A stretch of 64,000 nt of DNA from Saccharothrix algeriensis (lineage in GTDB: Bacteria > Actinomycetota > Actinomycetes > Mycobacteriales > Pseudonocardiaceae): assembly GCF_016907655.1 (NCBI RefSeq), contig NZ_JAFBCL010000001.1, forward strand, positions 2,824,001 to 2,888,000, read 5' to 3'. A program made the position numbers and the translations under genes. This document shows, piece after piece, positions 1 to 64,000 of this stretch (position 1 is its first letter; the number at the start of each line of letters is the position of its first letter). The notes below the pieces were generated by a model. The model was not told the origin of the DNA. It searched no databases and was given only the letters and a program-made list of their open reading frames with translations.

Positions 1-38
1 GCGCCGCTCCCGTCGAGGTGGGTGAACCGCTTGGTCAT
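1..38 (-). CDS. moaC: Cyclic pyranopterin monophosphate synthase MoaC, N-terminal fragment
   Basis: Only the first 12 codons and part of the 13th lie in the window, running off its left edge. They read MTKRFTHLDGSG(A). The THLD-x-x-G-A start matches the usual opening of MoaC, which makes cPMP in molybdenum cofactor synthesis. The ATG lies 10 nt beyond the malic enzyme stop codon, so the two genes are probably co-transcribed. The gene order moaC, small protein, helicase-associated protein also matches M. tuberculosis Rv0864-Rv0862c as I recall it. The call rests on very few residues; the next bases to the left would settle it. Confidence 0.55.
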   Translation of the reverse strand, partial: MTKRFTHLDGSG

Positions 39-48
39 GCCGCCGATG

Positions 49-1437
49 CTAAGCCCGCTCGACGGCGGCCTTCCGGACGGCTTCGGCGACGGCGGGCGCC
101 ACGGAGCTGTCGAACACGCTGGGCACGATGAAGGACGCGTTGAGCTTCTCGCCGTCCACGACGTCCGCGATGGCGTTGGCCGCGGCCGTCATCATGGCGT
201 CGGTGATGGAGCGGGCGTGCGCGTCGAGCAGCCCGCGGAACACGCCGGGGAACGCCAGCACGTTGTTGATCTGGTTCGGGAAGTCCGACCGGCCGGTGGC
301 GACCACGGCGGCGTGCTTCTGCGCCTCCATCGGGTCGATCTCCGGGTCCGGGTTGGCCAGGGCGAACACGATCGCGTCCTGGTTCATGGTCGCGACCTGC
401 TCCGCGCCGAACAGGTTCGGGGCGGACACGCCGATGAACACGTCCGCGCCCACCAGGGCGTCGTGCAGGCGCCCGCTGACGTTGTCGCGGTTGGTGACGG
501 CCGCGATGGACTTCAGGTTGTCGTCCAGGCCCGGCCGGTCGCGGTGGACGATGCCGTCCACGTCGACCGCGACCACGTCGGCGGGCGACTGCTTGAGCAG
601 CAGCCGGATGATCGCCGAGCCGGCCGCGCCCACGCCGCAGACCACGATCTTGCAGTCCGCCGGCTTCTTGCCCACCACCCGCAGGGCGTTGCGCAGCGCG
701 CCGACGACGACGATCGCGGTGCCGTGCTGGTCGTCGTGGAAGACCGGGATGTCGAGCTTCTCGCGCAGCCGGGCCTCGATCTCGAAGCAGCGCGGCGCGG
801 CGATGTCCTCCAGGTTGATGCCGCCGTAGACGGGGGCGATCAGCTCCACCGCGCGGATGATCTCCTCGGTGTCCTGGGTGTCCAGGCACACCGGCCAGGC
901 GTCCACGCCGGCGAACTTCTTGAACAGCGCCGCCTTGCCCTCCATCACCGGCAGCGCCGCCGCCGGGCCGAGGTTGCCCAGCCCGAGCACCGCCGACCCG
1001 TCGGTGACGACCGCGACCGTGTTGCGCTTGATGGTCAGGCGGCGGGCGTCGTCCGGGTTCTCGGCGATCGCCTGGCAGACCCGCGCGACACCGGGGGTGT
1101 AGGCGCGGGAGAGGTCGTCGCGGTTGCGCAGCGGCACCTTGGAGGAGATCTCGATCTTGCCGCCGAGGTGGACCAGGAACGTGCGGTCGGAGACCTTGCG
1201 GACGACGATGCCCGGCAGCAGGCCCAGGGTGTCGGTGATGTCCTTCGCGTGGTTCGCGGACAGGGCGTTGCAGGTGAGGTCGATGATCACCCGGTCGGTG
1301 TGGGACTCGACCACGTCGAACGCCGTGATCACGCCGCCGGCCCGGCCGACGGCCGAGGTCAGGTCGCCGGCCGCGCTCGCCGACGGCGGCGCCTCCAAGC
1401 GGACGGTGATGGAGTAACCAGGGCCGGGGACCGGCAT
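49..1437 (-). CDS. NAD(P)-dependent malic enzyme with N-terminal ACT domain
   Basis: This 462-residue cytosolic enzyme decarboxylates malate to pyruvate, linking the TCA cycle to the pyruvate node. Residues 1-85 form an ACT-like regulatory domain ([10 protein letters not shown], then [11 protein letters not shown]). The catalytic part follows: the [17 protein letters not shown] block, the metal-binding [10 protein letters not shown], and a Rossmann loop, [21 protein letters not shown] and [11 protein letters not shown] are typical C-terminal signatures. Length fits the short bacterial class. The start has a good Shine-Dalgarno (GGGAGG, 4-5 nt upstream). A TAGGCT hexamer about 37 nt upstream may be its -10. 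It reads into the moaC fragment. Whether it prefers NAD or NADP cannot be read from sequence alone. Confidence 0.93.
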
Positions 1438-1473
1438 CGAACCTCCCAGAACGGCGCGCTCTCGCGGAGGGCG

Positions 1474-1479
1474 AGCCTA
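1474..1479 (-). promoter_or_regulatory. Possible -10 hexamer (TAGGCT) of the malic enzyme gene
   Basis: TAGGCT on the minus strand fits the actinobacterial TANNNT -10 pattern and lies upstream of a good Shine-Dalgarno. No convincing -35 is visible, so this is a weak call. Confidence 0.3.
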
Positions 1480-1640
1480 GTCCGCACGGATTAACGGAAC
1501 GCGTGCGGCTCCGGGATGCCCGCCGACCGGCGGGAGGTGGGGTGCGGCCGGTCCGCGGGCCGCACCGGGCGTGCCGGCGGGCACCGCGCCGGGGCGGCAC
1601 GCGGGCCCCTCACGGGCCCTGCGGGCGGAACCGCCCCCGC

Positions 1641-1679
1641 ACCCGCCGACCGGCCGGCTGCCGGTCCGGGTCGGCGGGT
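1641..1679 (-). terminator. GC-rich hairpin downstream of the small 61-aa gene
   Basis: A perfect 10-bp stem (1641-1650 with 1670-1679) lies just beyond the stop of the small minus-strand gene. There is no T-run, as is common for actinobacterial terminators. It may separate that gene from the malic enzyme gene further along the strand. Confidence 0.4.
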
Positions 1680-1687
1680 GGTCCGGG

Positions 1688-1873
1688 TCAGCGGTTGATC
1701 TCGGTCTCCGGGTGGTGGTAGCCGAGGTCCTCCACCGGCAGGGGGAAGGTGACCTTGCCGAACGGGGACAGGGCGCCCTGGACGTCGCTGGCGAGCTCGC
1801 TCACCGCGTACTTGCCGTCCGCGGGCGGCTCCGGCCAGTGGGGGTCGATGCGCTCGGGGCGGGCCTTGGCCAC
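1688..1873 (-). CDS. Conserved small protein of unknown function (61 aa)
   Basis: The GTG start is chosen because GAGGAGGAACC lies directly upstream; an ATG 24 nt further out lacks a ribosome site. The product is small and soluble, with several Pro and Glu residues, and ends with HHPETEINR. No catalytic motif, signal peptide or membrane segment is visible. It sits between moaC/malic enzyme and the helicase-associated gene, the place where M. tuberculosis carries the small gene Rv0863, so it may be a relative. Its function is not known to me. Confidence 0.65.
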   Translation of the reverse strand: MAKARPERIDPHWPEPPADGKYAVSELASDVQGALSPFGKVTFPLPVEDLGYHHPETEINR

Positions 1874-1944
1874 GGTTCCTCCTCGGTGGTGCTGCACGTC
1901 GAGGTCAAGTGTGCCTCACCGGCTCGGGCGCGCGTGCGGCCCTA

Positions 1945-1950
1945 TACCGT
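1945..1950 (+). promoter_or_regulatory. -10-like TACCGT exactly 7 nt before the start codon
   Basis: TACCGT fits TANNNT and is followed by 7 nt and then the ATG of the helicase-associated gene, with no Shine-Dalgarno between. This suggests a leaderless transcript. Confidence 0.45.
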
Positions 1951-1957
1951 GGTGGGG

Positions 1958-4201
1958 ATGTCCGGCACCACATTGGCCGAGTGGCTGCGCGCGCAGGACG
2001 ACACCGCGCTCGTGGCGCTGTTGCGCGCGCGCCCCGACCTGGCCACCCCGCCGCCCGCCGACACGGTGGTGCTCGCCACCCGCGTCGGGTCGCGGGCCTC
2101 GGTCGCGCGGGCCTGCGAGGACCTGGACACGCTGACCCTGACGGTCCTCGAAGCGCTGCTGGTGCTCGACGCCGACCAGCGGCCGGTGCCGCTGGCGGAC
2201 CTCGACCGGCTGTTCGACGTGGACGTGCGGCCGGCGGTCGACGCCCTGCGCGGCCGGGCTCTGGTGTGGGGCGACGACGGGGCCCTGGCCACGCCGCCCG
2301 CCACGCGCGACGCGGTCAACCCGTTCCCGTGCGGGCTCGGGCGGTCCGTGCCGGCCCTGGCCGACGCCGACCTCGACGTGCTCGGCGACGACGAGCGGCG
2401 CGTGCTGTCCGCGCTGGCGGCCGGCCCGCCGCTCGGGCAGACGAAGGACGCGGCGCACGTCGTGTCGCTGGCCGGCGCCCGGACGCCCATCCAGAAGCTG
2501 CTGGCCAGGGGTCTGCTGGTGCGGCGGGACGCGATGACCGTCGAGCTGCCGCGCGAGATCGGCCTCAAGGTCCGCGGGGACCGGCCGCTGGGCGAGGTCC
2601 GGGTGGCCGAGCCGCCGCTGACCACCGCCGAGCGCGACCCGGCCACGGTCGACAGCACCGCGGGCGGCGCGGCGCTGGAGCTGTCCCGGCACGTGGAGGG
2701 GCTGCTGACCGGCTGGTCCGAGGAGCCGCCGGCCGTGCTGCGGTCCGGTGGCGTCGGCGTCCGGGAGCTGCGCAGGGCCGCCAAGGACCTCGACGTCGAC
2801 GAGCGGCGGGCCGCGCTGCTGGTCGAGCTGGTGGTCAACGCCGGCCTGCTGGCCGACACGGAGGGCGCCGAGCCGGAGTGGGTGCCCACCACGCAGGCCG
2901 ACGCGTGGCTGGCCGCCGCGCCCGAGCACCGCTGGGCGACGCTCGCGCAGGCGTGGCTGGACCTGCCCCGGCTGCCGGGCCTGATCGGGCGGCGCGACGA
3001 CCGCGACCGGCTGCTCACCGCGCTGGCCCCGGAGCTGAACCGGCCCGCCGCGCCGCGCGACCGCAGGCGGGTCCTGGAGGCGCTGGCCGCCCTGCCGCAC
3101 GGCACGGCGGCGCCCGACCCCGACGAGCTGGCCGCCGTGCTGGCGTGGCGGGCGCCCCGGCGGGGCGGCCGGCTGCGCGACGACCTGGTGCGGTGGACCG
3201 TCGAGGAGGGCACCGCGGTCGGGGTGCTGGCGCTCGACGCGCTCACCGCGCAGGGCCGGACGCTGCTGACCGAGGGGCCCGGCGCGGCGGCGAAGCGGCT
3301 CGGCGACGCGCTGCCCGCGCCCGTCGACCACGTGCTGGTGCAGGCCGACCTGACCGTGGTCGCGCCGGGGCGCCTGGAGCCGGAGCTGGCGGAGGACATC
3401 GCGCTGGTCGCGGACGTCGAGTCGGCGGGCGGCGCGACGGTGTACCGGGTGCACGAGAACTCGGTGCGGCGCGCGTTCGACGCCGGGCGCACGGCCGCCG
3501 ACCTGCACGAGCTGTTCCGCGCGCGGTCCCGCACGCCGGTGCCGCAGTCGCTGACGTACCTGATCGACGACGCGGCGCGGCGGCACGGCCGGCTGCGTGG
3601 CGGGGCGGCGGGGTCGTTCCTGCGCTGCGACGACCCGGTGCTGGTCACCGAGGTGACGGCCCACCCGGCGGCGGAGCGGCTGGAGCTGCGCAGGATCGCC
3701 CCGACCGTGCTGATCAGCCCCTACCCCCTGGCCGAGGTGCTGGACGGCCTGCGCGCGGCCGGTTTCGCGCCCGCCGCCGAGGGCCCGGACGGGCGGGTGC
3801 TCGACCTGCGGGCGGCCGGCCGGCGGACGGCGGGCAAGGGCCGGCGCAGGCAGGCGTCCCCCGCGCCGCCGTCGGAGGAGCAGCTGGGCGAGCTGGTGCG
3901 CCTGGTGCGGGCGGGCGACCAGGCGGCGACGACCGCGGGCGGCGCGCGGGTGTCCGTGCCGGGCCACCTGGGCGCCGGGCCGTCGGCCACGCTGGCGCTG
4001 CTGCAGCGGGCGGCGCGGGAGGGGCGCTCGGTGCTCGTGGACTTCGTCGACGGGCACGGCACGGCGGCGCGGCGCGTCATCACGCCGCAGTCCGTGGGCG
4101 GTGGCGTGCTGGAGGGCGTGGACGTCAGCTACGGCGAGGTGCGCCGCTTCCCCCTGCACCGCATCACGTCGGCGGCACTGGTCGAGGACAACCCGGCATA
4201 A
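1958..4201 (+). CDS. Helicase-associated protein (XPB/Ssl2-type helicase partner)
   Basis: This 747-residue protein belongs to the actinobacterial 'helicase-associated / Helicase_C_3' family, usually encoded next to the bacterial XPB helicase. It begins MSGTTLAEWLRAQDD with a helical repeat N-terminal region. The middle has winged-helix-like stretches, and the C-terminal third holds ADLTVVAPGRLEPELAEDIALVADVESAGGATVYRVHE, split by sites typical of this family. The last 80 residues (LVRLVRAGD onward) look like a WYL-like fold with FVDGHGTAARRVITP. No Walker motifs are present, so it is not itself a helicase. In M. tuberculosis the homologous pair (Rv0862c, Rv0861c) is adjacent; here the XPB gene is about 10 kb away. 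The role, probably DNA repair, is inferred from that association. Confidence 0.82.
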   Translation: MSGTTLAEWLRAQDDTALVALLRARPDLATPPPADTVVLATRVGSRASVARACEDLDTLTLTVLEALLVLDADQRPVPLADLDRLFDVDVRPAVDALRGRALVWGDDGALATPPATRDAVNPFPCGLGRSVPALADADLDVLGDDERRVLSALAAGPPLGQTKDAAHVVSLAGARTPIQKLLARGLLVRRDAMTVELPREIGLKVRGDRPLGEVRVAEPPLTTAERDPATVDSTAGGAALELSRHVEGLLTGWSEEPPAVLRSGGVGVRELRRAAKDLDVDERRAALLVELVVNAGLLADTEGAEPEWVPTTQADAWLAAAPEHRWATLAQAWLDLPRLPGLIGRRDDRDRLLTALAPELNRPAAPRDRRRVLEALAALPHGTAAPDPDELAAVLAWRAPRRGGRLRDDLVRWTVEEGTAVGVLALDALTAQGRTLLTEGPGAAAKRLGDALPAPVDHVLVQADLTVVAPGRLEPELAEDIALVADVESAGGATVYRVHENSVRRAFDAGRTAADLHELFRARSRTPVPQSLTYLIDDAARRHGRLRGGAAGSFLRCDDPVLVTEVTAHPAAERLELRRIAPTVLISPYPLAEVLDGLRAAGFAPAAEGPDGRVLDLRAAGRRTAGKGRRRQASPAPPSEEQLGELVRLVRAGDQAATTAGGARVSVPGHLGAGPSATLALLQRAAREGRSVLVDFVDGHGTAARRVITPQSVGGGVLEGVDVSYGEVRRFPLHRITSAALVEDNPA

Positions 4202-4396
4202 CGCCCGCTCAGGCGAAACAACCACCCGGTGGTGTGCCACCGCCGCGCACCTGTCACCGCCCTCCTACGGGTTCGTCGCGGGCGGTTCCGACGACCAAGC
4301 CGCACCACGTCGCCGTCCTCGCCCGACCACGCCGACAGCCAGCACAGCACGACAGGCGAACCGGATCCGCCCCGGGCCGAACCCGCGCAGGCCGCA

Positions 4397-4428
4397 GGGC
4401 GGTCCCTCCCCGACAGGAGGAACCGCCC
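4397..4428. terminator. Hairpin between convergent genes
   Basis: A 13-bp stem with one mismatch (4397-4409 with 4416-4428) and a 6-nt loop lies in the 243-bp gap between the helicase-associated gene and cvnD, which converge. A bidirectional terminator is the simplest reading. No T-run is present and nothing else stands out in the gap. Confidence 0.5.
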
Positions 4429-4444
4429 CGGCACAACCCCGACC

Positions 4445-5050
4445 TCAGCCCGCCCGCACCGACATCCACTGGCGCATCGCGTGCTCCACCAGCGTGATCA
4501 GCGTCTGCTTCGTCGACTGCCGGTTGCGCGCGTCGCACGTCACGATCGGCACCGACTGGTCGATCGTCAACGCCTCCCGCACGTCCTCGATCCGGTGGTG
4601 CAGCAGACCGTCGAAGCAGTTCACGCCCACCACGTACGGCAGCTGCCGGTCGTCGAAGAAGTCGATCGACGCGAACGCGTCGGCCAACCGCCGCGTGTCC
4701 ACCAGCACGATCGCACCGATCGCACCCCGCACCAGGTCGTCCCACATGAACCAGAACCGGTGCTGACCCGGTGTACCGAACAGGTACAGGATCAGGTCCT
4801 GGTCGAGCGACACCCGGCCGAAGTCCATGGCCACCGTGGTCGTGACCTTGTTCGGCGTCGCCGAGAGGTCGTCGACCCCCGCGCTCGCCTCGGTCATCAC
4901 CGCTTCGGTGGTCAGCGGCACGATCTCCGACACGGAACCGACGAACGTCGTCTTGCCCACGCCGAAGCCACCGGCCACCACGATCTTCGCGGAGGTCGTC
5001 GGCTTCCGTGCGCCTTCGGCCGCGTCGGGGCTAGAGCCTGCGAAGCCCAC
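4445..5050 (-). CDS. cvnD: CvnD-type small GTP/ATP-binding protein
   Basis: This is the last gene of a four-gene Cvn operon. The product (201 aa) is a small Ras/MglA-like GTPase: P-loop GGFGVGKTT near residue 26, switch II GTPGQHRFW, and a region where the NKxD guanine-specificity motif should lie but which reads VGVNCFDG, as is usual for CvnD. In Streptomyces conservons, CvnA-D form a membrane-associated complex likened to a eukaryotic G-protein system. The GTG start (VGFAGSSPDAAEG) overlaps the DUF742 gene by 20 nt, indicating coupled translation; an upstream ATG would extend further into that gene. The family assignment is firm; the signal it carries is unknown. Confidence 0.9.
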   Translation of the reverse strand: MGFAGSSPDAAEGARKPTTSAKIVVAGGFGVGKTTFVGSVSEIVPLTTEAVMTEASAGVDDLSATPNKVTTTVAMDFGRVSLDQDLILYLFGTPGQHRFWFMWDDLVRGAIGAIVLVDTRRLADAFASIDFFDDRQLPYVVGVNCFDGLLHHRIEDVREALTIDQSVPIVTCDARNRQSTKQTLITLVEHAMRQWMSVRAG

Positions 5051-5780
5051 TGAGCACCCTCTCAAGGAATTCAATGGACGGCCGGTCCCCCACGACCAAG
5101 CCACCCTGGTGAATCAAAACCAAACCCATGCTCGCCATGTCGCCGATCAGCACCCGCACGACGCCCAGCGGCAGCCGCAGCAGGGCCGCCACCTCCGCCA
5201 CCGACCTGGTGTCGGTGCACAGCCCGCAGATCGAGCGGTGCTCGGGGAGCACCGCCGCGTCCCGCTCCTGACCCCGCTCGCTGGTGGACACCAGCGCCTC
5301 GATCGCGAGGTCGTAGTCCGGCCGGGTGCGGCCACCGGTCCGGGTGTACGGGCGGACCAGCGAGCCGGACTCGGCCGCCGGGTTCTCCTCCCGCCGCACG
5401 ACCGGCTGCGGACCGGTCGTGTAGGGGAGCTGCTCGGGCACGCTGTCGGGCAAGCCGTGGGCGCCGAACAGGTCGGCGCCCGGACCTCCGAACAGCCCGC
5501 TGCCGTACCCGTCGATGTCGAACCGGTTGGGGACGTCGTCGTAGTCGTACGACGAGTCGTCAACCTCACGCTGAGACATATCGCCTTGCCCCTGCCCTGT
5601 GCCTTCGACCCGTGGAGGACCGGCCGCCCGACCGGCCCACGGGTTGGGTGCGTCCTCGGCTTCCTCGTCTGCTGAGGGGTCGGCATCCGGCTCGTCGAAT
5701 CGGAAGCCCCCGACCGCCCACTCCTGGTAGTTGAAGTTCCTACCGAAGCGACGTCCGCCGGCGCCAGATCGTTCAGCCAT
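5031..5780 (-). CDS. cvnC: CvnC-type DUF742 protein
   Basis: This 249-residue protein has an acidic, Tyr/Gly-rich low-complexity N-terminal half. The C-terminal DUF742 domain (about residues 140-249) reads LVRPYTRTGGRTRPDYDLAIEALV and then HRSICGLCTDTRSVAEVAALLRLPLGVVRVLIGDMASMGLV. The domain resembles a winged helix. In conservons it sits between the roadblock protein and the GTPase and is thought to connect the sensor to CvnD. It lies 31 nt after cvnB and overlaps cvnD. The long N-terminal extension is unusual compared with the roughly 120-residue DUF742 proteins of Streptomyces. Confidence 0.9.
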   Translation of the reverse strand: MAERSGAGGRRFGRNFNYQEWAVGGFRFDEPDADPSADEEAEDAPNPWAGRAAGPPRVEGTGQGQGDMSQREVDDSSYDYDDVPNRFDIDGYGSGLFGGPGADLFGAHGLPDSVPEQLPYTTGPQPVVRREENPAAESGSLVRPYTRTGGRTRPDYDLAIEALVSTSERGQERDAAVLPEHRSICGLCTDTRSVAEVAALLRLPLGVVRVLIGDMASMGLVLIHQGGLVVGDRPSIEFLERVLSGLRRL

Positions 5781-5811
5781 TTACCGCTCACCCCCACGAT
5801 CTCATGAGGAC

Positions 5812-6231
5812 CTACCGCCGGACCGCGCCCTGGAGCTGTGCGCGCAGCTCCGGGGTCAGCTGCTGGCCGACGCGCTCGACCAGGAGGGTCATCTCGTAGG
5901 CCACGAGACCGATGTCGCAGTTCGGGGCCGCGAGCACCGCGAGGCACGACCCGTCGCTGATCGACATCAGGAACAGGTAGCCCCGTTCCATCTCGACCAC
6001 GGTCTGGTTCACGGTGCCCGCCTCGAAGCACCGGGCGGCGCCGGCTGTGAGGCTGACCAGGCCGGACGCCACGGCGGAGAGCTGTTCGGCGCGGTCGCGG
6101 GGCAGGCCCTGCGAGCCGGCGAGCAACAGCCCGTCCGCCGACACGACCACGGAATGTGCCACACCGGGAACCCGGCGCACGAAGTCGGTGATAAGCCAAC
6201 CAAAGCTGCCTGGCTGAGCTGCGGTCGTCAC
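5812..6231 (-). CDS. cvnB: CvnB-type roadblock/LC7 protein
   Basis: The product (139 aa) is a single roadblock/LC7 domain: [29 protein letters not shown] at the N-terminus, then [22 protein letters not shown], a central strand-rich part, and [22 protein letters not shown]. Such proteins regulate Ras-like GTPases in eukaryotes and MglA in Myxococcus; here the expected partner is CvnD. The ATG overlaps the stop of the sensor kinase gene by 4 nt (ATGA), so translation is probably coupled. Confidence 0.92.
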
Positions 6232-9200
6232 TCCTGCTCCTCGTCTTGCCGGCTCGACATGTCACCAGCGTAAGCGTCGATCAAAGCGTGTCGCCCTCGG
6301 CGGACGCCCTGCTGAAGACTCGACATGCGTCCACGGATCGCGTCAGCCGATCGTGGTGGCAGCGGGGGCCGCTGCGGTTGCCGCTCCGCGGCCTGGGGCT
6401 TGGGAGCGGCCGATCCCGGCACAAGCTGAGCCTTGGGCACCCGCTTGGGCAACCCCGCCTGTGTCGTGGTCTCTGGGGCCTTGCCGAGCAGTGCCTGCGC
6501 GGCCTGCCAGCCCTCGTCGGCGGGCGAGTGCCAGGCGGGCTCGGCCGAGTCCGCGAGGTCGCCGTGCGCGACGGGCCCCGGCTCGGCGACCGGGTCGAAC
6601 TCGGTCACGCGGGGCACCTCCGGAGTGCGCTTGGGCAGGTTCTCGGGCGAGCCGGGCTGCCGCTTGGGCAGCCCGCCGTCGGTGAACGGCCGGCCGCGGT
6701 CGACCTCGCGGGCGGGCGTCGGCCCCGCCTCCGGGGTCGGCGCGACCGGTGGCGCGGGTTCGGGCTCGCGGGTCGACAGGACCGCCTCCTCCCGCGCGGC
6801 GGGCTCCGCGTCCGGTTCGGGCGCCGGCGGCACCGCCTGGGCCGCCGCCGCCGAGGTCTCGCTGCCCACGGCCTGGAACCACTGCGAGAGGACCGCCTCG
6901 TAGATCGGCAGCCGCTCGGTCGGGGCGTCGAGGTCGTGGTCGATCCGCTTGGCGACCGGCGCGTGCGGCGCGGAGCCGTTGCGCCGCACCGGTTCGGGCT
7001 CGTCGAACGGCTCGGGCTCGGCGAACGGGCCGGGCCGCGCGTGGGCGGCGGGCTCCACCGGGGCCGCGTCCGCGAACGGCTCGGAGTCCTCCGCCGGGCC
7101 GCCGTCGACGGCCGGCGCGAACTGCGTCGTCTGGAAGCCGTGCAGGTCCGGGTCGTCCTCGTGCCGGTCCTCGTAGGCGGTGAACAGCGTCGGTTCGCCG
7201 AACGAGCCCGACGGCTCGTGCTCGGCGTCCCGCTCGCCGAGGTCGTCGCCCAGCGGCAGCCACGGCTGCGAGATCTCGCCGGAGCGCTCCGCGGGCGCCT
7301 CCCCGAGCACGGGGAGGCCGGTCGCGTCCGCTTCCCGGTCGCTGTGCACGAAGCTCACCGGGAAGCCCGGCTCGTCGTCCTGGCTCGGCGGGCCGGCGTG
7401 CGCGGGCTCGTCGTCCAGGCGCGGCACGTTGCCGGTGAACGCGCCCGCGATGCCGCTCGCGCGCTCGGCCTGGTTGGGCGCCTGGTAGGTGGCCGGCGTG
7501 CCGAACACGGACTCGGCGGGCAGGGCCGAGCCGGCCGCGCCGGGCTCGGCGACCAGCGTCTCGGGCACGACGACGAGCGCGGTGGTGCCGCCCTCGATGT
7601 CCTCGTTGGCGCGCAGCCGGACCTTGATGTCGTGCCGCTTGGCCAGCCGCGCGACCACGTACAGGCCCATCCGGCGGGACACCGCGACGTCCACGTCCGG
7701 CGGGTCGGCCAGCCGCTCGTTGGCGTCGGCGATCTCCTGCTCGACCATGCCGACGCCGCGGTCCTGGATCTCGATGGCCAGCTCGCCCTTGCGGGTGCGG
7801 GCCGTGCGCACGGTGACCTTGGTGACCGGGTCGGAGAACGCGGTGGCGTTGTCCAGCAGCTCGGCGATCAGGTGCACGAGGTCGTTGACCGCGCGGCCCT
7901 GGACGGTCAGCTCCGGGGTCTGCCCGACCTGCACGCGGGCGTACTGCTCGACCTCGGACACCGCGGCGCCGAGCACCTCGGCGGCCGGCACCGGGCGGGT
8001 GAGCCGGCGGGACAGGTCGGTGCCGGACAGGACCAGCAGGTTCTCCGAGTTGCGCCGCATCCGGGTCGCCAGGTGGTCCAGCTCGAACAGGCTGGCCAGC
8101 TGGTCGGGGTCCTGCTCGTCCTGCTCCAGCCGGTCGATCAGGTTCAGCTGGCGCTCGACCAGGGCCTGCGAGCGGCGGGAGAGGTTGACGAACATCGCGT
8201 TGACGTTGTCGCGCAGCAGCGCCTGCTCGGCGGCCAGCCGGACCGCCTCGCCGTGCACCGCGTCGAAGGCCCGCGCGACCTGGCCGACCTCCTCCTTGGT
8301 GGTGATCGGCACCGGCTCGACGGCGGTCTTCGCCGCCTCGTGCGGGTTCGGGTCCACCAGGATCCGGCTGACCGCGTCCGGCAGGCCGTGGTCGGCGACC
8401 TCCAGGGCGGTGCGGCGCAGCGTGCGCAGCGGGTTGAGGATCGACCGCGCCACGAACAGCGCCATGATCAGCGCCAGCAGCAGCGCGCCGAGCACGATGC
8501 CCGAGTCGCGCAGGGCCGCCGCGCGCGCCGTGCCGGTCAGCTCGTCGGTGCGCGTCTGGAGCTGCTCCAGCAGCAGGTTCTCCACGTCGCGGGTGAGGTT
8601 CACGGTCAGCGTCGAGGCGATGTCCCAGCGCTCCGGGCGCAGCGAGGCCAGGCTCTTGCCGCCGGCCGCCAGGTTCAGCGCCGACTCCTGCATGTCGTTC
8701 GCGGTGTCGACGATGAGACCGGTGACGGTGTCGTCGTAGATCTTGGCCTGGTCCGGCGTCGCCGACTTGCGGAAGTCGTTGCGGGCGGCGTCCAGCTCGG
8801 CGTTCGCGGCGAGCAGCGCGCGCTCCTGGCCGGGGCCGAAGCCGCCGCGCTGGAACACGTCGAGCATGATGCCGCGCTTGCGCGACTCCTGCTCCTTGAT
8901 GCGCGCGATCGCGTTGGTGGCCAGGTGCAGCCGCACCAGCTCGGGGTGGTTGATCCCGGCGATGGCCTGCTCGCCCAGGTCCAGGAGGCTCTCCACGGAC
9001 TCGGAGTAGGTCCGCAGCACGGCGTCGGACGGGTACGCGGTGTCGCGCACCGCGTTGCGCAGGCTGTTGAGGCGCGTGAGCTGGTCGGCCGCGCGGCCGA
9101 ACCGGGCCGCGACGTCCTCGTCCAGGTCGCCGCCCAGCTCGATGATCTTGTTCTTGAACGCGTCGGTGGTGTCGTTGACCCGGCGCAGCTGGCGGTCGAG

Positions 9201-9620
9201 CACCACGCGGTCGAGGCTCTTGCCCGAAGCCACGTGGCTCGTGCTCAGGTCGCGCTCGCGCTGGAGCTGCTGGACCAGGTCGGCGACGGCCGCCTCCAGC
9301 TGGATCTGGTTCGCCAACCGGTTGAACTCGGTCGCGTCGCCGAGGTCGGACTGCACCCGCAGGCTGCCGAGCGCCAGCGCGGCCACGGTCGGGATCAGCA
9401 GGACGGCGGCGAGCTTGGTGGGCAGGCGCCAGTTGCGGAGCCGCCACGGGGCGGTACCGGCGTTCTGCTTCTCGCGCACCTCGGTCGTCGGCCCGGCGCC
9501 CGTTGACTCGGTCACAGTTCCATCACGCAACGCAGCCAGCCCGTCACCCGTTCCGGGGCTGTCGGGGCGCGGTGGATTCTCCGCGCCCGACTGGCTGGGA
9601 CCTCTCTCTCGTCGGGCCAC
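6228..9620 (-). CDS. cvnA: CvnA-type sensor histidine kinase with nitrate/nitrite-sensing (NIT) domain
   Basis: This 1130-residue membrane sensor heads the operon. After about 65 basic or disordered residues comes TM1 ([18 protein letters not shown]), then an extracellular helical NIT-type domain to about residue 370. TM2 follows ([17 protein letters not shown]), then a HAMP-like linker and an ATPase domain with N-box [10 protein letters not shown] and G1 box DRGVGM near residues 590-700. From about residue 710 to the end it is acidic, Pro-rich and probably disordered, closing on a basic [15 protein letters not shown] segment. No clear phospho-acceptor His box is seen, as in other CvnA proteins. 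The divergent neighbour encodes an NMT1-type binding lipoprotein, which may deliver the sensed ligand. The GTG start lies shortly after GAAGAGGAA. Confidence 0.9.
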
Positions 9621-9964
9621 CCTGGGCTTCCTCTTCCGGCAGCAGTGTTCCCCGGCCTCTCCCCACGGACCGAAGCATGGACTCGCAAATCGGGCCGAAT
9701 TGCAGCACAGTTGTGGTAGCGCCGGCTAGGCACCCCACCTCCGCACGGCGACACAACGCCGCGACTCGGACCTTGTGCCACCCGGGCGGGAGCGTAGTGC
9801 CGCACCCCTGCCCCAGGGAAGGGTCCGGAAGCACTCACCGTATCGGCCGGGGCTGTCGTTTCATACCTCCGGGTGGTTACCATCCCCCGCATCGACGACA
9901 ACTGCGTCGAGAATTAGGTTGATCAAAAAGACCCGGTCGAGCGGTCATCGCGGCGAGAGGTGCC
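9621..9964. other. Divergent intergenic region, cvnA / binding lipoprotein
   Basis: About 340 bp separate the two divergent starts and must hold both promoters. The stretch 9890-9960 is locally AT-richer than its surroundings. A GGCGAGAGGTGCC ribosome site precedes the lipoprotein ATG. I see no confident operator or RNA here; reading frames across it look like chance. Confidence 0.5.
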
Positions 9965-10942
9965 ATGCCAACCCCAGCGCGTGTTCTGCGACGTGCGGCA
10001 GCGTTGTTCGCGTGTGCCGCGACCCTGACGGCGTGCGGCCTGCTGCCGGGCTCCGAGGGCACGGGCCAGCCCGAGGTGGAGCGCACCACGCTGCGCATCG
10101 GCGTCATGCCGGTGGTCGACGTGGCCCCGCTGAAGCTGGCCCTCAACGAGAAGGTGTTCGAGAAGGCCGGCCTGTCGGTGCAGCTGGTGACGCTGAGCAG
10201 CGAGGCCGAGGGCATCAAGCAGCTCGACACCACGCTGGACATCACCTGGGCCAGCCACGTCAACCTGTTCCGCGCCGCCGCCGAGGGCACCCAGCTGCAG
10301 CTGCAGGGCGAGGCTTACCAGGCGGGTTCGAACACGATGGCCCTGGTCACGATCGACCCGGAGTACGACAGCCCGGCGAAGCTGGCCTCGCCGCGGATCG
10401 CGGTGAACAGCGCGACCGACCTCGGGGCGCTGACCACGAAGGCCGTGCTGGACACCGCCGGCGTCGAGCGGCAGCAGATCACCCTGAGCGAGATGCCGTT
10501 CGACCGCATGGTCGACGCGATGCGGTCCGAGCAGGTCGACGCGGCGTGGATGACCGAACCGTTCATCACCAAGGCGCAGAAGGACGTCGGCGCGCGGATC
10601 GTGACCGACACGGCGACCGGCCCGACCAAGGACTTCCCCATGTCGGGGTACGCGTCGAGCAAGAAGTTCGCCGAGGCCAACCCCCGCACGCTGGCCCTGT
10701 TCCGGCAGGTCCTGCGGGACGTCCAGCAGCTCGCGACGAACAGCAAGCTGTCCGTGCAGGACGCCCTGACCGGCTACGTCGACGTGGACCAGCAGACCGC
10801 CGCGCTGGTGTCAGTGGGCACGTTCCCGCTGTCGCTCAACCCGATCCGGCTCCAGCGGGTCTCCGACATGATGGACGCCGAGAACGCCCTGCCGAGCCGG
10901 CTGGACGTGCAGGACCTCCTTCCGCCGGGCACCACGAACTAG
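9965..10942 (+). CDS. NMT1/SsuA-like substrate-binding lipoprotein (orphan)
   Basis: This 325-residue protein has a lipoprotein signal peptide: basic MPTPARVLRRA, a hydrophobic stretch, and lipobox LTAC (Cys near residue 23). The mature part has the NMT1/SsuA fold: TTLRIGVMPVVDVAPLKLALNEKVFEKAGLSV at the start, then the pocket region ITWASHVNLFRAA. Relatives bind nitrate, sulfonates, taurine or thiamine-pyrimidine precursors. No permease or ATPase gene is adjacent, so it may serve a transporter elsewhere or act with the NIT-domain sensor CvnA encoded divergently. The ligand cannot be told from sequence. A strong terminator follows. Confidence 0.85.
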   Translation: MPTPARVLRRAAALFACAATLTACGLLPGSEGTGQPEVERTTLRIGVMPVVDVAPLKLALNEKVFEKAGLSVQLVTLSSEAEGIKQLDTTLDITWASHVNLFRAAAEGTQLQLQGEAYQAGSNTMALVTIDPEYDSPAKLASPRIAVNSATDLGALTTKAVLDTAGVERQQITLSEMPFDRMVDAMRSEQVDAAWMTEPFITKAQKDVGARIVTDTATGPTKDFPMSGYASSKKFAEANPRTLALFRQVLRDVQQLATNSKLSVQDALTGYVDVDQQTAALVSVGTFPLSLNPIRLQRVSDMMDAENALPSRLDVQDLLPPGTTN

Positions 10943-11017
10943 CCCGGCGCGCGGCGCGGCCGGGCGCCAGGGAACAACCCGGCGCGACCGGTCCGTTGCT
11001 GCCGGTGATTCTTTAGG

Positions 11018-11054
11018 GGGGCCTTCCGCGATCGCGCGGAAGGCCCCGGTTTTT
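11018..11054 (+). terminator. Rho-independent terminator of the binding lipoprotein gene
   Basis: A perfect 13-bp stem (11018-11030 with 11035-11047), a 4-nt loop, and a GGTTTTTG tract on the plus strand lie about 75 nt beyond the stop codon. The minus-strand gene that converges here ends just past it. Confidence 0.9.
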
Positions 11055-11055
11055 G

Positions 11056-11928
11056 TTATTCAGTCTTGACCATGCAGATCGTGGTAGCGGGCTGTGAGTA
11101 AACGAACACGGTCTCGCCGCCCTCGCACGCGTTCTCGTCCTCGACCGACGCGACCTTGGTCACCTTGTGGGTGGCCGACGAATCGCAGGTCACCTTGGTG
11201 GTTTTGCCCGCGACAATCGTGCCCTCCTGCTTGAAGCAGTCGCCCTCCCGGGCGTTGTAGACCAGGCACAGCTTGAAGCCGTTGCTGCGCCGGCCGCCGC
11301 GGCTGCTGTACTCGGAGTAGTCGCCGGACGGGCACGCGGCGGTGCTGCGGTCCAGGTTGACGGCCACCTTGAAGGCGGCCTCCGGCGACCCGCAGTCGAC
11401 CGTCGCCACGTCGGCCCTGCTCGCGCTCGCCGACTCGACCTTGACGCAGTCGCCGATCGCGGCGCGGCCGGGGCTGTCGGAGCCGGCGACGAAGCCGGCC
11501 ACCACGATGCCCGCGATGCCCAGGACCACCACGGCGATCAGCGCCTTGGCCCCGCTCGACGTCTTCTTGGCGGCCGGCGGCGGGAAGCCCTGCGGCTGAC
11601 CGGGGAAACCGGGCGGGCCGGCGGGCGGCGGGTAGCCGGGCGGCGGGTAGCCGGGCTGCTGGGCGTGACCGGGCTGGGGCGGGTAGCCGGGCTGCGGGTG
11701 GGCGGCCTGCGGGTAGCCGGCCTGCTGGGCGTAACCGGGGTGCTGCGGGTACGCCTGACCGGGCCCCTGGTAGGCGGGCGGGTAGCCCTGCGGCGGGCCG
11801 GGCTGGACCGGGTGGGCCTGCGGCTGGGCCGGGAAGCCCGGCGGCGGGGACGGCTGTCCCCAACCCGGCGCGGGCGGTTGGCCACCGGGCGGCGTGCCGT
11901 GGGGCGGTGGGGCGGGGGGCGTGGTCAC
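11056..11928 (-). CDS. Pro-rich, membrane-anchored eight-cysteine protein (LppU/SCO3897-like), paralogue 1
   Basis: The product (290 aa) starts with about 120 residues of Gly/Pro/Gln/Tyr repeats (PGYPPQPGHAQQPGY type). One TM segment follows (ALIAVVVLGIAGIVVAGFVAG, about residues 128-150), then an outside domain of about 135 residues. That domain has eight cysteines in the contexts GDC, VDCGS, ACPSG, LCLV, GDCF, VTCD, ACEGG and ICMV. The same eight recur in the next three genes, suggesting four disulfides. The architecture fits LppU/SCO3897-type proteins of unknown function. The GTG start has GAGAGGAACGCAGC upstream. It is the last of a four-gene tandem set on the minus strand. Confidence 0.8.
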   Translation of the reverse strand: MTTPPAPPPHGTPPGGQPPAPGWGQPSPPPGFPAQPQAHPVQPGPPQGYPPAYQGPGQAYPQHPGYAQQAGYPQAAHPQPGYPPQPGHAQQPGYPPPGYPPPAGPPGFPGQPQGFPPPAAKKTSSGAKALIAVVVLGIAGIVVAGFVAGSDSPGRAAIGDCVKVESASASRADVATVDCGSPEAAFKVAVNLDRSTAACPSGDYSEYSSRGGRRSNGFKLCLVYNAREGDCFKQEGTIVAGKTTKVTCDSSATHKVTKVASVEDENACEGGETVFVYSQPATTICMVKTE

Positions 11929-12145
11929 GCTGCGTTCCTCTCGGGTCGGACGAGCGGAACGTACCGCCGCGAGCCCGCCGGGCGCAGTCGTTTCGGCGCA
12001 TCCCGGTTCCGCGCGGGAACCCGGGCCCCGGGGAGTCGGGGCTCCCCGGGGTCGGCGTGCCGGGCCGCGTCGGGCCCGGGACCGGGGTGACCGGCGGCGG
12101 GGGCCGCCGGGGGCCGGGATGACCGGCGGCCGGGGCCGCCCGGGG

Positions 12146-12637
12146 TCAGGGCGCTTCGGCGGCGCGGGTGACGCAGTAGGTGACCGACGGCTCCGGGTAG
12201 ACCAGCTTGCGGTGCTCGCCGCAGTCCGCGGTGCCCTGGGCGGCCTTGAGGACCTTGATGGCGTCGGTGGCCGCGCAGTCGGCCTTGTGCAGGCCGGTCT
12301 CCCGGTCCTGCTGGTAGCAGGCGCCCTCGACGAAGTTCGGGATCAGGCACAGCGTCATCGGCCCGATGAAGGTCGAGTACGGCGAGCCGCCCTTGGGGCA
12401 CCGCGCCGAGTCGTCCACCACCTTGGCGACCTTGACGTTGGCCTGGTCGGACCCGCAGTCCAGCGGCTGGTAGCGGCGCTGGTCGTCCTGCTTCGAGACG
12501 TTCGCGCAGTCACCGGGCGCGGGCTTGGGCGCCTCGTCACCGCCGCCGGCCATGGTGAGCGCGAACAAGCCCAGGACCACGACGACGGCCGCACCGACGC
12601 CCCATCCGATCTTCCGCATGGTCAGGGTCATCGGCAC
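12146..12637 (-). CDS. Membrane-anchored eight-cysteine protein, paralogue 2 (short form)
   Basis: This is the shortest of the four paralogues (163 aa or slightly less). It has almost no cytoplasmic region: MRKIGWGVGAAVVVVLGLFALTMA is directly a TM or signal-anchor segment. The eight-cysteine domain follows (GDCANV, LDCGSD, RCPKGG, LCLIPN, GACYQQ, ADCAAT, ADCGEH, YCVTRA). Three possible starts lie within 18 nt: GTG at 12637, ATG at 12631 and ATG at 12619. None has a strong ribosome site, so the exact N-terminus is uncertain. Function unknown. Confidence 0.72.
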   Translation of the reverse strand: MPMTLTMRKIGWGVGAAVVVVLGLFALTMAGGGDEAPKPAPGDCANVSKQDDQRRYQPLDCGSDQANVKVAKVVDDSARCPKGGSPYSTFIGPMTLCLIPNFVEGACYQQDRETGLHKADCAATDAIKVLKAAQGTADCGEHRKLVYPEPSVTYCVTRAAEAP

Positions 12638-12674
12638 GGCCGCGCGCCGGGTTGACCGGGTTCACCTCATGTGG

Positions 12675-13583
12675 TTACAAGTCCGCCGGTGCGACGCAGT
12701 ACGTGACCGCGGGCTCCGGGTAAGCCATGCCAGCGCTGTCCGGGCACCGACCGAGGTCGTTGGAGCCCTTGATGACCTGGGTGACCTTCAGCGCGTCGGG
12801 GCTGGTGCAGTCGCCCTTGACGAACCCCATGCCGTCGTCGGACACGTAGCAGGCGCCCTCGGCCATGTTCGGCAGCAGGCACAGCTTGTAGCCGTCGCCG
12901 ACGCTGGACGACGGGGACACCTCGGTGTAGAGACCTTCCTCCGGGCAGACCGCCTCGGCGTTGTCGAGCACCTTGCCGACCTGGTAGGACGCCTTGTCGT
13001 CGTCGCAGTCCAGGGTCTTGACGTCGGCGCGGTCGTCGCTCTGCTCGGTGAGGCTCACGCAGTCGCCGGCCGCGGCGGTCGCGTTGTTGGTCACGAAGTA
13101 GCGGACGGCGAAGAAGCCGGCGACGATCAGGACCAGGGCGAGCACGCCGAACAGGACCGGCTTGGCCCGGTTGCCCGCCTTGGCGGGCTCGTCGCGCTCC
13201 TCGTCGTCGGGCGAGACCAGGTAGCGCTGCTGCCCGGCGCCGCCCGCGGGCGCGGCGGGCGGGGTGGCGGCGGACCGGCCGGCGAGCAGGTCGGCGGCGG
13301 TCGCGGCCTCGTCGGCGTGCGTCGCCGCGGGCGTCGCGGGGTTCGCCGGGGCCGCGGGGTTCACGGGGTTCGCCGGGGTCGCGGGGTCGGCGGCCTTGCC
13401 GGCGGTCGCCGGGTCCGCGGGCGTGGCGGGGTTCGCCGGGGAGGTGGGGGCGGGGGTCGCGGGAGCCGCGGGCGATGCGCCGCCCGGCTCGGCCGCCGGC
13501 TCCCCGGCTCCGGCCTGACCCGCGGTGGCCGCGGCCCCCGGCTCGGGCACGTCCTGGGCGGGCTGCTTCGGCTCGTTGCTCAT
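12675..13583 (-). CDS. Ala/Pro-rich membrane-anchored eight-cysteine protein, paralogue 3
   Basis: The product (302 aa) begins MSNEPKQPAQDVPEPG and has about 130 residues of Ala/Pro/Thr/Asn repeats (NPATPADPATAGKAADPAT type). A basic KAGNRAKP turn, a TM segment (VLFGVLALVLIVAGFFAVRYFV) and the eight-cysteine domain follow (GDCVSL, LDCDDD, VCPEEG, LCLLPN, GACYVS, GDCTSP, RCPDSA, YCVAPA). The second of two nearby ATGs is preferred because GCGAGG lies at a good distance from it. The low-complexity tail differs in composition from paralogue 1, so the N-terminal regions have diverged faster than the domain. Confidence 0.78.
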   Translation of the reverse strand: MSNEPKQPAQDVPEPGAAATAGQAGAGEPAAEPGGASPAAPATPAPTSPANPATPADPATAGKAADPATPANPVNPAAPANPATPAATHADEAATAADLLAGRSAATPPAAPAGGAGQQRYLVSPDDEERDEPAKAGNRAKPVLFGVLALVLIVAGFFAVRYFVTNNATAAAGDCVSLTEQSDDRADVKTLDCDDDKASYQVGKVLDNAEAVCPEEGLYTEVSPSSSVGDGYKLCLLPNMAEGACYVSDDGMGFVKGDCTSPDALKVTQVIKGSNDLGRCPDSAGMAYPEPAVTYCVAPADL

Positions 13584-13650
13584 GATCATCCTCGCTGGAC
13601 GGGTGCGCGTGACGCCCCAGAAGGTAGCGCCCGCGCACCCGCCCCCGCGC

Positions 13651-14235
13651 TCAGGCGCTCTCGCCGGGTGCGAAGCAGAACACCTGCTTCGGCTCCGGGA
13701 AGGCCATCGGCGCGTTGTCCTCGCACGCGGTCTCGTCGTCGGAGTCCTTGACGTGCTTGACCAGCTTGAGCGCGCCGGACTGGCCGCAGTCGACGGCCGG
13801 GCGGCCCATCCGGTTGAGGTCGCCGTTCAGCTCGTAGCAGGAGCCCTCCTGGAACACCGGGATCAGGCACAGCTTCGAGTCCGGGCCGCGGCGCGCGGTC
13901 TCGGTGTACTCGTCGTAGGTGCCGCCGCAGGACTCCCCGGTGGAGCCGAGCACCTTGGCGATGGAGTAGTTGGCTTCGGCCGTGCCGCAGTCCACGGTCT
14001 TGAACTCGGGCTTGGTCGACGTGCCGGTCAGGCTGGCGCAGTCGCCGGCCTTCGACTGGGCGGCGTCGCTGGTGAAGTAGTTGATGCCGTAGACGACCAA
14101 GCCCGCCACGATCAAGCCGGCCACCGCGGACAGGATGCGGACCGGCAGGCTCTTCTTCTTCGGCGCCGCCGGCTCCTGGTGCTGCTGCGGGGCCGGTGGG
14201 GTGTTGGGGGTGGGCGCGGGCGCGTCCGTGCTCAT
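13651..14235 (-). CDS. Membrane-anchored eight-cysteine protein, paralogue 4
   Basis: The product (194 aa) has a short Pro/Gln-rich cytoplasmic part (MSTDAPAPTPNTPPAPQQHQ), a basic KKKSLPVR, and a TM segment (ILSAVAGLIVAGLVVYGINYF). An outside domain with eight cysteines follows (GDCASL, VDCGTA, SCGGTY, LCLIPV, GSCYEL, VDCGQS, ACEDNA, FCFAPG). It is the first gene of the tandem set. The start has GAAGGTCATC upstream. The upstream side faces the XPB helicase gene, which is transcribed the other way. Function unknown. Confidence 0.78.
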   Translation of the reverse strand: MSTDAPAPTPNTPPAPQQHQEPAAPKKKSLPVRILSAVAGLIVAGLVVYGINYFTSDAAQSKAGDCASLTGTSTKPEFKTVDCGTAEANYSIAKVLGSTGESCGGTYDEYTETARRGPDSKLCLIPVFQEGSCYELNGDLNRMGRPAVDCGQSGALKLVKHVKDSDDETACEDNAPMAFPEPKQVFCFAPGESA

Positions 14236-14447
14236 GATGACCTTCGTTCGGTTCAGGGACCCCGCTGGTTCCGCGCGATTCCGCGCGAGCGGGAACGAGG
14301 GGCAAGCTACCCACTGACCCATCCGGGTGTACGGGGATTTATCGAACCGAGTCCGTGAACACCGCGTGTGACCGTGCCCACGCGCGGTCACCGACTTGCA
14401 CCTGGTTGGAACACTGGGGGGTACGCCAACGACAGGAGTGCGCTCTC

Positions 14448-16109
14448 GTGACCGACGGCCCTTTGATCGTCCAGTCGGACAAGACCCTGCTGCTGGAGGT
14501 CGACCACCCGCTGTCCGACGACGCGCGCACCGCCATCGCGCCGTTCGCCGAGCTGGAGCGCGCCCCCGAGCACGTCCACACCTACCGGGTCACCCCGCTC
14601 GCGCTGTGGAACGCGCGCGCCGCCGGCCACGACGCCGAGCAGGTGGTCGACGCCCTGGTCCGGTTCTCCCGCTACCCCGTGCCGCAGCCGCTGCTGGTGG
14701 ACGTGGTCGACACGATGGGCCGGTTCGGCCGGCTCCAGCTGAGCAACCACCCGGCGCACGGCCTGGTGCTCGCCTCGCTGGACCGCGCGGTGCTGGAGGA
14801 GGTGCTCCGGCACAAGAAGGTCAAGCCGATGCTGGGCGCGCGCATCGACGACGACACCGTGGTCGTGCACCCCAGCGAGCGCGGCCGGCTCAAGCAGCTG
14901 CTGCTCAAGGTCGGCTGGCCCGCCGAGGACCTGGCCGGGTACGTCGACGGCGAGGCGCACCCGATCGAGCTGGTGGAGGACGGCTGGCGGCTGCGCGACT
15001 ACCAGCGGCTCGCGGCGCAGGCGTTCTGGGCGGGCGGCTCGGGGGTCGTGGTGCTGCCCTGCGGCGCGGGCAAGACGCTGGTCGGCGCGGCGGCGATGGC
15101 CGAGGCAGGCGCGACCACCCTGATCCTGGTGACGAACACCGTCGCGGGCAGGCAGTGGAAGCGGGAGCTGGTGGCGCGGACGTCGCTGACCGAGGACGAG
15201 GTCGGCGAGTACTCCGGCGAGCGCAAGGAGATCCGCCCGGTCACCATCGCCACCTACCAGGTGATCACCCGCAAGTCGAAGGGCGAGTACAAGCACCTGG
15301 AGCTGTTCGACTCGCGCGACTGGGGCCTCATCGTCTACGACGAGGTGCACCTGCTGCCCGCGCCGGTGTTCCGGATGACGGCCGACCTCCAGTCCCGGCG
15401 GCGGCTGGGCCTGACCGCGACCCTGGTCCGCGAGGACGGCCAGGAGGGCGACGTGTTCTCGCTGATCGGCCCGAAGCGGTACGACGTGCCGTGGCGCGAC
15501 ATCGAGGCGCAGGGCTGGATCGCCCCGGCGGAGTGCACCGAGGTCCGCGTGACGCTGACCGACGGCGAACGCCTGGAGTACGCGACCGCCGAGCCGGAGG
15601 AGCGCTACAAGCTGTGCTCGACGGCCCGCACGAAGCTGCCCGTGGTGCGCGCCGTCCTGGACCGGCACGCCGGTGAGCCGACGCTGGTGATCGGCGCCTA
15701 CCTGGACCAGCTGGAGGCGCTGGGCGAGGCGCTGGGCGCGCCGGTCATCCAGGGTTCGACGAAGAACAAGGAGCGCGAGCAGCTGTTCGACGCGTTCCGG
15801 CGCGGCGAGCTGCGCACGCTCGTGGTGTCCAAGGTGGCGAACTTCTCGATCGACCTGCCGGAAGCCTCCGTCGCCGTGCAGGTGTCGGGGACGTTCGGGT
15901 CGCGCCAGGAGGAGGCCCAGCGGCTGGGCCGGCTGCTGCGCCCCAAGGGCGACGGCCGCCAGGCGCACTTCTACTCGGTGGTCTCGCGCGACACCCTCGA
16001 CACCGACTACGCGGCGCACCGGCAGCGGTTCCTCGCCGAGCAGGGGTACGCGTACCGGATCGTCGACGCCGACGACCTGCTCGGGCCCGAGCTGCCCGAG
16101 GTCGGCTGA
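14448..16109 (+). CDS. XPB/Rad25-type DNA helicase (bacterial ERCC3 homologue)
   Basis: This 553-residue SF2 helicase starts at a GTG 9 nt after AGGAG (VTDGPLIVQSDKTLLLEVDHP). An N-terminal damage-recognition-like region is followed by helicase motifs: LRDYQRLAAQAFW (Q region), motif I VVLPCGAGKT, motif Ia TNTVAGRQWKRE, motif II YDEVHLL (DEVH), motif III LGLTATL, and motif VI QRLGRLLRP. In archaea and eukaryotes XPB unwinds DNA in repair and transcription; bacterial XPB has ATP-dependent 3'-5' helicase activity. Its usual partner gene lies 10 kb upstream on the same strand. Length and motifs look complete. Confidence 0.93.
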   Translation: MTDGPLIVQSDKTLLLEVDHPLSDDARTAIAPFAELERAPEHVHTYRVTPLALWNARAAGHDAEQVVDALVRFSRYPVPQPLLVDVVDTMGRFGRLQLSNHPAHGLVLASLDRAVLEEVLRHKKVKPMLGARIDDDTVVVHPSERGRLKQLLLKVGWPAEDLAGYVDGEAHPIELVEDGWRLRDYQRLAAQAFWAGGSGVVVLPCGAGKTLVGAAAMAEAGATTLILVTNTVAGRQWKRELVARTSLTEDEVGEYSGERKEIRPVTIATYQVITRKSKGEYKHLELFDSRDWGLIVYDEVHLLPAPVFRMTADLQSRRRLGLTATLVREDGQEGDVFSLIGPKRYDVPWRDIEAQGWIAPAECTEVRVTLTDGERLEYATAEPEERYKLCSTARTKLPVVRAVLDRHAGEPTLVIGAYLDQLEALGEALGAPVIQGSTKNKEREQLFDAFRRGELRTLVVSKVANFSIDLPEASVAVQVSGTFGSRQEEAQRLGRLLRPKGDGRQAHFYSVVSRDTLDTDYAAHRQRFLAEQGYAYRIVDADDLLGPELPEVG

Positions 16110-16247
16110 CCGGGGTTCGCCGGACCGGGCGAACCCCCGCGCCCCCTCCGGCGACCTGCCCGGGTCGGGCCGCCCGGCGGCGCTGCCGCCGGACCGCCCG
16201 CCGCGCTAGGTTGGCCACCGGACTTCGGCCCGACGATCGGGTGGTGC

Positions 16248-16889
16248 ATGACTGTGGTGGTGCGGCTCCGGCCGGCGCCGTGCTGGTGGGTGTGGCGACC
16301 GGGCGCCGACCGGGGGCCCGCGACGCGCCTGGCCGCGCGGCGGACCGGGCGGGCCAGGTCGCGGGCGCTGGCGGCGGTGGCCGTGCCGACGGCGTGCGCG
16401 GCGGCGCTGCTCGCGCCGGAGCTGTGGTCGGCCGCCCTGCTCGCGAGCGCGCCGCTGCTGTTCGCGGGCGGGGCGCTGCTGCTGCGCCGCGTCCCGGAGG
16501 GGGAGGCGGTGCGGGCGGCGAGCCCGCGGGACGTCGTGCACTGCGAGCAGTTCGCCGACGCGGTCCAGCAGCGGCGCGCGCAGCGGCTGTGCGAGGACTT
16601 CCACGTGGTGCGGAAGGGCGCGGACCCGGCCCGGCTGCCCCACGTCGAGCTGCTGCTGTGGCAGGCGCTGGTGGCGCTGCGGGACAGCCAGGAGGTGCGG
16701 GAGACCCTCGCCCGGACCACCAACCGGCCCGGCCGGGCCGCCGCCGTCGCCGAGCCGGCCCGCGCGCTGGCCGACCTCGACCGCCGGGTGGACCGGTTCG
16801 CCGCCGCGCTGCGCATCGCGGGCGAGGAGCAGGACCCGCGGCTGGCGGCGAGCGCGCTCCGCCGCGCCGCCGCGCTGGGCCCGATCTAG
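16248..16889 (+). CDS. Hypothetical membrane protein (213 aa)
   Basis: I do not recognise a family. The N-terminal 36 residues are basic and Trp-rich. Two hydrophobic segments follow (about residues 40-58, ALAAVAVPTACAAALLAP, and 60-78, SAALLASAPLLFAGGALLL). Then comes a soluble helical C-terminal region rich in Arg and Ala. No motif suggests an enzyme. A TAGGTT at 16207-16212 could be a -10. The start has no clear ribosome site, so the N-terminus may be shorter. It ends 10 nt before menC. Confidence 0.6.
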   Translation: MTVVVRLRPAPCWWVWRPGADRGPATRLAARRTGRARSRALAAVAVPTACAAALLAPELWSAALLASAPLLFAGGALLLRRVPEGEAVRAASPRDVVHCEQFADAVQQRRAQRLCEDFHVVRKGADPARLPHVELLLWQALVALRDSQEVRETLARTTNRPGRAAAVAEPARALADLDRRVDRFAAALRIAGEEQDPRLAASALRRAAALGPI

Positions 16890-16892
16890 GCT
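16887..16892 (+). promoter_or_regulatory. -10-like TAGGCT exactly 7 nt before menC
   Basis: TAGGCT, 7 nt, GTG. The hexamer includes the TAG stop codon of the preceding gene. No Shine-Dalgarno lies between it and the start, suggesting a leaderless menC transcript. Confidence 0.5.
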
Positions 16893-16899
16893 CTCCCCC

Positions 16900-17853
16900 G
16901 TGCTCGTCTACTCGATCCCCCTGCGCAACCGGTTCCGCGGCATCACCGTCCGGGAGGGCGTGCTGCTGGAGGGCCCGCGCGGGTGGGGCGAGTTCTGCGC
17001 GTTCCTCGACTACTCGGACGCCGAGTGCGCGCCGTGGCTGGCGTGCGCGGTCGAGTCGGCCACCGAGGGGTGGCCCGCCCCGGTGCGCGACCGGGTCCCG
17101 GTCAACTGCACGGTGCCGGTGGTGTCGCCGGAGCGGGCGCACCGGATCGTCGCGGAGTCGGGGTGCTCGACGGCGAAGGTCAAGGTGGCCGACCTGGGCT
17201 CGTCGCTGTCCGACGACCTGGAGCGCGTGGCGGCGGTGCGGGACGCGCTCGGGCCCTCCGGCGCGGTGCGGGTGGACGCGAACACCGCGTGGGACGTCGA
17301 CACGGCGGTCCGCGCGATCCGCGAGCTGGACCGGGCGGCGGGCGGCCTGGAGTACGCGGAGCAGCCGTGCCCCTCGATCGAGGAGCTGGCGGCCGTGCGG
17401 CGGCGGGTGGACGTGCGGATCGCGGCCGACGAGTCGATCCGGCGGGCCGAGGACCCGCTGCGGGTGGCCGTGGCCGGGGCCGCGGACATCGCGGTGGTCA
17501 AGGTCGCGCCGCTGGGCGGGGTGCGGCGGGCGCTGGAGGTCGCCGAGGCGTGCGGGCTGCCGTGCGTGGTGTCGTCGGCGGTGGAGACGTCGGTGGGCAT
17601 GGCGGCGGGGCTGGCGCTGGCCGGCGCGCTGCCGGAGCTGGACTTCGCGTGCGGGCTCGGCACGCTGTCGCTGCTGGACGGCGACGTGGCGCACGAGTCG
17701 CTGCGCCCGGTGGGCGGCCTGCTGCCGGTGCCGGTGGCGGCGCCCGCGCCGGACCGGTTCGCGGAGTTCGCGGCCGACCCGGCCACGACGCGCCGCTGGG
17801 AGGACCGCGTGGCCCGCGTGGCCGCCGCGTCGCCGGCCGCCCTCACCTGGTGA
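16900..17853 (+). CDS. menC: o-Succinylbenzoate synthase
   Basis: MenC dehydrates SHCHC to o-succinylbenzoate in menaquinone synthesis. The 317-residue protein belongs to the enolase superfamily: STAKVKVAD holds the catalytic Lys, VRVDANTAW the first metal ligand, LEYAEQP the second, IAADES the third, and VVKVAPLGG the second Lys. SSAVETSVGMAAG is the usual MenC C-terminal motif. Length is typical for actinobacteria (about 310-330 aa). It is an isolated men gene. It converges with the GHL15 gene, with a 9-nt gap. Confidence 0.93.
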   Translation: MLVYSIPLRNRFRGITVREGVLLEGPRGWGEFCAFLDYSDAECAPWLACAVESATEGWPAPVRDRVPVNCTVPVVSPERAHRIVAESGCSTAKVKVADLGSSLSDDLERVAAVRDALGPSGAVRVDANTAWDVDTAVRAIRELDRAAGGLEYAEQPCPSIEELAAVRRRVDVRIAADESIRRAEDPLRVAVAGAADIAVVKVAPLGGVRRALEVAEACGLPCVVSSAVETSVGMAAGLALAGALPELDFACGLGTLSLLDGDVAHESLRPVGGLLPVPVAAPAPDRFAEFAADPATTRRWEDRVARVAAASPAALTW

Positions 17854-17862
17854 GCGGAGCGG

Positions 17863-19059
17863 TCACGGCTTCTTGCGCAGCACGGTGCCCGAAGTGCTCG
17901 GCAGGGTCACCTCGGTCACCTTGTTCTTCTTCTCGTCGTAGTACGTCCCGCCGAGCTGCACCTTCACCGGTTTGTTCTTCGAGTCCTTCGGGTCTTTCGG
18001 GTTGACGATCACCAAGCCGTTCTTGAACCTCCGGCAGTACAGCCCCTGGTAGTCCTTCATCTTCTCGTACGAGCCTTCGGCCGCACCGAGGTCCCACTTG
18101 TAGAAGTCCCGCTCCGGCGGCAGTTTGTTGTGCTCGTCCATCTTGTCGATTTCGGTGATCGCCGCCTCGCCTTGCACCGCCAGGAAGTAGCTGGCCACGG
18201 CGTACCAGAGCGGTTGGGCCTTGTTCCTGGCGAAGTGCGGCTGCACCCAGGTGATCTTGCCCGCCTGCTCGTTGTCCTTGATCTCCGCCACCTGCCGCGG
18301 CCACCCCTTCCCGTAGTCGTGCAGCAGGACGGGCTTCCCCTCCTTGTCCTCGCCGAGCGCGATCCACCACTCGTCGAACCCGCCGTCCAGGTGCTTCATG
18401 TAGCGGTTCCACACCCCCGTGTGCTCCCGTGCGCCGGACATGTTCGCGACCACCTTGAGGCCGGTCCCGTCGAACTTCTTCCTCAAATCGACCAGGGCCG
18501 TTTCGTAGACCTTGTGCATGTCCGGGTGCTTCGGGTACTTCGTCGGGAACTTCCCGGGGTGGTAGGCGTCGGCGGCGACCAGGGCGTTGTCCATGTAGAT
18601 GCCGTCGAACTTGACGTCACTCTTCCGGAATTCTTTGATCTCCTTGAGGACGTTGTCGAACCAGCACTCCCGGTAAGCATCGATACCGACGTCCATCTGC
18701 CAGTGCTCGTCGTAGTCCTCGTACTTGAGGTATTCCTCGCCGGCGCGCAGGAACCAGTCCCGGTGCTTCTTCCAGGCGAACCAGTACCCCACACCGGCAG
18801 GCAGGTGCTTGTGATCCACCTCCCCGTTGCTCGCTTTCTTGCGCGTGGAGGAGAGGTCCTTGTAGACGAAGAACAAGGCTTTCGGGTTGGCTTCCCTCAG
18901 ATCCTTCACCAGTTTGTGCTCCATGGCGTTCAGCACGATGTACCGGTGCCGCTTGGCCTCTTTCTTGAGGTCTTCCACGTTCTTGCCGTGCGGTTGCAGG
19001 CAGAGCCAGAACGAGTGCGCTTTGCCAACACCTGCCGCTTTGTTCCCAGCATCGGTCAT
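17863..19059 (-). CDS. Putative glycoside hydrolase (GHL15-type TIM barrel)
   Basis: This 398-residue protein resembles hypothetical glycosyl hydrolase family 15 (GHL15). It shows a barrel strand carrying a likely catalytic Asp, VKFDGIYMDNALVAAD (about residues 150-165), then LKVVANMSG, FDEWWIALGED and ITWVQPHFARNKAQPLWYAVASYFLAVQGEAAI. No signal peptide is visible, so export is unclear. The composition is unlike its neighbours: very rich in Lys, Asp, Tyr and Trp, with many AAG and TTC codons and visibly lower GC. That suggests acquisition by transfer. Both neighbours are unrelated in function. The substrate is unknown. Confidence 0.68.
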   Translation of the reverse strand: MTDAGNKAAGVGKAHSFWLCLQPHGKNVEDLKKEAKRHRYIVLNAMEHKLVKDLREANPKALFFVYKDLSSTRKKASNGEVDHKHLPAGVGYWFAWKKHRDWFLRAGEEYLKYEDYDEHWQMDVGIDAYRECWFDNVLKEIKEFRKSDVKFDGIYMDNALVAADAYHPGKFPTKYPKHPDMHKVYETALVDLRKKFDGTGLKVVANMSGAREHTGVWNRYMKHLDGGFDEWWIALGEDKEGKPVLLHDYGKGWPRQVAEIKDNEQAGKITWVQPHFARNKAQPLWYAVASYFLAVQGEAAITEIDKMDEHNKLPPERDFYKWDLGAAEGSYEKMKDYQGLYCRRFKNGLVIVNPKDPKDSKNKPVKVQLGGTYYDEKKNKVTEVTLPSTSGTVLRKKP

Positions 19060-19128
19060 GCACCTTGTCCTACCGCACCCGCGCGCGCCCGGCGCGTGGT
19101 CGGTGCGGCCGTCACCCCAACGGGACCG

Positions 19129-20229
19129 TCACGGGCCGTCGAGACCTTCGACGCCGAGGCTGCGGACCACGCCGGTGGTCCGGTTCAGCGCCTCGGTGCG
19201 GCGCGGGGTGGCCGGGGAGCGGGTCAGGTCGACCACCCGGATCGGCGGGCCGAACTCGATCATCGTCGGGACGTGCTCGGCGTGCTCCACCGCCCAGCCG
19301 CCGGGCCCCTTGACGAACCTGAAGCGCGTCACGACGCCCTCCTCGGTGATGCCGCGCGGCTCGGAGTGGCGGGCCACCTCGTTGCCCATGCCGTACACGA
19401 CCCACTTGCCGCCGACCCGGTCGATCGGCTGCACGGCGTGCACGTGCGTCCCGATGATCAGGTCCACCGCCGGGTCGGCCAGGACCGCCGCCGCCACCTC
19501 GCGCTGCTCCGGGGTCGGCTCGTGCTGGTACTCCGCGCCCCAGTGCAGGCTGGCCACGACGACCTCCGCCCCGGCCGCCCGCGCCGCGCGGGCCGCTTCG
19601 AGCACACCCTCGGCGGAGAGCCGGTTGGCCATCCACGGCTGCGGCAGCGGGATGCCGTTGAACCCGTAGGTGAACGCGACGTGTCCGACCCGCACGCCCT
19701 TCACGTCCAGCAGCAGCGGCGTCGCGGACTCCTCCGGCGTGCGGAACGAGCCGGTGTGCCGCAGGCCGACCGCGTCCAGCGCGTCCAGGGTCGTCCCGAT
19801 CGCGCCGGGGCCGCGGTCGAGCGTGTGGTTGGACGCCGTGGAGCAGCTGTCGTAGCCGAGGCCCTTCAGCGCCGCGGCCACCTCGGGCGGCGCGCTGAAC
19901 GCCGGGTAGCCGTAGGTGGGCGCGCCCGGCGCGGACAGCGGCGTCTCCAGGTGGCAGATCGACAGGTCCGCGTCGACCGCCGCCCGCAGGCCCTCCAGCA
20001 GCGGCCCGAAGTCGCGGTCGCCGTCCCGGTCGGCCTGCTCGGTCAGCAGCGGGTGGACCAGGATGTCGCCGCCCGCCGCCAGCGTGAACGACGGCGGCGG
20101 TGGCGGCGCGGAGGAGGCTGGCGGCGGTGGCAGCCGGGACGACGTGGCCACCACCGGCGACCCGGTGCACGCCGCGGCGAGGCAGGCGACCAGCGCGAGG
20201 AGCGCCGGCCGCCTGCCGCGGGTGTTCAG
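19129..20229 (-). CDS. CapA-family (PGA_cap) metallophosphoesterase-like lipoprotein with CTG start
   Basis: The domain FTLAAGGDILVHPLLTEQ, SICHLETPLS, DSCSTASNHTLDRG, VVVASLHWGAEYQ and IIGTHVHAVQPID is the CapA / poly-gamma-glutamate-synthesis fold with metal-binding Asp and His residues. The first ATG/GTG is at 20154, but in frame upstream lies a complete lipoprotein signal (NTRGRRPALLALVAC, then LAAACTGSP). The only start that includes it is a CTG at 20229-20227, which overlaps the coxG stop as CTGA. I therefore favour the CTG start (366 aa). It is the last gene of the cox operon. A role in cell-surface work or in cofactor handling is not clear. Confidence 0.75.
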   Translation of the reverse strand: MNTRGRRPALLALVACLAAACTGSPVVATSSRLPPPPASSAPPPPPSFTLAAGGDILVHPLLTEQADRDGDRDFGPLLEGLRAAVDADLSICHLETPLSAPGAPTYGYPAFSAPPEVAAALKGLGYDSCSTASNHTLDRGPGAIGTTLDALDAVGLRHTGSFRTPEESATPLLLDVKGVRVGHVAFTYGFNGIPLPQPWMANRLSAEGVLEAARAARAAGAEVVVASLHWGAEYQHEPTPEQREVAAAVLADPAVDLIIGTHVHAVQPIDRVGGKWVVYGMGNEVARHSEPRGITEEGVVTRFRFVKGPGGWAVEHAEHVPTMIEFGPPIRVVDLTRSPATPRRTEALNRTTGVVRSLGVEGLDGP

Positions 20230-20849
20230 CGGTGCCGCCTGCGGCGCAGCACCAGCAGCAGCACGAGCAGGGCCGCCGCGAACGGCAGCACCCGCTTGAG
20301 CACCGGCCCGCCCGCCTTGGCCAGCAGGTCGACCGGCTCGTCGGGCACGGCCCGCAAGCGCGGTCGGGCCGAGGGCTCGGAAGAGGTCACCTCCTCAGCC
20401 TCCCCCGCCGCGAGCGCGGTCGCCAGGCATTCGGCGAACTCGGCGGCGATCCGCCCGCCGACCTCGTCGAGCAGACCCCGGCCGAGCTGCGCGGGACGCC
20501 CGGTGACGGTGAGGTCCGTGACGACCGACACGGCGGTGCCGCCGCGGGCGTCGGCCGACAGGGCCACCGTCACGGTCGCCGACGCGGTGCCGTTGCCCCT
20601 GGTGTCCTTGCCGGTCGCCTTGAGCACCGTCGCGTGCGCCTCCTCGGACACCGACGTGAACTGCCCGCTCCCCTGGTAGAGCAGGCTCACCGGCCCGAGC
20701 TTGACCTGCACGGTCCCGGTGAACTTCGGCCCGTCCACGCCGGTGAGGGTCGCGCCGGGCAGGCAGGCCGCGACCCGCTCGGGGTCCAGCAGGGCCGCCC
20801 ACACCCGCGGCACGGGCGCGGGGACGGTGAACCGGTGTTCGAGTTTCAT
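20226..20849 (-). CDS. coxG: CoxG-like SRPBCC protein with C-terminal membrane anchor
   Basis: The product (207 aa) has the CoxG/SRPBCC fold: MKLEHRFTVPAPVPRVWAALLDPERVAACLPGA, then GTVQVKLGPVSLLYQGSG and TDLTVTGRPAQLGRGLLDEVGGRIAAEFA. A linker and a C-terminal TM segment follow (VLPFAAALLVLLLVL), then RRRRHR. CoxG tethers CO dehydrogenase to the cytoplasmic membrane in Oligotropha; the anchor here fits that role. Its ATG overlaps the coxM stop (ATGA). Confidence 0.88.
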   Translation of the reverse strand: MKLEHRFTVPAPVPRVWAALLDPERVAACLPGATLTGVDGPKFTGTVQVKLGPVSLLYQGSGQFTSVSEEAHATVLKATGKDTRGNGTASATVTVALSADARGGTAVSVVTDLTVTGRPAQLGRGLLDEVGGRIAAEFAECLATALAAGEAEEVTSSEPSARPRLRAVPDEPVDLLAKAGGPVLKRVLPFAAALLVLLLVLRRRRHR

Positions 20850-21700
20850 GCGCTCACCGCGGTGGTCAGGGCCCGCTCGGTCAGCACGCGGGCCAGGTGG
20901 GTGCGGTACTCGGCGTCGGCGCCGGCGTCCTCGCCGGGCGCGGTGCCCTCGGCGGCGCGGGCCGCCGCCGCGGCGAAGGTCCCGGCCGTGGCCGGTCGCC
21001 CGACCAGCGCCTGCTCCACGCCGCGCGCCCGCACGGGCGTCGGCCCCATGTTGGTCAGGCCGACCCGCGCCCCCTCGACGACGCCGGCGGAGACCTCCAG
21101 CGCGACCGCCACCGCCACGATCGACCAGGATTGCGCGACCCGGTTGAACTTCTCGTAGTGCGCGCCCCAGCCGGTCAGCTTGGGCACGCGCACGTGGGTG
21201 AGCAGCTCGTCGGGCGCCAGGGCGGTGGTGAAGTGGCCGAGGAAGAAGTCCGCCGCCGGCACCTCCCGCACGCCGCCCGGCCCCCGGCACACCAGCACCG
21301 CGTCCAGCGCCAGCGCGGGCGCGAGCAGGTCGCCCGCCGGGTCGGCGTGGGCCAGCGCGCCGCCGAAGGTGCCCCGGTGCCGGATCTGCGGGTCGGCGAC
21401 GGTGTCCGCGGCCAGGCGCAGCAGCGGGGCGTGCTCGCGGACCAGGCGGTCGCGCTGCACCTCGTAGTGCGTGGTCATCGCGCCGATGAGCAGCGAGTCG
21501 CCCTCGTCGTGGACGCCGGTCAGCTCGGTGAGGCCGGTCAGGTCCACCACGAGGGCGGGCGCGGCCAGTCTCAGCCGCAGCACCGGCAGCAGGCTCTGGC
21601 CGCCGGCGAGCACCTTGGCGTCCTCACCGCCCGCCGCCAGCGCGCGCACCGCTTCATCCACTGTGGACGGTGCCAGGTAGTCGAACGCGGCCGGGATCAC
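20846..21700 (-). CDS. coxM: FAD-binding medium subunit, CO dehydrogenase/xanthine dehydrogenase type
   Basis: This 284-residue FAD subunit starts [24 protein letters not shown]-binding motifs AGGQSLLP and TFGGALAHADPAGD are present (the CoxM pattern is AGGxSLxP and TxGGxxxxADPxxD). A C-terminal CO_deh_flav_C domain holds VGLTNMGPTPVRARGVEQAL. It passes electrons from the iron-sulfur clusters of CoxS to the acceptor. The GTG start overlaps the coxL stop by 4 nt and has GAGGAGG upstream. Confidence 0.92.
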   Translation of the reverse strand: MIPAAFDYLAPSTVDEAVRALAAGGEDAKVLAGGQSLLPVLRLRLAAPALVVDLTGLTELTGVHDEGDSLLIGAMTTHYEVQRDRLVREHAPLLRLAADTVADPQIRHRGTFGGALAHADPAGDLLAPALALDAVLVCRGPGGVREVPAADFFLGHFTTALAPDELLTHVRVPKLTGWGAHYEKFNRVAQSWSIVAVAVALEVSAGVVEGARVGLTNMGPTPVRARGVEQALVGRPATAGTFAAAAARAAEGTAPGEDAGADAEYRTHLARVLTERALTTAVSA

Positions 21701-24129
21701 TGCGCGCCTCCTCGGGTGTCGGTCGAACCGAGCCCGCCGCCCGCGCCGGGCGTGGTGGGGACGTCGGCTCTCCTGCCCTGCAACGCCTTCCACACGCGCA
21801 TGGGCGTGCACGGCATCTCGACGTCGGTGACGCCCAGGTGCCGCACGGCGTCCACGACCGCGTTCACCACCGCCGGCGTGGACGCGATGGCGCCCGCCTC
21901 GCCGACGCCCTTGACGCCCAGCGGGTTGGAGACCGCGGGCGTCTCGGTGCGGTCGGTGGTGAACGCGGGCAGGTCCGCCGCCGAGGGCAGCAGGTAGTCG
22001 GCGAACGTGGCGGTGGTCAGCGTGCCGTTCTCGTCGTGCAGGGCCTCCTCGTACAGCGCCTGCGCGATGCCCTGGGCCAGGCCGCCGTGCACCTGGCCCT
22101 CCACGATCACCGGGTTCACCACCTTGCCGACGTCGTCCACGCACACGTACGACCGGATGCGCACGCGGCCGGTCCGCGTGTCGACCTCCACCGCGCACAG
22201 GTGCGTCCCGTGCGGGTAGGAGAAGTCCGACGGGTCGAACGTGGCCTCGGCGTCCAGGCCCGGCTCCACCCCGTCCGGCAGGTCGTGCGCGACGTGCGCG
22301 GCGACCACGACCTCGGCCAGGGTCATCGTGGTCGACGTGCCGCGCACCGAGAACGTGCCGGCGGCGAACTCCACGTCGTCCGCGGAGCACTCCATCAGGT
22401 GCGCGGCCACGGTGCGGGCCTTGGCGACCACCTTGTCGGCGGCCAGCACCACGGCCGTGCCGCCGACGGCGAGCGACCGCGACCCGTAGCTGTCCATGCC
22501 GCGGTGGGCGACCCGCGTGTCGCCGTGCAGCACCGCCACGTCCTCGAACGGCACGCCGAGCCGGTCGGCCACGATCTGGCTCCACGCCGTCTCGTGCCCC
22601 TGCCCGTGCGGCGAGGTGCCGGTGACCACCTCGACCTTGCCGGTGGGCAGCAGCCGGATCGCCGCGTGCTCCCAGCCGCCCGCCCCGAAGCGCAGGGCGC
22701 CCAGCACCCGCGACGGCGCGAGGCCGCACATCTCGGTGTAGGTGGAGATCCCGATGCCGAGCTGCACCTCGTCGCCGCCCGCCCGCCGCCGGCGCTGCTC
22801 GGCGCGCAGCGCGTCGTAGCCGAACAGCTCCACGGCCCGCGCGGTCGCCGCCTCGTAGTCGCCGCTGTCGTAGGTGAGGCCCGAGACGGTGGTGAACGGG
22901 AACTCGTCGTGCCCGATCCAGTTGCGCCGCCGCAGCTCCAGCGGGTCCACGCCCAGCTCGGCGGCCAGCTCGTCCATCATCCGCTCGATGGCGAACGTCG
23001 CCTCGGGCCGCCCGGCCCCGCGGTAGGCGTCGGTGGGCGTCTTGTTCGTGAACACCGTCGTGCAGGTGAACCGGTAGGCGGGGAACTTGTAGATGGCGTT
23101 GAACATGAACGCGCCCAGGATCGGCACGCCCGGCGACAGCAGCCGCAGGTACGCGCCCATGTCGGCGAGCAGCTCGACCTTCAGCCCGGTGACGGTGCCG
23201 TCCCGCCGCGCCGCCAGGGTGACCCGCTGGAGCTGGTCGCGGCCGTGGTGCGCGCTGAGCATCGACTCGGTGCGCGACTCGGTCCACTTCACCGGTTTGC
23301 CCAGCCGGCGCGCGACCAGCAGCGCCAGCACCTCCTCCGGCGTGACCTGGAGCTTGCCGCCGAACCCGCCGCCGACGTCCGGGGCGACGACCCGCAGCTC
23401 GTGCTCGGGGATGCCCAGCACGGCCGACAGCATCCACCGCAGGACGTGCGGGACCTGCGTCGCCGACCACAGGGTGACCGAACCCGGGGTCGGGTCGACC
23501 ACCACCGAGCGGGGCTCCAGGAACGCCGGGATGAGCCGCTGCTGCCGGAAGGACCGCTCGACCACCACCTCGGCGTCGGCGAGGGCCCGGTCCACGTCGG
23601 AGCCGGTGCCCGCCTCGGCCGAGTCGAACGCCCACGTGGCGCTGGCGTTCGTGCCCAGGTCGGGGTGCACGAGGTCGGCGCCCGGCTCCACCGCCGCCGC
23701 CGGGTCCAGCACCACCGGCAGGTCCTCGTAGTCCACGTCGATCGCGGCCAGCGCGTCGTGCGCCTCGTGCGGGGTGCGCGCGACCACCAGCGCCACGGCC
23801 TCGCCCGCGAAGTTCACCTCGTCCACCGCGATGGACGGCGCGGGCGGGGCGAGCATGTCCTCGGTGATCGGCCACGCGCACGGCAGGCTGCCCTGCTCGG
23901 CGGCCAGGTCGGCACCGGTCAGCACGGCCAGGACGCCCGGCATCCGGGTGGCCCCGGCGACGTCGACGGAGGTGATGCGCGCGTGCGCGACCGGGCTGCG
24001 CAGCACGGCCATGTGCACCATGCCGGTGAGCCGGAGGTTGTCGGTCCACCTGGTCGCGCCGGTGAGCAGCCGCGCGTCCTCCTTGCGCCGCCTGCCCCGG
24101 CCGACCTCGGGTTCGGCCGCGGTGGTCAC
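21697..24129 (-). CDS. coxL: Molybdopterin-binding large subunit, form II aerobic CO dehydrogenase type
   Basis: This 810-residue molybdenum hydroxylase subunit shows [46 protein letters not shown] and [21 protein letters not shown]. The active-site loop reads AYRGAGR (23008-23028, residues 368-374), the form II signature. True form I CO dehydrogenase has AYxCSFR with the copper-binding Cys. So the substrate may be CO at best weakly, or another aldehyde or N-heterocycle; this cannot be decided here. The GTG start overlaps the coxS stop. Order S-L-M differs from the M-S-L order of classic form I operons. Confidence 0.9.
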
Positions 24130-24668
24130 TCCCCACCGCCGGCGTGCAGGGGCGCGCGCCCCAGGACGGCCTGCTCGTCGACGCGCTCGGCGTCCGGGCC
24201 CGCGCCGGGGCTCATCCGCCGCGCCGCGTCGCGCACCGCGCGCACGATGTTCTGGTAGCCGGTGCAGCGGCAGAGGTTGCCCTCCAGGCCGCGCCGGACG
24301 GCGTCCTCGTCCGGGTCGGGGTCGTCCGCGAGCAGGTCGACGGCCTGCATGACCATGCCCGGGGTGCAGAACCCGCACTGGAGCGCGTGGTTGTCGTGGA
24401 ACGCCTGCTGCACCGGGTGCAGCCGCCCGTCCCGGGCCAGCCCCTCGACCGTGGTGACCTCGCGGCCGTCGGCCTGCACGGCGAGCACGGAGCAGGACTT
24501 CACGCTGTGGCCGTCGAGGTGGACGGTGCACGCCCCGCAGTTGCTGGTGTCGCAGCCCACGACGGTGCCGGTCTTGCCGAGTCGTTCGCGGAGGTGGTGG
24601 ACCAGCAGCGTGCGGGGTTCGACCTCGTCGCTGTAGCTCACCCCGTCCACGGTGACGGTGATCCGCAT
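24126..24668 (-). CDS. coxS: [2Fe-2S] small subunit, CO dehydrogenase type
   Basis: This 180-residue iron-sulfur subunit has both clusters. The plant-type ferredoxin motif is [16 protein letters not shown] with the fourth Cys in [11 protein letters not shown]. The C-terminal cluster is [11 protein letters not shown] and [11 protein letters not shown]. It carries electrons from the molybdenum centre in CoxL to FAD in CoxM. The C-terminal 25 residues past the last cluster are longer than in most CoxS proteins. A 92-nt gap separates it from the xdhC-like gene upstream, so coxS may have its own promoter. Confidence 0.93.
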
Positions 24669-24760
24669 GAACCCTCCAAGCCTGTGGTGATGGGGGTCAC
24701 GTCGAGCCTGCTACCGGTGGCCGCGATCGACAACCCCCGGCGCTCCGGCCGGTCCGCGGG

Positions 24761-25873
24761 TCATCCATCGCGGTGAATGGCCCCGTCCGTCCGGGTGAGG
24801 CGCTCACCTCCCCCGCCCCAGCGCAGCGCGATGATCTCGGCGGCGATCGACACGGCGGTCTCCTCGGGCGTGCGCGCGCCCAGGTCCAGGCCGATGGGCG
24901 AGGCCAGGCGGGCCAGCTCGTCCCCGGTCAGCCCCGCCTCCCGCAGCCGGCGCACCCGGTCGTCGTGCGTGCGGCGCGACCCCATCGCGCCCACGTAGCC
25001 CAGCCCGAGCCGGAGCGCGACCTCCAGCAGCGGCACGTCGAACTTCGGGTCGTGGGTCAGCACGGTGACGACCGTGCGCCCGTCCACCTCCCCCGCGTCG
25101 GCCTGCGCCCGGAGGTACCGGTGCGGCCAGTCCACGACCACCTCGGCCGCGTCCGGGAAGCGGCTGCGCGTCGCGAACACCGGCCGCGCGTCGCACACCG
25201 TGACCCGGTAGCCCAGGAACGCGCCCAGCCGCGCCACCGCGGCGGCGAAGTCGATCGCGCCGAACACCAGCAGCCGGGGCGGCGGCTCGAACGAGTTGAC
25301 GAACACGGCCAGGCCCTCGCCGCGGCGCTGCCCGTCCGGGCCGTAGCGCAGCGTCCCGCTCCGGCCGGCGGCCAGCAGGCCGCGCGCGTCGTCGGCGATC
25401 GCGTCCCGGGCCCGCGCCGACGGCACGTCGCCCGCGGTCCGGTCCGGCCACACCACCAGCCGCCGGCCCACCCACCGGGTGTGCTCGACGACGGTGGCGA
25501 CGGCGACCGGCCGGTGCGCGCGGACCTCGGCCAGCACCTCGGGCAGCTGCGGGAACGAGGCCCGGTCGACCGCCTCCACGTAGACGTCGATGATCCCGCC
25601 GCAGGTCAGGCCCACCGCGAACGCGTCGTCGTCGGTCACGCCGTAGCGCTGGAGCACCGGCCGGCCCGACGCCACGACCTCGCGCGCCAGCTCGTAGACC
25701 GCGCCCTCCACGCAGCCGCCGGAGACCGAGCCCACCACCGCGCCGTCGGCGCCGACCAGCATCGCCGCGCCCGGTGGCCGCGGCGCCGAGCTGAACGTCG
25801 CGACGACCGTGCCGACGCCGACCGCCTCGCCGCCCTCGACGCGCCGGGCCAGCTCGTCGAGGACGTCACGCAC
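24761..25873 (-). CDS. XdhC/CoxF-family molybdenum cofactor maturation protein
   Basis: XdhC proteins sulfurate or deliver molybdenum cofactor to xanthine dehydrogenase-type enzymes. The 370-residue product has the XdhC_CoxI domain (GVGTVVATFSSAPRPPGAAMLVGADGAVVGSVSGGCVEGAVYELA) with the conserved Cys in SGGCVEG. A C-terminal Rossmann domain follows (RLLVFGAIDFAAAVARLGAFLGYRVTVCDARPVFAT, VVVTVLTHDPKFDVPLL, YVGAMGSRRTH). The GTG start overlaps the VWA gene by 8 nt. The substrate enzyme is almost certainly the CoxSLM complex next to it. Confidence 0.9.
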   Translation of the reverse strand: MRDVLDELARRVEGGEAVGVGTVVATFSSAPRPPGAAMLVGADGAVVGSVSGGCVEGAVYELAREVVASGRPVLQRYGVTDDDAFAVGLTCGGIIDVYVEAVDRASFPQLPEVLAEVRAHRPVAVATVVEHTRWVGRRLVVWPDRTAGDVPSARARDAIADDARGLLAAGRSGTLRYGPDGQRRGEGLAVFVNSFEPPPRLLVFGAIDFAAAVARLGAFLGYRVTVCDARPVFATRSRFPDAAEVVVDWPHRYLRAQADAGEVDGRTVVTVLTHDPKFDVPLLEVALRLGLGYVGAMGSRRTHDDRVRRLREAGLTGDELARLASPIGLDLGARTPEETAVSIAAEIIALRWGGGGERLTRTDGAIHRDG

Positions 25874-26951
25874 GGGCGACCTCCCGCAGCAGGTGGCGCA
25901 GGGTGTCCAGGCTGTGCCCGGCGAGCAGCCGGTCCAGGTGCGGCGCCGCGGCGGCGATCCCGGACTGCACCGGCTCGTACCCGTCCTTGCCGGCGTGCGG
26001 GTTGACCCAGAAGAGCTTGTGCGCCAACCGCTTGAGCCGCGCGAGCTGCTCGCCGAGCAGCACCGGGTCACCCCGCTCCCACCCGTCGGAGAACACCACC
26101 ACCACGGCGCCGCGGGCCGTGCCGCGCTGCCCCCAGCGGTCCAGGAACGCCCGCAGCGACTCCCCCAGCCGCGTGCCGCCCTCGAAGTCGGGCACCGCCC
26201 GCGCGGCGGCGGCCAGCGCCCGCTCCGGGTCGCGGACCCGCAGCTGCCGGGTGACCCGGGTCAGCCGCGTGCCGAGCGTGAACACCTCCACCGGGAGCCG
26301 CCGGGCGACGACGTGCGCGAACCGCAGCAGCGCGTCCGCGTAGGGCTTCATCGACCCGGAGACGTCCACCAGCAGCACGACCCGCCGCGCCCGCACGACC
26401 CGCCGCCGGTGGAGCGGCCGGACCGGCTCGCCGGAGGACACCATCGCCCGCAACGTCCGCCGGGCGTCCAGCGCGCCCCGGCGGGCGGGCCGCCGCCGCA
26501 ACCCCCGGCGCACCGGCGGCACGGGCCGCAACGCCGCCAGCAGCTCCCGCAGGTGCTCCCGCTCGCCGGGGGTCAGCGAGGCGATGTCCTTGCGCCGCAG
26601 CACTTCCACCTCGGAGGCCGCCACCGCCAACCGCCGCGCGCGCCCCTCGCCCGCCGCGCCACCGCCCAACGGGGCCGCCACCGACCGGCGCACCCCGGCC
26701 GCGGGCCGGGGTGCCCGCACGTCGACCCCGCCGAACCAGGCGACGAAGGCGGCGTCGTACCGCGGCAGGTCGTCGACCTCACCGCACAACGCCACCCGCC
26801 CGGCCCAGTACACCCCGGAAGCCCCGGAAACCCCCAACACCTCGACCGCGCGCAGGAACGCACCCACCCGCTCCACCCCGCACCCCACACCGGCCCGCCG
26901 CAGCACGCGGGCGAACCCCACGAGCCCCACGAGCGACCCGGTGTCGGTCAT
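25866..26951 (-). CDS. coxE: CoxE-like VWA-domain protein
   Basis: The product (361 aa) carries a C-terminal von Willebrand A domain with MIDAS motif DVSGSMK (VVLLVDVSGSMKPYADALLRFA), the Thr site GGTRLGESL and DGWERGDP. The N-terminal half is Arg-rich and matches the DUF58/CoxE VWA proteins paired with MoxR ATPases. In Oligotropha CoxD (AAA+) and CoxE (VWA) help insert Cu and S into the CO dehydrogenase active site. Here the enzyme is form II, so the pair presumably has a more general maturation role. The start overlaps the MoxR gene stop (ATGA). Confidence 0.9.
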   Translation of the reverse strand: MTDTGSLVGLVGFARVLRRAGVGCGVERVGAFLRAVEVLGVSGASGVYWAGRVALCGEVDDLPRYDAAFVAWFGGVDVRAPRPAAGVRRSVAAPLGGGAAGEGRARRLAVAASEVEVLRRKDIASLTPGEREHLRELLAALRPVPPVRRGLRRRPARRGALDARRTLRAMVSSGEPVRPLHRRRVVRARRVVLLVDVSGSMKPYADALLRFAHVVARRLPVEVFTLGTRLTRVTRQLRVRDPERALAAAARAVPDFEGGTRLGESLRAFLDRWGQRGTARGAVVVVFSDGWERGDPVLLGEQLARLKRLAHKLFWVNPHAGKDGYEPVQSGIAAAAPHLDRLLAGHSLDTLRHLLREVARA

Positions 26952-27826
26952 CCTGCGATTGTGCCCTCGGGGGACCCGGCCAGCACACCGGCGGACAGGG
27001 CGCGTCGGGCGTCTTCCCGGTACTTCAGGACCGCGCCGAGCGTGACGGCGGCGGTCTCCGCGTCCAGCTCGGTCCGGCCCAGGGTGAGCAGGGCCTCGGC
27101 CCAGTCCACGGTCTCCGCGACGCCGGGCGGCTTGAGCAGGTCCAGCTCGCGCAGCCGCCGCACGGCCGACGCGACCTGCGTCGCCAGCCGCTCGGCGATG
27201 CCGGGCAGCCGCCGGCGCAGGATGGCCACCTCGCGGGACAGGTCGGGGTGGTCCAGCCAGTGGTAGAGGCAGCGGCGCTTCAGGGCGTCGTGGACCTCGC
27301 GGGTGCGGTTGGAGGTGAGCACGACCAGCGGCGGCGTGGTGGCGCGCACCTCGCCCAGCTCGGGGACGGTCACCGCGTTCTCGCCCAGGACCTCCAGCAG
27401 GAACGCCTCGAACTCGTCGTCGGCCCGGTCCACCTCGTCGACCAGCAGCACGCAGGGCGCTTCCTCCAGCGCGCGCAGCAGCGGCCGGGCGAGCAGGAAG
27501 CGGCGGGTGTAGAGGGAGGCTTCCGCCAGGTCCGGGTCGACCGGCCCGGCGGCCTCCAGCGCGCGCAGGTGCAGCAGCTGGCGCGGGAAGTCCCAGTCGT
27601 ACAGGGCCTGCGTCGCGTCGATGCCCTCGTGGCACTGCAACCGGATCAGCGGCAGCTCCAGCGCGCGGGCGAGCGCCAGGGCCAGGGCCGTCTTCCCGGT
27701 GCCCGGCTCGCCCTCGCAGAACAGCGGCCGGTGCATCCGCCAGGCCAGGAACGCGGCCGTGGCGACGCCCGCGTCGGGCAGGTAGCCGACGCGGTCCAGC
27801 GCCGTGGCCAGGTCCTCGGGCGTCAC
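26948..27826 (-). CDS. coxD: MoxR/CoxD-family AAA+ ATPase
   Basis: The first gene of the cox operon encodes a 292-residue MoxR-type ATPase. It has Walker A GEPGTGKTA (residues 39-47), Walker B LLVDEVDRA, sensor 1 VVLTSNRTREV and an arginine-finger region, LKRRCLYHWLDHPD. It is expected to act with the VWA protein as a chaperone for metal-centre maturation. It begins about 100 nt from the divergent PspC gene, across a long inverted repeat that could control both. The ATG lacks a strong ribosome site. Confidence 0.92.
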   Translation of the reverse strand: MTPEDLATALDRVGYLPDAGVATAAFLAWRMHRPLFCEGEPGTGKTALALALARALELPLIRLQCHEGIDATQALYDWDFPRQLLHLRALEAAGPVDPDLAEASLYTRRFLLARPLLRALEEAPCVLLVDEVDRADDEFEAFLLEVLGENAVTVPELGEVRATTPPLVVLTSNRTREVHDALKRRCLYHWLDHPDLSREVAILRRRLPGIAERLATQVASAVRRLRELDLLKPPGVAETVDWAEALLTLGRTELDAETAAVTLGAVLKYREDARRALSAGVLAGSPEGTIAG

Positions 27827-27852
27827 GCCCCGAACATAGCGCGGCGGGGACG

Positions 27853-27894
27853 TCGGGGACGGACCCCGAGAGGGGTTTCAGGGTCCGTCCCCGA
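27853..27894. promoter_or_regulatory. 14-bp inverted repeat between coxD and the PspC gene
   Basis: 27853-27866 and 27881-27894 are perfect reverse complements of 14 bp, with a 14-nt spacer that itself could form a small hairpin. It occupies the middle of the 102-bp divergent region. It may be an operator for a dimeric regulator, or a leader hairpin of either transcript. Confidence 0.5.
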
Positions 27895-27928
27895 TGTGCC
27901 GCACGGCCGCGACCAGCACCATCGAGTC

Positions 27929-28150
27929 ATGACGAACGACGTGCTCGGCCAGGCCACCGACAAGGTCAAGAAGCTCCGCCGCAGCCGGGACGACCGGATG
28001 GTCGCCGGTGTGTGCGGCGGCGTCGCCCGGCTCCTGGGCGTGGACGCCGCGCTGCTGCGCATCCTGCTGGTCGCCGCGACCCTGGTCGGGTTCGGCGCCG
28101 GCGCGGTGCTCTACCTCGCGGCGTGGTTCCTCGTGCCCGAGGAGGGCTGA
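27929..28150 (+). CDS. PspC-domain small membrane protein
   Basis: The 73-residue product is essentially one PspC domain: RSRDDRMVAGVCGGVARLLGVDAALLRILLVAATLVGFGAGAVLYLAAWFLVPEEG, split by the Gly-rich turn. A charged N-terminal 20 residues precede two closely spaced membrane helices. PspC proteins sense envelope stress or modulate PspA in other bacteria; in actinobacteria single-domain forms are common and poorly understood. It converges with the GH20 gene and faces coxD on the other side. Confidence 0.85.
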   Translation: MTNDVLGQATDKVKKLRRSRDDRMVAGVCGGVARLLGVDAALLRILLVAATLVGFGAGAVLYLAAWFLVPEEG

Positions 28151-28163
28151 GCGCGGGGGTCGC

Positions 28164-29543
28164 TCACCGGGGGAAGCCGGGCACGCCGGGGAGCTGCTGC
28201 CAGGGCAGGGGACCGGACAGGGGCCGGTACTCGACGCCCAGGGCGGCCAGCCTCGGCAGGTGGTGCTCGACCAGCCGGGTCCGGAACTCCGCGACGTCCC
28301 GGGGCCCGGCGGGGCTCCAGACCACTTCGGCGAAGGCGCTCAGCCGGGGGAAGGCGGCGTAGTCCAGCCGCCGCGGCGAGTCGAGGTGCTCGGTCCACAG
28401 GTTCGCCTGCGCGCCGAGCACCCGCCCGGCCGCCGCCGGCTCGTAGGAGTAGACGTCCTCCCAGGTCAGCACGGTCCCGACCGGGATGGGCTCGGCCGGG
28501 TCGCCGGACTGGCGGTAGTCCAGGTAGACGTGCGCCTCGGGGCACATGACCACGTCGTGCCCGCGGTCCAGCGCCGCCAGCCCGGCCTCCTCGCCGCGCC
28601 ACGACGCGATGACCGTGGACTCCGGCAGCGGTCCCACGCCCAGCACCTCGTCCCAGCCGTACGGCCGCCGGCCGCGCTGCACCAGGTGCTGCGCGAGCCG
28701 CCGCACGACCCGGCCGTCGCCGGCCTCCGCCTCGTCGCCGCCGAGCCCGACGACCTCCGACGGGAAGACGTCGAGCAGTTCGTCGAACACGTCCCGGTAG
28801 AAGTCCACGGTGGACTCGTCGGACTTGAGCACGTTCGGGTTGACGCCCCAGTCGGTCCACACGCCACCGCCGGACACGCCCAGTTCCGGGTACGCCGCGA
28901 TGGCCGCCTGGCTGTGCCCCGGCACGTCGATCTCCGGCACCACCGTGATGTGCCGCCGCGCCGCGTAGGCCACGACCTCGCGCAGGTCGTCCTGCGTGTA
29001 GTAGCCGCCGTGCGGTCGCCCGGTCTGCCCGCCGCTGCGCCGGTCGCCGTGGCGCGACGACGGGCGCCACCCGCCGACCTCGTGCAGCTTCGGGTGCTTG
29101 CGGCACTCGAACCGCCAGCCCTGGTCGTCGGTCAGGTGCAGGTGCAGGACGTTCAGCTTGTGCACGGCCAGCAGGTCGACGTAGCGCAGCAGGTCGTGCT
29201 TGGGCAGGAAGTGCCGCGCCACGTCGAGCATCACGCCGCGCCACGCGAACCGCGGCGCGTCCTCCACGACGCACACCGGCAGCCTGACCGGTCCACTGCG
29301 GATGGGCGCGGCGCGGAAGGAGTCCGGGCCCGCCAGCTGCTTCACCGTCTGCCGGGCGTGGGAGCAGCCCGCGTCGTCGGCCGCCACCACCCGCACGACC
29401 GGCCCGCCGGGCTCGTCCGGCGGACCGATCACCAGGCGGTAGGACCCCGCGGGCCCCTCCCCCGTGACCCGCTCGTCCACCGCGCCGTCCCACTCGACTT
29501 CCCCGTCACCGCGGGTGAAGGACACCGGCCTGGGAAGAATCAC
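28164..29543 (-). CDS. GH20 beta-N-acetylhexosaminidase (DasD-like, cytoplasmic)
   Basis: The product (459 aa) has a short N-terminal GH20b domain, then the GH20 barrel: RFAWRGVMLDVARHFLP, LNVLHLHLTDDQGWRFE, HITVVPEIDVPGHS, the catalytic Asp-Glu pair in VVGLGGDEAEAGD, and YGWDEVLG. It hydrolyses terminal GlcNAc from chitobiose by substrate-assisted catalysis. No signal peptide is seen, so it probably acts on imported disaccharide. The GTG start overlaps the permease stop by 4 nt, in the order of the Streptomyces dasABC-dasD cluster. Two dre-type sites lie upstream in the same transcription unit. Confidence 0.9.
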   Translation of the reverse strand: MILPRPVSFTRGDGEVEWDGAVDERVTGEGPAGSYRLVIGPPDEPGGPVVRVVAADDAGCSHARQTVKQLAGPDSFRAAPIRSGPVRLPVCVVEDAPRFAWRGVMLDVARHFLPKHDLLRYVDLLAVHKLNVLHLHLTDDQGWRFECRKHPKLHEVGGWRPSSRHGDRRSGGQTGRPHGGYYTQDDLREVVAYAARRHITVVPEIDVPGHSQAAIAAYPELGVSGGGVWTDWGVNPNVLKSDESTVDFYRDVFDELLDVFPSEVVGLGGDEAEAGDGRVVRRLAQHLVQRGRRPYGWDEVLGVGPLPESTVIASWRGEEAGLAALDRGHDVVMCPEAHVYLDYRQSGDPAEPIPVGTVLTWEDVYSYEPAAAGRVLGAQANLWTEHLDSPRRLDYAAFPRLSAFAEVVWSPAGPRDVAEFRTRLVEHHLPRLAALGVEYRPLSGPLPWQQLPGVPGFPR

Positions 29544-30373
29544 GATTTCACCGCTCCCGCCAGTCCTGCGACCAGACGTCGCTGCACCAGGATGAAGAAC
29601 ACCAGCACCGGGATCGTCATCAGCGTCGACCCCGCCATGATCGCGCCCCAGTCGTTCTGGTCCGGTTTGACGAACACCTGCAGCGCCAGCGGCAGCGTCT
29701 GGTTCTCCGCCGCCGAGATGATGAAGGTCTTGGCGAACAGGAAGTCGTTCCACGCGTGGATGAACGACAGCACGCTGGTCGCCACCAGCCCGGGCGCCAC
29801 CAGCGGGAACAGCACCTGCCACAGGAACCGGAACCGGGACGCGCCGTCGAGGGTCGCGGCCTCCTCCAGCTCCACCGGCACGGCCGCGACGAACCCGCGC
29901 AGCATCCAGATCGCGAACGGCAGGCTGAACGCCAGGTGCACCAGCACCAGCGAGCCCAGGTGGTTCAGGCCGAACACCGGCACCACGTCCCGCACCGACT
30001 TCATCATGAAGAACAGCGGGATCGTCAGCGCCTCCACCGGCACCATCTGCACCACCAGCAGCATGACCAGCAGCGTCGTCCGGCTGCGGAACCGGAAGCG
30101 GGTCAGCGCCGTGGCCGCGAGGAACGAGATCAGCAGGCTCAGCAGCACCACCGCGACGGCCACCACGAGGCTGTTGACCAGGTAGCGGCCGAAGCTCTGC
30201 ACGGTCAGCGCGCGCACGAAGCTGTCGAACGTCGGCGCCAGCGTCCACGGCCGGGGCTCGGCGGAGATGACCTCGGACTCCGGCTTCAGCGCCGTGAGCA
30301 CCATCCAGTACAGCGGGAACGCCACCACGCCGGCGATCAGCACGGTGACGACCTCGGCGATGCGCCGCTTCAC
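29540..30373 (-). CDS. Carbohydrate ABC transporter permease (DasC/MalG type)
   Basis: This 277-residue inner-membrane permease has six predicted TM segments (for example VVTVLIAGVVAFPLYWMVLTAL near the start). The EAA loop reads VPVELEEAATLDGASRFRFLWQVLFPLVAPG, which binds the ATPase (probably a shared MsiK). No ATPase gene is in the cluster, as in the Streptomyces das locus, where MsiK energises several sugar importers. The GTG start overlaps the preceding permease gene by 4 nt. Confidence 0.9.
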   Translation of the reverse strand: MKRRIAEVVTVLIAGVVAFPLYWMVLTALKPESEVISAEPRPWTLAPTFDSFVRALTVQSFGRYLVNSLVVAVAVVLLSLLISFLAATALTRFRFRSRTTLLVMLLVVQMVPVEALTIPLFFMMKSVRDVVPVFGLNHLGSLVLVHLAFSLPFAIWMLRGFVAAVPVELEEAATLDGASRFRFLWQVLFPLVAPGLVATSVLSFIHAWNDFLFAKTFIISAAENQTLPLALQVFVKPDQNDWGAIMAGSTLMTIPVLVFFILVQRRLVAGLAGAVKS

Positions 30374-31260
30374 AGCACCTCCCCCGACTTCTTCAGCGCC
30401 CGCAGGTACCCGAGCGTGACCAGCAGCAGCAACGCGGTCGTGACCACGCCGATGCTCGCGCCCAGCCCGTACTCCGACGCGGCGAACGCCTGCTGGTAGG
30501 CGTAGACGTTGAGCACGAGGTTGCGCCCGGCGATGCCGCCGCCGTTGGTCATGATGTAGACCTGGGTGAACACCTTGAAGTCCCAGATGATCGACTGGAT
30601 GGTCACGACGATCAGCAGCGGGCGCAGCAGCGGCAGCATCACCGACCGCGCGGTGCGCAGCGCCGACGCGCCGTCCAGCGCGGCGGCCTCCAGCACCTCG
30701 CCCGGGATCGCCTTGATGCCCGCGTACAGCGTCACCATGACGAACGGGAACGAGCACCAGATCACCTGGCCCGCCACCAGCCCGAACGCCAGCCACCGGT
30801 CGTAGGTCCAGGAGAACCCGGTGGTGCCCAGCAGCTCGTTGACGAACCCGAAGTTCGCGTCGAACAGGAACAGCCAGATCGTCGACCCGGCGACGGCCGG
30901 CGTGGCCCACGCGCCGAGCGCGGCCAGGAACAGCACCGTCCGCGCCCAGGTGCGGACCCTGGTGGCCAGCACGGCGAGCGCCGCGCCGACCACCAGGGTC
31001 CCGATCACGCACACCGCCGCGAACCCGACCGTCTGCCCGAGCACCGACCAGAACTTGGCGTCGGACAGCAGGGTCGCGTAGTTCCCCAGGCCGAGGAAGT
31101 CCAGCGCGGCGCCGCCGCTGACCTGCTCCTGGCCGTAGTCGAACAGCGAGATCAGCACGAGCTGGTAGATCGGGTAGCCCATCAGCCCGATCAGCACCAG
31201 CAGCGCCGGGGCGAGGTAGGCGAACGCGATCCGCCCGTCGCCCCTGGTGGAACGCATCAT
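30370..31260 (-). CDS. Carbohydrate ABC transporter permease (DasB/MalF type)
   Basis: This 296-residue permease begins MMRSTRGDGRIAFAYLAPALLVLIGLMGYPIYQLVL, has six TM segments and an EAA loop, IPGEVLEAAALDGASALRTARSVMLPLLRP. It pairs with the DasC-type permease to form the channel. The ATG overlaps the stop of the binding-protein gene (ATGA). Confidence 0.9.
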   Translation of the reverse strand: MMRSTRGDGRIAFAYLAPALLVLIGLMGYPIYQLVLISLFDYGQEQVSGGAALDFLGLGNYATLLSDAKFWSVLGQTVGFAAVCVIGTLVVGAALAVLATRVRTWARTVLFLAALGAWATPAVAGSTIWLFLFDANFGFVNELLGTTGFSWTYDRWLAFGLVAGQVIWCSFPFVMVTLYAGIKAIPGEVLEAAALDGASALRTARSVMLPLLRPLLIVVTIQSIIWDFKVFTQVYIMTNGGGIAGRNLVLNVYAYQQAFAASEYGLGASIGVVTTALLLLVTLGYLRALKKSGEVL

Positions 31261-32564
31261 GAACTGAACGCCGCGTTCATCGCGTCGGCCGCCTTCTTGG
31301 CCGCGGCGTCCAGGTCGTTGCCCGCCGCCGCGACCTCCTGCAGCAGGTTGGGCAGCACGGCCTGGGCGTCGATCTTGGCCCAGTTCGGCGTCACCGGCAC
31401 GAACCTGGTGCCGGCTTCGAGCGTCTTGATGAACGGCTCCACGGCCGGGTTCGCCTTGGCCACGTCCGCCTGCACGTCGCCGAAGGTCGGCATGTTGCCC
31501 ATGGCGTCGAACATCTTGCGCTGGTACTGCTTGCCGCCCAGCAGCTGGACGAACTGGTTGGCCAGCGTCTTGCGCTCCGAGCCCTTCATGACGCCGAGCA
31601 GGTTGCCGCCCGCGAACGCCGGCGCGATCGAGCCCTCGGTCTTGCCCGGCAGCGGCACGACGGCGTACTTGCCCGCCACGCTGGACGCGTCGACCGACTT
31701 GCGGTTGAAGTCGCCGCCGACGACCATCGCCGCCTTGCCCGCGCGGAACGCCTCGACGCTCGCGTCGCCGCCGTTGCCGGCGCACTGGGCGGGCGGGCAG
31801 ATGTCGTCGGCGATCAGCTCGGTGTACTGGCGCAGGCCGGTCTTGGCCTCGGCGCTGTCGATGGCCGCGACGAACTTGTCGCCCTCCTTGCGCGCGATGT
31901 CGCCGCCGTTGGCCCACACGAACGGCATCGCGGCGTAGGTGTACTTGCCGCCGGCCGAGATGCCGAGCAGGTCGGGCTTGGCCGCGCGGATCTGCCTGGC
32001 CAGCGGCGCGATCTCCGCCAGCTCCGCCGGCGGCTTCAGGCCCAGCTCGGAGAACACGTCCGTGCGGTAGTACAGGGCGCGGATGCCCACGTACCACGGC
32101 ACGCCGTAGACCTTGCCGTCCACCTTGCCGGTGTCCAGCACCGTCGGCAGCAGGTCCTTCGCCTCGTCCCACGACCCCAGGTCCAGCTCGGCGAAGCCGC
32201 CGCCCGCCACGTAGCCCGCGAGGTCGGTGTTGCCGAACTCGGCGACGTCCGGCGCGCTCTTCGGGTCGCTGAACGCCGCCTTGAACCGCTCGGCGCGCGA
32301 CTGCACCTGGATGTACTGCACGTCCACCGTCACGCCCTGGTGGGCGTTCTGGAACTCGGTCACCGCCTCCTTCACGACGGCCTCCTTGGGCCCCCGGTTG
32401 ACCTCGTCGAACAGCCAGACGCGGAGCTGACCGGTCTCCTGGTCGGTTCCGGTCGCCGCCGGACCGGACTGGACCGGGGCGCACCCGGAAAGCCCGGCCG
32501 CGGCGAGCACTGCGACGGCGAGCCCCGCCGCCGCCGTGGCCACCCTCTTGGCTACCAGCACCAT
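31257..32564 (-). CDS. Sugar-binding lipoprotein of an ABC importer (second Das-like system)
   Basis: This 435-residue family 1 solute-binding lipoprotein has signal MVLVAKRVATAAAGLAVAVLAAAGLSGC (split by its hydrophobic core; lipobox LSGC). The mature start is GQLRVWLFDEVNRGPKEAVVKEAVTEF. The ATG at 32564 is chosen because GGAGGGGGTTCGG lies just upstream; an earlier in-frame start lacks one. The GH20 gene and permeases downstream suggest a GlcNAc-oligosaccharide substrate. It is less like Streptomyces DasA than the partial gene at the right edge of the window, so it probably is a paralogous importer with its own specificity. Confidence 0.88.
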   Translation of the reverse strand: MVLVAKRVATAAAGLAVAVLAAAGLSGCAPVQSGPAATGTDQETGQLRVWLFDEVNRGPKEAVVKEAVTEFQNAHQGVTVDVQYIQVQSRAERFKAAFSDPKSAPDVAEFGNTDLAGYVAGGGFAELDLGSWDEAKDLLPTVLDTGKVDGKVYGVPWYVGIRALYYRTDVFSELGLKPPAELAEIAPLARQIRAAKPDLLGISAGGKYTYAAMPFVWANGGDIARKEGDKFVAAIDSAEAKTGLRQYTELIADDICPPAQCAGNGGDASVEAFRAGKAAMVVGGDFNRKSVDASSVAGKYAVVPLPGKTEGSIAPAFAGGNLLGVMKGSERKTLANQFVQLLGGKQYQRKMFDAMGNMPTFGDVQADVAKANPAVEPFIKTLEAGTRFVPVTPNWAKIDAQAVLPNLLQEVAAAGNDLDAAAKKAADAMNAAFSS

Positions 32565-32584
32565 CCGAACCCCCTCCAGTACGT

Positions 32585-32624
32585 GTTGCGTTATGTGCAA
32601 CGGCTATTTCATGGGAAGCAACGG
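32585..32624. promoter_or_regulatory. GTTGC/GCAAC repeats upstream of the sugar-binding gene
   Basis: GTTGC at 32585-32589 forms an inverted repeat with GCAAC at 32597-32601, and GCAACGG recurs directly at 32597 and 32618, 21 bp (two helical turns) apart. This lies 20-60 nt upstream of the start. It could be a site for a regulator other than DasR. Confidence 0.3.
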
Positions 32625-32647
32625 GGATGCTAGTGTCCGAATCGGCA

Positions 32648-32663
32648 AGCGGTCTAGACCAGA
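32648..32663. promoter_or_regulatory. DasR operator (dre) upstream of the sugar ABC operon, overlapping the cutC stop codon
   Basis: AGCGGTCTAGACCAGA contains the full dre core GGTCTAGACC plus the outer A, one mismatch from TGGTCTAGACCA. It lies 84-99 nt upstream of the binding-protein start. The central CTAG contains the TAG stop of cutC. DasR is encoded at 62.3 kb in this window. Confidence 0.75.
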
Positions 32664-33307
32664 TCCGCCCAGGTCCGGACGGCGTCGGCGGAGAGCGGCG
32701 CGTCCCACCCGCCGGGTCGCACCGCGCTCCCGACGTGGAAGCCGGCCGCCCCGACCGCCTTCAGCGGGGCCACCTGCCCGGCCTGGAGGCCACCGCCGAC
32801 CAGCAGCGCCACCTCGTCCTGCCGGGCGGCCAGCCGCTCCAGGACGGCGAACCCGTCCGCGACGCCGCGCGGCGAGCCGGCCGCGAGCACCGCGTCGCAG
32901 CCCAGCGCGGCCACCGCGCCCCACGCCGCCTCGGGGTCGGCGGAGTGGTCCAGCGCCCGGTGGAAGGTCCAGCGGCAGCCGTCCAGCTCGGCGAGCACGG
33001 CCCGGCAGGCGTCCTCGTCCACCCGGCCGTCGGGGCGCAGGAAGCCGAGCACGAACTCCGTCGCGCCCGCCTCGCGCAGGGCCGCCGCCTCCCGGCGCAG
33101 CCCGTCGACCGAGCCGGGCGCGAAGCCCGGCGCGTCGCGCAGCATGACCCGCACCGGCAGGTCGGTGGCGGCCAGCACGCTGCGCACCAGCGCGGGGGAC
33201 GGCGACAGGCCGTCGGCGGCCATGTCGGTGACGAGTTCGAGCCGGTGCGCTCCACCGGCCTGGGCGGCGACGGCGTCGGCCGCGTCGAGAGCGATGACCT
33301 CAAGCAT
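32654..33307 (-). CDS. cutC: CutC-family TIM-barrel protein
   Basis: The product (217 aa) has the CutC pattern: MLEVIALDAADAVAAQAGGAHRLELVTDMAADGLSPS, then LPVRVMLRDAPGF, EFVLGFLRPDGRVDEDA, WTFHRALDHSADPEAAW, and LLVGGGLQAGQV. CutC was first linked to copper homeostasis, but the link is disputed; many lie in sugar-catabolism operons. Here it directly precedes a Das-like importer and carries a dre-type site over its promoter, so a role in amino-sugar metabolism is more likely than copper. The start at 33307 is favoured over 33319 because TATGGT lies exactly 7 nt before it (leaderless signature). Confidence 0.82.
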   Translation of the reverse strand: MLEVIALDAADAVAAQAGGAHRLELVTDMAADGLSPSPALVRSVLAATDLPVRVMLRDAPGFAPGSVDGLRREAAALREAGATEFVLGFLRPDGRVDEDACRAVLAELDGCRWTFHRALDHSADPEAAWGAVAALGCDAVLAAGSPRGVADGFAVLERLAARQDEVALLVGGGLQAGQVAPLKAVGAAGFHVGSAVRPGGWDAPLSADAVRTWADLV

Positions 33308-33319
33308 GGTCTGGACCAT
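33306..33319. promoter_or_regulatory. dre-like operator over the cutC -10 and start codon
   Basis: ATGGTCTGGACCAT contains both dre half-sites (TGGTC and GACCA) with centre TG instead of TA. On the minus strand it overlaps the -10-like TATGGT (33320-33315) and the first base of the presumed leaderless start. Binding here would block initiation directly. Confidence 0.6.
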
Positions 33320-33799
33320 AACGGCCCGAGCGCGCCGCCGGGCGCGGCCCGCCCCCGGGCCGCGCGGTCGGGGGGCGGGCCGAGCGGCATCACCCGGGCG
33401 GGGGAGGTTCGGCCGGGCGCACACTGTGGAAGCGCCGCGGGCGGTGCCGTTGAGCTGGGGCGATGCCGGCTTTTCTCGCCGACCGTGAACTGTTAACGAC
33501 GGGCTGTGTATCCACCGTAGAACTACTCACTCCTTATCCATGACCGGACCTCGACCCACCAGGAGGCACCTCGTGAGAGCCGACCCGGGCGCTCCGACAC
33601 CCGCCGGGGGTCGTCGCCCCACCGACCACTAGGGGGAGGGGGCGGCTCCCGGTCGGCTTCGAGGGGTGTCGACCGGTGGTCGCCAGTGGTGAGTGGCGGT
33701 CCGCGGTGCGAGGGGGGCATCGCGGACCGCCGCCGCGGTTTGGCGGCGGGTGTGTGACGATCAGCTGCGGCTGGGGGATGTCGAGGAGGAGGTGACGAC
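33308..33799. other. Intergenic region between cutC and the ECF sigma gene
   Basis: About 490 bp between divergent genes. It holds the cutC promoter at its left end and a GAGGAGGAGGTGACGAC ribosome site for the sigma gene at its right end. A locally AT-richer patch at 33480-33545 (GTGAACTGTTAACGACG and TAGAACTACTCACTCCTTATCC) could be a promoter, but I cannot assign -35/-10 boxes with confidence. No coding pattern is seen. Confidence 0.5.
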
Positions 33800-34405
33800 G
33801 TGGGAGATCTGCGCACGGCCGGTGAGCGCCCACCGTGGGAGGGCCTGGACGGGACGGATCGGCACGCGGCCTGCGTCGTCGCCGCCCGCAACGGCGACCG
33901 CAGGGCGCTGGACGTGCTGGTGGCGGATCTGACGCCCCTGGTGTGGCACGTGGCGAGGGGGAACGGGCTGGACCGCAGCACCGCGGAGGACGTGGTGCAG
34001 ACGGTCTGGCTCGCGCTGCTGCGCCACCTGGACCGGTTGAACGAACCCCGGGCGCTGGCGGGGTGGCTCGTCGTGGCGACGCGCCGCGAGGCCCAGCGCA
34101 CCTGGACGCCGGCACGTCGGGAAGCGGCGCTGTCCGACGAGCTGGCGGAGCAGCTGGAGAGCGAGTACGGGTTGCCCGAGGACGCCGCCCTGGTCGACGA
34201 CCGGGACCACCGGTTGTGGCGGGCCTTCGGCCGCCTGTCGCAGAAGTGCCAGGAACTCCTGCGGCTCACCGTGCTGGCCGGGCGGGCGGAGTACCGCGCG
34301 GTCGCCGAAGCACTGTCCATGCCGCGCGGCAGCATCGGCCCGACCAGGGGCCGGTGCCTGACGACGCTGCGCACACATCTCGACGCGGAAGGAGGATCGC
34401 GGTGA
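33800..34405 (+). CDS. ECF-type RNA polymerase sigma factor
   Basis: This 201-residue sigma-70 family protein has region 2 (ALDVLVADLTPLVWHVARGNGLDRSTAEDVVQTVWLALLRHLDRLNEPRALAGWLVVATRREAQR, split around the DVVQTVW core) and region 4 (LWRAFGRLSQKCQELLRLTVL, then YRAVAEALSMPRGSIGPTRGRCLTTLR). The GTG start follows GAGGAGGTGAC. It overlaps the next gene, which probably encodes a regulatory partner. Its target promoters are unknown. Confidence 0.9.
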   Translation: MGDLRTAGERPPWEGLDGTDRHAACVVAARNGDRRALDVLVADLTPLVWHVARGNGLDRSTAEDVVQTVWLALLRHLDRLNEPRALAGWLVVATRREAQRTWTPARREAALSDELAEQLESEYGLPEDAALVDDRDHRLWRAFGRLSQKCQELLRLTVLAGRAEYRAVAEALSMPRGSIGPTRGRCLTTLRTHLDAEGGSR

Positions 34406-34887
34406 ACGACATCGACCCGCGCGATGACCGCAGAGGCCAAGAGGACACCGCTGTCCTCACCGAGCTCAACCGGTTGGTGCACGAACTCGACGCACCGCCG
34501 GCGGGCCTGGTCGAACGGATCCAGTTCGCGGTGGCCCTGGAAGACCTCGACGTGGAGGTCGCGCGCTGGGAACGGGCGGGCTCGTTCGCCGGCGTGCGCG
34601 GCGGCAACCCCGGCACCATCACGTTCACGGTGGACAACCTGACCCTCATGGTCAACTTCACACCCAGCGGGGCGCGGCACCGCATCGACGGCTGGCTGGT
34701 GCCCGCGGGCGAGCACACCGTCGAGGTGCGGGTGGCCGAGCACGAGTCGAGCACCACCAAGGCCGACGACGGCGGCCGGTTCGTGCTGGCGGACGTGCCC
34801 ACGGGCACGACGCAGATCGTGGTGCACCTGGTGGACTCGCGCGGAGAACGCGGTCGCACAGTGGTGACACCGACGATCATGCTGTAG
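34402..34887 (+). CDS. Partner protein of the ECF sigma factor, Ig-like C-terminal domain
   Basis: The product (161 aa) starts at a GTG overlapping the sigma stop (GTGA). The N-terminal 60 residues are helical and charged (LTELNRLVHELDAPPAGLVERIQFAVALEDLDVEVARWE). The rest is beta-rich: ITFTVDNLTLMVNFTPSG, RIDGWLVPAGEHTVEVRVAEHESSTTKADDGGRFVLADVPTGTTQIVVHLV, a carboxypeptidase-regulatory-like pattern. No TM segment or zinc-binding anti-sigma motif is seen. Such sigma/partner pairs are, as I recall, often followed by a CHAT or TPR protein gene; here the next sequence is tandem repeats and the hairpin repeat. Confidence 0.72.
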   Translation: MNDIDPRDDRRGQEDTAVLTELNRLVHELDAPPAGLVERIQFAVALEDLDVEVARWERAGSFAGVRGGNPGTITFTVDNLTLMVNFTPSGARHRIDGWLVPAGEHTVEVRVAEHESSTTKADDGGRFVLADVPTGTTQIVVHLVDSRGERGRTVVTPTIML

Positions 34888-35230
34888 GCGCGCGCCGACG
34901 CCTCGGCAGGCGTTTCGGCAGGCGTTCGGCAGGCGTCTCGGCCGGTGCACGACGGCGTTGAGAACACAGCGCCGACAGCACGGCGCCCAGGACATCGCAC
35001 CGACGACACAGCACCGACGACACAGCGCCCGACCGCGCTGATCCCGGCTCATCCGCATCGCAGGCAGTCCGCCCTCTGCCGCAGCACGACCCCGGCCTCG
35101 TGCCCGCCCCGTCCCGGTCACTCCGCAGGACCGGACGGGGAGCGCACGGGGCGTCGTGCTGTTCGGCTCGGGATGAGCGGTGACCCACTCGTAGGCGAGC
35201 TTGCGGCGCAATGCACAACTCCAGCACATG
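34888..35230. repeat. Non-coding stretch with short tandem repeats
   Basis: CGGCAGGCGT occurs at 34904, 34916 and 34927 (period 11-12), and a second pair of similar units (CACCGACGACACAG) lies near 35000-35030. No gene is supported. It leads into the 0.5-kb hairpin repeat. Confidence 0.6.
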
Positions 35231-35273
35231 AGCCGCGCTCCGCGCGGCGGCGCTTCAGCGCAGCCGTGTGCCT

Positions 35274-35398
35274 CGTGTTCTCCCCGTACGGCCTGGGCGC
35301 AGCCCAATCATCTTTGTCGGGGGGTGTCAAGCACGCTCTTCGCTTGACACCCCCCGACAAAGATGATTGCCTCCGGCAGGCCGTACGGGGAGAACACG
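35274..35398. repeat. Hairpin module A1: nested outer and inner stems
   Basis: The outer stem pairs 35274-35295 with 35377-35398 (22 bp, perfect). The inner stem pairs 35306-35332 with 35342-35368 (27 bp, perfect) with a 9-nt loop. The inner arm holds a run of six G opposite six C. An RNA or single DNA strand would fold into a very stable long hairpin with one internal bulge. Confidence 0.92.
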
Positions 35399-35559
35399 AC
35401 GCACTTCCCTCCTCCTTGGGGGCCTCCCGGCCGCTCTTCATACTTGTGTCGCGCACCGATCCAGGAAATATTTGGTGCGGTACCGCCCGAGGCTGAAGAG
35501 CTTTAAAGAGTCCTCGCCGGACAGGCAGGCCGCCAAGGAGAATGAAAAGAAACAGCGGT

Positions 35560-35671
35560 CGTGTTCTCCCCGCATGGCCTGTCAAAGACAACCATGCTTT
35601 CTTGGGGGGTGCAAGCGAAAAGCGTGCTTGCACCCCCCAGAAAAGCATGGTAGCCCTCCGGGCAGGCCATA
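35560..35671. repeat. Hairpin module B1 (right outer arm split by the IS630 element)
   Basis: The inner stem pairs 35591-35616 with 35626-35651 (26 bp, two adjacent mismatches) with a 9-nt loop. The outer left arm is 35560-35581; its partner starts at 35663-35671 and continues after the insertion at 36849-36861. It has the same design as module A: a CGTGTTCTCCCC-type arm, a G6/C6 inner stem and a 9-nt loop. Confidence 0.9.
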
Positions 35672-35744
35672 CTGATCTTCAATTGTTGGGGTCTGTGGTG
35701 GCTTGTGTCGGTGGGTGGGGCTGTCCCGGGGGTACCCGTGGGGT

Positions 35745-36826
35745 ATGCGCTATCCCGATGGTGGTGGCCTGACCGGACGGGAACGGGCCCGACGTGAGGC
35801 GGTGCGGATGCAGGCCGCCGACTGGTTCGAGCGTGGTGTGGGCGCCTGCGAGGTCGCTCGTGGTCTGCGGGTGTCGACCAAGTCCGCCTATGCCTGGCGG
35901 CGTTTGTGGCGTGCCGGGGGCCGGCAGGCCCTGCGCTCCAGGGGGCCGGGCGGGCCGGACTGCCGTCTGGACCGGGCCCGGCTCGACCGGCTGGTCCAGG
36001 CCCTGGAGCAGGGGCCGGCCGCCCACGGGTACACCGAGGATCGACGCTGGACCCTGGCCAGGGTCGCGGAGCTGGTCGCGCGGTTGTTCGCGGTGCGCTA
36101 CACCCCGGCCGGGATGTCGCTGGTGCTGCACCGCATCGGTTACAGCCCCCAGGTGCCGGCCCGGCGGGCCGACCGCCGTGACGAGGCCGCGGTCACCGCC
36201 TGGCGGCGGGAGTCGTGGGCGCGGGGAAAACCCTAGCCGCGGACCTGGGCGCCTGGTTGTGCTTCGAGGACGAGACCGGCTGCAACACCCGCCCGCACAA
36301 GGCCCGCACCTGGGCAAGGCGCGGCCACACCCCGGTCCTGCCCTACTGGGCCGGTTCCCAGGGTCGGATCTCGGTGGCCGGCCTGCTCTGCGTCAAACCC
36401 GGCGAACGCACCCGGCTGCTGCACCGGGTGCTCGTGCACCACCGCCGCCGCAGCCCGCCGGCCCCGCGCAGCTTCCTCGAGCGGCACTACCTCGCGCTGC
36501 TGGACGACGCCCACCGTCGCCTGGGCGGCCCGATCGTGCTGATCTGGGACAACCTCGACCGGCACATCAGCGCCCGGATACGGCCCGCCCTCGCCGCCCG
36601 GGACTGGCTGCACGTGATCCGACTACCCGCCTACGCCCCGGAACTCAACCCGGTGGAAGGGGTGTGGTCACACCTCAAACGCGGTCTGGCCAACCTCGCC
36701 CCCGTCGGTCTGAACGACCTGGTCCCGATCGTGCGCCGCCGACTCCGCCTCATCCGGAACCGGCCCGACCTGCTCGACGGATTCCTCGCCCACACCGGCC
36801 TGACCCTCACCCCCGAACCAACCTGA
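35745..36826 (+). CDS. IS630-family transposase made by -1 frameshifting (ORF A 35745-36236, ORF B to 36826)
   Basis: ORF A encodes the DNA-binding half: RERARREAVRMQAADWFERGVGACEVARGLRVSTKSAYAWRRLW is split by helix-turn-helix boundaries, followed by a second HTH and HRIGYSPQVPARRADRRDEAAVTAW. It stops at TAG 36234-36236. ORF B, in the -1 frame, continues with LGAWLCFEDETG (first Asp), VLIWDNLDRH (second Asp) and LNPVEGVWSHLK (Glu), the DDE catalytic triad. A slippery GGGAAAA at 36224-36230 would fuse them into one protein of about 360 residues. ORF B has no ribosome site of its own. Confidence 0.92.
36224..36230 (+). promoter_or_regulatory. Slippery heptamer G_GGA_AAA for -1 frameshifting
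   Basis: In the ORF A frame the bases read CGG GGA AAA CCC TAG, so GGGAAAA has the X_XXY_YYZ form two codons before the stop. After slipping, the frame reads GGG AAA ACC CTA and enters ORF B exactly. Confidence 0.85.
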
Positions 36827-36848
36827 CCCCAACAATTGAAGATCAGTA

Positions 36849-36909
36849 CGGGGAGAACACGAGGCCACCGGACTGCACGGGGCGTGCAGGGAGCCTGAAG
36901 AGCAAAAGT
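36849..36909. repeat. 0.5-kb hairpin repeat, copy 1, right part
   Basis: This is the continuation of copy 1 after the IS element: CGGGGAGAACACGAG completes the outer arm of module B1, followed by CACCGGACTGCACGGGGCGTG and a shared AGCAAAAGT end. It stops just before the groEL terminator. Confidence 0.88.
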
Positions 36910-36922
36910 GGTAAGTGCCCTG

Positions 36923-36958
36923 AAAAACCGGAAGGCCCGGTCCTGGTGGACCGGGCCT
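36923..36958 (-). terminator. Rho-independent terminator of groEL2
   Basis: A perfect 11-bp stem (36948-36958 with 36933-36943), a 4-nt loop, then TTTTT on the minus strand, 17 nt beyond the groEL2 stop. Confidence 0.92.
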
Positions 36959-36974
36959 CGCGGAGTGGTGCGAC

Positions 36975-38806
<1,832 letters not shown>

Positions 38807-38816
38807 GAACCGCAGG

Positions 38817-40109
38817 TCAGCGTGGCGTCTTCACGGGCACACTGTTGGGTAGCGGCCGGTTGCTCCCGGTGCCGTCGCCGACGTCGATGGACTGGTTCGT
38901 GCCGGTGAGCGCCGGCACGCGGGGCTCCTCGGACTTGGGCATGAGGATGATCACCAGGACGACGACGGCGATGATCGCCACCACGCCGACGACGACCGGC
39001 GCGACCCACGCGGGCCGGGACCTGGCGGTCGTGGTGAACGCGGACGCGCTGCCGACCTGGGTCGGCGGGCGCAGCCGCACCGGCTCGGCCAGGAAGCCGG
39101 GCTGCTGGGTGAACCCGCCCGACGGCGTCCCGGCCGGCGGCTGCCCCTGCGCGGGCTGCTGGTAGCGCTGCTGCTGCGGCTGCGCGGGTTGCTGCTGCTG
39201 CGCCTGCTGCGGGCCGGGCACGGGCGTCGGCCCGGACACCGGGGCGTCGGTCCGGCGCGGCGGCGTGGTCACGGTGGCCGCGCCGCCCAGCGCGGCGCGG
39301 GCGGCCGAGATCAGCTCCTGGCACGTCCCGTACCGCTGGTTGGGGTCCTTGGCGGTGCCCTTGCGCAGCACGTCGTCGATGCCCGGCGGCAGCGCCACCA
39401 GCGAGGTCAGGGCGGGCACCTCGGCGCCCAGGTGGCCCTGGATGACGTCCTGCACGCCGCCCTGGAACGGCGGGCGGCCGGACAGGCACGCGAACACCAT
39501 GCAGGCCAGCGCGTACTGGTCGGTGCGGCCGTCCAGCGGCTCGCCGCGCAGGTGCTCGGGCGCGGCGTAGGTGGGCGAGCCGAGGAAGTCCCCGGTCCGG
39601 GTGCGGTGGCCGGTCGCGCCGCGCCGGGTCAGGCCGAAGTCCGCGAGGTAGACGTGCTCGCGGGCCGCCTCCTTGGTGGTGACCAGCACGTTCGCCGGCT
39701 TCACGTCCAGGTGCACGAGGCCCTTGCCGTGCAGCATGTCCAGCGCCTCGGCGACCTGGCCGAGCAGCGTGAGGGTGCGCGCGGGCGAGATCGGGCCGTC
39801 CTTGATGTGGCTGGCCAGGTCCTGCCCGTCGACCAGCCGCATGGCGATGTAGAGCAGGCCGTCGACCTCGTCGAAGTCGTACAGCGGCACGATGTTCGCG
39901 TGGTCGATCGCCGAGGTGTTGCGCGCCTCGTCGACGAACCGCTCGCGGAACTCGGCGTCCGCGGTGAGGTGCTCGCCGATGACCTTCAGCGCCACCTTGC
40001 GGCCGAGCCTGACGTCCGTGGCCCGGTAGGTCACGCTCATGCCACCGCGGCCGAGCACCCCGTCGATCCGGTAGTGGCCCAGCCGTCGCCCGCTCAGGTC
40101 CTCCGACAC
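38817..40109 (-). CDS. Transmembrane Ser/Thr protein kinase (Pkn type)
   Basis: The product (430 aa) has a Hanks-type kinase domain at residues 10-270: LGRGGMSVTYRA (P-loop), VALKVIGE (Lys), HLDVKPANVLV (catalytic Asp), ADFGLT (DFG) and GSPTYAAPEHL (activation segment). A Gln/Pro-rich linker follows (QQAQQQQPAQPQQQRYQQ), then one TM segment (WVAPVVVGVVAIIAVVVLVIILM) and a short outside tail of about 40 residues without PASTA repeats. The HLDVKP in place of HRDVKP is a known variation. The GTG start is preceded by TAGGCT and 7 nt, with no ribosome site. Confidence 0.93.
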   Translation of the reverse strand: MSEDLSGRRLGHYRIDGVLGRGGMSVTYRATDVRLGRKVALKVIGEHLTADAEFRERFVDEARNTSAIDHANIVPLYDFDEVDGLLYIAMRLVDGQDLASHIKDGPISPARTLTLLGQVAEALDMLHGKGLVHLDVKPANVLVTTKEAAREHVYLADFGLTRRGATGHRTRTGDFLGSPTYAAPEHLRGEPLDGRTDQYALACMVFACLSGRPPFQGGVQDVIQGHLGAEVPALTSLVALPPGIDDVLRKGTAKDPNQRYGTCQELISAARAALGGAATVTTPPRRTDAPVSGPTPVPGPQQAQQQQPAQPQQQRYQQPAQGQPPAGTPSGGFTQQPGFLAEPVRLRPPTQVGSASAFTTTARSRPAWVAPVVVGVVAIIAVVVLVIILMPKSEEPRVPALTGTNQSIDVGDGTGSNRPLPNSVPVKTPR

Positions 40110-40116
40110 GCGGGTC

Positions 40117-40122
40117 AGCCTA
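40117..40122 (-). promoter_or_regulatory. -10-like TAGGCT exactly 7 nt before the kinase start
   Basis: TAGGCT, 7 nt, GTG on the minus strand; the same arrangement as at menC, the AAA ATPase and def in this window. Confidence 0.5.
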
Positions 40123-40400
40123 ACGTCCGGGTGAACCGGCGTGCGCCGGGTTCCGGGTAAGACCACCCGGGCCGGGACCGCCCGGCGCGGGGCCGATCGG
40201 CCGCGAGCCGTTCGGGGCACGCCCGCCCGCGGACCGGGCGGCGCGGGGGTCGCGGGCCGGGCGGGACCGGCCTCACCGGCCCGGCCGCGCCGGTGCGCGC
40301 AGGTTCGGCCCGCTCCGGGCCCCGCTGCCCCGGGCCGGGCGCGGGGCGGGGCCCGACGGGTGGGGCGGCCCGACCCGCCGCGCGGCGGGCCGGGCGGGTG

Positions 40401-40607
40401 TCACGACGCCTTCCGGACGTCCGATGCCTGGCTGCGGCCGTCGCGGCCGGCCTGGATCTCGAACTCCACGCGGTCGCCCTCGGCCAGCGTGCGGAAGCCC
40501 TCCATCTGGATCGCCGAGTAGTGCACGAAGACATCGGGCCCGCCGTCGGCGGCGATGAAGCCGTACCCCTTCTCCGAGTTGAACCACTTGACCGTGCCGA
40601 CAGCCAA
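40401..40607 (-). CDS. Cold shock protein (CspA family)
   Basis: This 68-residue single CSD protein has RNP1 KGYGFIA and RNP2 VFVHYSAI in [31 protein letters not shown], split at the Gly-Gly turn. It binds single-stranded nucleic acid. The TTG start is chosen because AGGAGG lies 5 nt upstream and the family begins (M)AVGTVKWF. The C-terminus [17 protein letters not shown] is slightly unusual; most actinobacterial Csps end with GPQAENVRP-like sequence, which this resembles loosely. Confidence 0.93.
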
Positions 40608-40686
40608 GACGTCCTCCTTTGAGAAATACCTGAGCAAACCGCCACGCTAGAGGCACGAGGGGGTTCGCCGATACCTCCTTATGGAG

Positions 40687-41331
40687 TCATGCGCGCACGC
40701 TGAATCCGTTGTCGCGCAACCAACTGACGAGACCCCGCGGGCTGCGGGTCCGGGTCAGCACGAGGCCGGGGCCCGCGAAGTCGAGGACCAGGCCGTCGCC
40801 ATTGCGCACGGATTGGGGCGTATCGGGGGAAACGGCGCGCAACCGGCACTGGAGGGTGTCGGCGAATCCGACGACGTGACCGCTGTGCAGGGTGACCAGC
40901 TCACCCGCGTCCAGGGTCACGACGTCCAGGGTGCCGTAGCAGGCCAGCACGACCGAGCCGGCGCCGTAGACGTAGGTGAGGAACCCGCTGTCGCCGCCGT
41001 GCAGCGCCCGCAGCGGCGGCGCGGACGGGTCCATGGCGACCGAGCCGGACGCGGCGAGCCAGCCGTTGCGGGCGACGCACCAGCCGGTCTTGCCGTCCAG
41101 CTCCAGCACGTGCAGGTCGCCGGGCAGCGGCGGGGCGACGTCCACCCAGCCGCCCTCCGGGCCCGCCGTGCACAGCGCGGCCTTGACGCCGGGCGCCTTG
41201 CCCCTGGTGTCGTGGCTGACGCCGTAGCTGGTCGCGAACAGCGAGGAGCGTTCGACGAGGACCGGTTCGGCGGGCGCGAGGACCAGCCTGGCCACTCCGA
41301 AGGTCGGCGTGTGTCGCGTGCGGACCTGCAC
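40687..41331 (-). CDS. AIM24-family protein
   Basis: The product (214 aa) begins VQVRTRHTPTFGVARLVLAPAEPVLVERSSLFATSYGV and continues with beta-rich Gly-containing repeats (LHVLELDGKTGWCVARNGWLAAS, then GGDSGFLTYVYGAGSVVLACYG), the AIM24/TIGR00266 double-beta fold. In yeast AIM24 is mitochondrial; bacterial members have unknown function. The GTG start follows GGGAGGGG. It is divergent from moeA, with 73 bp between the two starts. Confidence 0.8.
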   Translation of the reverse strand: MQVRTRHTPTFGVARLVLAPAEPVLVERSSLFATSYGVSHDTRGKAPGVKAALCTAGPEGGWVDVAPPLPGDLHVLELDGKTGWCVARNGWLAASGSVAMDPSAPPLRALHGGDSGFLTYVYGAGSVVLACYGTLDVVTLDAGELVTLHSGHVVGFADTLQCRLRAVSPDTPQSVRNGDGLVLDFAGPGLVLTRTRSPRGLVSWLRDNGFSVRA

Positions 41332-41404
41332 CGGACGTTCCCCTCCCGCGGTTGCTCGGCGGCCGGTCGGGGCAGTCTCGCACGAGGGCGGCAGGATGGT
41401 GCCC

Positions 41405-42604
41405 GTGTCGAACTCCTTGACCCGGGTGGCGGACCACCGGGAGCGGGTCGCCGGCCTGCTCGGGCCGATGCCGGCGGGCCCGCTGCCGATCGCGGACTGC
41501 CTCGGCCTGGCGCTGGCCGAGGACCTGGTCGCGCCGGTGGCGCTGCCGCCGTTCGACAACTCGGCGATGGACGGCTACGCCGTGCGGGCGGCGGACGTGG
41601 CGGCGACCCCGGTGGTGCTGCCGGTGACCGACGACATCCCGGCGGGGCGCACGGCGCTGACGCCGCTGGGCCCGGGCACCGCGCAGCGCATCATGACCGG
41701 CGCTCCGCTGCCCGCCGGCGCGGACGCCGTCGTGCAGGTCGAGTGGACCGACGGCGGCACCGGGTCGGTGCGGGTGGACCGGGGCGTCGCGGAGGGCGCG
41801 AACGTGCGGCGCGCCGCGGACGACGTGGCCGCGGGCACGACCGTGCTGCGCGCGGGCACGCCGCTGGGGCCCGCGCAGCTGGGGCTGGCGGCGGCGCTGG
41901 GGTTCGGCGCGCTGCCGGTGCGCAGGCGGCCGAGGGTGCTCGTGCTGTCGACCGGTTCGGAGCTGGTCGCGCCGGGCGTGCCGCTGGAGCCGGGGCAGAT
42001 CTACGAGTCGAACGGCGTGATGCTGGCGGCGGCCGTGCGCGAGGCCGGTGGCGAGGCGGAGCTGCTGCGGTTCGTGCCGGACGACGTGGCGGTCTTCCAC
42101 GAGGCCGTGGGGGCGCGGCTGGCGGGTTTCGACCTGCTGCTGACCTCGGGCGGGGTGAGCGCGGGCGCGTACGAGGTGGTCAAGGACGCGTTCACCGGGC
42201 GGGGCGTGGAGTTCACCAAGGTCGCCATGCAGCCCGGGGGTCCGCAGGGCGCCGGGCGGTACCTCGGCGTGGCGGTGGCGACGCTGCCGGGGAACCCGGT
42301 GAGCGCGCAGGTGTCGTTCGAGGTGTTCATCCGACCGGCGCTGCGCGCTTCGATGGGCCTGCCGGACGCGGAGCGGCCGGTCGTGCGGGCCCGGCTGAGC
42401 GCTCCCCTGACGTCCCCGGCGGGCCGCACCCAGTTCCGGCGCGGGAAGTACGACCCGGTGTCGGGGCGGGTGGTGACGCCGGTCGGCGGGCCCGGGTCGC
42501 ACCTGCTGTCGGCGCTGGCCTTGAGCGACTGCCTGATCGAGGTGCCCGAGGACGTCACGGAGCTGGCGGCGGGGGCGGACGTGGCCGTGCGACTGCTGCG
42601 CTGA
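41405..42604 (+). CDS. moeA: Molybdopterin molybdenumtransferase MoeA
   Basis: This 399-residue enzyme inserts molybdenum into adenylylated molybdopterin. It has the MoeA N-terminal domains (PLPIADCLGLALAEDLVAPVALPPFDNSAMDGYAVRA, IMTGAPLPAGADAVV) and the MoCF domain (VLVLSTGSELV, GQIYESNGVMLAAAV, LLLTSGGVSAGAYEVVKD, FTKVAMQPGGPQGAG, LPGNPVSAQVSFEVFI). It corresponds to M. tuberculosis moeA2 beside groEL2. The GTG at 41405 is favoured because CAGGAT lies exactly 7 nt upstream; an ATG at 41396 would add three residues. Its product would supply cofactor for the CoxL enzyme in this window. Confidence 0.93.
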   Translation: MSNSLTRVADHRERVAGLLGPMPAGPLPIADCLGLALAEDLVAPVALPPFDNSAMDGYAVRAADVAATPVVLPVTDDIPAGRTALTPLGPGTAQRIMTGAPLPAGADAVVQVEWTDGGTGSVRVDRGVAEGANVRRAADDVAAGTTVLRAGTPLGPAQLGLAAALGFGALPVRRRPRVLVLSTGSELVAPGVPLEPGQIYESNGVMLAAAVREAGGEAELLRFVPDDVAVFHEAVGARLAGFDLLLTSGGVSAGAYEVVKDAFTGRGVEFTKVAMQPGGPQGAGRYLGVAVATLPGNPVSAQVSFEVFIRPALRASMGLPDAERPVVRARLSAPLTSPAGRTQFRRGKYDPVSGRVVTPVGGPGSHLLSALALSDCLIEVPEDVTELAAGADVAVRLLR

Positions 42605-42605
42605 G

Positions 42606-42690
42606 GCTCCCGGCGGGGCTCCCGGCGGGGCTCCCGGCGGGGCTTTTGGTGGGGCTTTTGGTGGGCTTCCGGCGGGGCCGGGGTCGTGGC
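42606..42690. repeat. Short direct repeats downstream of moeA
   Basis: GGGGCTCCCGGC-type units repeat three times, followed by degenerate GGGGCTTTTGGT units. Non-coding on both strands as far as I can tell. Confidence 0.6.
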
Positions 42691-42832
42691 GGGAACGCGG
42701 GACGGCCGGCTCCGAGTCAAGCCGCGCTCGGCGCGGCCCTGACGCACGGGCCGCGCCCCGCGCGGCGGCGCTTCAGCTCTCGCCTCAAGCCGCGCCCCGC
42801 GCGGCGGCGCTGTTCAGCGCAGCCGTGTGCCT

Positions 42833-42957
42833 CGTGTTCTCCCCGTACGGCCTGGGCGCAGCCCGATCATGTTTTCCGGGGGGCGTCAAGCACGCTCTTC
42901 GCTTGACGCCCCCCGGAAAACATGATTGCCTCCGGCAGGCCGTGCGGGGAGAACACG
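42833..42957. repeat. Hairpin module A2: nested stems
   Basis: Outer stem 42833-42854 with 42936-42957 (22 bp, one T-G mismatch). Inner stem 42866-42891 with 42901-42926 (26 bp, perfect), 9-nt loop ACGCTCTTC as in A1. Four stem positions differ from A1 and each is matched by a compensating change in the other arm. Confidence 0.92.
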
Positions 42958-43118
42958 ACGCACTTCCCTTCTCCTTGGGGGCCTCTCGGCCGCTCTTCAT
43001 ACTTGGGTCGCGCACCGATCCAGGAAATATTTGGTGCTGTACCGCCCGAGGCTGAAGGGATTAAAAGAGTCCTCGCCGGACAGGCAGGCCGCCAAGGAGA
43101 ATGAAAAGAAACAGCGGT

Positions 43119-43243
43119 CGTGTTCCCCCCGCATGACCTGTCAAAGACAACCATGCTTTCTTGGGGGGTGCAAGCGAAAAGCGTGCTTGCACCCCCCAAG
43201 AAAGCATGGTAGCCCTCCGGGCAGGCCATACGGGGAGAACACG
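43119..43243. repeat. Hairpin module B2: nested stems
   Basis: Inner stem 43150-43175 with 43185-43210 (26 bp, perfect), 9-nt loop GAAAAGCGT. Outer stem 43119-43140 with 43222-43243 (22 bp, a few mismatches). In copy 1 the right outer arm of this module received the IS630 element. Confidence 0.9.
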
Positions 43244-43289
43244 AGAGCACCGGACTGCACGGGGCGTGCTGAGAGCCGAAAGCAAAAGT

Positions 43290-43734
43290 TGGGCGGGGCT
43301 GGAGGTGGTCGGCTGGGGGACGGTGTGACTGGGGGTCGGTTCGGTTTTTGCGCGAGTGTCGTTGGGGTGCGACTGTGCGGGGCTCTCCTCGGCTCCGCAA
43401 ACCGCGTCGGCCGGGTCGAGCGGGTCTTCGACGGGGGCTCGTGAACCGTGTCGGCCGGTGCCGCCGAGAGCGCGGCCCGCGTCGAGCGACCCGGTCCGAG
43501 CCCGGGGCCATCACTGGGGAGATCGACCGAACCGAATCGTTCGAGTACAGTGAGTCATCCGGCCTTCACTCAATGCCATTGATTACGCCATGTGACCCGG
43601 ATTACACTCTCGGCACGCCCGCCCGGTGGGCGCGTGCGTTCGTCGGGGGACGCACGGGCACACCGGGCGGGATCCGGCGTACCGCCGGCGTAGCGTGGGG
43701 CCGGCCGGAAGCACTGCCCCGACACGGAAGAGCC
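43290..43734 (+). promoter_or_regulatory. Intergenic region upstream of psd with a probable promoter at 43579-43608
   Basis: TTGATT (43579-43584), 18 nt, TACACT (43603-43608) is a good sigma-70-type promoter, 127 nt upstream of psd. The region 43540-43610 is AT-richer than its surroundings. No gene is supported in the rest. Confidence 0.55.
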
Positions 43735-44445
43735 ATGAGCGTCGATCGCGACAAGCACAGCGGTGCCGTATCCCACCTCCTCGACCTCGCGCGGGGGATC
43801 GTCCCCCCGATGCACCCCGCCGGCCGCCCGTTCGTGGCGGTCGCGGCGGTCGTCGCCCTCCTGCTGCGCCGGTTCTCGCGGCGCGCCGGTGTGGCCGGCG
43901 GCCTGCTGACCGCGTGGGTGGCCTGGTTCTTCCGGGAACCCGCGCGCACCACCCCGGTCCGCCCCAACATCGCCGTGGCGCCCGCCGACGGCACCGTCTC
44001 GCACGTGGTAGAAGCCGTGCCGCCGGCCGAACTCGGCCTCGGCGACGTGCCGATGACCCGCGTCAGCGTCTTCCTGTCGGTGTTCGACGTGCACGTCCAG
44101 CGCGTGCCGGTGTCCGGCGAGGTCCGCCGCGTGGCCTACCGGCCGGGCAAGTTCCTGTCCGCCGACCTGGACAAGGCCAGCGACGACAACGAGCGCAACG
44201 CGGTGCTGCTGACTTCCACCGAGGGCCACGACATCGTCGTGGTGCAGATCGCCGGCCTGGTGGCGCGGCGGATCGTGTGCGACGCGGCCGAGGGCGACCG
44301 GCTCACCGTCGGCCGGACCTACGGCCTGATCCGGTTCGGCTCGCGGGTCGACCTGTACGTGCCGCGGGGCAGCCGGGTGCTGGTCGAGCCGGGCCAGCGC
44401 ACCATCGGCGCGGAGACCGTGCTCGCCGAACTGCCGGAGCTCTGA
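43735..44445 (+). CDS. psd: Phosphatidylserine decarboxylase (short type)
   Basis: Psd converts phosphatidylserine to phosphatidylethanolamine at the membrane. The 236-residue proenzyme has an N-terminal membrane region (FVAVAAVVALLLRRF, then GGLLTAWVAWFFREP), APADGTVSHV, VFLSVFDVHVQRVPVSGEV (catalytic Asp-His region), KASDDNERNAVLL, and the C-terminal GSR in IRFGSRVDLYVP, where self-cleavage should form the pyruvoyl group. It is followed after 4 nt by pssA, which makes its substrate. The ATG follows GGAAGAGCC. Confidence 0.93.
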   Translation: MSVDRDKHSGAVSHLLDLARGIVPPMHPAGRPFVAVAAVVALLLRRFSRRAGVAGGLLTAWVAWFFREPARTTPVRPNIAVAPADGTVSHVVEAVPPAELGLGDVPMTRVSVFLSVFDVHVQRVPVSGEVRRVAYRPGKFLSADLDKASDDNERNAVLLTSTEGHDIVVVQIAGLVARRIVCDAAEGDRLTVGRTYGLIRFGSRVDLYVPRGSRVLVEPGQRTIGAETVLAELPEL

Positions 44446-44449
44446 TCCG

Positions 44450-45421
44450 ATGGCGCCCAGCGGCCCGGGCGTCCGGCTGCTGCCCAACGCGATCACGGTC
44501 CTGGCGATGTGCGCCGGGCTGTCGACCGTGTACTTCGCCATCAACGGCTTCTACGGCGCCGCCATCGCGTCCCTCGCGGTGGCGGCGGTGTTCGACGGGC
44601 TGGACGGCCGCATCGCGCGGCTGCTCGACGCCACCAGCAAGATGGGCGCGGAGCTGGACTCGCTGGCCGACGCGGTGTCGTTCGGCGTCGCGCCGGCCCT
44701 GGTCGTCTACGTGTGGAAGTTCGAGCCCCACCGCGAGGGCTGGGTGGTGGCGCTGATCTTCGCGGTCTGCATGGTGCTGCGGCTGGCCCGGTTCAACACG
44801 CTGCTGGAGACCGAGCAGCCGCCGTTCGCCAAGGAGTTCTTCGTCGGGGTGCCCGCCCCGGCCGGCGGCATGCTGCTGCTGCTGCCGCTGATCCTGGACG
44901 AGCAGGTGGGCCGCCCCGGCTGGTGGTCGCAGCCGTGGGTGGTGGCCCTCTGGACGGTGGCCATCGCGCTGCTGCTGGTCAGCCGCATCCCGACGCTGTC
45001 GGTGAAGACGATCAAGGTCCAGCCGCGGGCCGTCGCGCCGCTGCTGGTGCTGGTCGGGCTGCTGGCGGCGGCCGTGATCACGTTCCCGCTGGCGGCGCTG
45101 GGCGCGGCGATGCTGCTCTACCTGGCCCACCTGCCGTACTCGGTGCGCCGGTACCGCTGGCTGGCCAGGCACCCGGAGGCGTGGTCGGTGCCGGCCGCCG
45201 ACCGCCGGGCCATCAAGCGCGCGCACGGCGTGGCCGCGCGGAGGCTGGGCCTGCGGAGGCCCTTGGGCGGCCGGGTGGCGGGCGCGGCGATGCGCGCCGT
45301 GCGCCGGCCGCGCCGCGCCGTGGACCCGACGCAGGTGGCCGCCGAGGCGGCCGGGCAGCCGAGGCCGGACAAGCGCCGCGGCTGGCGGCAGATCGGGCTG
45401 CGCCGGCACCACCGGCCCTGA
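44450..45421 (+). CDS. pssA: CDP-diacylglycerol-serine O-phosphatidyltransferase with long basic tail
   Basis: PssA makes phosphatidylserine from CDP-diacylglycerol and serine. The CDP-alcohol transferase signature D-G-x2-A-R-x8-G-x3-D-x3-D is complete in DGRIARLLDATSKMGAELD followed by SLAD (about residues 48-70). Six or more TM segments follow. The last 80 residues (from about RYRWLARHPEAWS) are strongly basic and probably cytosolic, an extension not needed for catalysis and longer than in many relatives. It is co-transcribed with psd. Confidence 0.93.
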   Translation: MAPSGPGVRLLPNAITVLAMCAGLSTVYFAINGFYGAAIASLAVAAVFDGLDGRIARLLDATSKMGAELDSLADAVSFGVAPALVVYVWKFEPHREGWVVALIFAVCMVLRLARFNTLLETEQPPFAKEFFVGVPAPAGGMLLLLPLILDEQVGRPGWWSQPWVVALWTVAIALLLVSRIPTLSVKTIKVQPRAVAPLLVLVGLLAAAVITFPLAALGAAMLLYLAHLPYSVRRYRWLARHPEAWSVPAADRRAIKRAHGVAARRLGLRRPLGGRVAGAAMRAVRRPRRAVDPTQVAAEAAGQPRPDKRRGWRQIGLRRHHRP

Positions 45422-45586
45422 CGCCGCGGCGTCAGGCGGGGCGTCCGGCGGGGCGTCCGGGCCGGCCGCCGGTTACCCCGGCGTCCGGCTCCGGCGGAGC
45501 GGTCGGGCGGGCCGGTGACGCCGCGCCCACCCGCCCGGACGTCGGAGGACGGGCCCGGTGGGCCGGTCCGGGCCGGGGCGGTGGCC

Positions 45587-45592
45587 TAGGCT
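45587..45592 (+). promoter_or_regulatory. -10-like TAGGCT exactly 7 nt before the AAA ATPase start
   Basis: TAGGCT, 7 nt, GTG, with no ribosome site between: leaderless signature. Confidence 0.5.
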
Positions 45593-45599
45593 CGCCGGT

Positions 45600-47798
45600 G
45601 TGATCACGCTGACCGCCCGCCTCTCCCCCTCCGCCCTCGACACCCGGCGCGGGGTCGTCCGGCTGCACCCCGAGGTGCTGGACGCGCTGGGGCTGCGCGC
45701 GTGGGACGCGGTGCGGCTGACCGGCGCGCGGGTCAGCTCCGCGCTGGCCGCCGCCGGCGACGGCGCGCCCGGCGTGGTCTTCGTGGATGACGTGACGCTG
45801 TCCAACATCGGCGTCACCGAGGGGGCGGAGGTCGTGGTCGCCCCGGTCGAGGTGTCGGGCGCGCGGTCGGTCACCGTCGCCGGCTCCCGGCTGGCCAGCA
45901 CGTCGCTGACACCCGAGACGCTGCGCATGGCGCTGACCGGCAAGGTGCTCACCGTCGGCGACGCGGTGTCCCTGCTCCCGCAGGACCTCGCGCCGCCGCC
46001 GGGCGCGGACGTCAGCGCCACGCGCCGGAAGCTGTCCAACGCCATCGGCATGACGTGGACCAACGAGCTGCTGACCGTCACCCACGTGGAACCCGCCGGC
46101 GGTCCGGTCGCGGTGCAGCCGTCCACGGTCGTCGGCTGGCGGGACGGCGCGCGCACCGGTGACGCCGCGCCCGCTGCGCCGCCGGCGACCGGGGCCGCCG
46201 ACGCGCCCGCCGCGGTCGACGCGCCGGAGCCCGAGCCGGTCCCGATCGCCGACCTGGTCGGCCGCAAGGAGGCGGCCCGCCGCCTCGGCGAGTGGCTCGA
46301 CCTGACCTTCAGCCACCCCGAGCTGCTGACCCGCCTCGGCGCGGCGCCCCGGCTGGCCGCGCTGGTCAGCGGGCCCGAGGGGGTCGGCAAGGCGACGCTG
46401 GTGCGGGCCGTCGCGCACAGCGTCGGCGCGCGGGTCGTCGAACTCGCCGCGCCGAGCGTCGCGGTGCTGGAGGCCAACGCGGCGGCCCGGCGGCTGGCCG
46501 ACGCCATCGCCTCCGCCGCGTCGCCCGCCGTGCTGCTGCTGACCGACGTGGAGGCGCTGCTGCCGGCGAGCGACCCGCCGCCGGTCGCCACGGTGGTGCT
46601 GGACGCGTTGCGCGCGGCGGCGCGGCAGGCGGGTTTCGCGCTCGTCGTGACCAGCGCGCACCCGGAGGCGATCGACCCCCGGCTGCGCGTGCCCGAGCTG
46701 GTGGACCGGGAGCTGGTGCTGCCGCTGCCCGACGGCGCGGCGCGGACCGACCTGCTGCGCGTGCTGCTGCGGGACGTGCCGCTGGAGCCGGACGTCGACC
46801 TGGGCGCGGTCGCCGACCGGACGCCGGGGTTCGTCGCGGCCGACCTGGTGGCGCTGCGCCGCGAGGCGGCCGTGCGGTCGGCGCTGCGCCAGCGCGACGC
46901 CACCGAGCCGCGCGTGGCGCAGCAGGACCTGCTGGGCGCGCTGGACACGGTCCGGCCGATCTCGATGTCGACCTCGGACACCCTGCGCACCGGCGGGCTG
47001 ACGCTGGCCGACGTGGGCGACATGGTCGAGGTGAAGCAGGCGCTCACCGAGGCCGCGCTGTGGCCGCTGCAGTACCCGGACTCGTTCGCCCGGCTCGGCG
47101 TGGCCCCGCCGCGCGGCCTGCTGCTGTACGGCCCGCCGGGGTGCGGCAAGACGTTCCTGGTGCGGGCGCTGGCGGGCACCGGGCGGCTGAACGTGCTGTC
47201 GGTCAAGGGCGCGGAGCTGATGGACAAGTTCGTCGGCGAGTCCGAGCGCGCGGTGCGCGAGCTGTTCCGGCGGGCCGCCGAGGCGTCACCCGCGCTGGTC
47301 TTCCTCGACGAGGTGGACGCGCTCGCGCCCCGCCGCGGCCAGTCCGCCGACTCGGGCGTGGCCGACCGCGTGGTGGCGGCGCTGCTGACCGAGCTGGACG
47401 GCGTCGAGCCGCTGCGGGACGTGGTCGTGCTGGGCGCGACCAACCGGCCGGAGCTGATCGACCCGGCGCTGCTGCGGCCGGGCCGCCTGGAGCGCCTGGT
47501 CTACGTGCCGCCGCCGGACACCGAGGCGCGGGCGGAGATCCTGCGGGCCTCGTCGCGCAACACGCCGCTGGCGGCGGACGTGGACCTGGCGGCGCTGGCC
47601 GAGGAGCTGGAGGGGTACTCGGCGGCGGACTGCGCGGCGCTGGTCCGCGAGGCGGCGCTGACCGCGATGCGGGAGTCGCTGGCGGCGGCCGAGGTGACGA
47701 AGGCCCACCTGGCGGCGGCGCGCTCGGCGGTGCGGCCCTCGCTGGACCCGGCGCAGCTGGCCGCCCTGGCGGCCTACGCGGAGTCCCGCGGCGGCTGA
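45600..47798 (+). CDS. CDC48/p97-like tandem AAA ATPase
   Basis: The product (732 aa) has an N-terminal CDC48_N-like double-psi barrel (ARLSPSALDTRRGVVRLHPEVLDALGLRAWDAVRLTG), then an Ala/Pro linker and two AAA modules. D1 (about residues 220-440) is degenerate: P-loop SGPEGVGKAT is present, but the Walker B reads LLLTDVEALLP without the Asp-Glu pair. D2 is complete: YGPPGCGKTF, VFLDEVDALAP, sensor GATNRPELIDPALLRPGRLE. M. tuberculosis Rv0435c, next to pssA, is the likely counterpart. The function in bacteria is not established; protein unfolding or membrane-protein quality control is an inference. Confidence 0.9.
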   Translation: MITLTARLSPSALDTRRGVVRLHPEVLDALGLRAWDAVRLTGARVSSALAAAGDGAPGVVFVDDVTLSNIGVTEGAEVVVAPVEVSGARSVTVAGSRLASTSLTPETLRMALTGKVLTVGDAVSLLPQDLAPPPGADVSATRRKLSNAIGMTWTNELLTVTHVEPAGGPVAVQPSTVVGWRDGARTGDAAPAAPPATGAADAPAAVDAPEPEPVPIADLVGRKEAARRLGEWLDLTFSHPELLTRLGAAPRLAALVSGPEGVGKATLVRAVAHSVGARVVELAAPSVAVLEANAAARRLADAIASAASPAVLLLTDVEALLPASDPPPVATVVLDALRAAARQAGFALVVTSAHPEAIDPRLRVPELVDRELVLPLPDGAARTDLLRVLLRDVPLEPDVDLGAVADRTPGFVAADLVALRREAAVRSALRQRDATEPRVAQQDLLGALDTVRPISMSTSDTLRTGGLTLADVGDMVEVKQALTEAALWPLQYPDSFARLGVAPPRGLLLYGPPGCGKTFLVRALAGTGRLNVLSVKGAELMDKFVGESERAVRELFRRAAEASPALVFLDEVDALAPRRGQSADSGVADRVVAALLTELDGVEPLRDVVVLGATNRPELIDPALLRPGRLERLVYVPPPDTEARAEILRASSRNTPLAADVDLAALAEELEGYSAADCAALVREAALTAMRESLAAAEVTKAHLAAARSAVRPSLDPAQLAALAAYAESRGG

Positions 47799-47952
47799 GC
47801 GCCCCGCGCCCGGCCGGGCGCGCCGTACCGGCCGGGCCCCCGCTGATCGGGCTCTCCCGGCCGGGCTCCTCCCGGCCGGCCCCTTCGGACCGGCCCGGAG
47901 CCGCGCGCTGCCCGCTCCCCGCGAACCCCGCCCGAACGGCGGTCGCGGGCGG

Positions 47953-48606
47953 TCAGACCTTGCCGTGCCGGCTCTGGTAGGAGTCGGTCACGATCACGAT
48001 GATGCCCGCGTGTGCCTGTTCGATGCCGTCGAAGCGGGGCTTGACCTCCACCCCGAGCGCCTCGCCGAGCTGCCGCGCGGACGCCTCCTCGTCGGTGCCC
48101 GGCCGGTAGTAGACCGTGGTCGTCGGGATCAGGCCCTGCGAGTAGTTGGCGACGTCGGCGACCTCCCAGCCGGCGCGGCGGACGTCCTCCGCCGCGGTGG
48201 CCGCCAACCCGCCGATGGTGCCGTTGTTGTAGACCCGCACCGGGGGCTTGCCCTGGCCCTGCACCGGCGGCGGGGGGACCGCGGTGGTGCCGGCCGCCGG
48301 GGTGGTGGTGGCGCCGGGCGCGGTCGTGCCGCCGGGTGCGGTCGTGGCCGGCGGTGGCGTCGTCTGCTCGGGGCCCGGGGTCGGGCTCTGCCCGGCGTCC
48401 GAGGTGGGGCCCGGCGACTCGGACGGCGTCCCGGCCGCCTGGCTGGACGACGGCGCGTCGGTGGGCTGCGCGCCCGCCTCGCCGTCGTCGCCGCCGGTGA
48501 ACAGGCTGACCACGCCGACGACGAGGGCGACGGCCGCCACCGCGATCAGCGCGAGGCCGGCGGCGCGGGCGGGGTGCGCGGGGCCGGTCGACTCGGGGTT
48601 GCTCAT
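47953..48606 (-). CDS. Membrane-anchored LytR_C-domain protein
   Basis: The product (217 aa) has one TM segment near residues 14-38 (AAGLALIAVAAVALVVGVVSLFTGG), a Ser/Pro/Thr-rich outside linker of about 80 residues, and a C-terminal LytR_C domain (VRVYNNGTIGGLAATAAEDVRRAGWEVADVANYSQGLIPTTTVYYRPG). LytR_C domains accompany cell-wall polymer transferases; proteins with this domain alone have unknown function. It corresponds in position to M. tuberculosis Rv0431. The ATG overlaps the DUF3263 gene stop (ATGA). Confidence 0.87.
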   Translation of the reverse strand: MSNPESTGPAHPARAAGLALIAVAAVALVVGVVSLFTGGDDGEAGAQPTDAPSSSQAAGTPSESPGPTSDAGQSPTPGPEQTTPPPATTAPGGTTAPGATTTPAAGTTAVPPPPVQGQGKPPVRVYNNGTIGGLAATAAEDVRRAGWEVADVANYSQGLIPTTTVYYRPGTDEEASARQLGEALGVEVKPRFDGIEQAHAGIIVIVTDSYQSRHGKV

Positions 48607-48899
48607 CGGCCCTCGACACCGAGCTGCTTGGCCGCCCTGGCCCTCGCCCTGCCCGAACGCGACCGCCTCAGCCGCTTGACCAGCATCGGATCCGCCGCCA
48701 AAGCCTCTTCCTTCTCCAGCAACGCGTTGAGCAATTGGTAGTACCTGGTGGGCGAGAGGTCGAACAGCTCCCGGATCGCCCGCTCCTTGGCGCCCGCGTA
48801 CTTCCACCACTGGCGTTCGAAGGCCAGGATCTCGCGCTCCCGGTCGTCCAAACCGTCGGCCGGCTCCTCCGCCGGCGCCAGTGCCTCTGCGGCGTCCAC
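48603..48899 (-). CDS. DUF3263-domain protein
   Basis: The product (98 aa) carries the DUF3263 motif: LDDREREILAFERQWWKYAGAKERAIRELFDLSPTRYYQLLNALLE is split by a helix-turn-helix-like turn, then a basic tail (RLRRSRSGRARARAAKQL). The helical, HTH-like pattern suggests nucleic acid binding. It is translationally coupled to the LytR_C gene and divergent from def, as in mycobacteria (Rv0430). GTG start with GAGGAGCC upstream. Confidence 0.88.
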   Translation of the reverse strand: MDAAEALAPAEEPADGLDDREREILAFERQWWKYAGAKERAIRELFDLSPTRYYQLLNALLEKEEALAADPMLVKRLRRSRSGRARARAAKQLGVEGR

Positions 48900-49000
48900 T
48901 CTGGCTCCTCAGCCGTGTGCCTCGTGCGTGGGTGCCATTACACCACGTGATCTTGGTCCGGGTGGGTTCATCGGTCGGCGCGTCACCGCCGGCTCGTGGA

Positions 49001-49006
49001 TAGGCT
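49001..49006 (+). promoter_or_regulatory. -10-like TAGGCT exactly 7 nt before def
   Basis: TAGGCT, 7 nt, ATG. No Shine-Dalgarno between: leaderless signature. Confidence 0.5.
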
Positions 49007-49013
49007 TGGGGTC

Positions 49014-49598
49014 ATGGCAGTTCACCCCATCGTCATCGCCGGCGAGCCCGTGCTCCACCACCCGACCCGCCCGGTCGAGGTGTACGACGAAGCCCTGCGC
49101 ACGCTGATCGACGACATGTTCGAGACCATGGCGGCGGCGCGCGGGGTCGGCCTCGCGGCCAACCAGATCGGCGTCGACCTGCGGGTGTTCGTCTACGACT
49201 GCCCCGACGACGAGGGCAACCGGTTCCGCGGGGTGGTGGCGAACCCCGTGCTGGAGACCTCGGAGATCCCGCTCGGGATGCCCGACCCGGACGACGACTT
49301 CGAGGGCTGCCTGTCCGCGCCCGGCGAGTCCTACCCGACGGGCCGCGCCTCCTGGGCGAAGGTGACCGGCTTCGACGGCGACGGCAAGCCGGTCGAGGTC
49401 GAGGGCACGGGCTTCTTCGCGCGCTGCCTCCAGCACGAGACCGACCACCTCGACGGGGTCATCTACCTGGACCGGCTGGTGGGGCGGCACAAGCGCGCGT
49501 CGAAGAAGATGCTGCGGGCCCACGGCTGGGGCGTGCCCGGCCTGACCTGGGACCCGGCGAACTCGGCCGACCCGTTCGCCGACCCGGACGACGAGTAG
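49014..49598 (+). CDS. def: Peptide deformylase
   Basis: Def removes the formyl group from nascent proteins. The 194-residue metalloenzyme has all three motifs: [16 protein letters not shown] (metal-binding Cys) and QHETDHLDG (HExxH type with both His ligands). The start motif [22 protein letters not shown] is typical of actinobacteria. The acidic C-terminal tail (DPFADPDDE) is an extension. It is divergent from the DUF3263 gene. Confidence 0.95.
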
Positions 49599-49814
49599 CA
49601 GGCCGCGGGCGCGCCGCCGGGCCGCACCCGCCCCGGCGGCGCGCGGGCAGGACGGCGCGCCCGCGGCCGGTGCCGCCCCGCGGCCGGTGCTGCCCGGCGG
49701 CCGGTGCCGCCCCGCAGCGGGTGCCGCCCCGCAGCGGGCACTGCCCGGGGCGAGCGCCGCCCGGCGGCGGGCGGACGGGCGAAAACCGCTGGACGCGCCG
49801 GTCACGATGGGCTC

Positions 49815-50411
49815 GTGTGGAGCAGCCTCGCCGCTCTCGTCGCGGCGTCCTTCCTGATCGCGCTGTCGCCCGGACCCGGCACGGCGCTGGTCCTGCGGCA
49901 GTCGATCCGGGGCCGTCGCGGCGCGCTGGCCACGGTGTTCGGCATGGAGGTCGGGGTCGCCGCGTGGGCGGTGTCGGCCGCCCTCGGGCTGTCGGTGCTG
50001 CTCACCGCGTCCGAGGTGGCCTACCACGTGCTGCGCGTCGCGGGCGCGCTGTTCCTCGTCCACCTGGGGGTGCGGGCGTTCCGGTCGGCCGGGGCGCCGC
50101 TGCCCGGAGCGCCCCCGGCGGGCCGGGCGTTCCGCGCGGGCCTGCTGGTGAACCTGGCCAACCCGAAGCTCGGCGTGTTCGCGGTCTCGTTCCTGCCGCA
50201 GTTCCTGCCCGCGGGCGCCGGCCGGGGCGCCCTGCTGCTGTTCGCGCTGGTCTGGGTGGCCGTCGACGCGCTGTGGTACCTGGCCGTGGTGGGCGTCCTA
50301 GACCGGGTCCGCGGCCGGCTGTCCCGGTCGGGGGTGCGCCGGGCGCTGGAGCGCGTGTCCGGCGGCGTCCTGGTCGCGCTGGGCCTCCGGCTGGTGCTCG
50401 ACCCGGGCTGA
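49815..50411 (+). CDS. LysE/RhtB-family amino acid exporter
   Basis: This 198-residue membrane protein has six TM segments and the family start SLAALVAASFLIALSPGPGTALVLRQS, then VNLANPKLGVFAVSFLPQF. It probably exports an amino acid or a homoserine-lactone-like compound; substrate unknown. The GTG is favoured (CACGAT 6 nt upstream resembles a leaderless -10). Its 3' end overlaps the convergent zinc-ribbon-like gene by 114 bp. The stretch 49600-49800 before it contains GCCGCCCCGC-type short repeats only. Confidence 0.85.
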   Translation: MWSSLAALVAASFLIALSPGPGTALVLRQSIRGRRGALATVFGMEVGVAAWAVSAALGLSVLLTASEVAYHVLRVAGALFLVHLGVRAFRSAGAPLPGAPPAGRAFRAGLLVNLANPKLGVFAVSFLPQFLPAGAGRGALLLFALVWVAVDALWYLAVVGVLDRVRGRLSRSGVRRALERVSGGVLVALGLRLVLDPG

Positions 50412-51050
50412 GCGCCGCCACGGCAGCTCGGGGAAGCCGGCCAGCTCGACGTGCGAGGTGCAGCCGGCCAGGTCGGCGTAGCCGCCCGCGATGACGTGGG
50501 CGCGGATGCGCCGCACCTGGCCCACCGTGGGCAGCTCCCCGACCAGCAGGAACGGCAGCAGCAGCCGCCACGCGCGCACGACGGCGGGCCGCCGCCGGTG
50601 GGGTGCGCGCAGCACCGCCCGCGCGACCCGCAGGGCGTGCTCGCCGGCCGTCATGGCGGTCGGGTAGCCGGCGTGGTCCCACGACCACCGCAGCCCGTCG
50701 GCCATCGCGCAGCGCAGGCAGTCGTCCGGCCCCGCGCCCAGCTCGGCGCCGCACTGGGAGCACGAGACGAGCGTCATGGCCCAGTCGGTGCAGGTCCACG
50801 GGTGCCTGCCGACCTCGTCGGCGAGGACCAGCTCGGCCAGCTCGCGCTCGCCCGCGCCGCCCTCGGCGAGCTTCTCGGCGGCCAGCAGCTCCTGCCAGTC
50901 CAGCAGCCAGTACTGGTCGACCAGCTCGGCGCAGAAGCGGCAGCCGGGGTAGCCGCGGCCCGCCAGGTCGCCGCACGACGGGCACGGCGAGACCGCCGCG
51001 GGGCGGGCCACGCGGCGGGCGCCGGGCGGGAAGGGCTGGTGATCAGCCAC
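50298..51050 (-). CDS. Hypothetical protein with paired CxxC motifs
   Basis: I do not recognise the family. The product (250 aa) has four zinc-ribbon-like pairs: CPSCG, CRFC (after GCR), CSQCG and CLRC, which suggest one or two bound zinc ions. The middle is Trp-rich (HPWTCTDWAMTLVSC) and includes a hydrophobic WRLLLPFLLVGELP stretch. The last 38 residues are coded opposite the end of the exporter gene and are low-complexity, so the natural stop may be a late acquisition. It faces the thiC promoter on the other side. Confidence 0.6.
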   Translation of the reverse strand: MADHQPFPPGARRVARPAAVSPCPSCGDLAGRGYPGCRFCAELVDQYWLLDWQELLAAEKLAEGGAGERELAELVLADEVGRHPWTCTDWAMTLVSCSQCGAELGAGPDDCLRCAMADGLRWSWDHAGYPTAMTAGEHALRVARAVLRAPHRRRPAVVRAWRLLLPFLLVGELPTVGQVRRIRAHVIAGGYADLAGCTSHVELAGFPELPWRRSARVEHQPEAQRDQDAAGHALQRPAHPRPGQPAADPV

Positions 51051-51080
51051 GCGGAGAAAGGTACGCGCAAACCGGTCCCC

Positions 51081-51110
51081 TTGGCATCCGCACCGCGGCC
51101 TGGCTATGGT
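51081..51110 (+). promoter_or_regulatory. Probable thiC promoter (TTGGCA - 18 - TATGGT)
   Basis: TTGGCA at 51081-51086 and TATGGT at 51105-51110 lie 20 nt upstream of the riboswitch. Good position and sequence for a housekeeping promoter. Confidence 0.6.
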
Positions 51111-51130
51111 CGGGCGGACAACTCAACACC

Positions 51131-52882
<1,752 letters not shown>

Positions 52883-52883
<1 letters not shown>

Positions 52884-53737
52884 TGGCGGTCGCACCGCCC
52901 ACGGTCCTCACCATCGCCGGTTCCGACTCCGGCGGTGGTGCGGGCCTGCAGGCGGACCTGCGGACGCTGTTCGCGTGCGGGGTGCACGGGCTGGTGGCGG
53001 TGACCGCGGTGACCGTGCAGAACACGCTCGGCGTCACCGGGTACACCGAGATCCCGGCGGAGGTGGTGGCCGCCCAGGTCGAGGCGGTGGCGACCGACAT
53101 CGGCGTGGGCGCGGCGAAGACCGGGATGCTGGCGTCGGCCGCGATCATCGAGGCGGTGGCGGGGGCGTGCGACCGCACCGGGATCGGGCGCGCGATCCCG
53201 TTCGTGGTCGACCCGGTGGCGGCGTCCATGCACGGCCAGCAGCTGCTGGCCGACTCGGCGCTGGACGCCCTGCGCGGCAGCCTCTTCCCGCGCGCGACGC
53301 TGATCACGCCGAACCTGGACGAGGTGCGGCTGCTGACCGGCATCGAGGTGCGCGACCACGCGGGCCAGCGCAAGGCCGCCGAGGCGCTGTCGGAGTTCGG
53401 GTCGCAGTGGGTGCTGGTGAAGGGCGGGCACCTGTGGGACGACCCGGGCTGCCTCGACGTCCTCTACGACGGCTCGTCGTTCATCGAGCTGCCGGGGCCG
53501 CGGTACGACGTGAAGCACACCCACGGCAGCGGCGACACGCTCGCCTCGGCCATCGCCTCGCGGCTGGCGCGGGGCGAGGACGTGCCCACGGCGGTGCGGT
53601 TCGGCAAGGAGTTCGTCGTGCGGTCGGTGGCCTCGGCCTACCCGCTGGGCGCCGGGGTCGGCCCGGTCTCCCCGCTGTGGCGGCTGGGGTTCGGGTCGTT
53701 GGAGGACATGGGGCCCGACAACCGGATCGAGCCCTGA
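52883..53737 (+). CDS. thiD: Hydroxymethylpyrimidine/phosphomethylpyrimidine kinase
   Basis: ThiD phosphorylates HMP and HMP-P. The 284-residue ribokinase-type protein has [41 protein letters not shown] (split by the Gly motif), [31 protein letters not shown] and the anion hole [15 protein letters not shown]. The ATG overlaps the thiC stop, so translation is coupled. Confidence 0.95.
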
Positions 53738-53768
53738 AGAACGAGCCCTGAACGACGAACCGCGAAGA

Positions 53769-53793
53769 CCCGGGCCCGCGGATCGGGCCCGGG
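53769..53793 (+). terminator. Hairpin downstream of thiD
   Basis: A perfect 10-bp GC stem with a 5-nt loop, 32 nt beyond the thiD stop. No T-run. Confidence 0.45.
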
Positions 53794-53862
53794 GCGGTCC
53801 GCCGGACGACCGGTCGAACCGCGGTGGGCCAACCGGATCAGCGCTCGTGCGTCTTGTAAGGC

Positions 53863-54519
53863 ATGAGCGCGCAACAGGACGCGTACATCGCGGAGTTGGT
53901 GTTGAGCCGACCCGCGGTGGTCGCGGCGGTCTTTCTGGGCTGCGTGGTGTTCGGGACGTCGGCGCTGGCGGTCGCGCGGTGGCGCGGGTGGCGGCCGGCG
54001 CCCTCGGTGCTGGCCGGGTGCGGCCTGGCGCTGGCGCTGGCGGTGACCCTGGCCAGGCCGGGGGTGCTGGACGTGGCCGTGCTGACCGCCGACCCGGTCG
54101 GCACGTGCCTCGACAACGACTTCTCGCTCACCGGGTCGCTGGAGCGGCTGAACCTGGTGATGCTCGTGCCGTTCGCGTTCTTCGCGACCCTGGCGACGCG
54201 CCGCCCGCTGGTGGTGGCGCTGCTGTCGGCGGGGTTCAGCGGTGCGGTGGAGGTCGTGCAGTCCGCCACCGGTGTGGGCGTGTGCGAAGCGCAGGACTTC
54301 TACAACAACACCGTCGGCGCGGTCGCGGGTGTGCTGGCGGGGTGGCTGGTCGCGGTCGTGGCGGGCGGTTCGCGCGGGGACCGCGGGCGCGGCGGGCCGA
54401 CCGCCCCTGATCGGACCGCCCCTGGCCGGACCGCCCCTGATCGGACCGCCGAGGACGGGGCGGTGGAGGGCCGGGCGGTCGCGGGGGCGGGCTCGTCCGG
54501 GCGCGGCCCGCGGGGCTGA
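53863..54519 (+). CDS. VanZ-like membrane protein
   Basis: This 218-residue membrane protein has five TM segments and the VanZ motifs RLNLVMLVPFAFFATL, then VVALLSAGFSGAVEVVQ and QDFYNNTVGAVAGVLAGWL. Single-domain VanZ proteins are common in actinobacteria; VanZ raises teicoplanin resistance in enterococci, but the role here is unknown. The last 45 residues are encoded by a short repeat (GGACCGCCCCTG units near 54400-54450) giving TAPDRTAPGRTAPDRTAE. Confidence 0.8.
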   Translation: MSAQQDAYIAELVLSRPAVVAAVFLGCVVFGTSALAVARWRGWRPAPSVLAGCGLALALAVTLARPGVLDVAVLTADPVGTCLDNDFSLTGSLERLNLVMLVPFAFFATLATRRPLVVALLSAGFSGAVEVVQSATGVGVCEAQDFYNNTVGAVAGVLAGWLVAVVAGGSRGDRGRGGPTAPDRTAPGRTAPDRTAEDGAVEGRAVAGAGSSGRGPRG

Positions 54520-54595
54520 GCGCACAGCCGGGCACGGCACCGGAGCGCGGCGCCCCGGAGCGGGCTTCGAGGCGCGGCCTCGGCGCGCGGCACCC

Positions 54596-54720
54596 GAGCA
54601 CGGTCCCGGGGCACGGCACCGGAGCACGGTCCCGGGGCACGGCACCGGAGCACGGTCCCGGGGCACGGCCCGGAGCGCAGCACCCGAGCACGGTCCCGGG
54701 GCACGGGGCCGGAGCGCCGC
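54596..54720. repeat. 26-bp tandem repeats
   Basis: CGGTCCCGGGG recurs at 54601, 54627, 54653 and 54691; the first three units are exactly 26 bp apart and the last has a 12-bp insertion. The array fills the gap between the VanZ gene and the MarR gene. No spacers, so not CRISPR. Confidence 0.85.
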
Positions 54721-54764
54721 ACCGGGCGGGCGCGCGGACCGGGGTCCGCGCCGGGCCGGCGGGC

Positions 54765-55196
54765 TCAGCCGGCCTCGCCCACCAGCTCCTCCAGGGCGCC
54801 CAGGGCGTTGACCAGGGCCGCCCGGTGCTCCGGCGAGAGGTCCTCGATCCGGCGCTGCAGCTCCCGGACCCGGGCCGAGCGGACGCCCGAGACCATGGTC
54901 TCGCCCTCCGGGGTCGGGGTCGCCAGCCAGGCGCGGCCGTCCTGCGGGTCCGGCTCCCGGCGCACGTAGCCGGCCTCCACCAGCGCCGCCACGATCCGGG
55001 ACAGCGTGGGCGGCGCCACGCCCTCCTTCGCGGCCAGGTCGCCCAGCCGCATCGGGCCGCAGCGCGCCAGCGTGGCCAGCGCGGACACCGCACCGGGGCC
55101 CAGCCCGGGCGAACCGGTGCGGCGCAGCAGGCGGGACAGCCTGCCGATCGCCAGGTACAGCCGGGCGGTGGCGTCCTCCACTTGCTCGGCAGCCAC
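54765..55196 (-). CDS. MarR-family transcriptional regulator
   Basis: The product (143 aa) has the MarR winged helix: MRLGDLAAKEGVAPPTLSRIVAALVEAGYVRREPDPQDGRAWLATPTPEGETM, split at the wing, flanked by dimerisation helices. It probably represses a drug- or stress-response gene. No obvious target operator is seen beside it; the nearest genes are VanZ (convergent) and thiG (same strand, unrelated). Confidence 0.9.
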   Translation of the reverse strand: MAAEQVEDATARLYLAIGRLSRLLRRTGSPGLGPGAVSALATLARCGPMRLGDLAAKEGVAPPTLSRIVAALVEAGYVRREPDPQDGRAWLATPTPEGETMVSGVRSARVRELQRRIEDLSPEHRAALVNALGALEELVGEAG

Positions 55197-55279
55197 GGCA
55201 CCTCCTACGGGCGCGAGGACGGATCAGGGGCGTCCATCATGCCCTGTGCCCCGACCGCCGCCCGTCGGGTCGTCGTGAA

Positions 55280-56236
<957 letters not shown>

Positions 56237-56240
<4 letters not shown>

Positions 56241-57250
56241 CTGCGTCCTCCTTCGCGGAGCAGGGTGAGCACGCGGTGTGCCGTCACCGGTGCCAGTAGC
56301 AGGCCGTTGCGGTGGTGGCCGGTCGCCGCGAGCACGCCGGGTTCCAGCCACTCGACGACCGGCGCGTTGTCGGGGCTGCCCGCCCGGAACCCGGCGGCGC
56401 ACTCCGCCAGCGCGTACTCGGCGACGGCCGGCCAGACCGCCTCCGCGTCGTGCAGCAGGTCCCGCACGCCGCCGACGGTGACGCCCGGGTCGAAGCCCGC
56501 CTCGTACTGGGTCGCGCCGAGCACCAGGCCGTCGGCGCGGGGCACCAGGTAGACCGGCCGGCCGCGGACGTGGCCGCGCAGGGTGTGGCGGGGCGGCGGC
56601 AGGGCGCCGGGGCGGGTGGCCAGGCGCAGGATCTCGCCCTTGACCGGCCGGATCACCTCGCGCAGCTTCGGGTGCAGGTCGCGGCTCCACGCGCCGGCGG
56701 CGATCACCGTGACGTCCCGGTCCACTGCGGACCGGTCGGTGAACCGCACGCCGTGCTCGGCGCACGCCGCGCGCAGGGCCGCCAGCAGCGCCCGGTTGTC
56801 CACGGAGAGGTCGCCGGGCACCGACAGTCCACTCCGGACCGACGGGCTCAGCCCCGGTTCCAGGGCGCGCAGCTCCCGCCTGGTCAGCCGGGCCGCCGAG
56901 CGGCCCATCCGGACCAGGTAGGCGGCGAGCTGGTCGAGGACCTCCGCGTCGGCCGCGTCGGTCGCCACGGCCAGGGTGCCCACCGGGCTCAGCGGCACGC
57001 CCAGGTCGGCCGCGAACCGCGGCCACCGCCGCAGGGACTCCACGCCCAGCTCCAGGACGTCCTCGTCGCCCGGCCACGCCTCGGTGACCGGCGCGAGCAT
57101 CCCGCCCGCGACCCAGGAGCCGCCGTGCGGCGAGGGTCGGTCGACCACCGCGACGGGGTGGCCCGCCCGCGCGGCGAACCACGCGACGGACAGGCCGATG
57201 ACACCGCCGCCCAGGACGGCCACCCGACTCGCACTTGCCAAGGCACTCAC
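56237..57250 (-). CDS. thiO: Glycine oxidase ThiO
   Basis: ThiO oxidises glycine to the imine used by ThiG. The 337-residue FAD enzyme has the dinucleotide motif VAVLGGGVIGLSVAWFAARAG, WVAGGMLAP and, near the C-terminus, LAATGHHRNGLLLAPVTA. The GTG at 57250 directly follows the riboswitch; a TTG nine nt further in (57241) has better spacing from GGGAG, so the first three residues are uncertain. Confidence 0.94.
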
Positions 57251-57337
57251 GCTCCCTGCGCCGGCATGACCCGGATCAGGTTCGACGGTCGGAGCGAACC
57301 ACGCTCCCTCTCAGCCCGGTGTCCTCCGGGCTCCCGT
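57251..57337 (-). ncRNA. TPP riboswitch (THI box) of thiO-thiS-thiG
   Basis: On the minus strand the elements read GGAGCCCGGAGGACACCGG, GCTGAGAGGGAGCG, CGACCGTCGAACCTGATCC and GGGTCATGCCGGCGCAGGGAGC. CTGAGAGG and GAACCTGATC are the THI-box hallmarks. The 3' end includes the GGGAG next to the thiO start. Confidence 0.95.
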
Positions 57338-57390
57338 GCGGACCGCCTCCACCGTAGCGCACGCCTCCGCCCGGCGGTTACGGTGCGGCC

Positions 57391-58050
57391 GTGCCAGGAC
57401 TCGACGGACACCGGATCAGGCGGCGGCTCGCCGACGCGCGGCTCTACCTCTGCACGCCCACCCGCCCCGACCTCGCGGAGTTCGCCGACGCCGCGCTCGC
57501 CGGCGGGGTGGACGTCGTGCAGTTGCGGGACAAGGGGTTGGAGGCGAAGCAGGAGATCGCCGCGCTGGAGGTGCTGGCCGAAGCCTGCGCCCGGCACGGC
57601 GCGCTGCTGGCCGTGAACGACCGGGCCGACGTGGCGCTGGCCGTGGACGCCGACGTGCTGCACCTCGGGCAGGACGACCTGCCGGTGGCGCTCGCGCGCC
57701 GGGTCGTCGGCGAGGAGGTCGCCGTGGGGCGGTCGACGCACGACGTGGCGCAGGCGCGGGCGGCGGCCGGCGAACCGGGGGTGGACTACTTCTGCACGGG
57801 CCCGTGCTGGCCGACGCCGACCAAGCCGGGCCGCCCCGCGCCGGGGCTGGACCTGGTGCGCGCCACCGCCGGGACGACCGGGCGGCCGTGGTTCGCGATC
57901 GGGGGCATCGACCGGGCGCGGCTGCCGGAGGTCCTGGCCGCCGGCGCGGAGCGGGTGGTGGTCGTGCGGGCGATCACCGAGGCGGAGGACCCGCGGGCCG
58001 CCGCTTCGTGGTTGAAAATTCAACTAGAGGGCGTACAGTCGTCGGCGTGA
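57391..58050 (+). CDS. thiE: Thiamine phosphate synthase
   Basis: ThiE joins HMP-PP and thiazole phosphate to thiamine phosphate. The 219-residue TIM barrel has [78 protein letters not shown] and [12 protein letters not shown]. The GTG start has TACGGT 6 nt upstream and no ribosome site (possibly leaderless), and unlike the other thi units it shows no riboswitch. It is divergent from thiO, with 140 bp between. Confidence 0.95.
58012..58039 (+). promoter_or_regulatory. Promoter TTGAAA - 16 - TACAGT for the dioxygenase gene, inside thiE
   Basis: TTGAAA at 58012-58017 and TACAGT at 58034-58039 lie in the last codons of thiE; the GTG of the next gene follows after exactly 7 nt. A near-consensus promoter for a leaderless transcript. 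Confidence 0.6.
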
Positions 58051-58805
58051 TGCCTGTGCTGTACCTGGGCCACGGGGCGCCCCCGCTGGCCGACGACGAG
58101 CGGTGGACCGCCGAGCTGCGGTCGTGGTCCGCGTCGCTCCCGCGCCCGGAGTCGATCCTCATCGTGTCCGCGCACTGGGAGGAGGGCCCGCTCACGCTGG
58201 GCGCGACGACGACCGCGCCGCTGACCTACGACTTCCGGGGCTTCCCCCGGCGGTACTACGAGGTCACCTACGAGGCGCCCGGCGCGCCGGAGCTGGCCCG
58301 GGCGGTCGAGGGCCTGGTCGGCGAGCCGGTGGCGCACGACCCCGGCCGCGGCCTGGACCACGGCGCCTACGTGCCGCTGAAGGAGATGTTCCCCGAGGCG
58401 GACGTCCCGGTGCTCCAGGTGTCCATGCCGACCCTCGACCCGCGCCGGCTGTTCGACGTGGGCCGCGGGCTCGCCCCGCTGCGCGACCAGGGCGTGCTGA
58501 TCATCGGCAGCGGCTTCATGACGCACAACCTGAGCTGCGTGGACATGCGCACCGGGCCGGACTACCAGCCGCCGCGGTGGTCGGCCGAGTTCGACGACTG
58601 GGCCGGGCGCGCGCTGGCGGGCAAGGACGTGGACGAGCTGCTGGACTTCCGGCGCAAGGCGCCCGCCGCCGAGGTGGCGCACCCGCGCACCGAGCACTTC
58701 GCGCCGCTGTTCGTGTCGCTGGGCGCGAGCGCCGACCAGGACGCCAGGACCACCGTCGACGGCTTCTGGTACGGGTTGTCGAAGCGCTCCGTGCAGTTCA
58801 GCTGA
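58047..58805 (+). CDS. Class III extradiol (DODA-type) dioxygenase
   Basis: The product (252 aa) belongs to the LigB superfamily, DOPA-dioxygenase type: [13 protein letters not shown] (metal His), [10 protein letters not shown] (second His), [14 protein letters not shown] (His) and [11 protein letters not shown]. These enzymes open catechol rings using a single metal ion; E. coli YgiD is a relative. The start overlaps the thiE stop (GTGA). Its substrate is unknown and no aromatic pathway genes are nearby. Confidence 0.88.
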
Positions 58806-58836
58806 AGCCGGGCCGGCCCGCTCGGGCCGGGAACGG

Positions 58837-58882
58837 GAACACCCCCCGGGCCAGGGGGACGGGTGCGGCCCGAGGGGTGTTC
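58837..58882. terminator. Bidirectional hairpin between convergent genes
   Basis: A 16-bp stem with one mismatch (58837-58852 with 58867-58882) in the 129-bp gap between the dioxygenase and protease genes. A smaller GC hairpin lies just before it. Confidence 0.6.
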
Positions 58883-58934
58883 ACCAACCAGAGCGCGGTC
58901 CGCAGGGGAGGTCGACCGCGCGCCGCACAGCGGC

Positions 58935-60101
58935 TCAGCCCGTGGTCAACCGCAGGCCGTAGACGCTCAGGATCTCGTTGACCGGCTGGAAGTAGGTCGT
59001 GCCGCCGGACGAGCAGTTGCCCGACCCGCCCGAGGTCACGCCCTGGGCCTGGCCGAAGCCCGTGCCCGCGACCCACGAGCCGCCCGAGTCACCGGGCTCC
59101 GCGCACGCGGTGGTGCGGGTCAGGCCGCCCACCGAGCCCTGCGGGTAGTTGACCGTCTGGTTCTTGCCCTGGATGGTGCCGCAGCGCCACTGGGTCGTGG
59201 AGCCGGAGCGGCAGACCGACGCGCCGACCGCCGCCTCGCTGCTGCCCTTCACGACGACGTTGCTGCCGTTGTAGCGGTTGACCCACGGCCGCGAGGTCCA
59301 GTTCGAGTTCGTCGCGACCCACCCGTAGTCGTTGCCGGGGAACGACGAGCCGCGGAACGTGCCCTGGGACACGCGGTTGTAGCCCGTGGTGGTGGCGCCG
59401 GTGCGACCGCAGTGGCCGGCCGTCACGAAGCCGCCGGTGACCGCGAAGCCGACCGAGCAGCGGCTGCCGCTGCCGATGTAGTAGGCGTCGCCGCCGCGCG
59501 TGTCGTACAGCGGGGTCGGCGCGTGGTCGACCTCGACCGCGCGGACGGCCGGGCTGATCGACTTCGCCGCGGCGACGAACCGGTCGGCCGCCGCGTCGCG
59601 GGTGTGCCGGTTGACCTCCACCACGACGGTGTTGCTCGCGTCGTCCACCCGCCAGCCGGTCACCGACAGCGGCGCGGAGAGGGTGTCCAGCGCGGTCTTG
59701 GCCCCGGTCAGCTGGCGCTGCGAGTAGGTGACGACCTTGGCGTCCGCGCCCACGGCGCGCACGGCGTCGGCCTTGGCACCGTCCGTGACGGCGACCGTCA
59801 TCCGGCCCGTCGACCCGTCGATCCACGCGCCGGCGAACGTGTCTCCGAGCACATTTCGCGCCTGCGCCTCGACTTCACCCGACCTGGCGTCATTCGCCAG
59901 TCGGACGCGCGCTTGCTCGGCGTTCAGGCCCAAATCGCGTTCCACCGCGTGGAGCAACCCGGCGGGGTAGCTCTCCGTGTCCGACGACGTTGCCCCGTAG
60001 GGGGCCGCGGGGTCCGCGATCGCCGGTACGCTGAGAGCCGTAGCCGCGCCGGTGGCGAGCAAGGCAGCCGCGGCAAGGCGAGCCGCACTCGTGCGGTTCA
60101 T
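58935..60101 (-). CDS. Secreted S1 serine protease (streptogrisin/alpha-lytic type) with prodomain
   Basis: This 388-residue secreted protease has signal peptide MNRTSAARLAAAALLATGAATALSVPAIA. A pro-region of about 160 residues follows (including the alpha-lytic protease prodomain pattern VTGWRVDDASNTVVVEV), then the mature domain from about DAYYIGSGSRCSVGF. The catalytic triad is TAGHCG, GNDYGWV and EPGDSGGSWV. Cysteine pairs fit streptogrisins. The ATG has GGGAGA upstream. A 9-bp inverted repeat (60135-60143 with 60159-60167) sits in the leader. Confidence 0.94.
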   Translation of the reverse strand: MNRTSAARLAAAALLATGAATALSVPAIADPAAPYGATSSDTESYPAGLLHAVERDLGLNAEQARVRLANDARSGEVEAQARNVLGDTFAGAWIDGSTGRMTVAVTDGAKADAVRAVGADAKVVTYSQRQLTGAKTALDTLSAPLSVTGWRVDDASNTVVVEVNRHTRDAAADRFVAAAKSISPAVRAVEVDHAPTPLYDTRGGDAYYIGSGSRCSVGFAVTGGFVTAGHCGRTGATTTGYNRVSQGTFRGSSFPGNDYGWVATNSNWTSRPWVNRYNGSNVVVKGSSEAAVGASVCRSGSTTQWRCGTIQGKNQTVNYPQGSVGGLTRTTACAEPGDSGGSWVAGTGFGQAQGVTSGGSGNCSSGGTTYFQPVNEILSVYGLRLTTG

Positions 60102-60876
60102 GTGGACGTCTCCCTCATCTTCGGGTGCAGGGAACCCGAGAGCCTGGTTGCAGGGACCGCTCTCGGGGGCTCTAGGGGGACGGGTGGTGGGGCGGCGGCA
60201 GGGGTCGCCCCACCCCTTTTCGCTCCGCCCCCGGATCTCTTCTCTCCGCCCTCGTGTCCGTCTCGGCACGGGCGAGTGGCGCGTGCAGCTCCCGCACCGG
60301 CGCCTCCTTCCCCGGTCCTACTGACCGGTACTCACCCGTTCGAGCGACGTTATGACCCTGTTATCTATGACGACCCGGGCCATCCGTGGGCGAAGTGTGT
60401 CACAGCTCACGACCTTTTGACTGCGCTGTGTAGCGTTTGACAGTTAACTCTCACTCAAGGTAGTGAGACGATCACCGATTTGGGCTGATTTGCCAGAAGT
60501 AAGGTTTTGCCCCCTCCCTGGACTCGAAGTGTGAACGCTGTTACTCCGAACGAGTGATACCGAAGAACTTTGCGTAACACTCCCGGTGATTGCCGACCGC
60601 GACCGCGCGACGGTCGGAGCAACCGCAGAAGCCGTGGTCAGCGTGGTGTCGATCGTGGTTGGCGTGGTGTTTTCCCCGGGACGTGGGCCGGGGGGCGGCA
60701 CCGCGCCGGCGCTTCGACCGTTGGAGAGGCCCGCCGGGGGCCGGACAGGCGTTCCCCGGCCGTTAATGTGACGTTTCCCACAGCGGCAGACGGGCGTCGA
60801 CGGGCCTTCGGGAGCGCGCGCCCGCGGTGGCGGAGCGGCCGGCGCGGGCGGCCCGACCGCGGACAGGATCGTCGGC
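60102..60876. other. Long intergenic region between the protease and dehydratase genes
   Basis: 775 bp with no supported gene. It holds the protease leader hairpin at 60135-60167. A CTCACT - 6 nt - AGTGAG inverted repeat lies at 60450-60467 next to TTGACA at 60437-60442. An AT-richer zone (60350-60600) may contain the promoters. The dehydratase -10-like CAGGAT is at 60864-60869. Confidence 0.5.
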
Positions 60877-61806
60877 ATGGGACTCGTGACGATCTCCGAC
60901 ATCCGCACCGCCGCCGCGCTGATCGAGCCGGTGGTCGTGCGCACCCCGCTGCTGCGCTTCGACGACCGGCTGGCGGTCAAGCCGGAGAACCTGCAGCCGG
61001 TGGGCGCGTTCAAGCTCCGCGGCGCCTACCACGCGCTGGCCCGGTTGTCGGACGAGGCGCGGGCGCGCGGGGTGGTGGCGTACTCGAGCGGGAACCACGC
61101 CCAGGCGGTCGCCTTCGCGGCGCGGGCGTTCGGGGTGCCGGCGGTGATCGTCGTGCCGGACAACGCGCCGGCGGTGAAGGTCGAGGCGACCCGGGCCTGG
61201 GGCGCCACCGTGGAGCAGGTGCCGATGGCGCGGCGGGAGTCGCGGGCCCACGAGCTGGTCGCCGAGCGCGGGGCGACGCTCATCCCGCCGTTCGACCACC
61301 CCCACGTGATCGCCGGGCAGGGCACGGTGGGGCTGGAGGTCGTCGCCGACCAGCCCGAGGTGGAGGTCGTGCTGGTGCCGGTGAGCGGCGGCGGGCTGAT
61401 CTCCGGGGTGGCGGCGGCGGTGAAGGCGCTGCGGCCCTCGGCGCGCGTCGTCGGGGTGGAGCCGGAGCTGGCGGCGGACGCGGCGGCCTCGCTGCGGGCG
61501 GGCGAGCTGGTGCGCTGGCCCGCCGCCGACCGGGAGCGGACCCTGGCCGACGGGCTGCGGGCGGAGCCCTCGGAGCTGACCTTCGCGCACATGCGCGCCC
61601 TCGTGGACGACGTCGTGGCGGTGTCGGAGGACATGATCGTCGAGGCGGTCCGCCGGTTGGCGCACCGGACCCGGCTGGTCGTGGAGCCGAGCGGGGCGGT
61701 CGCGGTGGCGGCGTACCTGGCGGGCGCGGGCGAGTGGCCCGAGCGCACGGTGGCGGTGGTCTCGGGCGGCAACGTCGACCGGGAGGTCTTCGCCCGGATG
61801 ATCTAG
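60877..61806 (+). CDS. Threonine/serine dehydratase-like PLP enzyme
   Basis: The product (309 aa) is a fold type II PLP enzyme: LAVKPENLQPVGAFKLRGAYHAL (the Lys of FKLRG binds PLP), SSGNHAQAVAFAA, the glycine loop PVSGGGLISGVA and VVEPSGAVAVAAY. It lacks the C-terminal ACT domain of biosynthetic IlvA, so it may be a catabolic threonine or serine dehydratase or a serine racemase-like enzyme. CAGGAT lies exactly 7 nt before the ATG. Confidence 0.9.
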   Translation: MGLVTISDIRTAAALIEPVVVRTPLLRFDDRLAVKPENLQPVGAFKLRGAYHALARLSDEARARGVVAYSSGNHAQAVAFAARAFGVPAVIVVPDNAPAVKVEATRAWGATVEQVPMARRESRAHELVAERGATLIPPFDHPHVIAGQGTVGLEVVADQPEVEVVLVPVSGGGLISGVAAAVKALRPSARVVGVEPELAADAAASLRAGELVRWPAADRERTLADGLRAEPSELTFAHMRALVDDVVAVSEDMIVEAVRRLAHRTRLVVEPSGAVAVAAYLAGAGEWPERTVAVVSGGNVDREVFARMI

Positions 61807-62268
61807 CGGGCGGGCCGGGACCGCCCGGCGGCCCGCGCCGGGTTCGGCTCCCCGAAGCGACGGCGTCCCGGCGGCCGGCGGCAGAGGTCCGATGACTGCC
61901 GCGGCCGGACCGCTCCGCGGCGCCGGCCGGGCCGGCCGGCGCGCACCGCCGCGGTGACCGGCGGACCCACCGGCCCGATCGGCGCCGGGAGCGCCCGGGA
62001 CCGGCGGGCCACCGGTGCCGCGACTCCGGGCACCAGGGCTTTGGCCAGCGGGAATGTTGTATCGCCGAACAATCGGAGCGGCCCGGCGCGAGCGTCGGAG
62101 CCGGGCGGGCGCGGCCCGTCCGAGGTCACCGGCGACACCCCCCGCGCCGGCCCGCGCACCCGCGCTGCGGGCCGGCGGCCCGGCGGGGCCGGCCGATCCA
62201 GAGGTCCGACTACTGGCGCCGACCGCCGGTGACCGCCCCCTCGCCCGGGGCGCCGGGCTCGGCGCCGC
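61807..62268. other. Intergenic region with two related near-palindromes
   Basis: 462 bp with no supported gene, between the dehydratase stop and the dasR stop. CAGAGGTCCGANNACTG occurs at 61882-61898 and again at 62199-62215. The first sits in a 7-bp stem (61878-61884 with 61896-61902), the second in a 4-bp stem. The rest is GC-rich filler. Confidence 0.5.
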
Positions 62269-63027
62269 TCAGTCGGAGGGGCGGTTCAGGGTCGCCACGA
62301 ACTTGTACCGGTCGCCGCGGTAGACCGAGCGGACCCATTCGACCGGATTGCCCTCGGTGTCGAACGAGTGGCGGGACAGCAGCAGCATCGGCAGGCCGAT
62401 GTCCGCGCCCAGCAGCTCGGCCTCCTCGGGCGAGGCCAGAGCGGTCTCAATAGTCTCCTCGGCGTGACCCATCTCGACCCCGAACCGCTCGCGCAGCACC
62501 TGGTACAGCGAGGCGCCCGGCGCCAGGTAGCGGCGCAGGCCCCGGAACCTGCCCAGGGCCAGGTGCGTGGTCTCGATGGCCATCGGCTCGCCGTCGGCCA
62601 GCCGCAGGCGGTGCAGGCGGAGCACCTTCGCCCCGGCGCGCACCCCCAGCAACCTGGCCAGTTCCGCTTCGGCGGGCATCTCCGACGCCTCGATCAGGCG
62701 CGACGAGGGCTGCCTGCCCTGCGCCTTCATGTCCTCTGTGTACGACGACAGCTGGAGCCGTTGCGCCACCTTGGGTTCGGCCGCGAACGTGCCCTTGCCC
62801 TGCACGCGCAGCAACCGACCCTCGACGGTCAGCTCCGCGAGCGCCTGCCGCACGGTGGTCCGCGACACGTCGAACTCCGCCGCCAGCGACCTCTCGGTCG
62901 GGATCGGCGACCCCGGTGGCAGCGCGCGCAGCAGATCGAGCAGGTGCCGCTTGAGTCCCCAGTACTTCGGCTCGCGCTGCGCGCGAGACCTGGCGTCGAC
63001 ACCTGTTGCCGGGCTCGTCTCCAGCAT
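62269..63027 (-). CDS. dasR: DasR, GntR/HutC-family regulator of aminosugar metabolism
   Basis: This 252-residue regulator is close to Streptomyces DasR. The winged helix reads [35 protein letters not shown] and [19 protein letters not shown]. The UTRA effector domain has [54 protein letters not shown] and [18 protein letters not shown], which match DasR almost residue for residue as I recall it. DasR represses GlcNAc uptake and chitin genes through dre sites and is released by GlcN-6-P. It is divergent from dasA, as in Streptomyces. The ATG follows GAGGAGGAAGGC. Confidence 0.95.
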
Positions 63028-63253
63028 TGCCTTCCTCCTCGACCTTGCCAGCGCTCCCAGCACAGGATGCCCTGTCCACGTCGGATCGTGGGCTCGAACC
63101 CCCGACAAGGGCCGGGAAAATGATCCGATGACTTTGCAACGTCTCGGCAACGTCCTTGACATGCCCTGTGGCGAGGCACACTCTAGGCCGCATTGGTCTA
63201 CACCACTTGAACGTTCCGGTCGCTGGGACCGGGCATTGGGAAAGGGCGCACAC
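63028..63253. other. dasR-dasA divergent promoter region
   Basis: 226 bp that must hold both promoters and contains one dre site (63192-63207). A 7-bp inverted repeat (63081-63087 with 63122-63128) surrounds a GGCTCGAACC sequence in the dasR leader side. Confidence 0.6.
63192..63207. promoter_or_regulatory. DasR operator (dre) upstream of dasA
   Basis: ATTGGTCTACACCACT matches the dre consensus (core TGGTCTACACCA complete). It lies about 47 nt upstream of the dasA start, in the expected position for repression and autoregulation. Confidence 0.88.
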
Positions 63254-64000
63254 GTGAAGGGCTGGAGAGGACTGGCCGTAGGTGCCGCCGCACTCGCGGT
63301 GGCCGTGGCCGGATGTGGCACGAGCACCAACGAGGGCAGCGGCAACTCCGGTGAACCGAAGACGCTGACGGTCTGGTTGATGGACGGCTCCGCGCCGACC
63401 ACCCTGACCGACGCGCTGCACAAGGAGTTCCAGGACTCGCACTCCGGCGTCACCGTCAAGTACGAAATCCAGAAGTGGCCCGGCATCCAGGAGAAGCTGA
63501 CCACCGCTCTGAGCAGCAACAACCCGCCGGACGTCATCGAGCTGGGCAACACCCAGACGGCGAAGTTCGCGGCCGAGGAGACCCTGCTCGACCTCAGCGG
63601 TGACGCGGCCGACCTCAACGGCGACCAGTGGCTCGGCGGTCTCAAGGACTCGCTGACCTGGGACGGCAAGCAGTACGGGATGCCCTTCTACGCCGCCAAC
63701 CGCACGGTGGTCTACCGCACCGACCTGTTCCAGGCCGCGGGCATCCAGGACACCCCGAAGTCGCGCGACGAGTGGATCGCCGCGATCGAGAAGCTCAAGA
63801 CCGCCAACGCGGCGGACCCGGAGTTCCAGTCGCTGTACCTGCCGGGCCAGTCCTGGTACAGCCTGCTCTCGTTCATCTGGGACGAGGGCGGCGACGTCGC
63901 CAAGGCGCAGGGCTCCGCGTGGGCGGGCGCGCTGAACACCCCCGAGGCGAAGGCCGGCCTGGACTTCTACAAGAAGCTCGTCGACACCTCCGCCACCAAG
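63254..64000 (+). CDS. dasA: DasA, N,N'-diacetylchitobiose-binding lipoprotein (partial)
   Basis: The first 249 codons are present and run off the window. The lipoprotein signal is [21 protein letters not shown]. The mature start [21 protein letters not shown] and motifs [45 protein letters not shown] match Streptomyces DasA closely, more so than the paralogue at 31.3-32.6 kb. DasA binds chitobiose for the DasBC importer. The permease genes are expected to follow to the right. The GTG has only a weak GGGAAAGGG ribosome site. Confidence 0.93.

Follow-up and report, generated by a model that had tools for sequence, protein, structure and literature searches.

A dispersed repeat found in Saccharothrix, and in related form elsewhere in the Pseudonocardiaceae, is probably a non-autonomous mobile element made of paired, inward-facing RNA hairpin-terminators in a REPIN/BIME-like arrangement. 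We analysed a window of 64,000 nt from Saccharothrix algeriensis (GCF_016907655.1, NZ_JAFBCL010000001.1, positions 2,824,001 to 2,888,000 of the forward strand), in which the repeat occurs twice, together with the host genome (G000; 90% complete) and its congeners. The half-element consists of a ~125-nt hairpin (H) followed by a tail (T). The tail comprises a third motif resembling the arms, a small stem closed by a GGCGA loop, and a T-rich tract, and in the host genome two halves usually form a composite of ~500 bp (about 503 bp). The parts of the two copies are as follows.

35231..36909, + strand: copy 1, composite of A half, central part and B half, with an insertion sequence (IS) lodged in it at 35672-36846
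35274..35398, + strand: copy 1, module A hairpin, H to T on the + strand; outer arms 35274-35295 and 35377-35398, inner stem 35305-35332 with 35342-35369, loop 35333-35341
35411..35449, + strand: copy 1, half A tail; third arm-like motif CTCCTTGGGGGCC, small GGCC stem, T-rich stretch
35503..35542, − strand: copy 1, half B tail; arm-like motif, GTCC-GGCGA-GGAC stem, T tract
35560..36861, − strand: copy 1, module B hairpin; outer arm 35560-35581, inner stem 35591-35616 with 35626-35651, second outer arm split by the IS into 35663-35671 and 36847-36861
35672..36846, + strand: IS630-type insertion sequence with HTH_33 and DDE_3 ORFs, foreign to the element
36875..36887, no strand: copy 1, short outer hairpin GCACGGGGCGTGC on the B side
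42717..42826, no strand: copy 2, tandem array of short GCCGCGC..GCGCGGC hairpins flanking the A side
42787..43289, + strand: copy 2, composite element without interruption
42833..42957, + strand: copy 2, module A hairpin; outer arms 42833-42854 and 42936-42957, inner stem 42866-42891 with 42901-42926, loop 42892-42900
42971..43006, + strand: copy 2, half A tail
43061..43101, − strand: copy 2, half B tail; arm-like motif, GTCC-GGCGA-GGAC stem (43069-43081), T tract
43119..43243, − strand: copy 2, module B hairpin; outer arms 43119-43140 and 43222-43243, inner stem 43150-43175 with 43185-43210, loop 43176-43184
43257..43269, no strand: copy 2, short outer hairpin GCACGGGGCGTGC on the B side

An earlier note on this DNA had described two near-identical copies at 35231-36909 and 42787-43289, and alignment without the IS indeed gives 474 identities over 500 bases (94.8%). 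The arms, the inner stems with a run of six G opposite six C and the 9-nt loops that it reported are likewise present, the stems measuring 26-28 bp, and they are well outside chance: folding surpasses that of shuffled sequence by 12.8 and 11.3 standard deviations in the two halves of copy 2. The A and B arms of copy 2 (42831-42959 and 43117-43245) are 78% complementary, which means that A and B are mutually inverted; because each module is itself palindromic, orientation was read from the loops (ACGCTCTTC in A, GAAAAGCGT in B), the sides of the internal loops and the tails. The suggestion that the unit is itself a duplication thus stands for the relatedness of its halves, but only as an inverted duplication. 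The sequence ACGCTTTTC recurs as the loop of the H-to-T strand hairpin.

This architecture holds across the host genome, where 65 of the 70 copies fetched carry both tails as an H-T..T-H composite. Compensatory changes occur in the stems, and the tail stem covaries (GTCC/GGAC, GGCC/GGCC, GCGC/GCGC). Half-elements occur in two arrangements, HT..TH and TH..HT; in the TH..HT elements of genomes G017 and G020 the tail is turned towards the neighbouring gene. By eye, the feet of the hairpins read TCGTG..CACGA, with neither a GTAG nor a CGTC tag seen. The ‘solo’ modules of our first arm listing were mostly A′ or C variants of composites once inspected.

The repeat is widespread, with about 100 copies (~105) on the host chromosome. 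The arm pattern, with up to 2 mismatches, has 148+148 genomic matches and its reversed control 0, the tail motif occurred 108 times against 0 in the control, and scoring of 40 of 181 candidates yielded at least 40 near-full-length matches at ≥89% identity, so the element is not unique to this locus. Of 25 Saccharothrix genomes, 10 (G000 among them) have at least 24 tails; copy number is high in G016 and G000, for example, and low in G013 and G024. Akin elements are present in other Pseudonocardiaceae genera.

Could these be leftover termini from an IS or transposon that is already known? Their terminal inverted arms, and the host IS630-type IS copies found inside elements, would fit such an origin; in copy 1 the IS sits at a TA within the B outer arm. 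Yet the ends of this IS are unlike the element arms, and across the 70 copies read the only genes between element arms were IS630-type IS genes, with no autonomous transposon partner among them; we regard this origin as scarcely credible. A protein-coding role was set aside as well: long ORFs cross the repeat, yet the gene caller retains only the two IS genes, in agreement with the earlier view that the unit encodes no believable protein and no transposase of its own.

Database and literature comparisons pointed to no described family. Rfam returned 0 matches above the curated threshold for window positions 30000-48000 (12 sub-threshold matches at 42600-43500), ruling out a known Rfam family, and no described REP or MITE family matching the element was found in Rfam or in the open-access literature searched. 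A term search of the S. espanaensis genome paper (PMC3469384) turned up no description of such repeats, its lone use of ‘intergenic’ concerning gene finding. A plasmid, phage or viral origin was rejected after no match in three collections (for the third, with one exact tail pattern only).

The copies occupy characteristic positions relative to genes. Copy 1 lies between convergent genes, one for Cpn60/GroEL and the other adjoining a gene for sigma-70 region 2, and copy 2 between the tandem genes moeA and psd (phosphatidylserine decarboxylase); both lie past gene 3′ ends, as had been proposed. Among 70 of the about 105 copies in the host genome, largely from its first 4.2 Mb, 30 were in convergent, 36 in tandem and 4 in divergent contexts, against 12, 50 and 50 for control gene pairs at least 60 bp apart at the same loci (convergent excess, p about 1e-6; divergent depletion, p about 4e-9; gene calls from our own codon-usage-scoring caller, which is unbenchmarked). 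The inverted doublets lie in intergenic 3′ regions. Isolated halves in tandem contexts show no orientation with the flanking gene, being 12 sense and 16 antisense among 68 isolated halves with both neighbours known; the sorting into isolated and composite was automatic and took as isolated L073, an IS-split composite, and L300 and L318, whose partner half lies about 350-400 bp off, without which the count is 12 versus 14.

Comparison between species identifies the elements as insertions, mostly species-specific at the compared sites. At orthologous sites in three species, 37 of 39 comparisons with mapped flanks were empty (for seven more no flanks were found), where ‘empty’ means that no long hairpin of such kind was detected between the flanks; some of these gaps span 1-8 kb with other sequence inside, and one, G000 2909603-2910034, contains a different hairpin family. 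The moeA-psd site lacks the element in 24 of 24 congeners, and six nearly identical half-elements in G021 are all at different sites. In twelve element/empty-site pairs inspected for a target-site duplication, the flanks were diverged and lined by decayed short-hairpin arrays. Syntenic blocks held 1 element site common to species, and ten locus pairs from different species matched on both flanks:

Pairs 1-5: L014/L386, L074/L375, L123/L052, L146/L330, L299/L326
Pairs 6-10: L106/L118, L373/L126, L374/L049, L155/L039, L318/L040

Such shared positions may go back to old insertions or to sites that were used more than once.

The tail follows the pattern of an intrinsic terminator, a G+C-rich stem and then a T tract, and is in this sense terminator-like. 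Over 194 distinct tails, T makes up 90-91% at positions 7-8 and 49-73% at positions 13-17 after CGGCGAG, set against genomes of 72-74% G+C; the tract is missing in some species (G021, G008). Generic terminator scanning gave the GGCGA tail stem no score, and a scan for promoter-like sites found none at the element.

An indication of what is selected comes from mispairs along the stems read from H to T. In the host genome, 61 A, 66 B and 4 C hairpins contained 209 G.T and 5 A.C mispairs and 105 others, and the excess was seen in both halves (G.T:A.C 55:3 in A and 140:2 in B). Under a looser stem rule, 221 halves from 13 species gave 549 G.T and 129 A.C cells with 365 other, and G.T exceeded A.C in every one of the 13; in G000 this rule yields 45 A.C cells, 43 of which are one context at the edge of an internal loop. 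Because copies share ancestry and mismatch cells are not independent, we also counted distinct contexts, of which 154 were G.T and 40 A.C, or 67, 13 and 27 other under a stricter rule requiring three paired neighbours on each side. Fourteen halves from other genera gave 28 to 2, while control hairpins elsewhere in such loci, which are weaker stems taken at a lower score limit, gave 1125 G.T and 1105 A.C, with 1786 mispairs in neither class. Since the tail pattern was drawn from B, the 58 G000 halves in the 13-species count are almost all B, and the argument from opposite strands therefore rests on the host-genome counts by half. As A and B show the G.T excess despite lying on opposite strands, single-strand folding of each half is selected, most simply as RNA.

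This asymmetry bears on three other explanations. A DNA-level landmark between converging genes, either a cruciform or a site for gyrase or a nucleoid protein, a role that has been proposed for BIMEs, would suit the location and the perfect long palindromes, but a double-stranded site gives no reason for an excess of G.T over A.C on one strand, making this reading very improbable. A purely selfish insertion with no function at its site, accumulating behind genes only because it is harmful elsewhere, agrees with the high turnover between species and the indifferent orientation of isolated halves; by itself, however, it accounts neither for the T tract and covarying stem of the tail nor for the strand-specific pairing of private mismatches (20:7 for singletons in the four best-sampled genomes), and we judge it improbable.

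A REPIN-like single-stranded DNA unit is a possible but unlikely third explanation, in which the H-to-T strand of a half folds, a hairpin-specific enzyme recognises it during copying and the terminator features are incidental. It would fit the parallels with REPINs and REP dimers (PMC3116915, PMC3733652), namely the inverted doublets, the singlets, the place at gene 3′ ends and the compensatory changes in the stems. The G.T bias is also indifferent to the direction of the neighbouring gene (88:30 versus 51:14 by direction of the H-side gene, p=0.59), and in the four best-sampled genomes mismatches present in at least 4 copies are only G.T (14:0, against the singletons' 20:7; p=0.07, not significant). 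Against it, if the composite passed through a single-stranded intermediate, one of its halves should carry A.C mispairs, whereas both halves show G.T on opposite strands, which disfavours a one-strand DNA intermediate of the whole composite; the T tract behind the tail stem is also left without explanation. Furthermore, RAYT-type Y1_Tnp (PF01797) had 0 matches in G000, and although present in 5 of 25 Saccharothrix it was found in only G023 among the 10 genomes with at least 24 tails (no match in 8 of the 9 others than the host), and RAYT/REPIN membership was rejected. A need for reverse transcriptase was rejected too: RVT_1 was not found in G000, and of the 10 of 25 Saccharothrix with it only 5 are among the 10 tail-rich genomes.

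Of the four possibilities that the earlier note had listed, the mobile unit, the structured RNA and the terminator/insulator thus combine in the paired hairpin-terminator reading, given the species-specific insertions, strand-specific folding, terminator-like tail and 3′-end location, while the DNA-hairpin substrate is disfavoured as a one-strand intermediate of the whole unit. Judging from the sequence, RNA would be made from the element and would terminate or be stabilised there, and a trans-acting enzyme may spread it. New copies would insert, or survive, directly behind gene stop codons; a transcript arriving from either side would fold H, the folded H would protect the transcript's 3′ end, and transcription would halt at T. 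As transcripts from either side would stop at the tails, the composite would serve as a bidirectional terminator/insulator. A purely local terminator, however, predicts gene-oriented halves and a G.T bias that depends on gene direction, neither of which is seen, and the lack of orientation preference among isolated halves in tandem contexts argues against that role. Also weighing against the paired hairpin-terminator reading are the unscored GGCGA tail stem, the T tract missing in some species, the gene-facing tails of G017 and G020, the negative promoter scan and the sites common to several species. A bolder and distinctly doubtful proposal is that these are family-wide ‘jumping terminators’, mobile 3′-end RNA modules whose fold would itself be read by an enzyme during spread, such that the same strand-specific hairpin would end transcripts and carry the element between gene ends, with private stem sets in each species.

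If the paired hairpin-terminator reading is true, Pseudonocardiaceae carry an overlooked, fast-evolving mobile class that provides bidirectional transcription ends in finished form, and with it a natural experiment in how gene 3′ ends are rewired. The question then arises of which machinery mobilises a palindromic repeat when searches of the genome find no RAYT. Testing for G.T/A.C asymmetry is cheap, applicable to other orphan palindromic repeats, and could separate single-strand (RNA or ssDNA) from double-strand function.

REPs serve as IS targets, as does the Saccharothrix element with its IS630-type IS. REP, BIME and REPIN sequences are described (PMC3733652, PMC3116915) as palindromic doublets, inverted around a structured spacer, that are dispersed in many copies, show compensatory changes and lie near the 3′ ends of convergent or co-directional genes, and the Saccharothrix element shares all of these features. 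It differs in size, its unit being a ~125-nt hairpin and its composite ~500 bp against 20-40 bp for REPs, in having no visible GTAG or CGTC tag and no Y1 transposase found in the host, and in its terminator-like tail and the G.T bias of both halves in the H-to-T sense. Like bacterial MITEs and the long stem-loop repeat families (ERIC, YPAL, Bcr1, RUP, BOX; PMC2267715), it is dispersed, non-coding and structured, but its half-elements are modular (HT..TH and TH..HT) and the 70 copies read include no parent transposon. The Saccharothrix tail is a stem followed by a T tract behind genes. Intrinsic (Rho-independent) terminators, bidirectional ones included, have the same layout and location; unlike them, the element places a very long hairpin before the tail and exists as about 100 sequence-related copies whose sites differ by species.

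The two near-identical repeat copies that the earlier note had read from the sequence are real, with 94.8% identity over 500 aligned bases once the IS is excluded. The features of the window that bear on them are:

35231-36909: copy 1, interrupted by the IS
35672-36846: IS630-type IS, with HTH_33 and DDE_3 domains
42604-42680: degenerate 12-bp tandem repeat (GGCTCCCGGCGG), directly 3′ of the moeA stop codon
42717-42826: short G+C-rich hairpins in a tandem array
42787-43289: copy 2, uninterrupted, between moeA and psd

Each copy consists of two long hairpins, A and B, that are inverted relative to each other, with complementary blocks of 129 nt (or 115 nt) spaced 157 nt apart, and each hairpin is adjoined by a tail on the side towards the element centre. 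On the minus strand the B tail reads CTCCTTGGCGGCCTGCC-TGTCC-GGCGA-GGAC-TCTTTTAATC: the arm motif appears here for a third time, followed by a small stem capped by a GGCGA loop and then by a T tract. We refer to a hairpin (H) plus its tail (T) as a half-element, H-T, and to the composite as HT..TH. Compared with shuffled sequences, the halves of copy 2 folded better by 12.8 and 11.3 standard deviations and the full copy by 19.2. The A side occurs in three kinds, A, A′ (CTCCTCC in the arm) and C (GTCATCC). Both tails were present in 65 of 70 fetched copies, while five had the B half only (loci L059, L075, L080, L084 and L088), L059 being a lone hairpin without tails.

The host genome, a single 6.88-Mb contig whose moeA has its best named matches in Saccharothrix, holds at least 40 near-full-length matches to the 503-bp copy at 89–100% identity (40 of 181 candidates scored). 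The outer arm pattern matched 148 + 148 times there and its reversed control never; the tail motif gave 108 matches against 0 for its control, a few of which, with different letters, may not be tails. Tail counts across 25 Saccharothrix genomes ranged from 2 to 149 (control 0–4), and counts were also elevated outside the genus in a survey of 150 genomes of the family, seven of them Saccharothrix.

Tail counts by genome, and tails with a long hairpin upstream
Saccharothrix: G016 149, G000 (host) 108, G010 77, G015 68, G001 50, G009 42, G005 40, G017 40, G023 25, G020 24
Remaining 15 Saccharothrix genomes: 2 to 17
Beyond Saccharothrix: G148 47, G118 37, G209 24, G230 22, G215 19, G225 18, G201 15, G212 14
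Upstream hairpin, beyond Saccharothrix: G209 5/5, G118 4/6, G230 3/5, G148 1/5, G215 1/5, G201 0/5

A long hairpin thus lay upstream of the tail in 14 of 31 places in six non-Saccharothrix genomes, and one other genus of the family (g17) has the same HT..TH plan with different stems. Searches of three collections, of plasmids, phages and viruses, gave no match to the element. No Y1 transposase was found in the host or in eight of the nine other Saccharothrix with at least 24 tails, and no reverse transcriptase in five of the ten Saccharothrix with at least 24 tails.

Hairpin-tail elements are insertions. The moeA–psd gap is 1133 bp in the window genome and 181–261 bp in 18 of 24 other Saccharothrix; the element was absent from every moeA 3′ flank printed for these 24, G009 carrying 658 bp of unrelated sequence and psd not being found within the stretch examined in five. 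In syntenic stretches of the host, G015 and G016, 37 of 39 site comparisons were empty, the two occupied ones being a single site viewed from either side (seven further comparisons were left out as their flanks were not found). Six half-elements of G021 at unrelated places (L099–L104) are nearly identical over ~235 nt, the hairpin itself being identical. Since a wider flank comparison yielded ten locus pairs in which two species have an element in the same interval, turnover is high, though incomplete.

Other repeats accompany the elements. In G021, an array of ~24-nt repeats (GCATGACTCGCC...) whose make-up varies precedes each of the six half-elements. Short G+C-rich hairpins in tandem arrays flank many elements, as judged from the window and from the left flanks of 63 copies; by eye, the element-proximal copy is intact and outer ones are increasingly degenerate, as if the arrays grew at the element side. 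Another dispersed family of hairpins, with the stem GTCGGTGYGTTGYGCCCG..., forms tandem pairs at L428:1718-1937, L428:10725-10928 and L434:10155-10355, and its 9-nt apical loop, ACGCTTTTC, is the same as in many elements. Similar hairpins occur in G015 and G016, and in the host and G015 this family occupies a site where G016 has an element. All five IS630-type insertions in the fetched host loci lie inside element copies, four of them at the same TA of an outer arm (CGTGTTCTCCCCG-TA), a count that is biased because most loci were chosen for carrying the element.

Were the palindrome important only as double-stranded DNA, G.T and A.C mispairs would be expected at equal frequency. Reading from hairpin to tail, the host hairpins (61 A, 66 B and 4 C) contained 209 G.T, 5 A.C and 105 other mispairs, with G.T:A.C of 55:3 in A and 140:2 in B. 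Across 221 halves from 13 species, G.T outnumbered A.C by 549 to 129 cells (365 other), or 154 to 40 as distinct contexts, and did so in each species; the 14 non-Saccharothrix hairpins gave 28 G.T, 2 A.C and 31 other. Weaker hairpins elsewhere in such loci, taken as a control, gave 1125 G.T, 1105 A.C and 1786 other. In the four best-sampled genomes, mismatches common to at least four copies were 14 G.T and 0 A.C and private ones 20 G.T and 7 A.C, a difference that was not significant (p = 0.07). Given the inversion of A relative to B, the G.T-bearing strand of one is the opposite DNA strand to that of the other. The selected target therefore cannot be a single folded DNA strand spanning the entire composite, but it can be a pair of converging transcripts or halves that are handled one at a time.

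The tail stem followed by its T tract has the pattern of an intrinsic terminator. Among 194 distinct tails, T reached 90–91% at positions 7–8 after CGGCGAG and 49–73% at positions 13–17, in genomes of 72–74% G+C, and the stem varies as pairs around the constant GGCGA loop (GTCC/GGAC, GGCC/GGCC, GCGC/GCGC). The arm-like motif of the tail covaries with the arm (TTCTCC/TTCTCC, GTCATCC/GTCATCC; by eye, uncounted). The T tract is missing in some species, and a generic terminator scan did not score the tail.

With genes called by our own gene caller, the 70 copies comprised 30 in convergent, 36 in tandem and 4 in divergent gene intervals; for the other gene pairs of those loci with a spacing of 60 bp or more, the numbers were 12, 50 and 50. 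Composites in tandem contexts lay closer to 3′ ends: the median distance was 92 bp to the 3′ end and 206 bp to the start of the following gene in one orientation, and 55 and 185 bp in the other. In the 13 species, the 139 HT..TH halves comprised 75 convergent, 28 and 21 tandem and 13 divergent, with 2 lacking an assigned context (the TH..HT arrangement accounted for 10 halves), and the 72 isolated halves comprised 34 convergent, 12 sense tandem, 16 antisense tandem and 6 divergent, with 4 unassigned. Thus 3′ ends are favoured, yet isolated halves have no orientation preference in tandem contexts. This indifference is the main result against a terminator role at RNA 3′ ends, and it keeps alive the alternative that the single-strand fold serves a purely mobilisation-related role. 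The best-supported function is nevertheless a putative RNA-level 3′ end, in which hairpin and terminator would be doubled into a bidirectional device.

Among known repeats, the closest kind is the REP/BIME/REPIN class, in which palindromes form inverted doublets in the vicinity of 3′ ends (PMC3733652; PMC3116915). By the features tested (unit size, tag and RAYT) the Saccharothrix repeat is not a member of this class, although it works like one.
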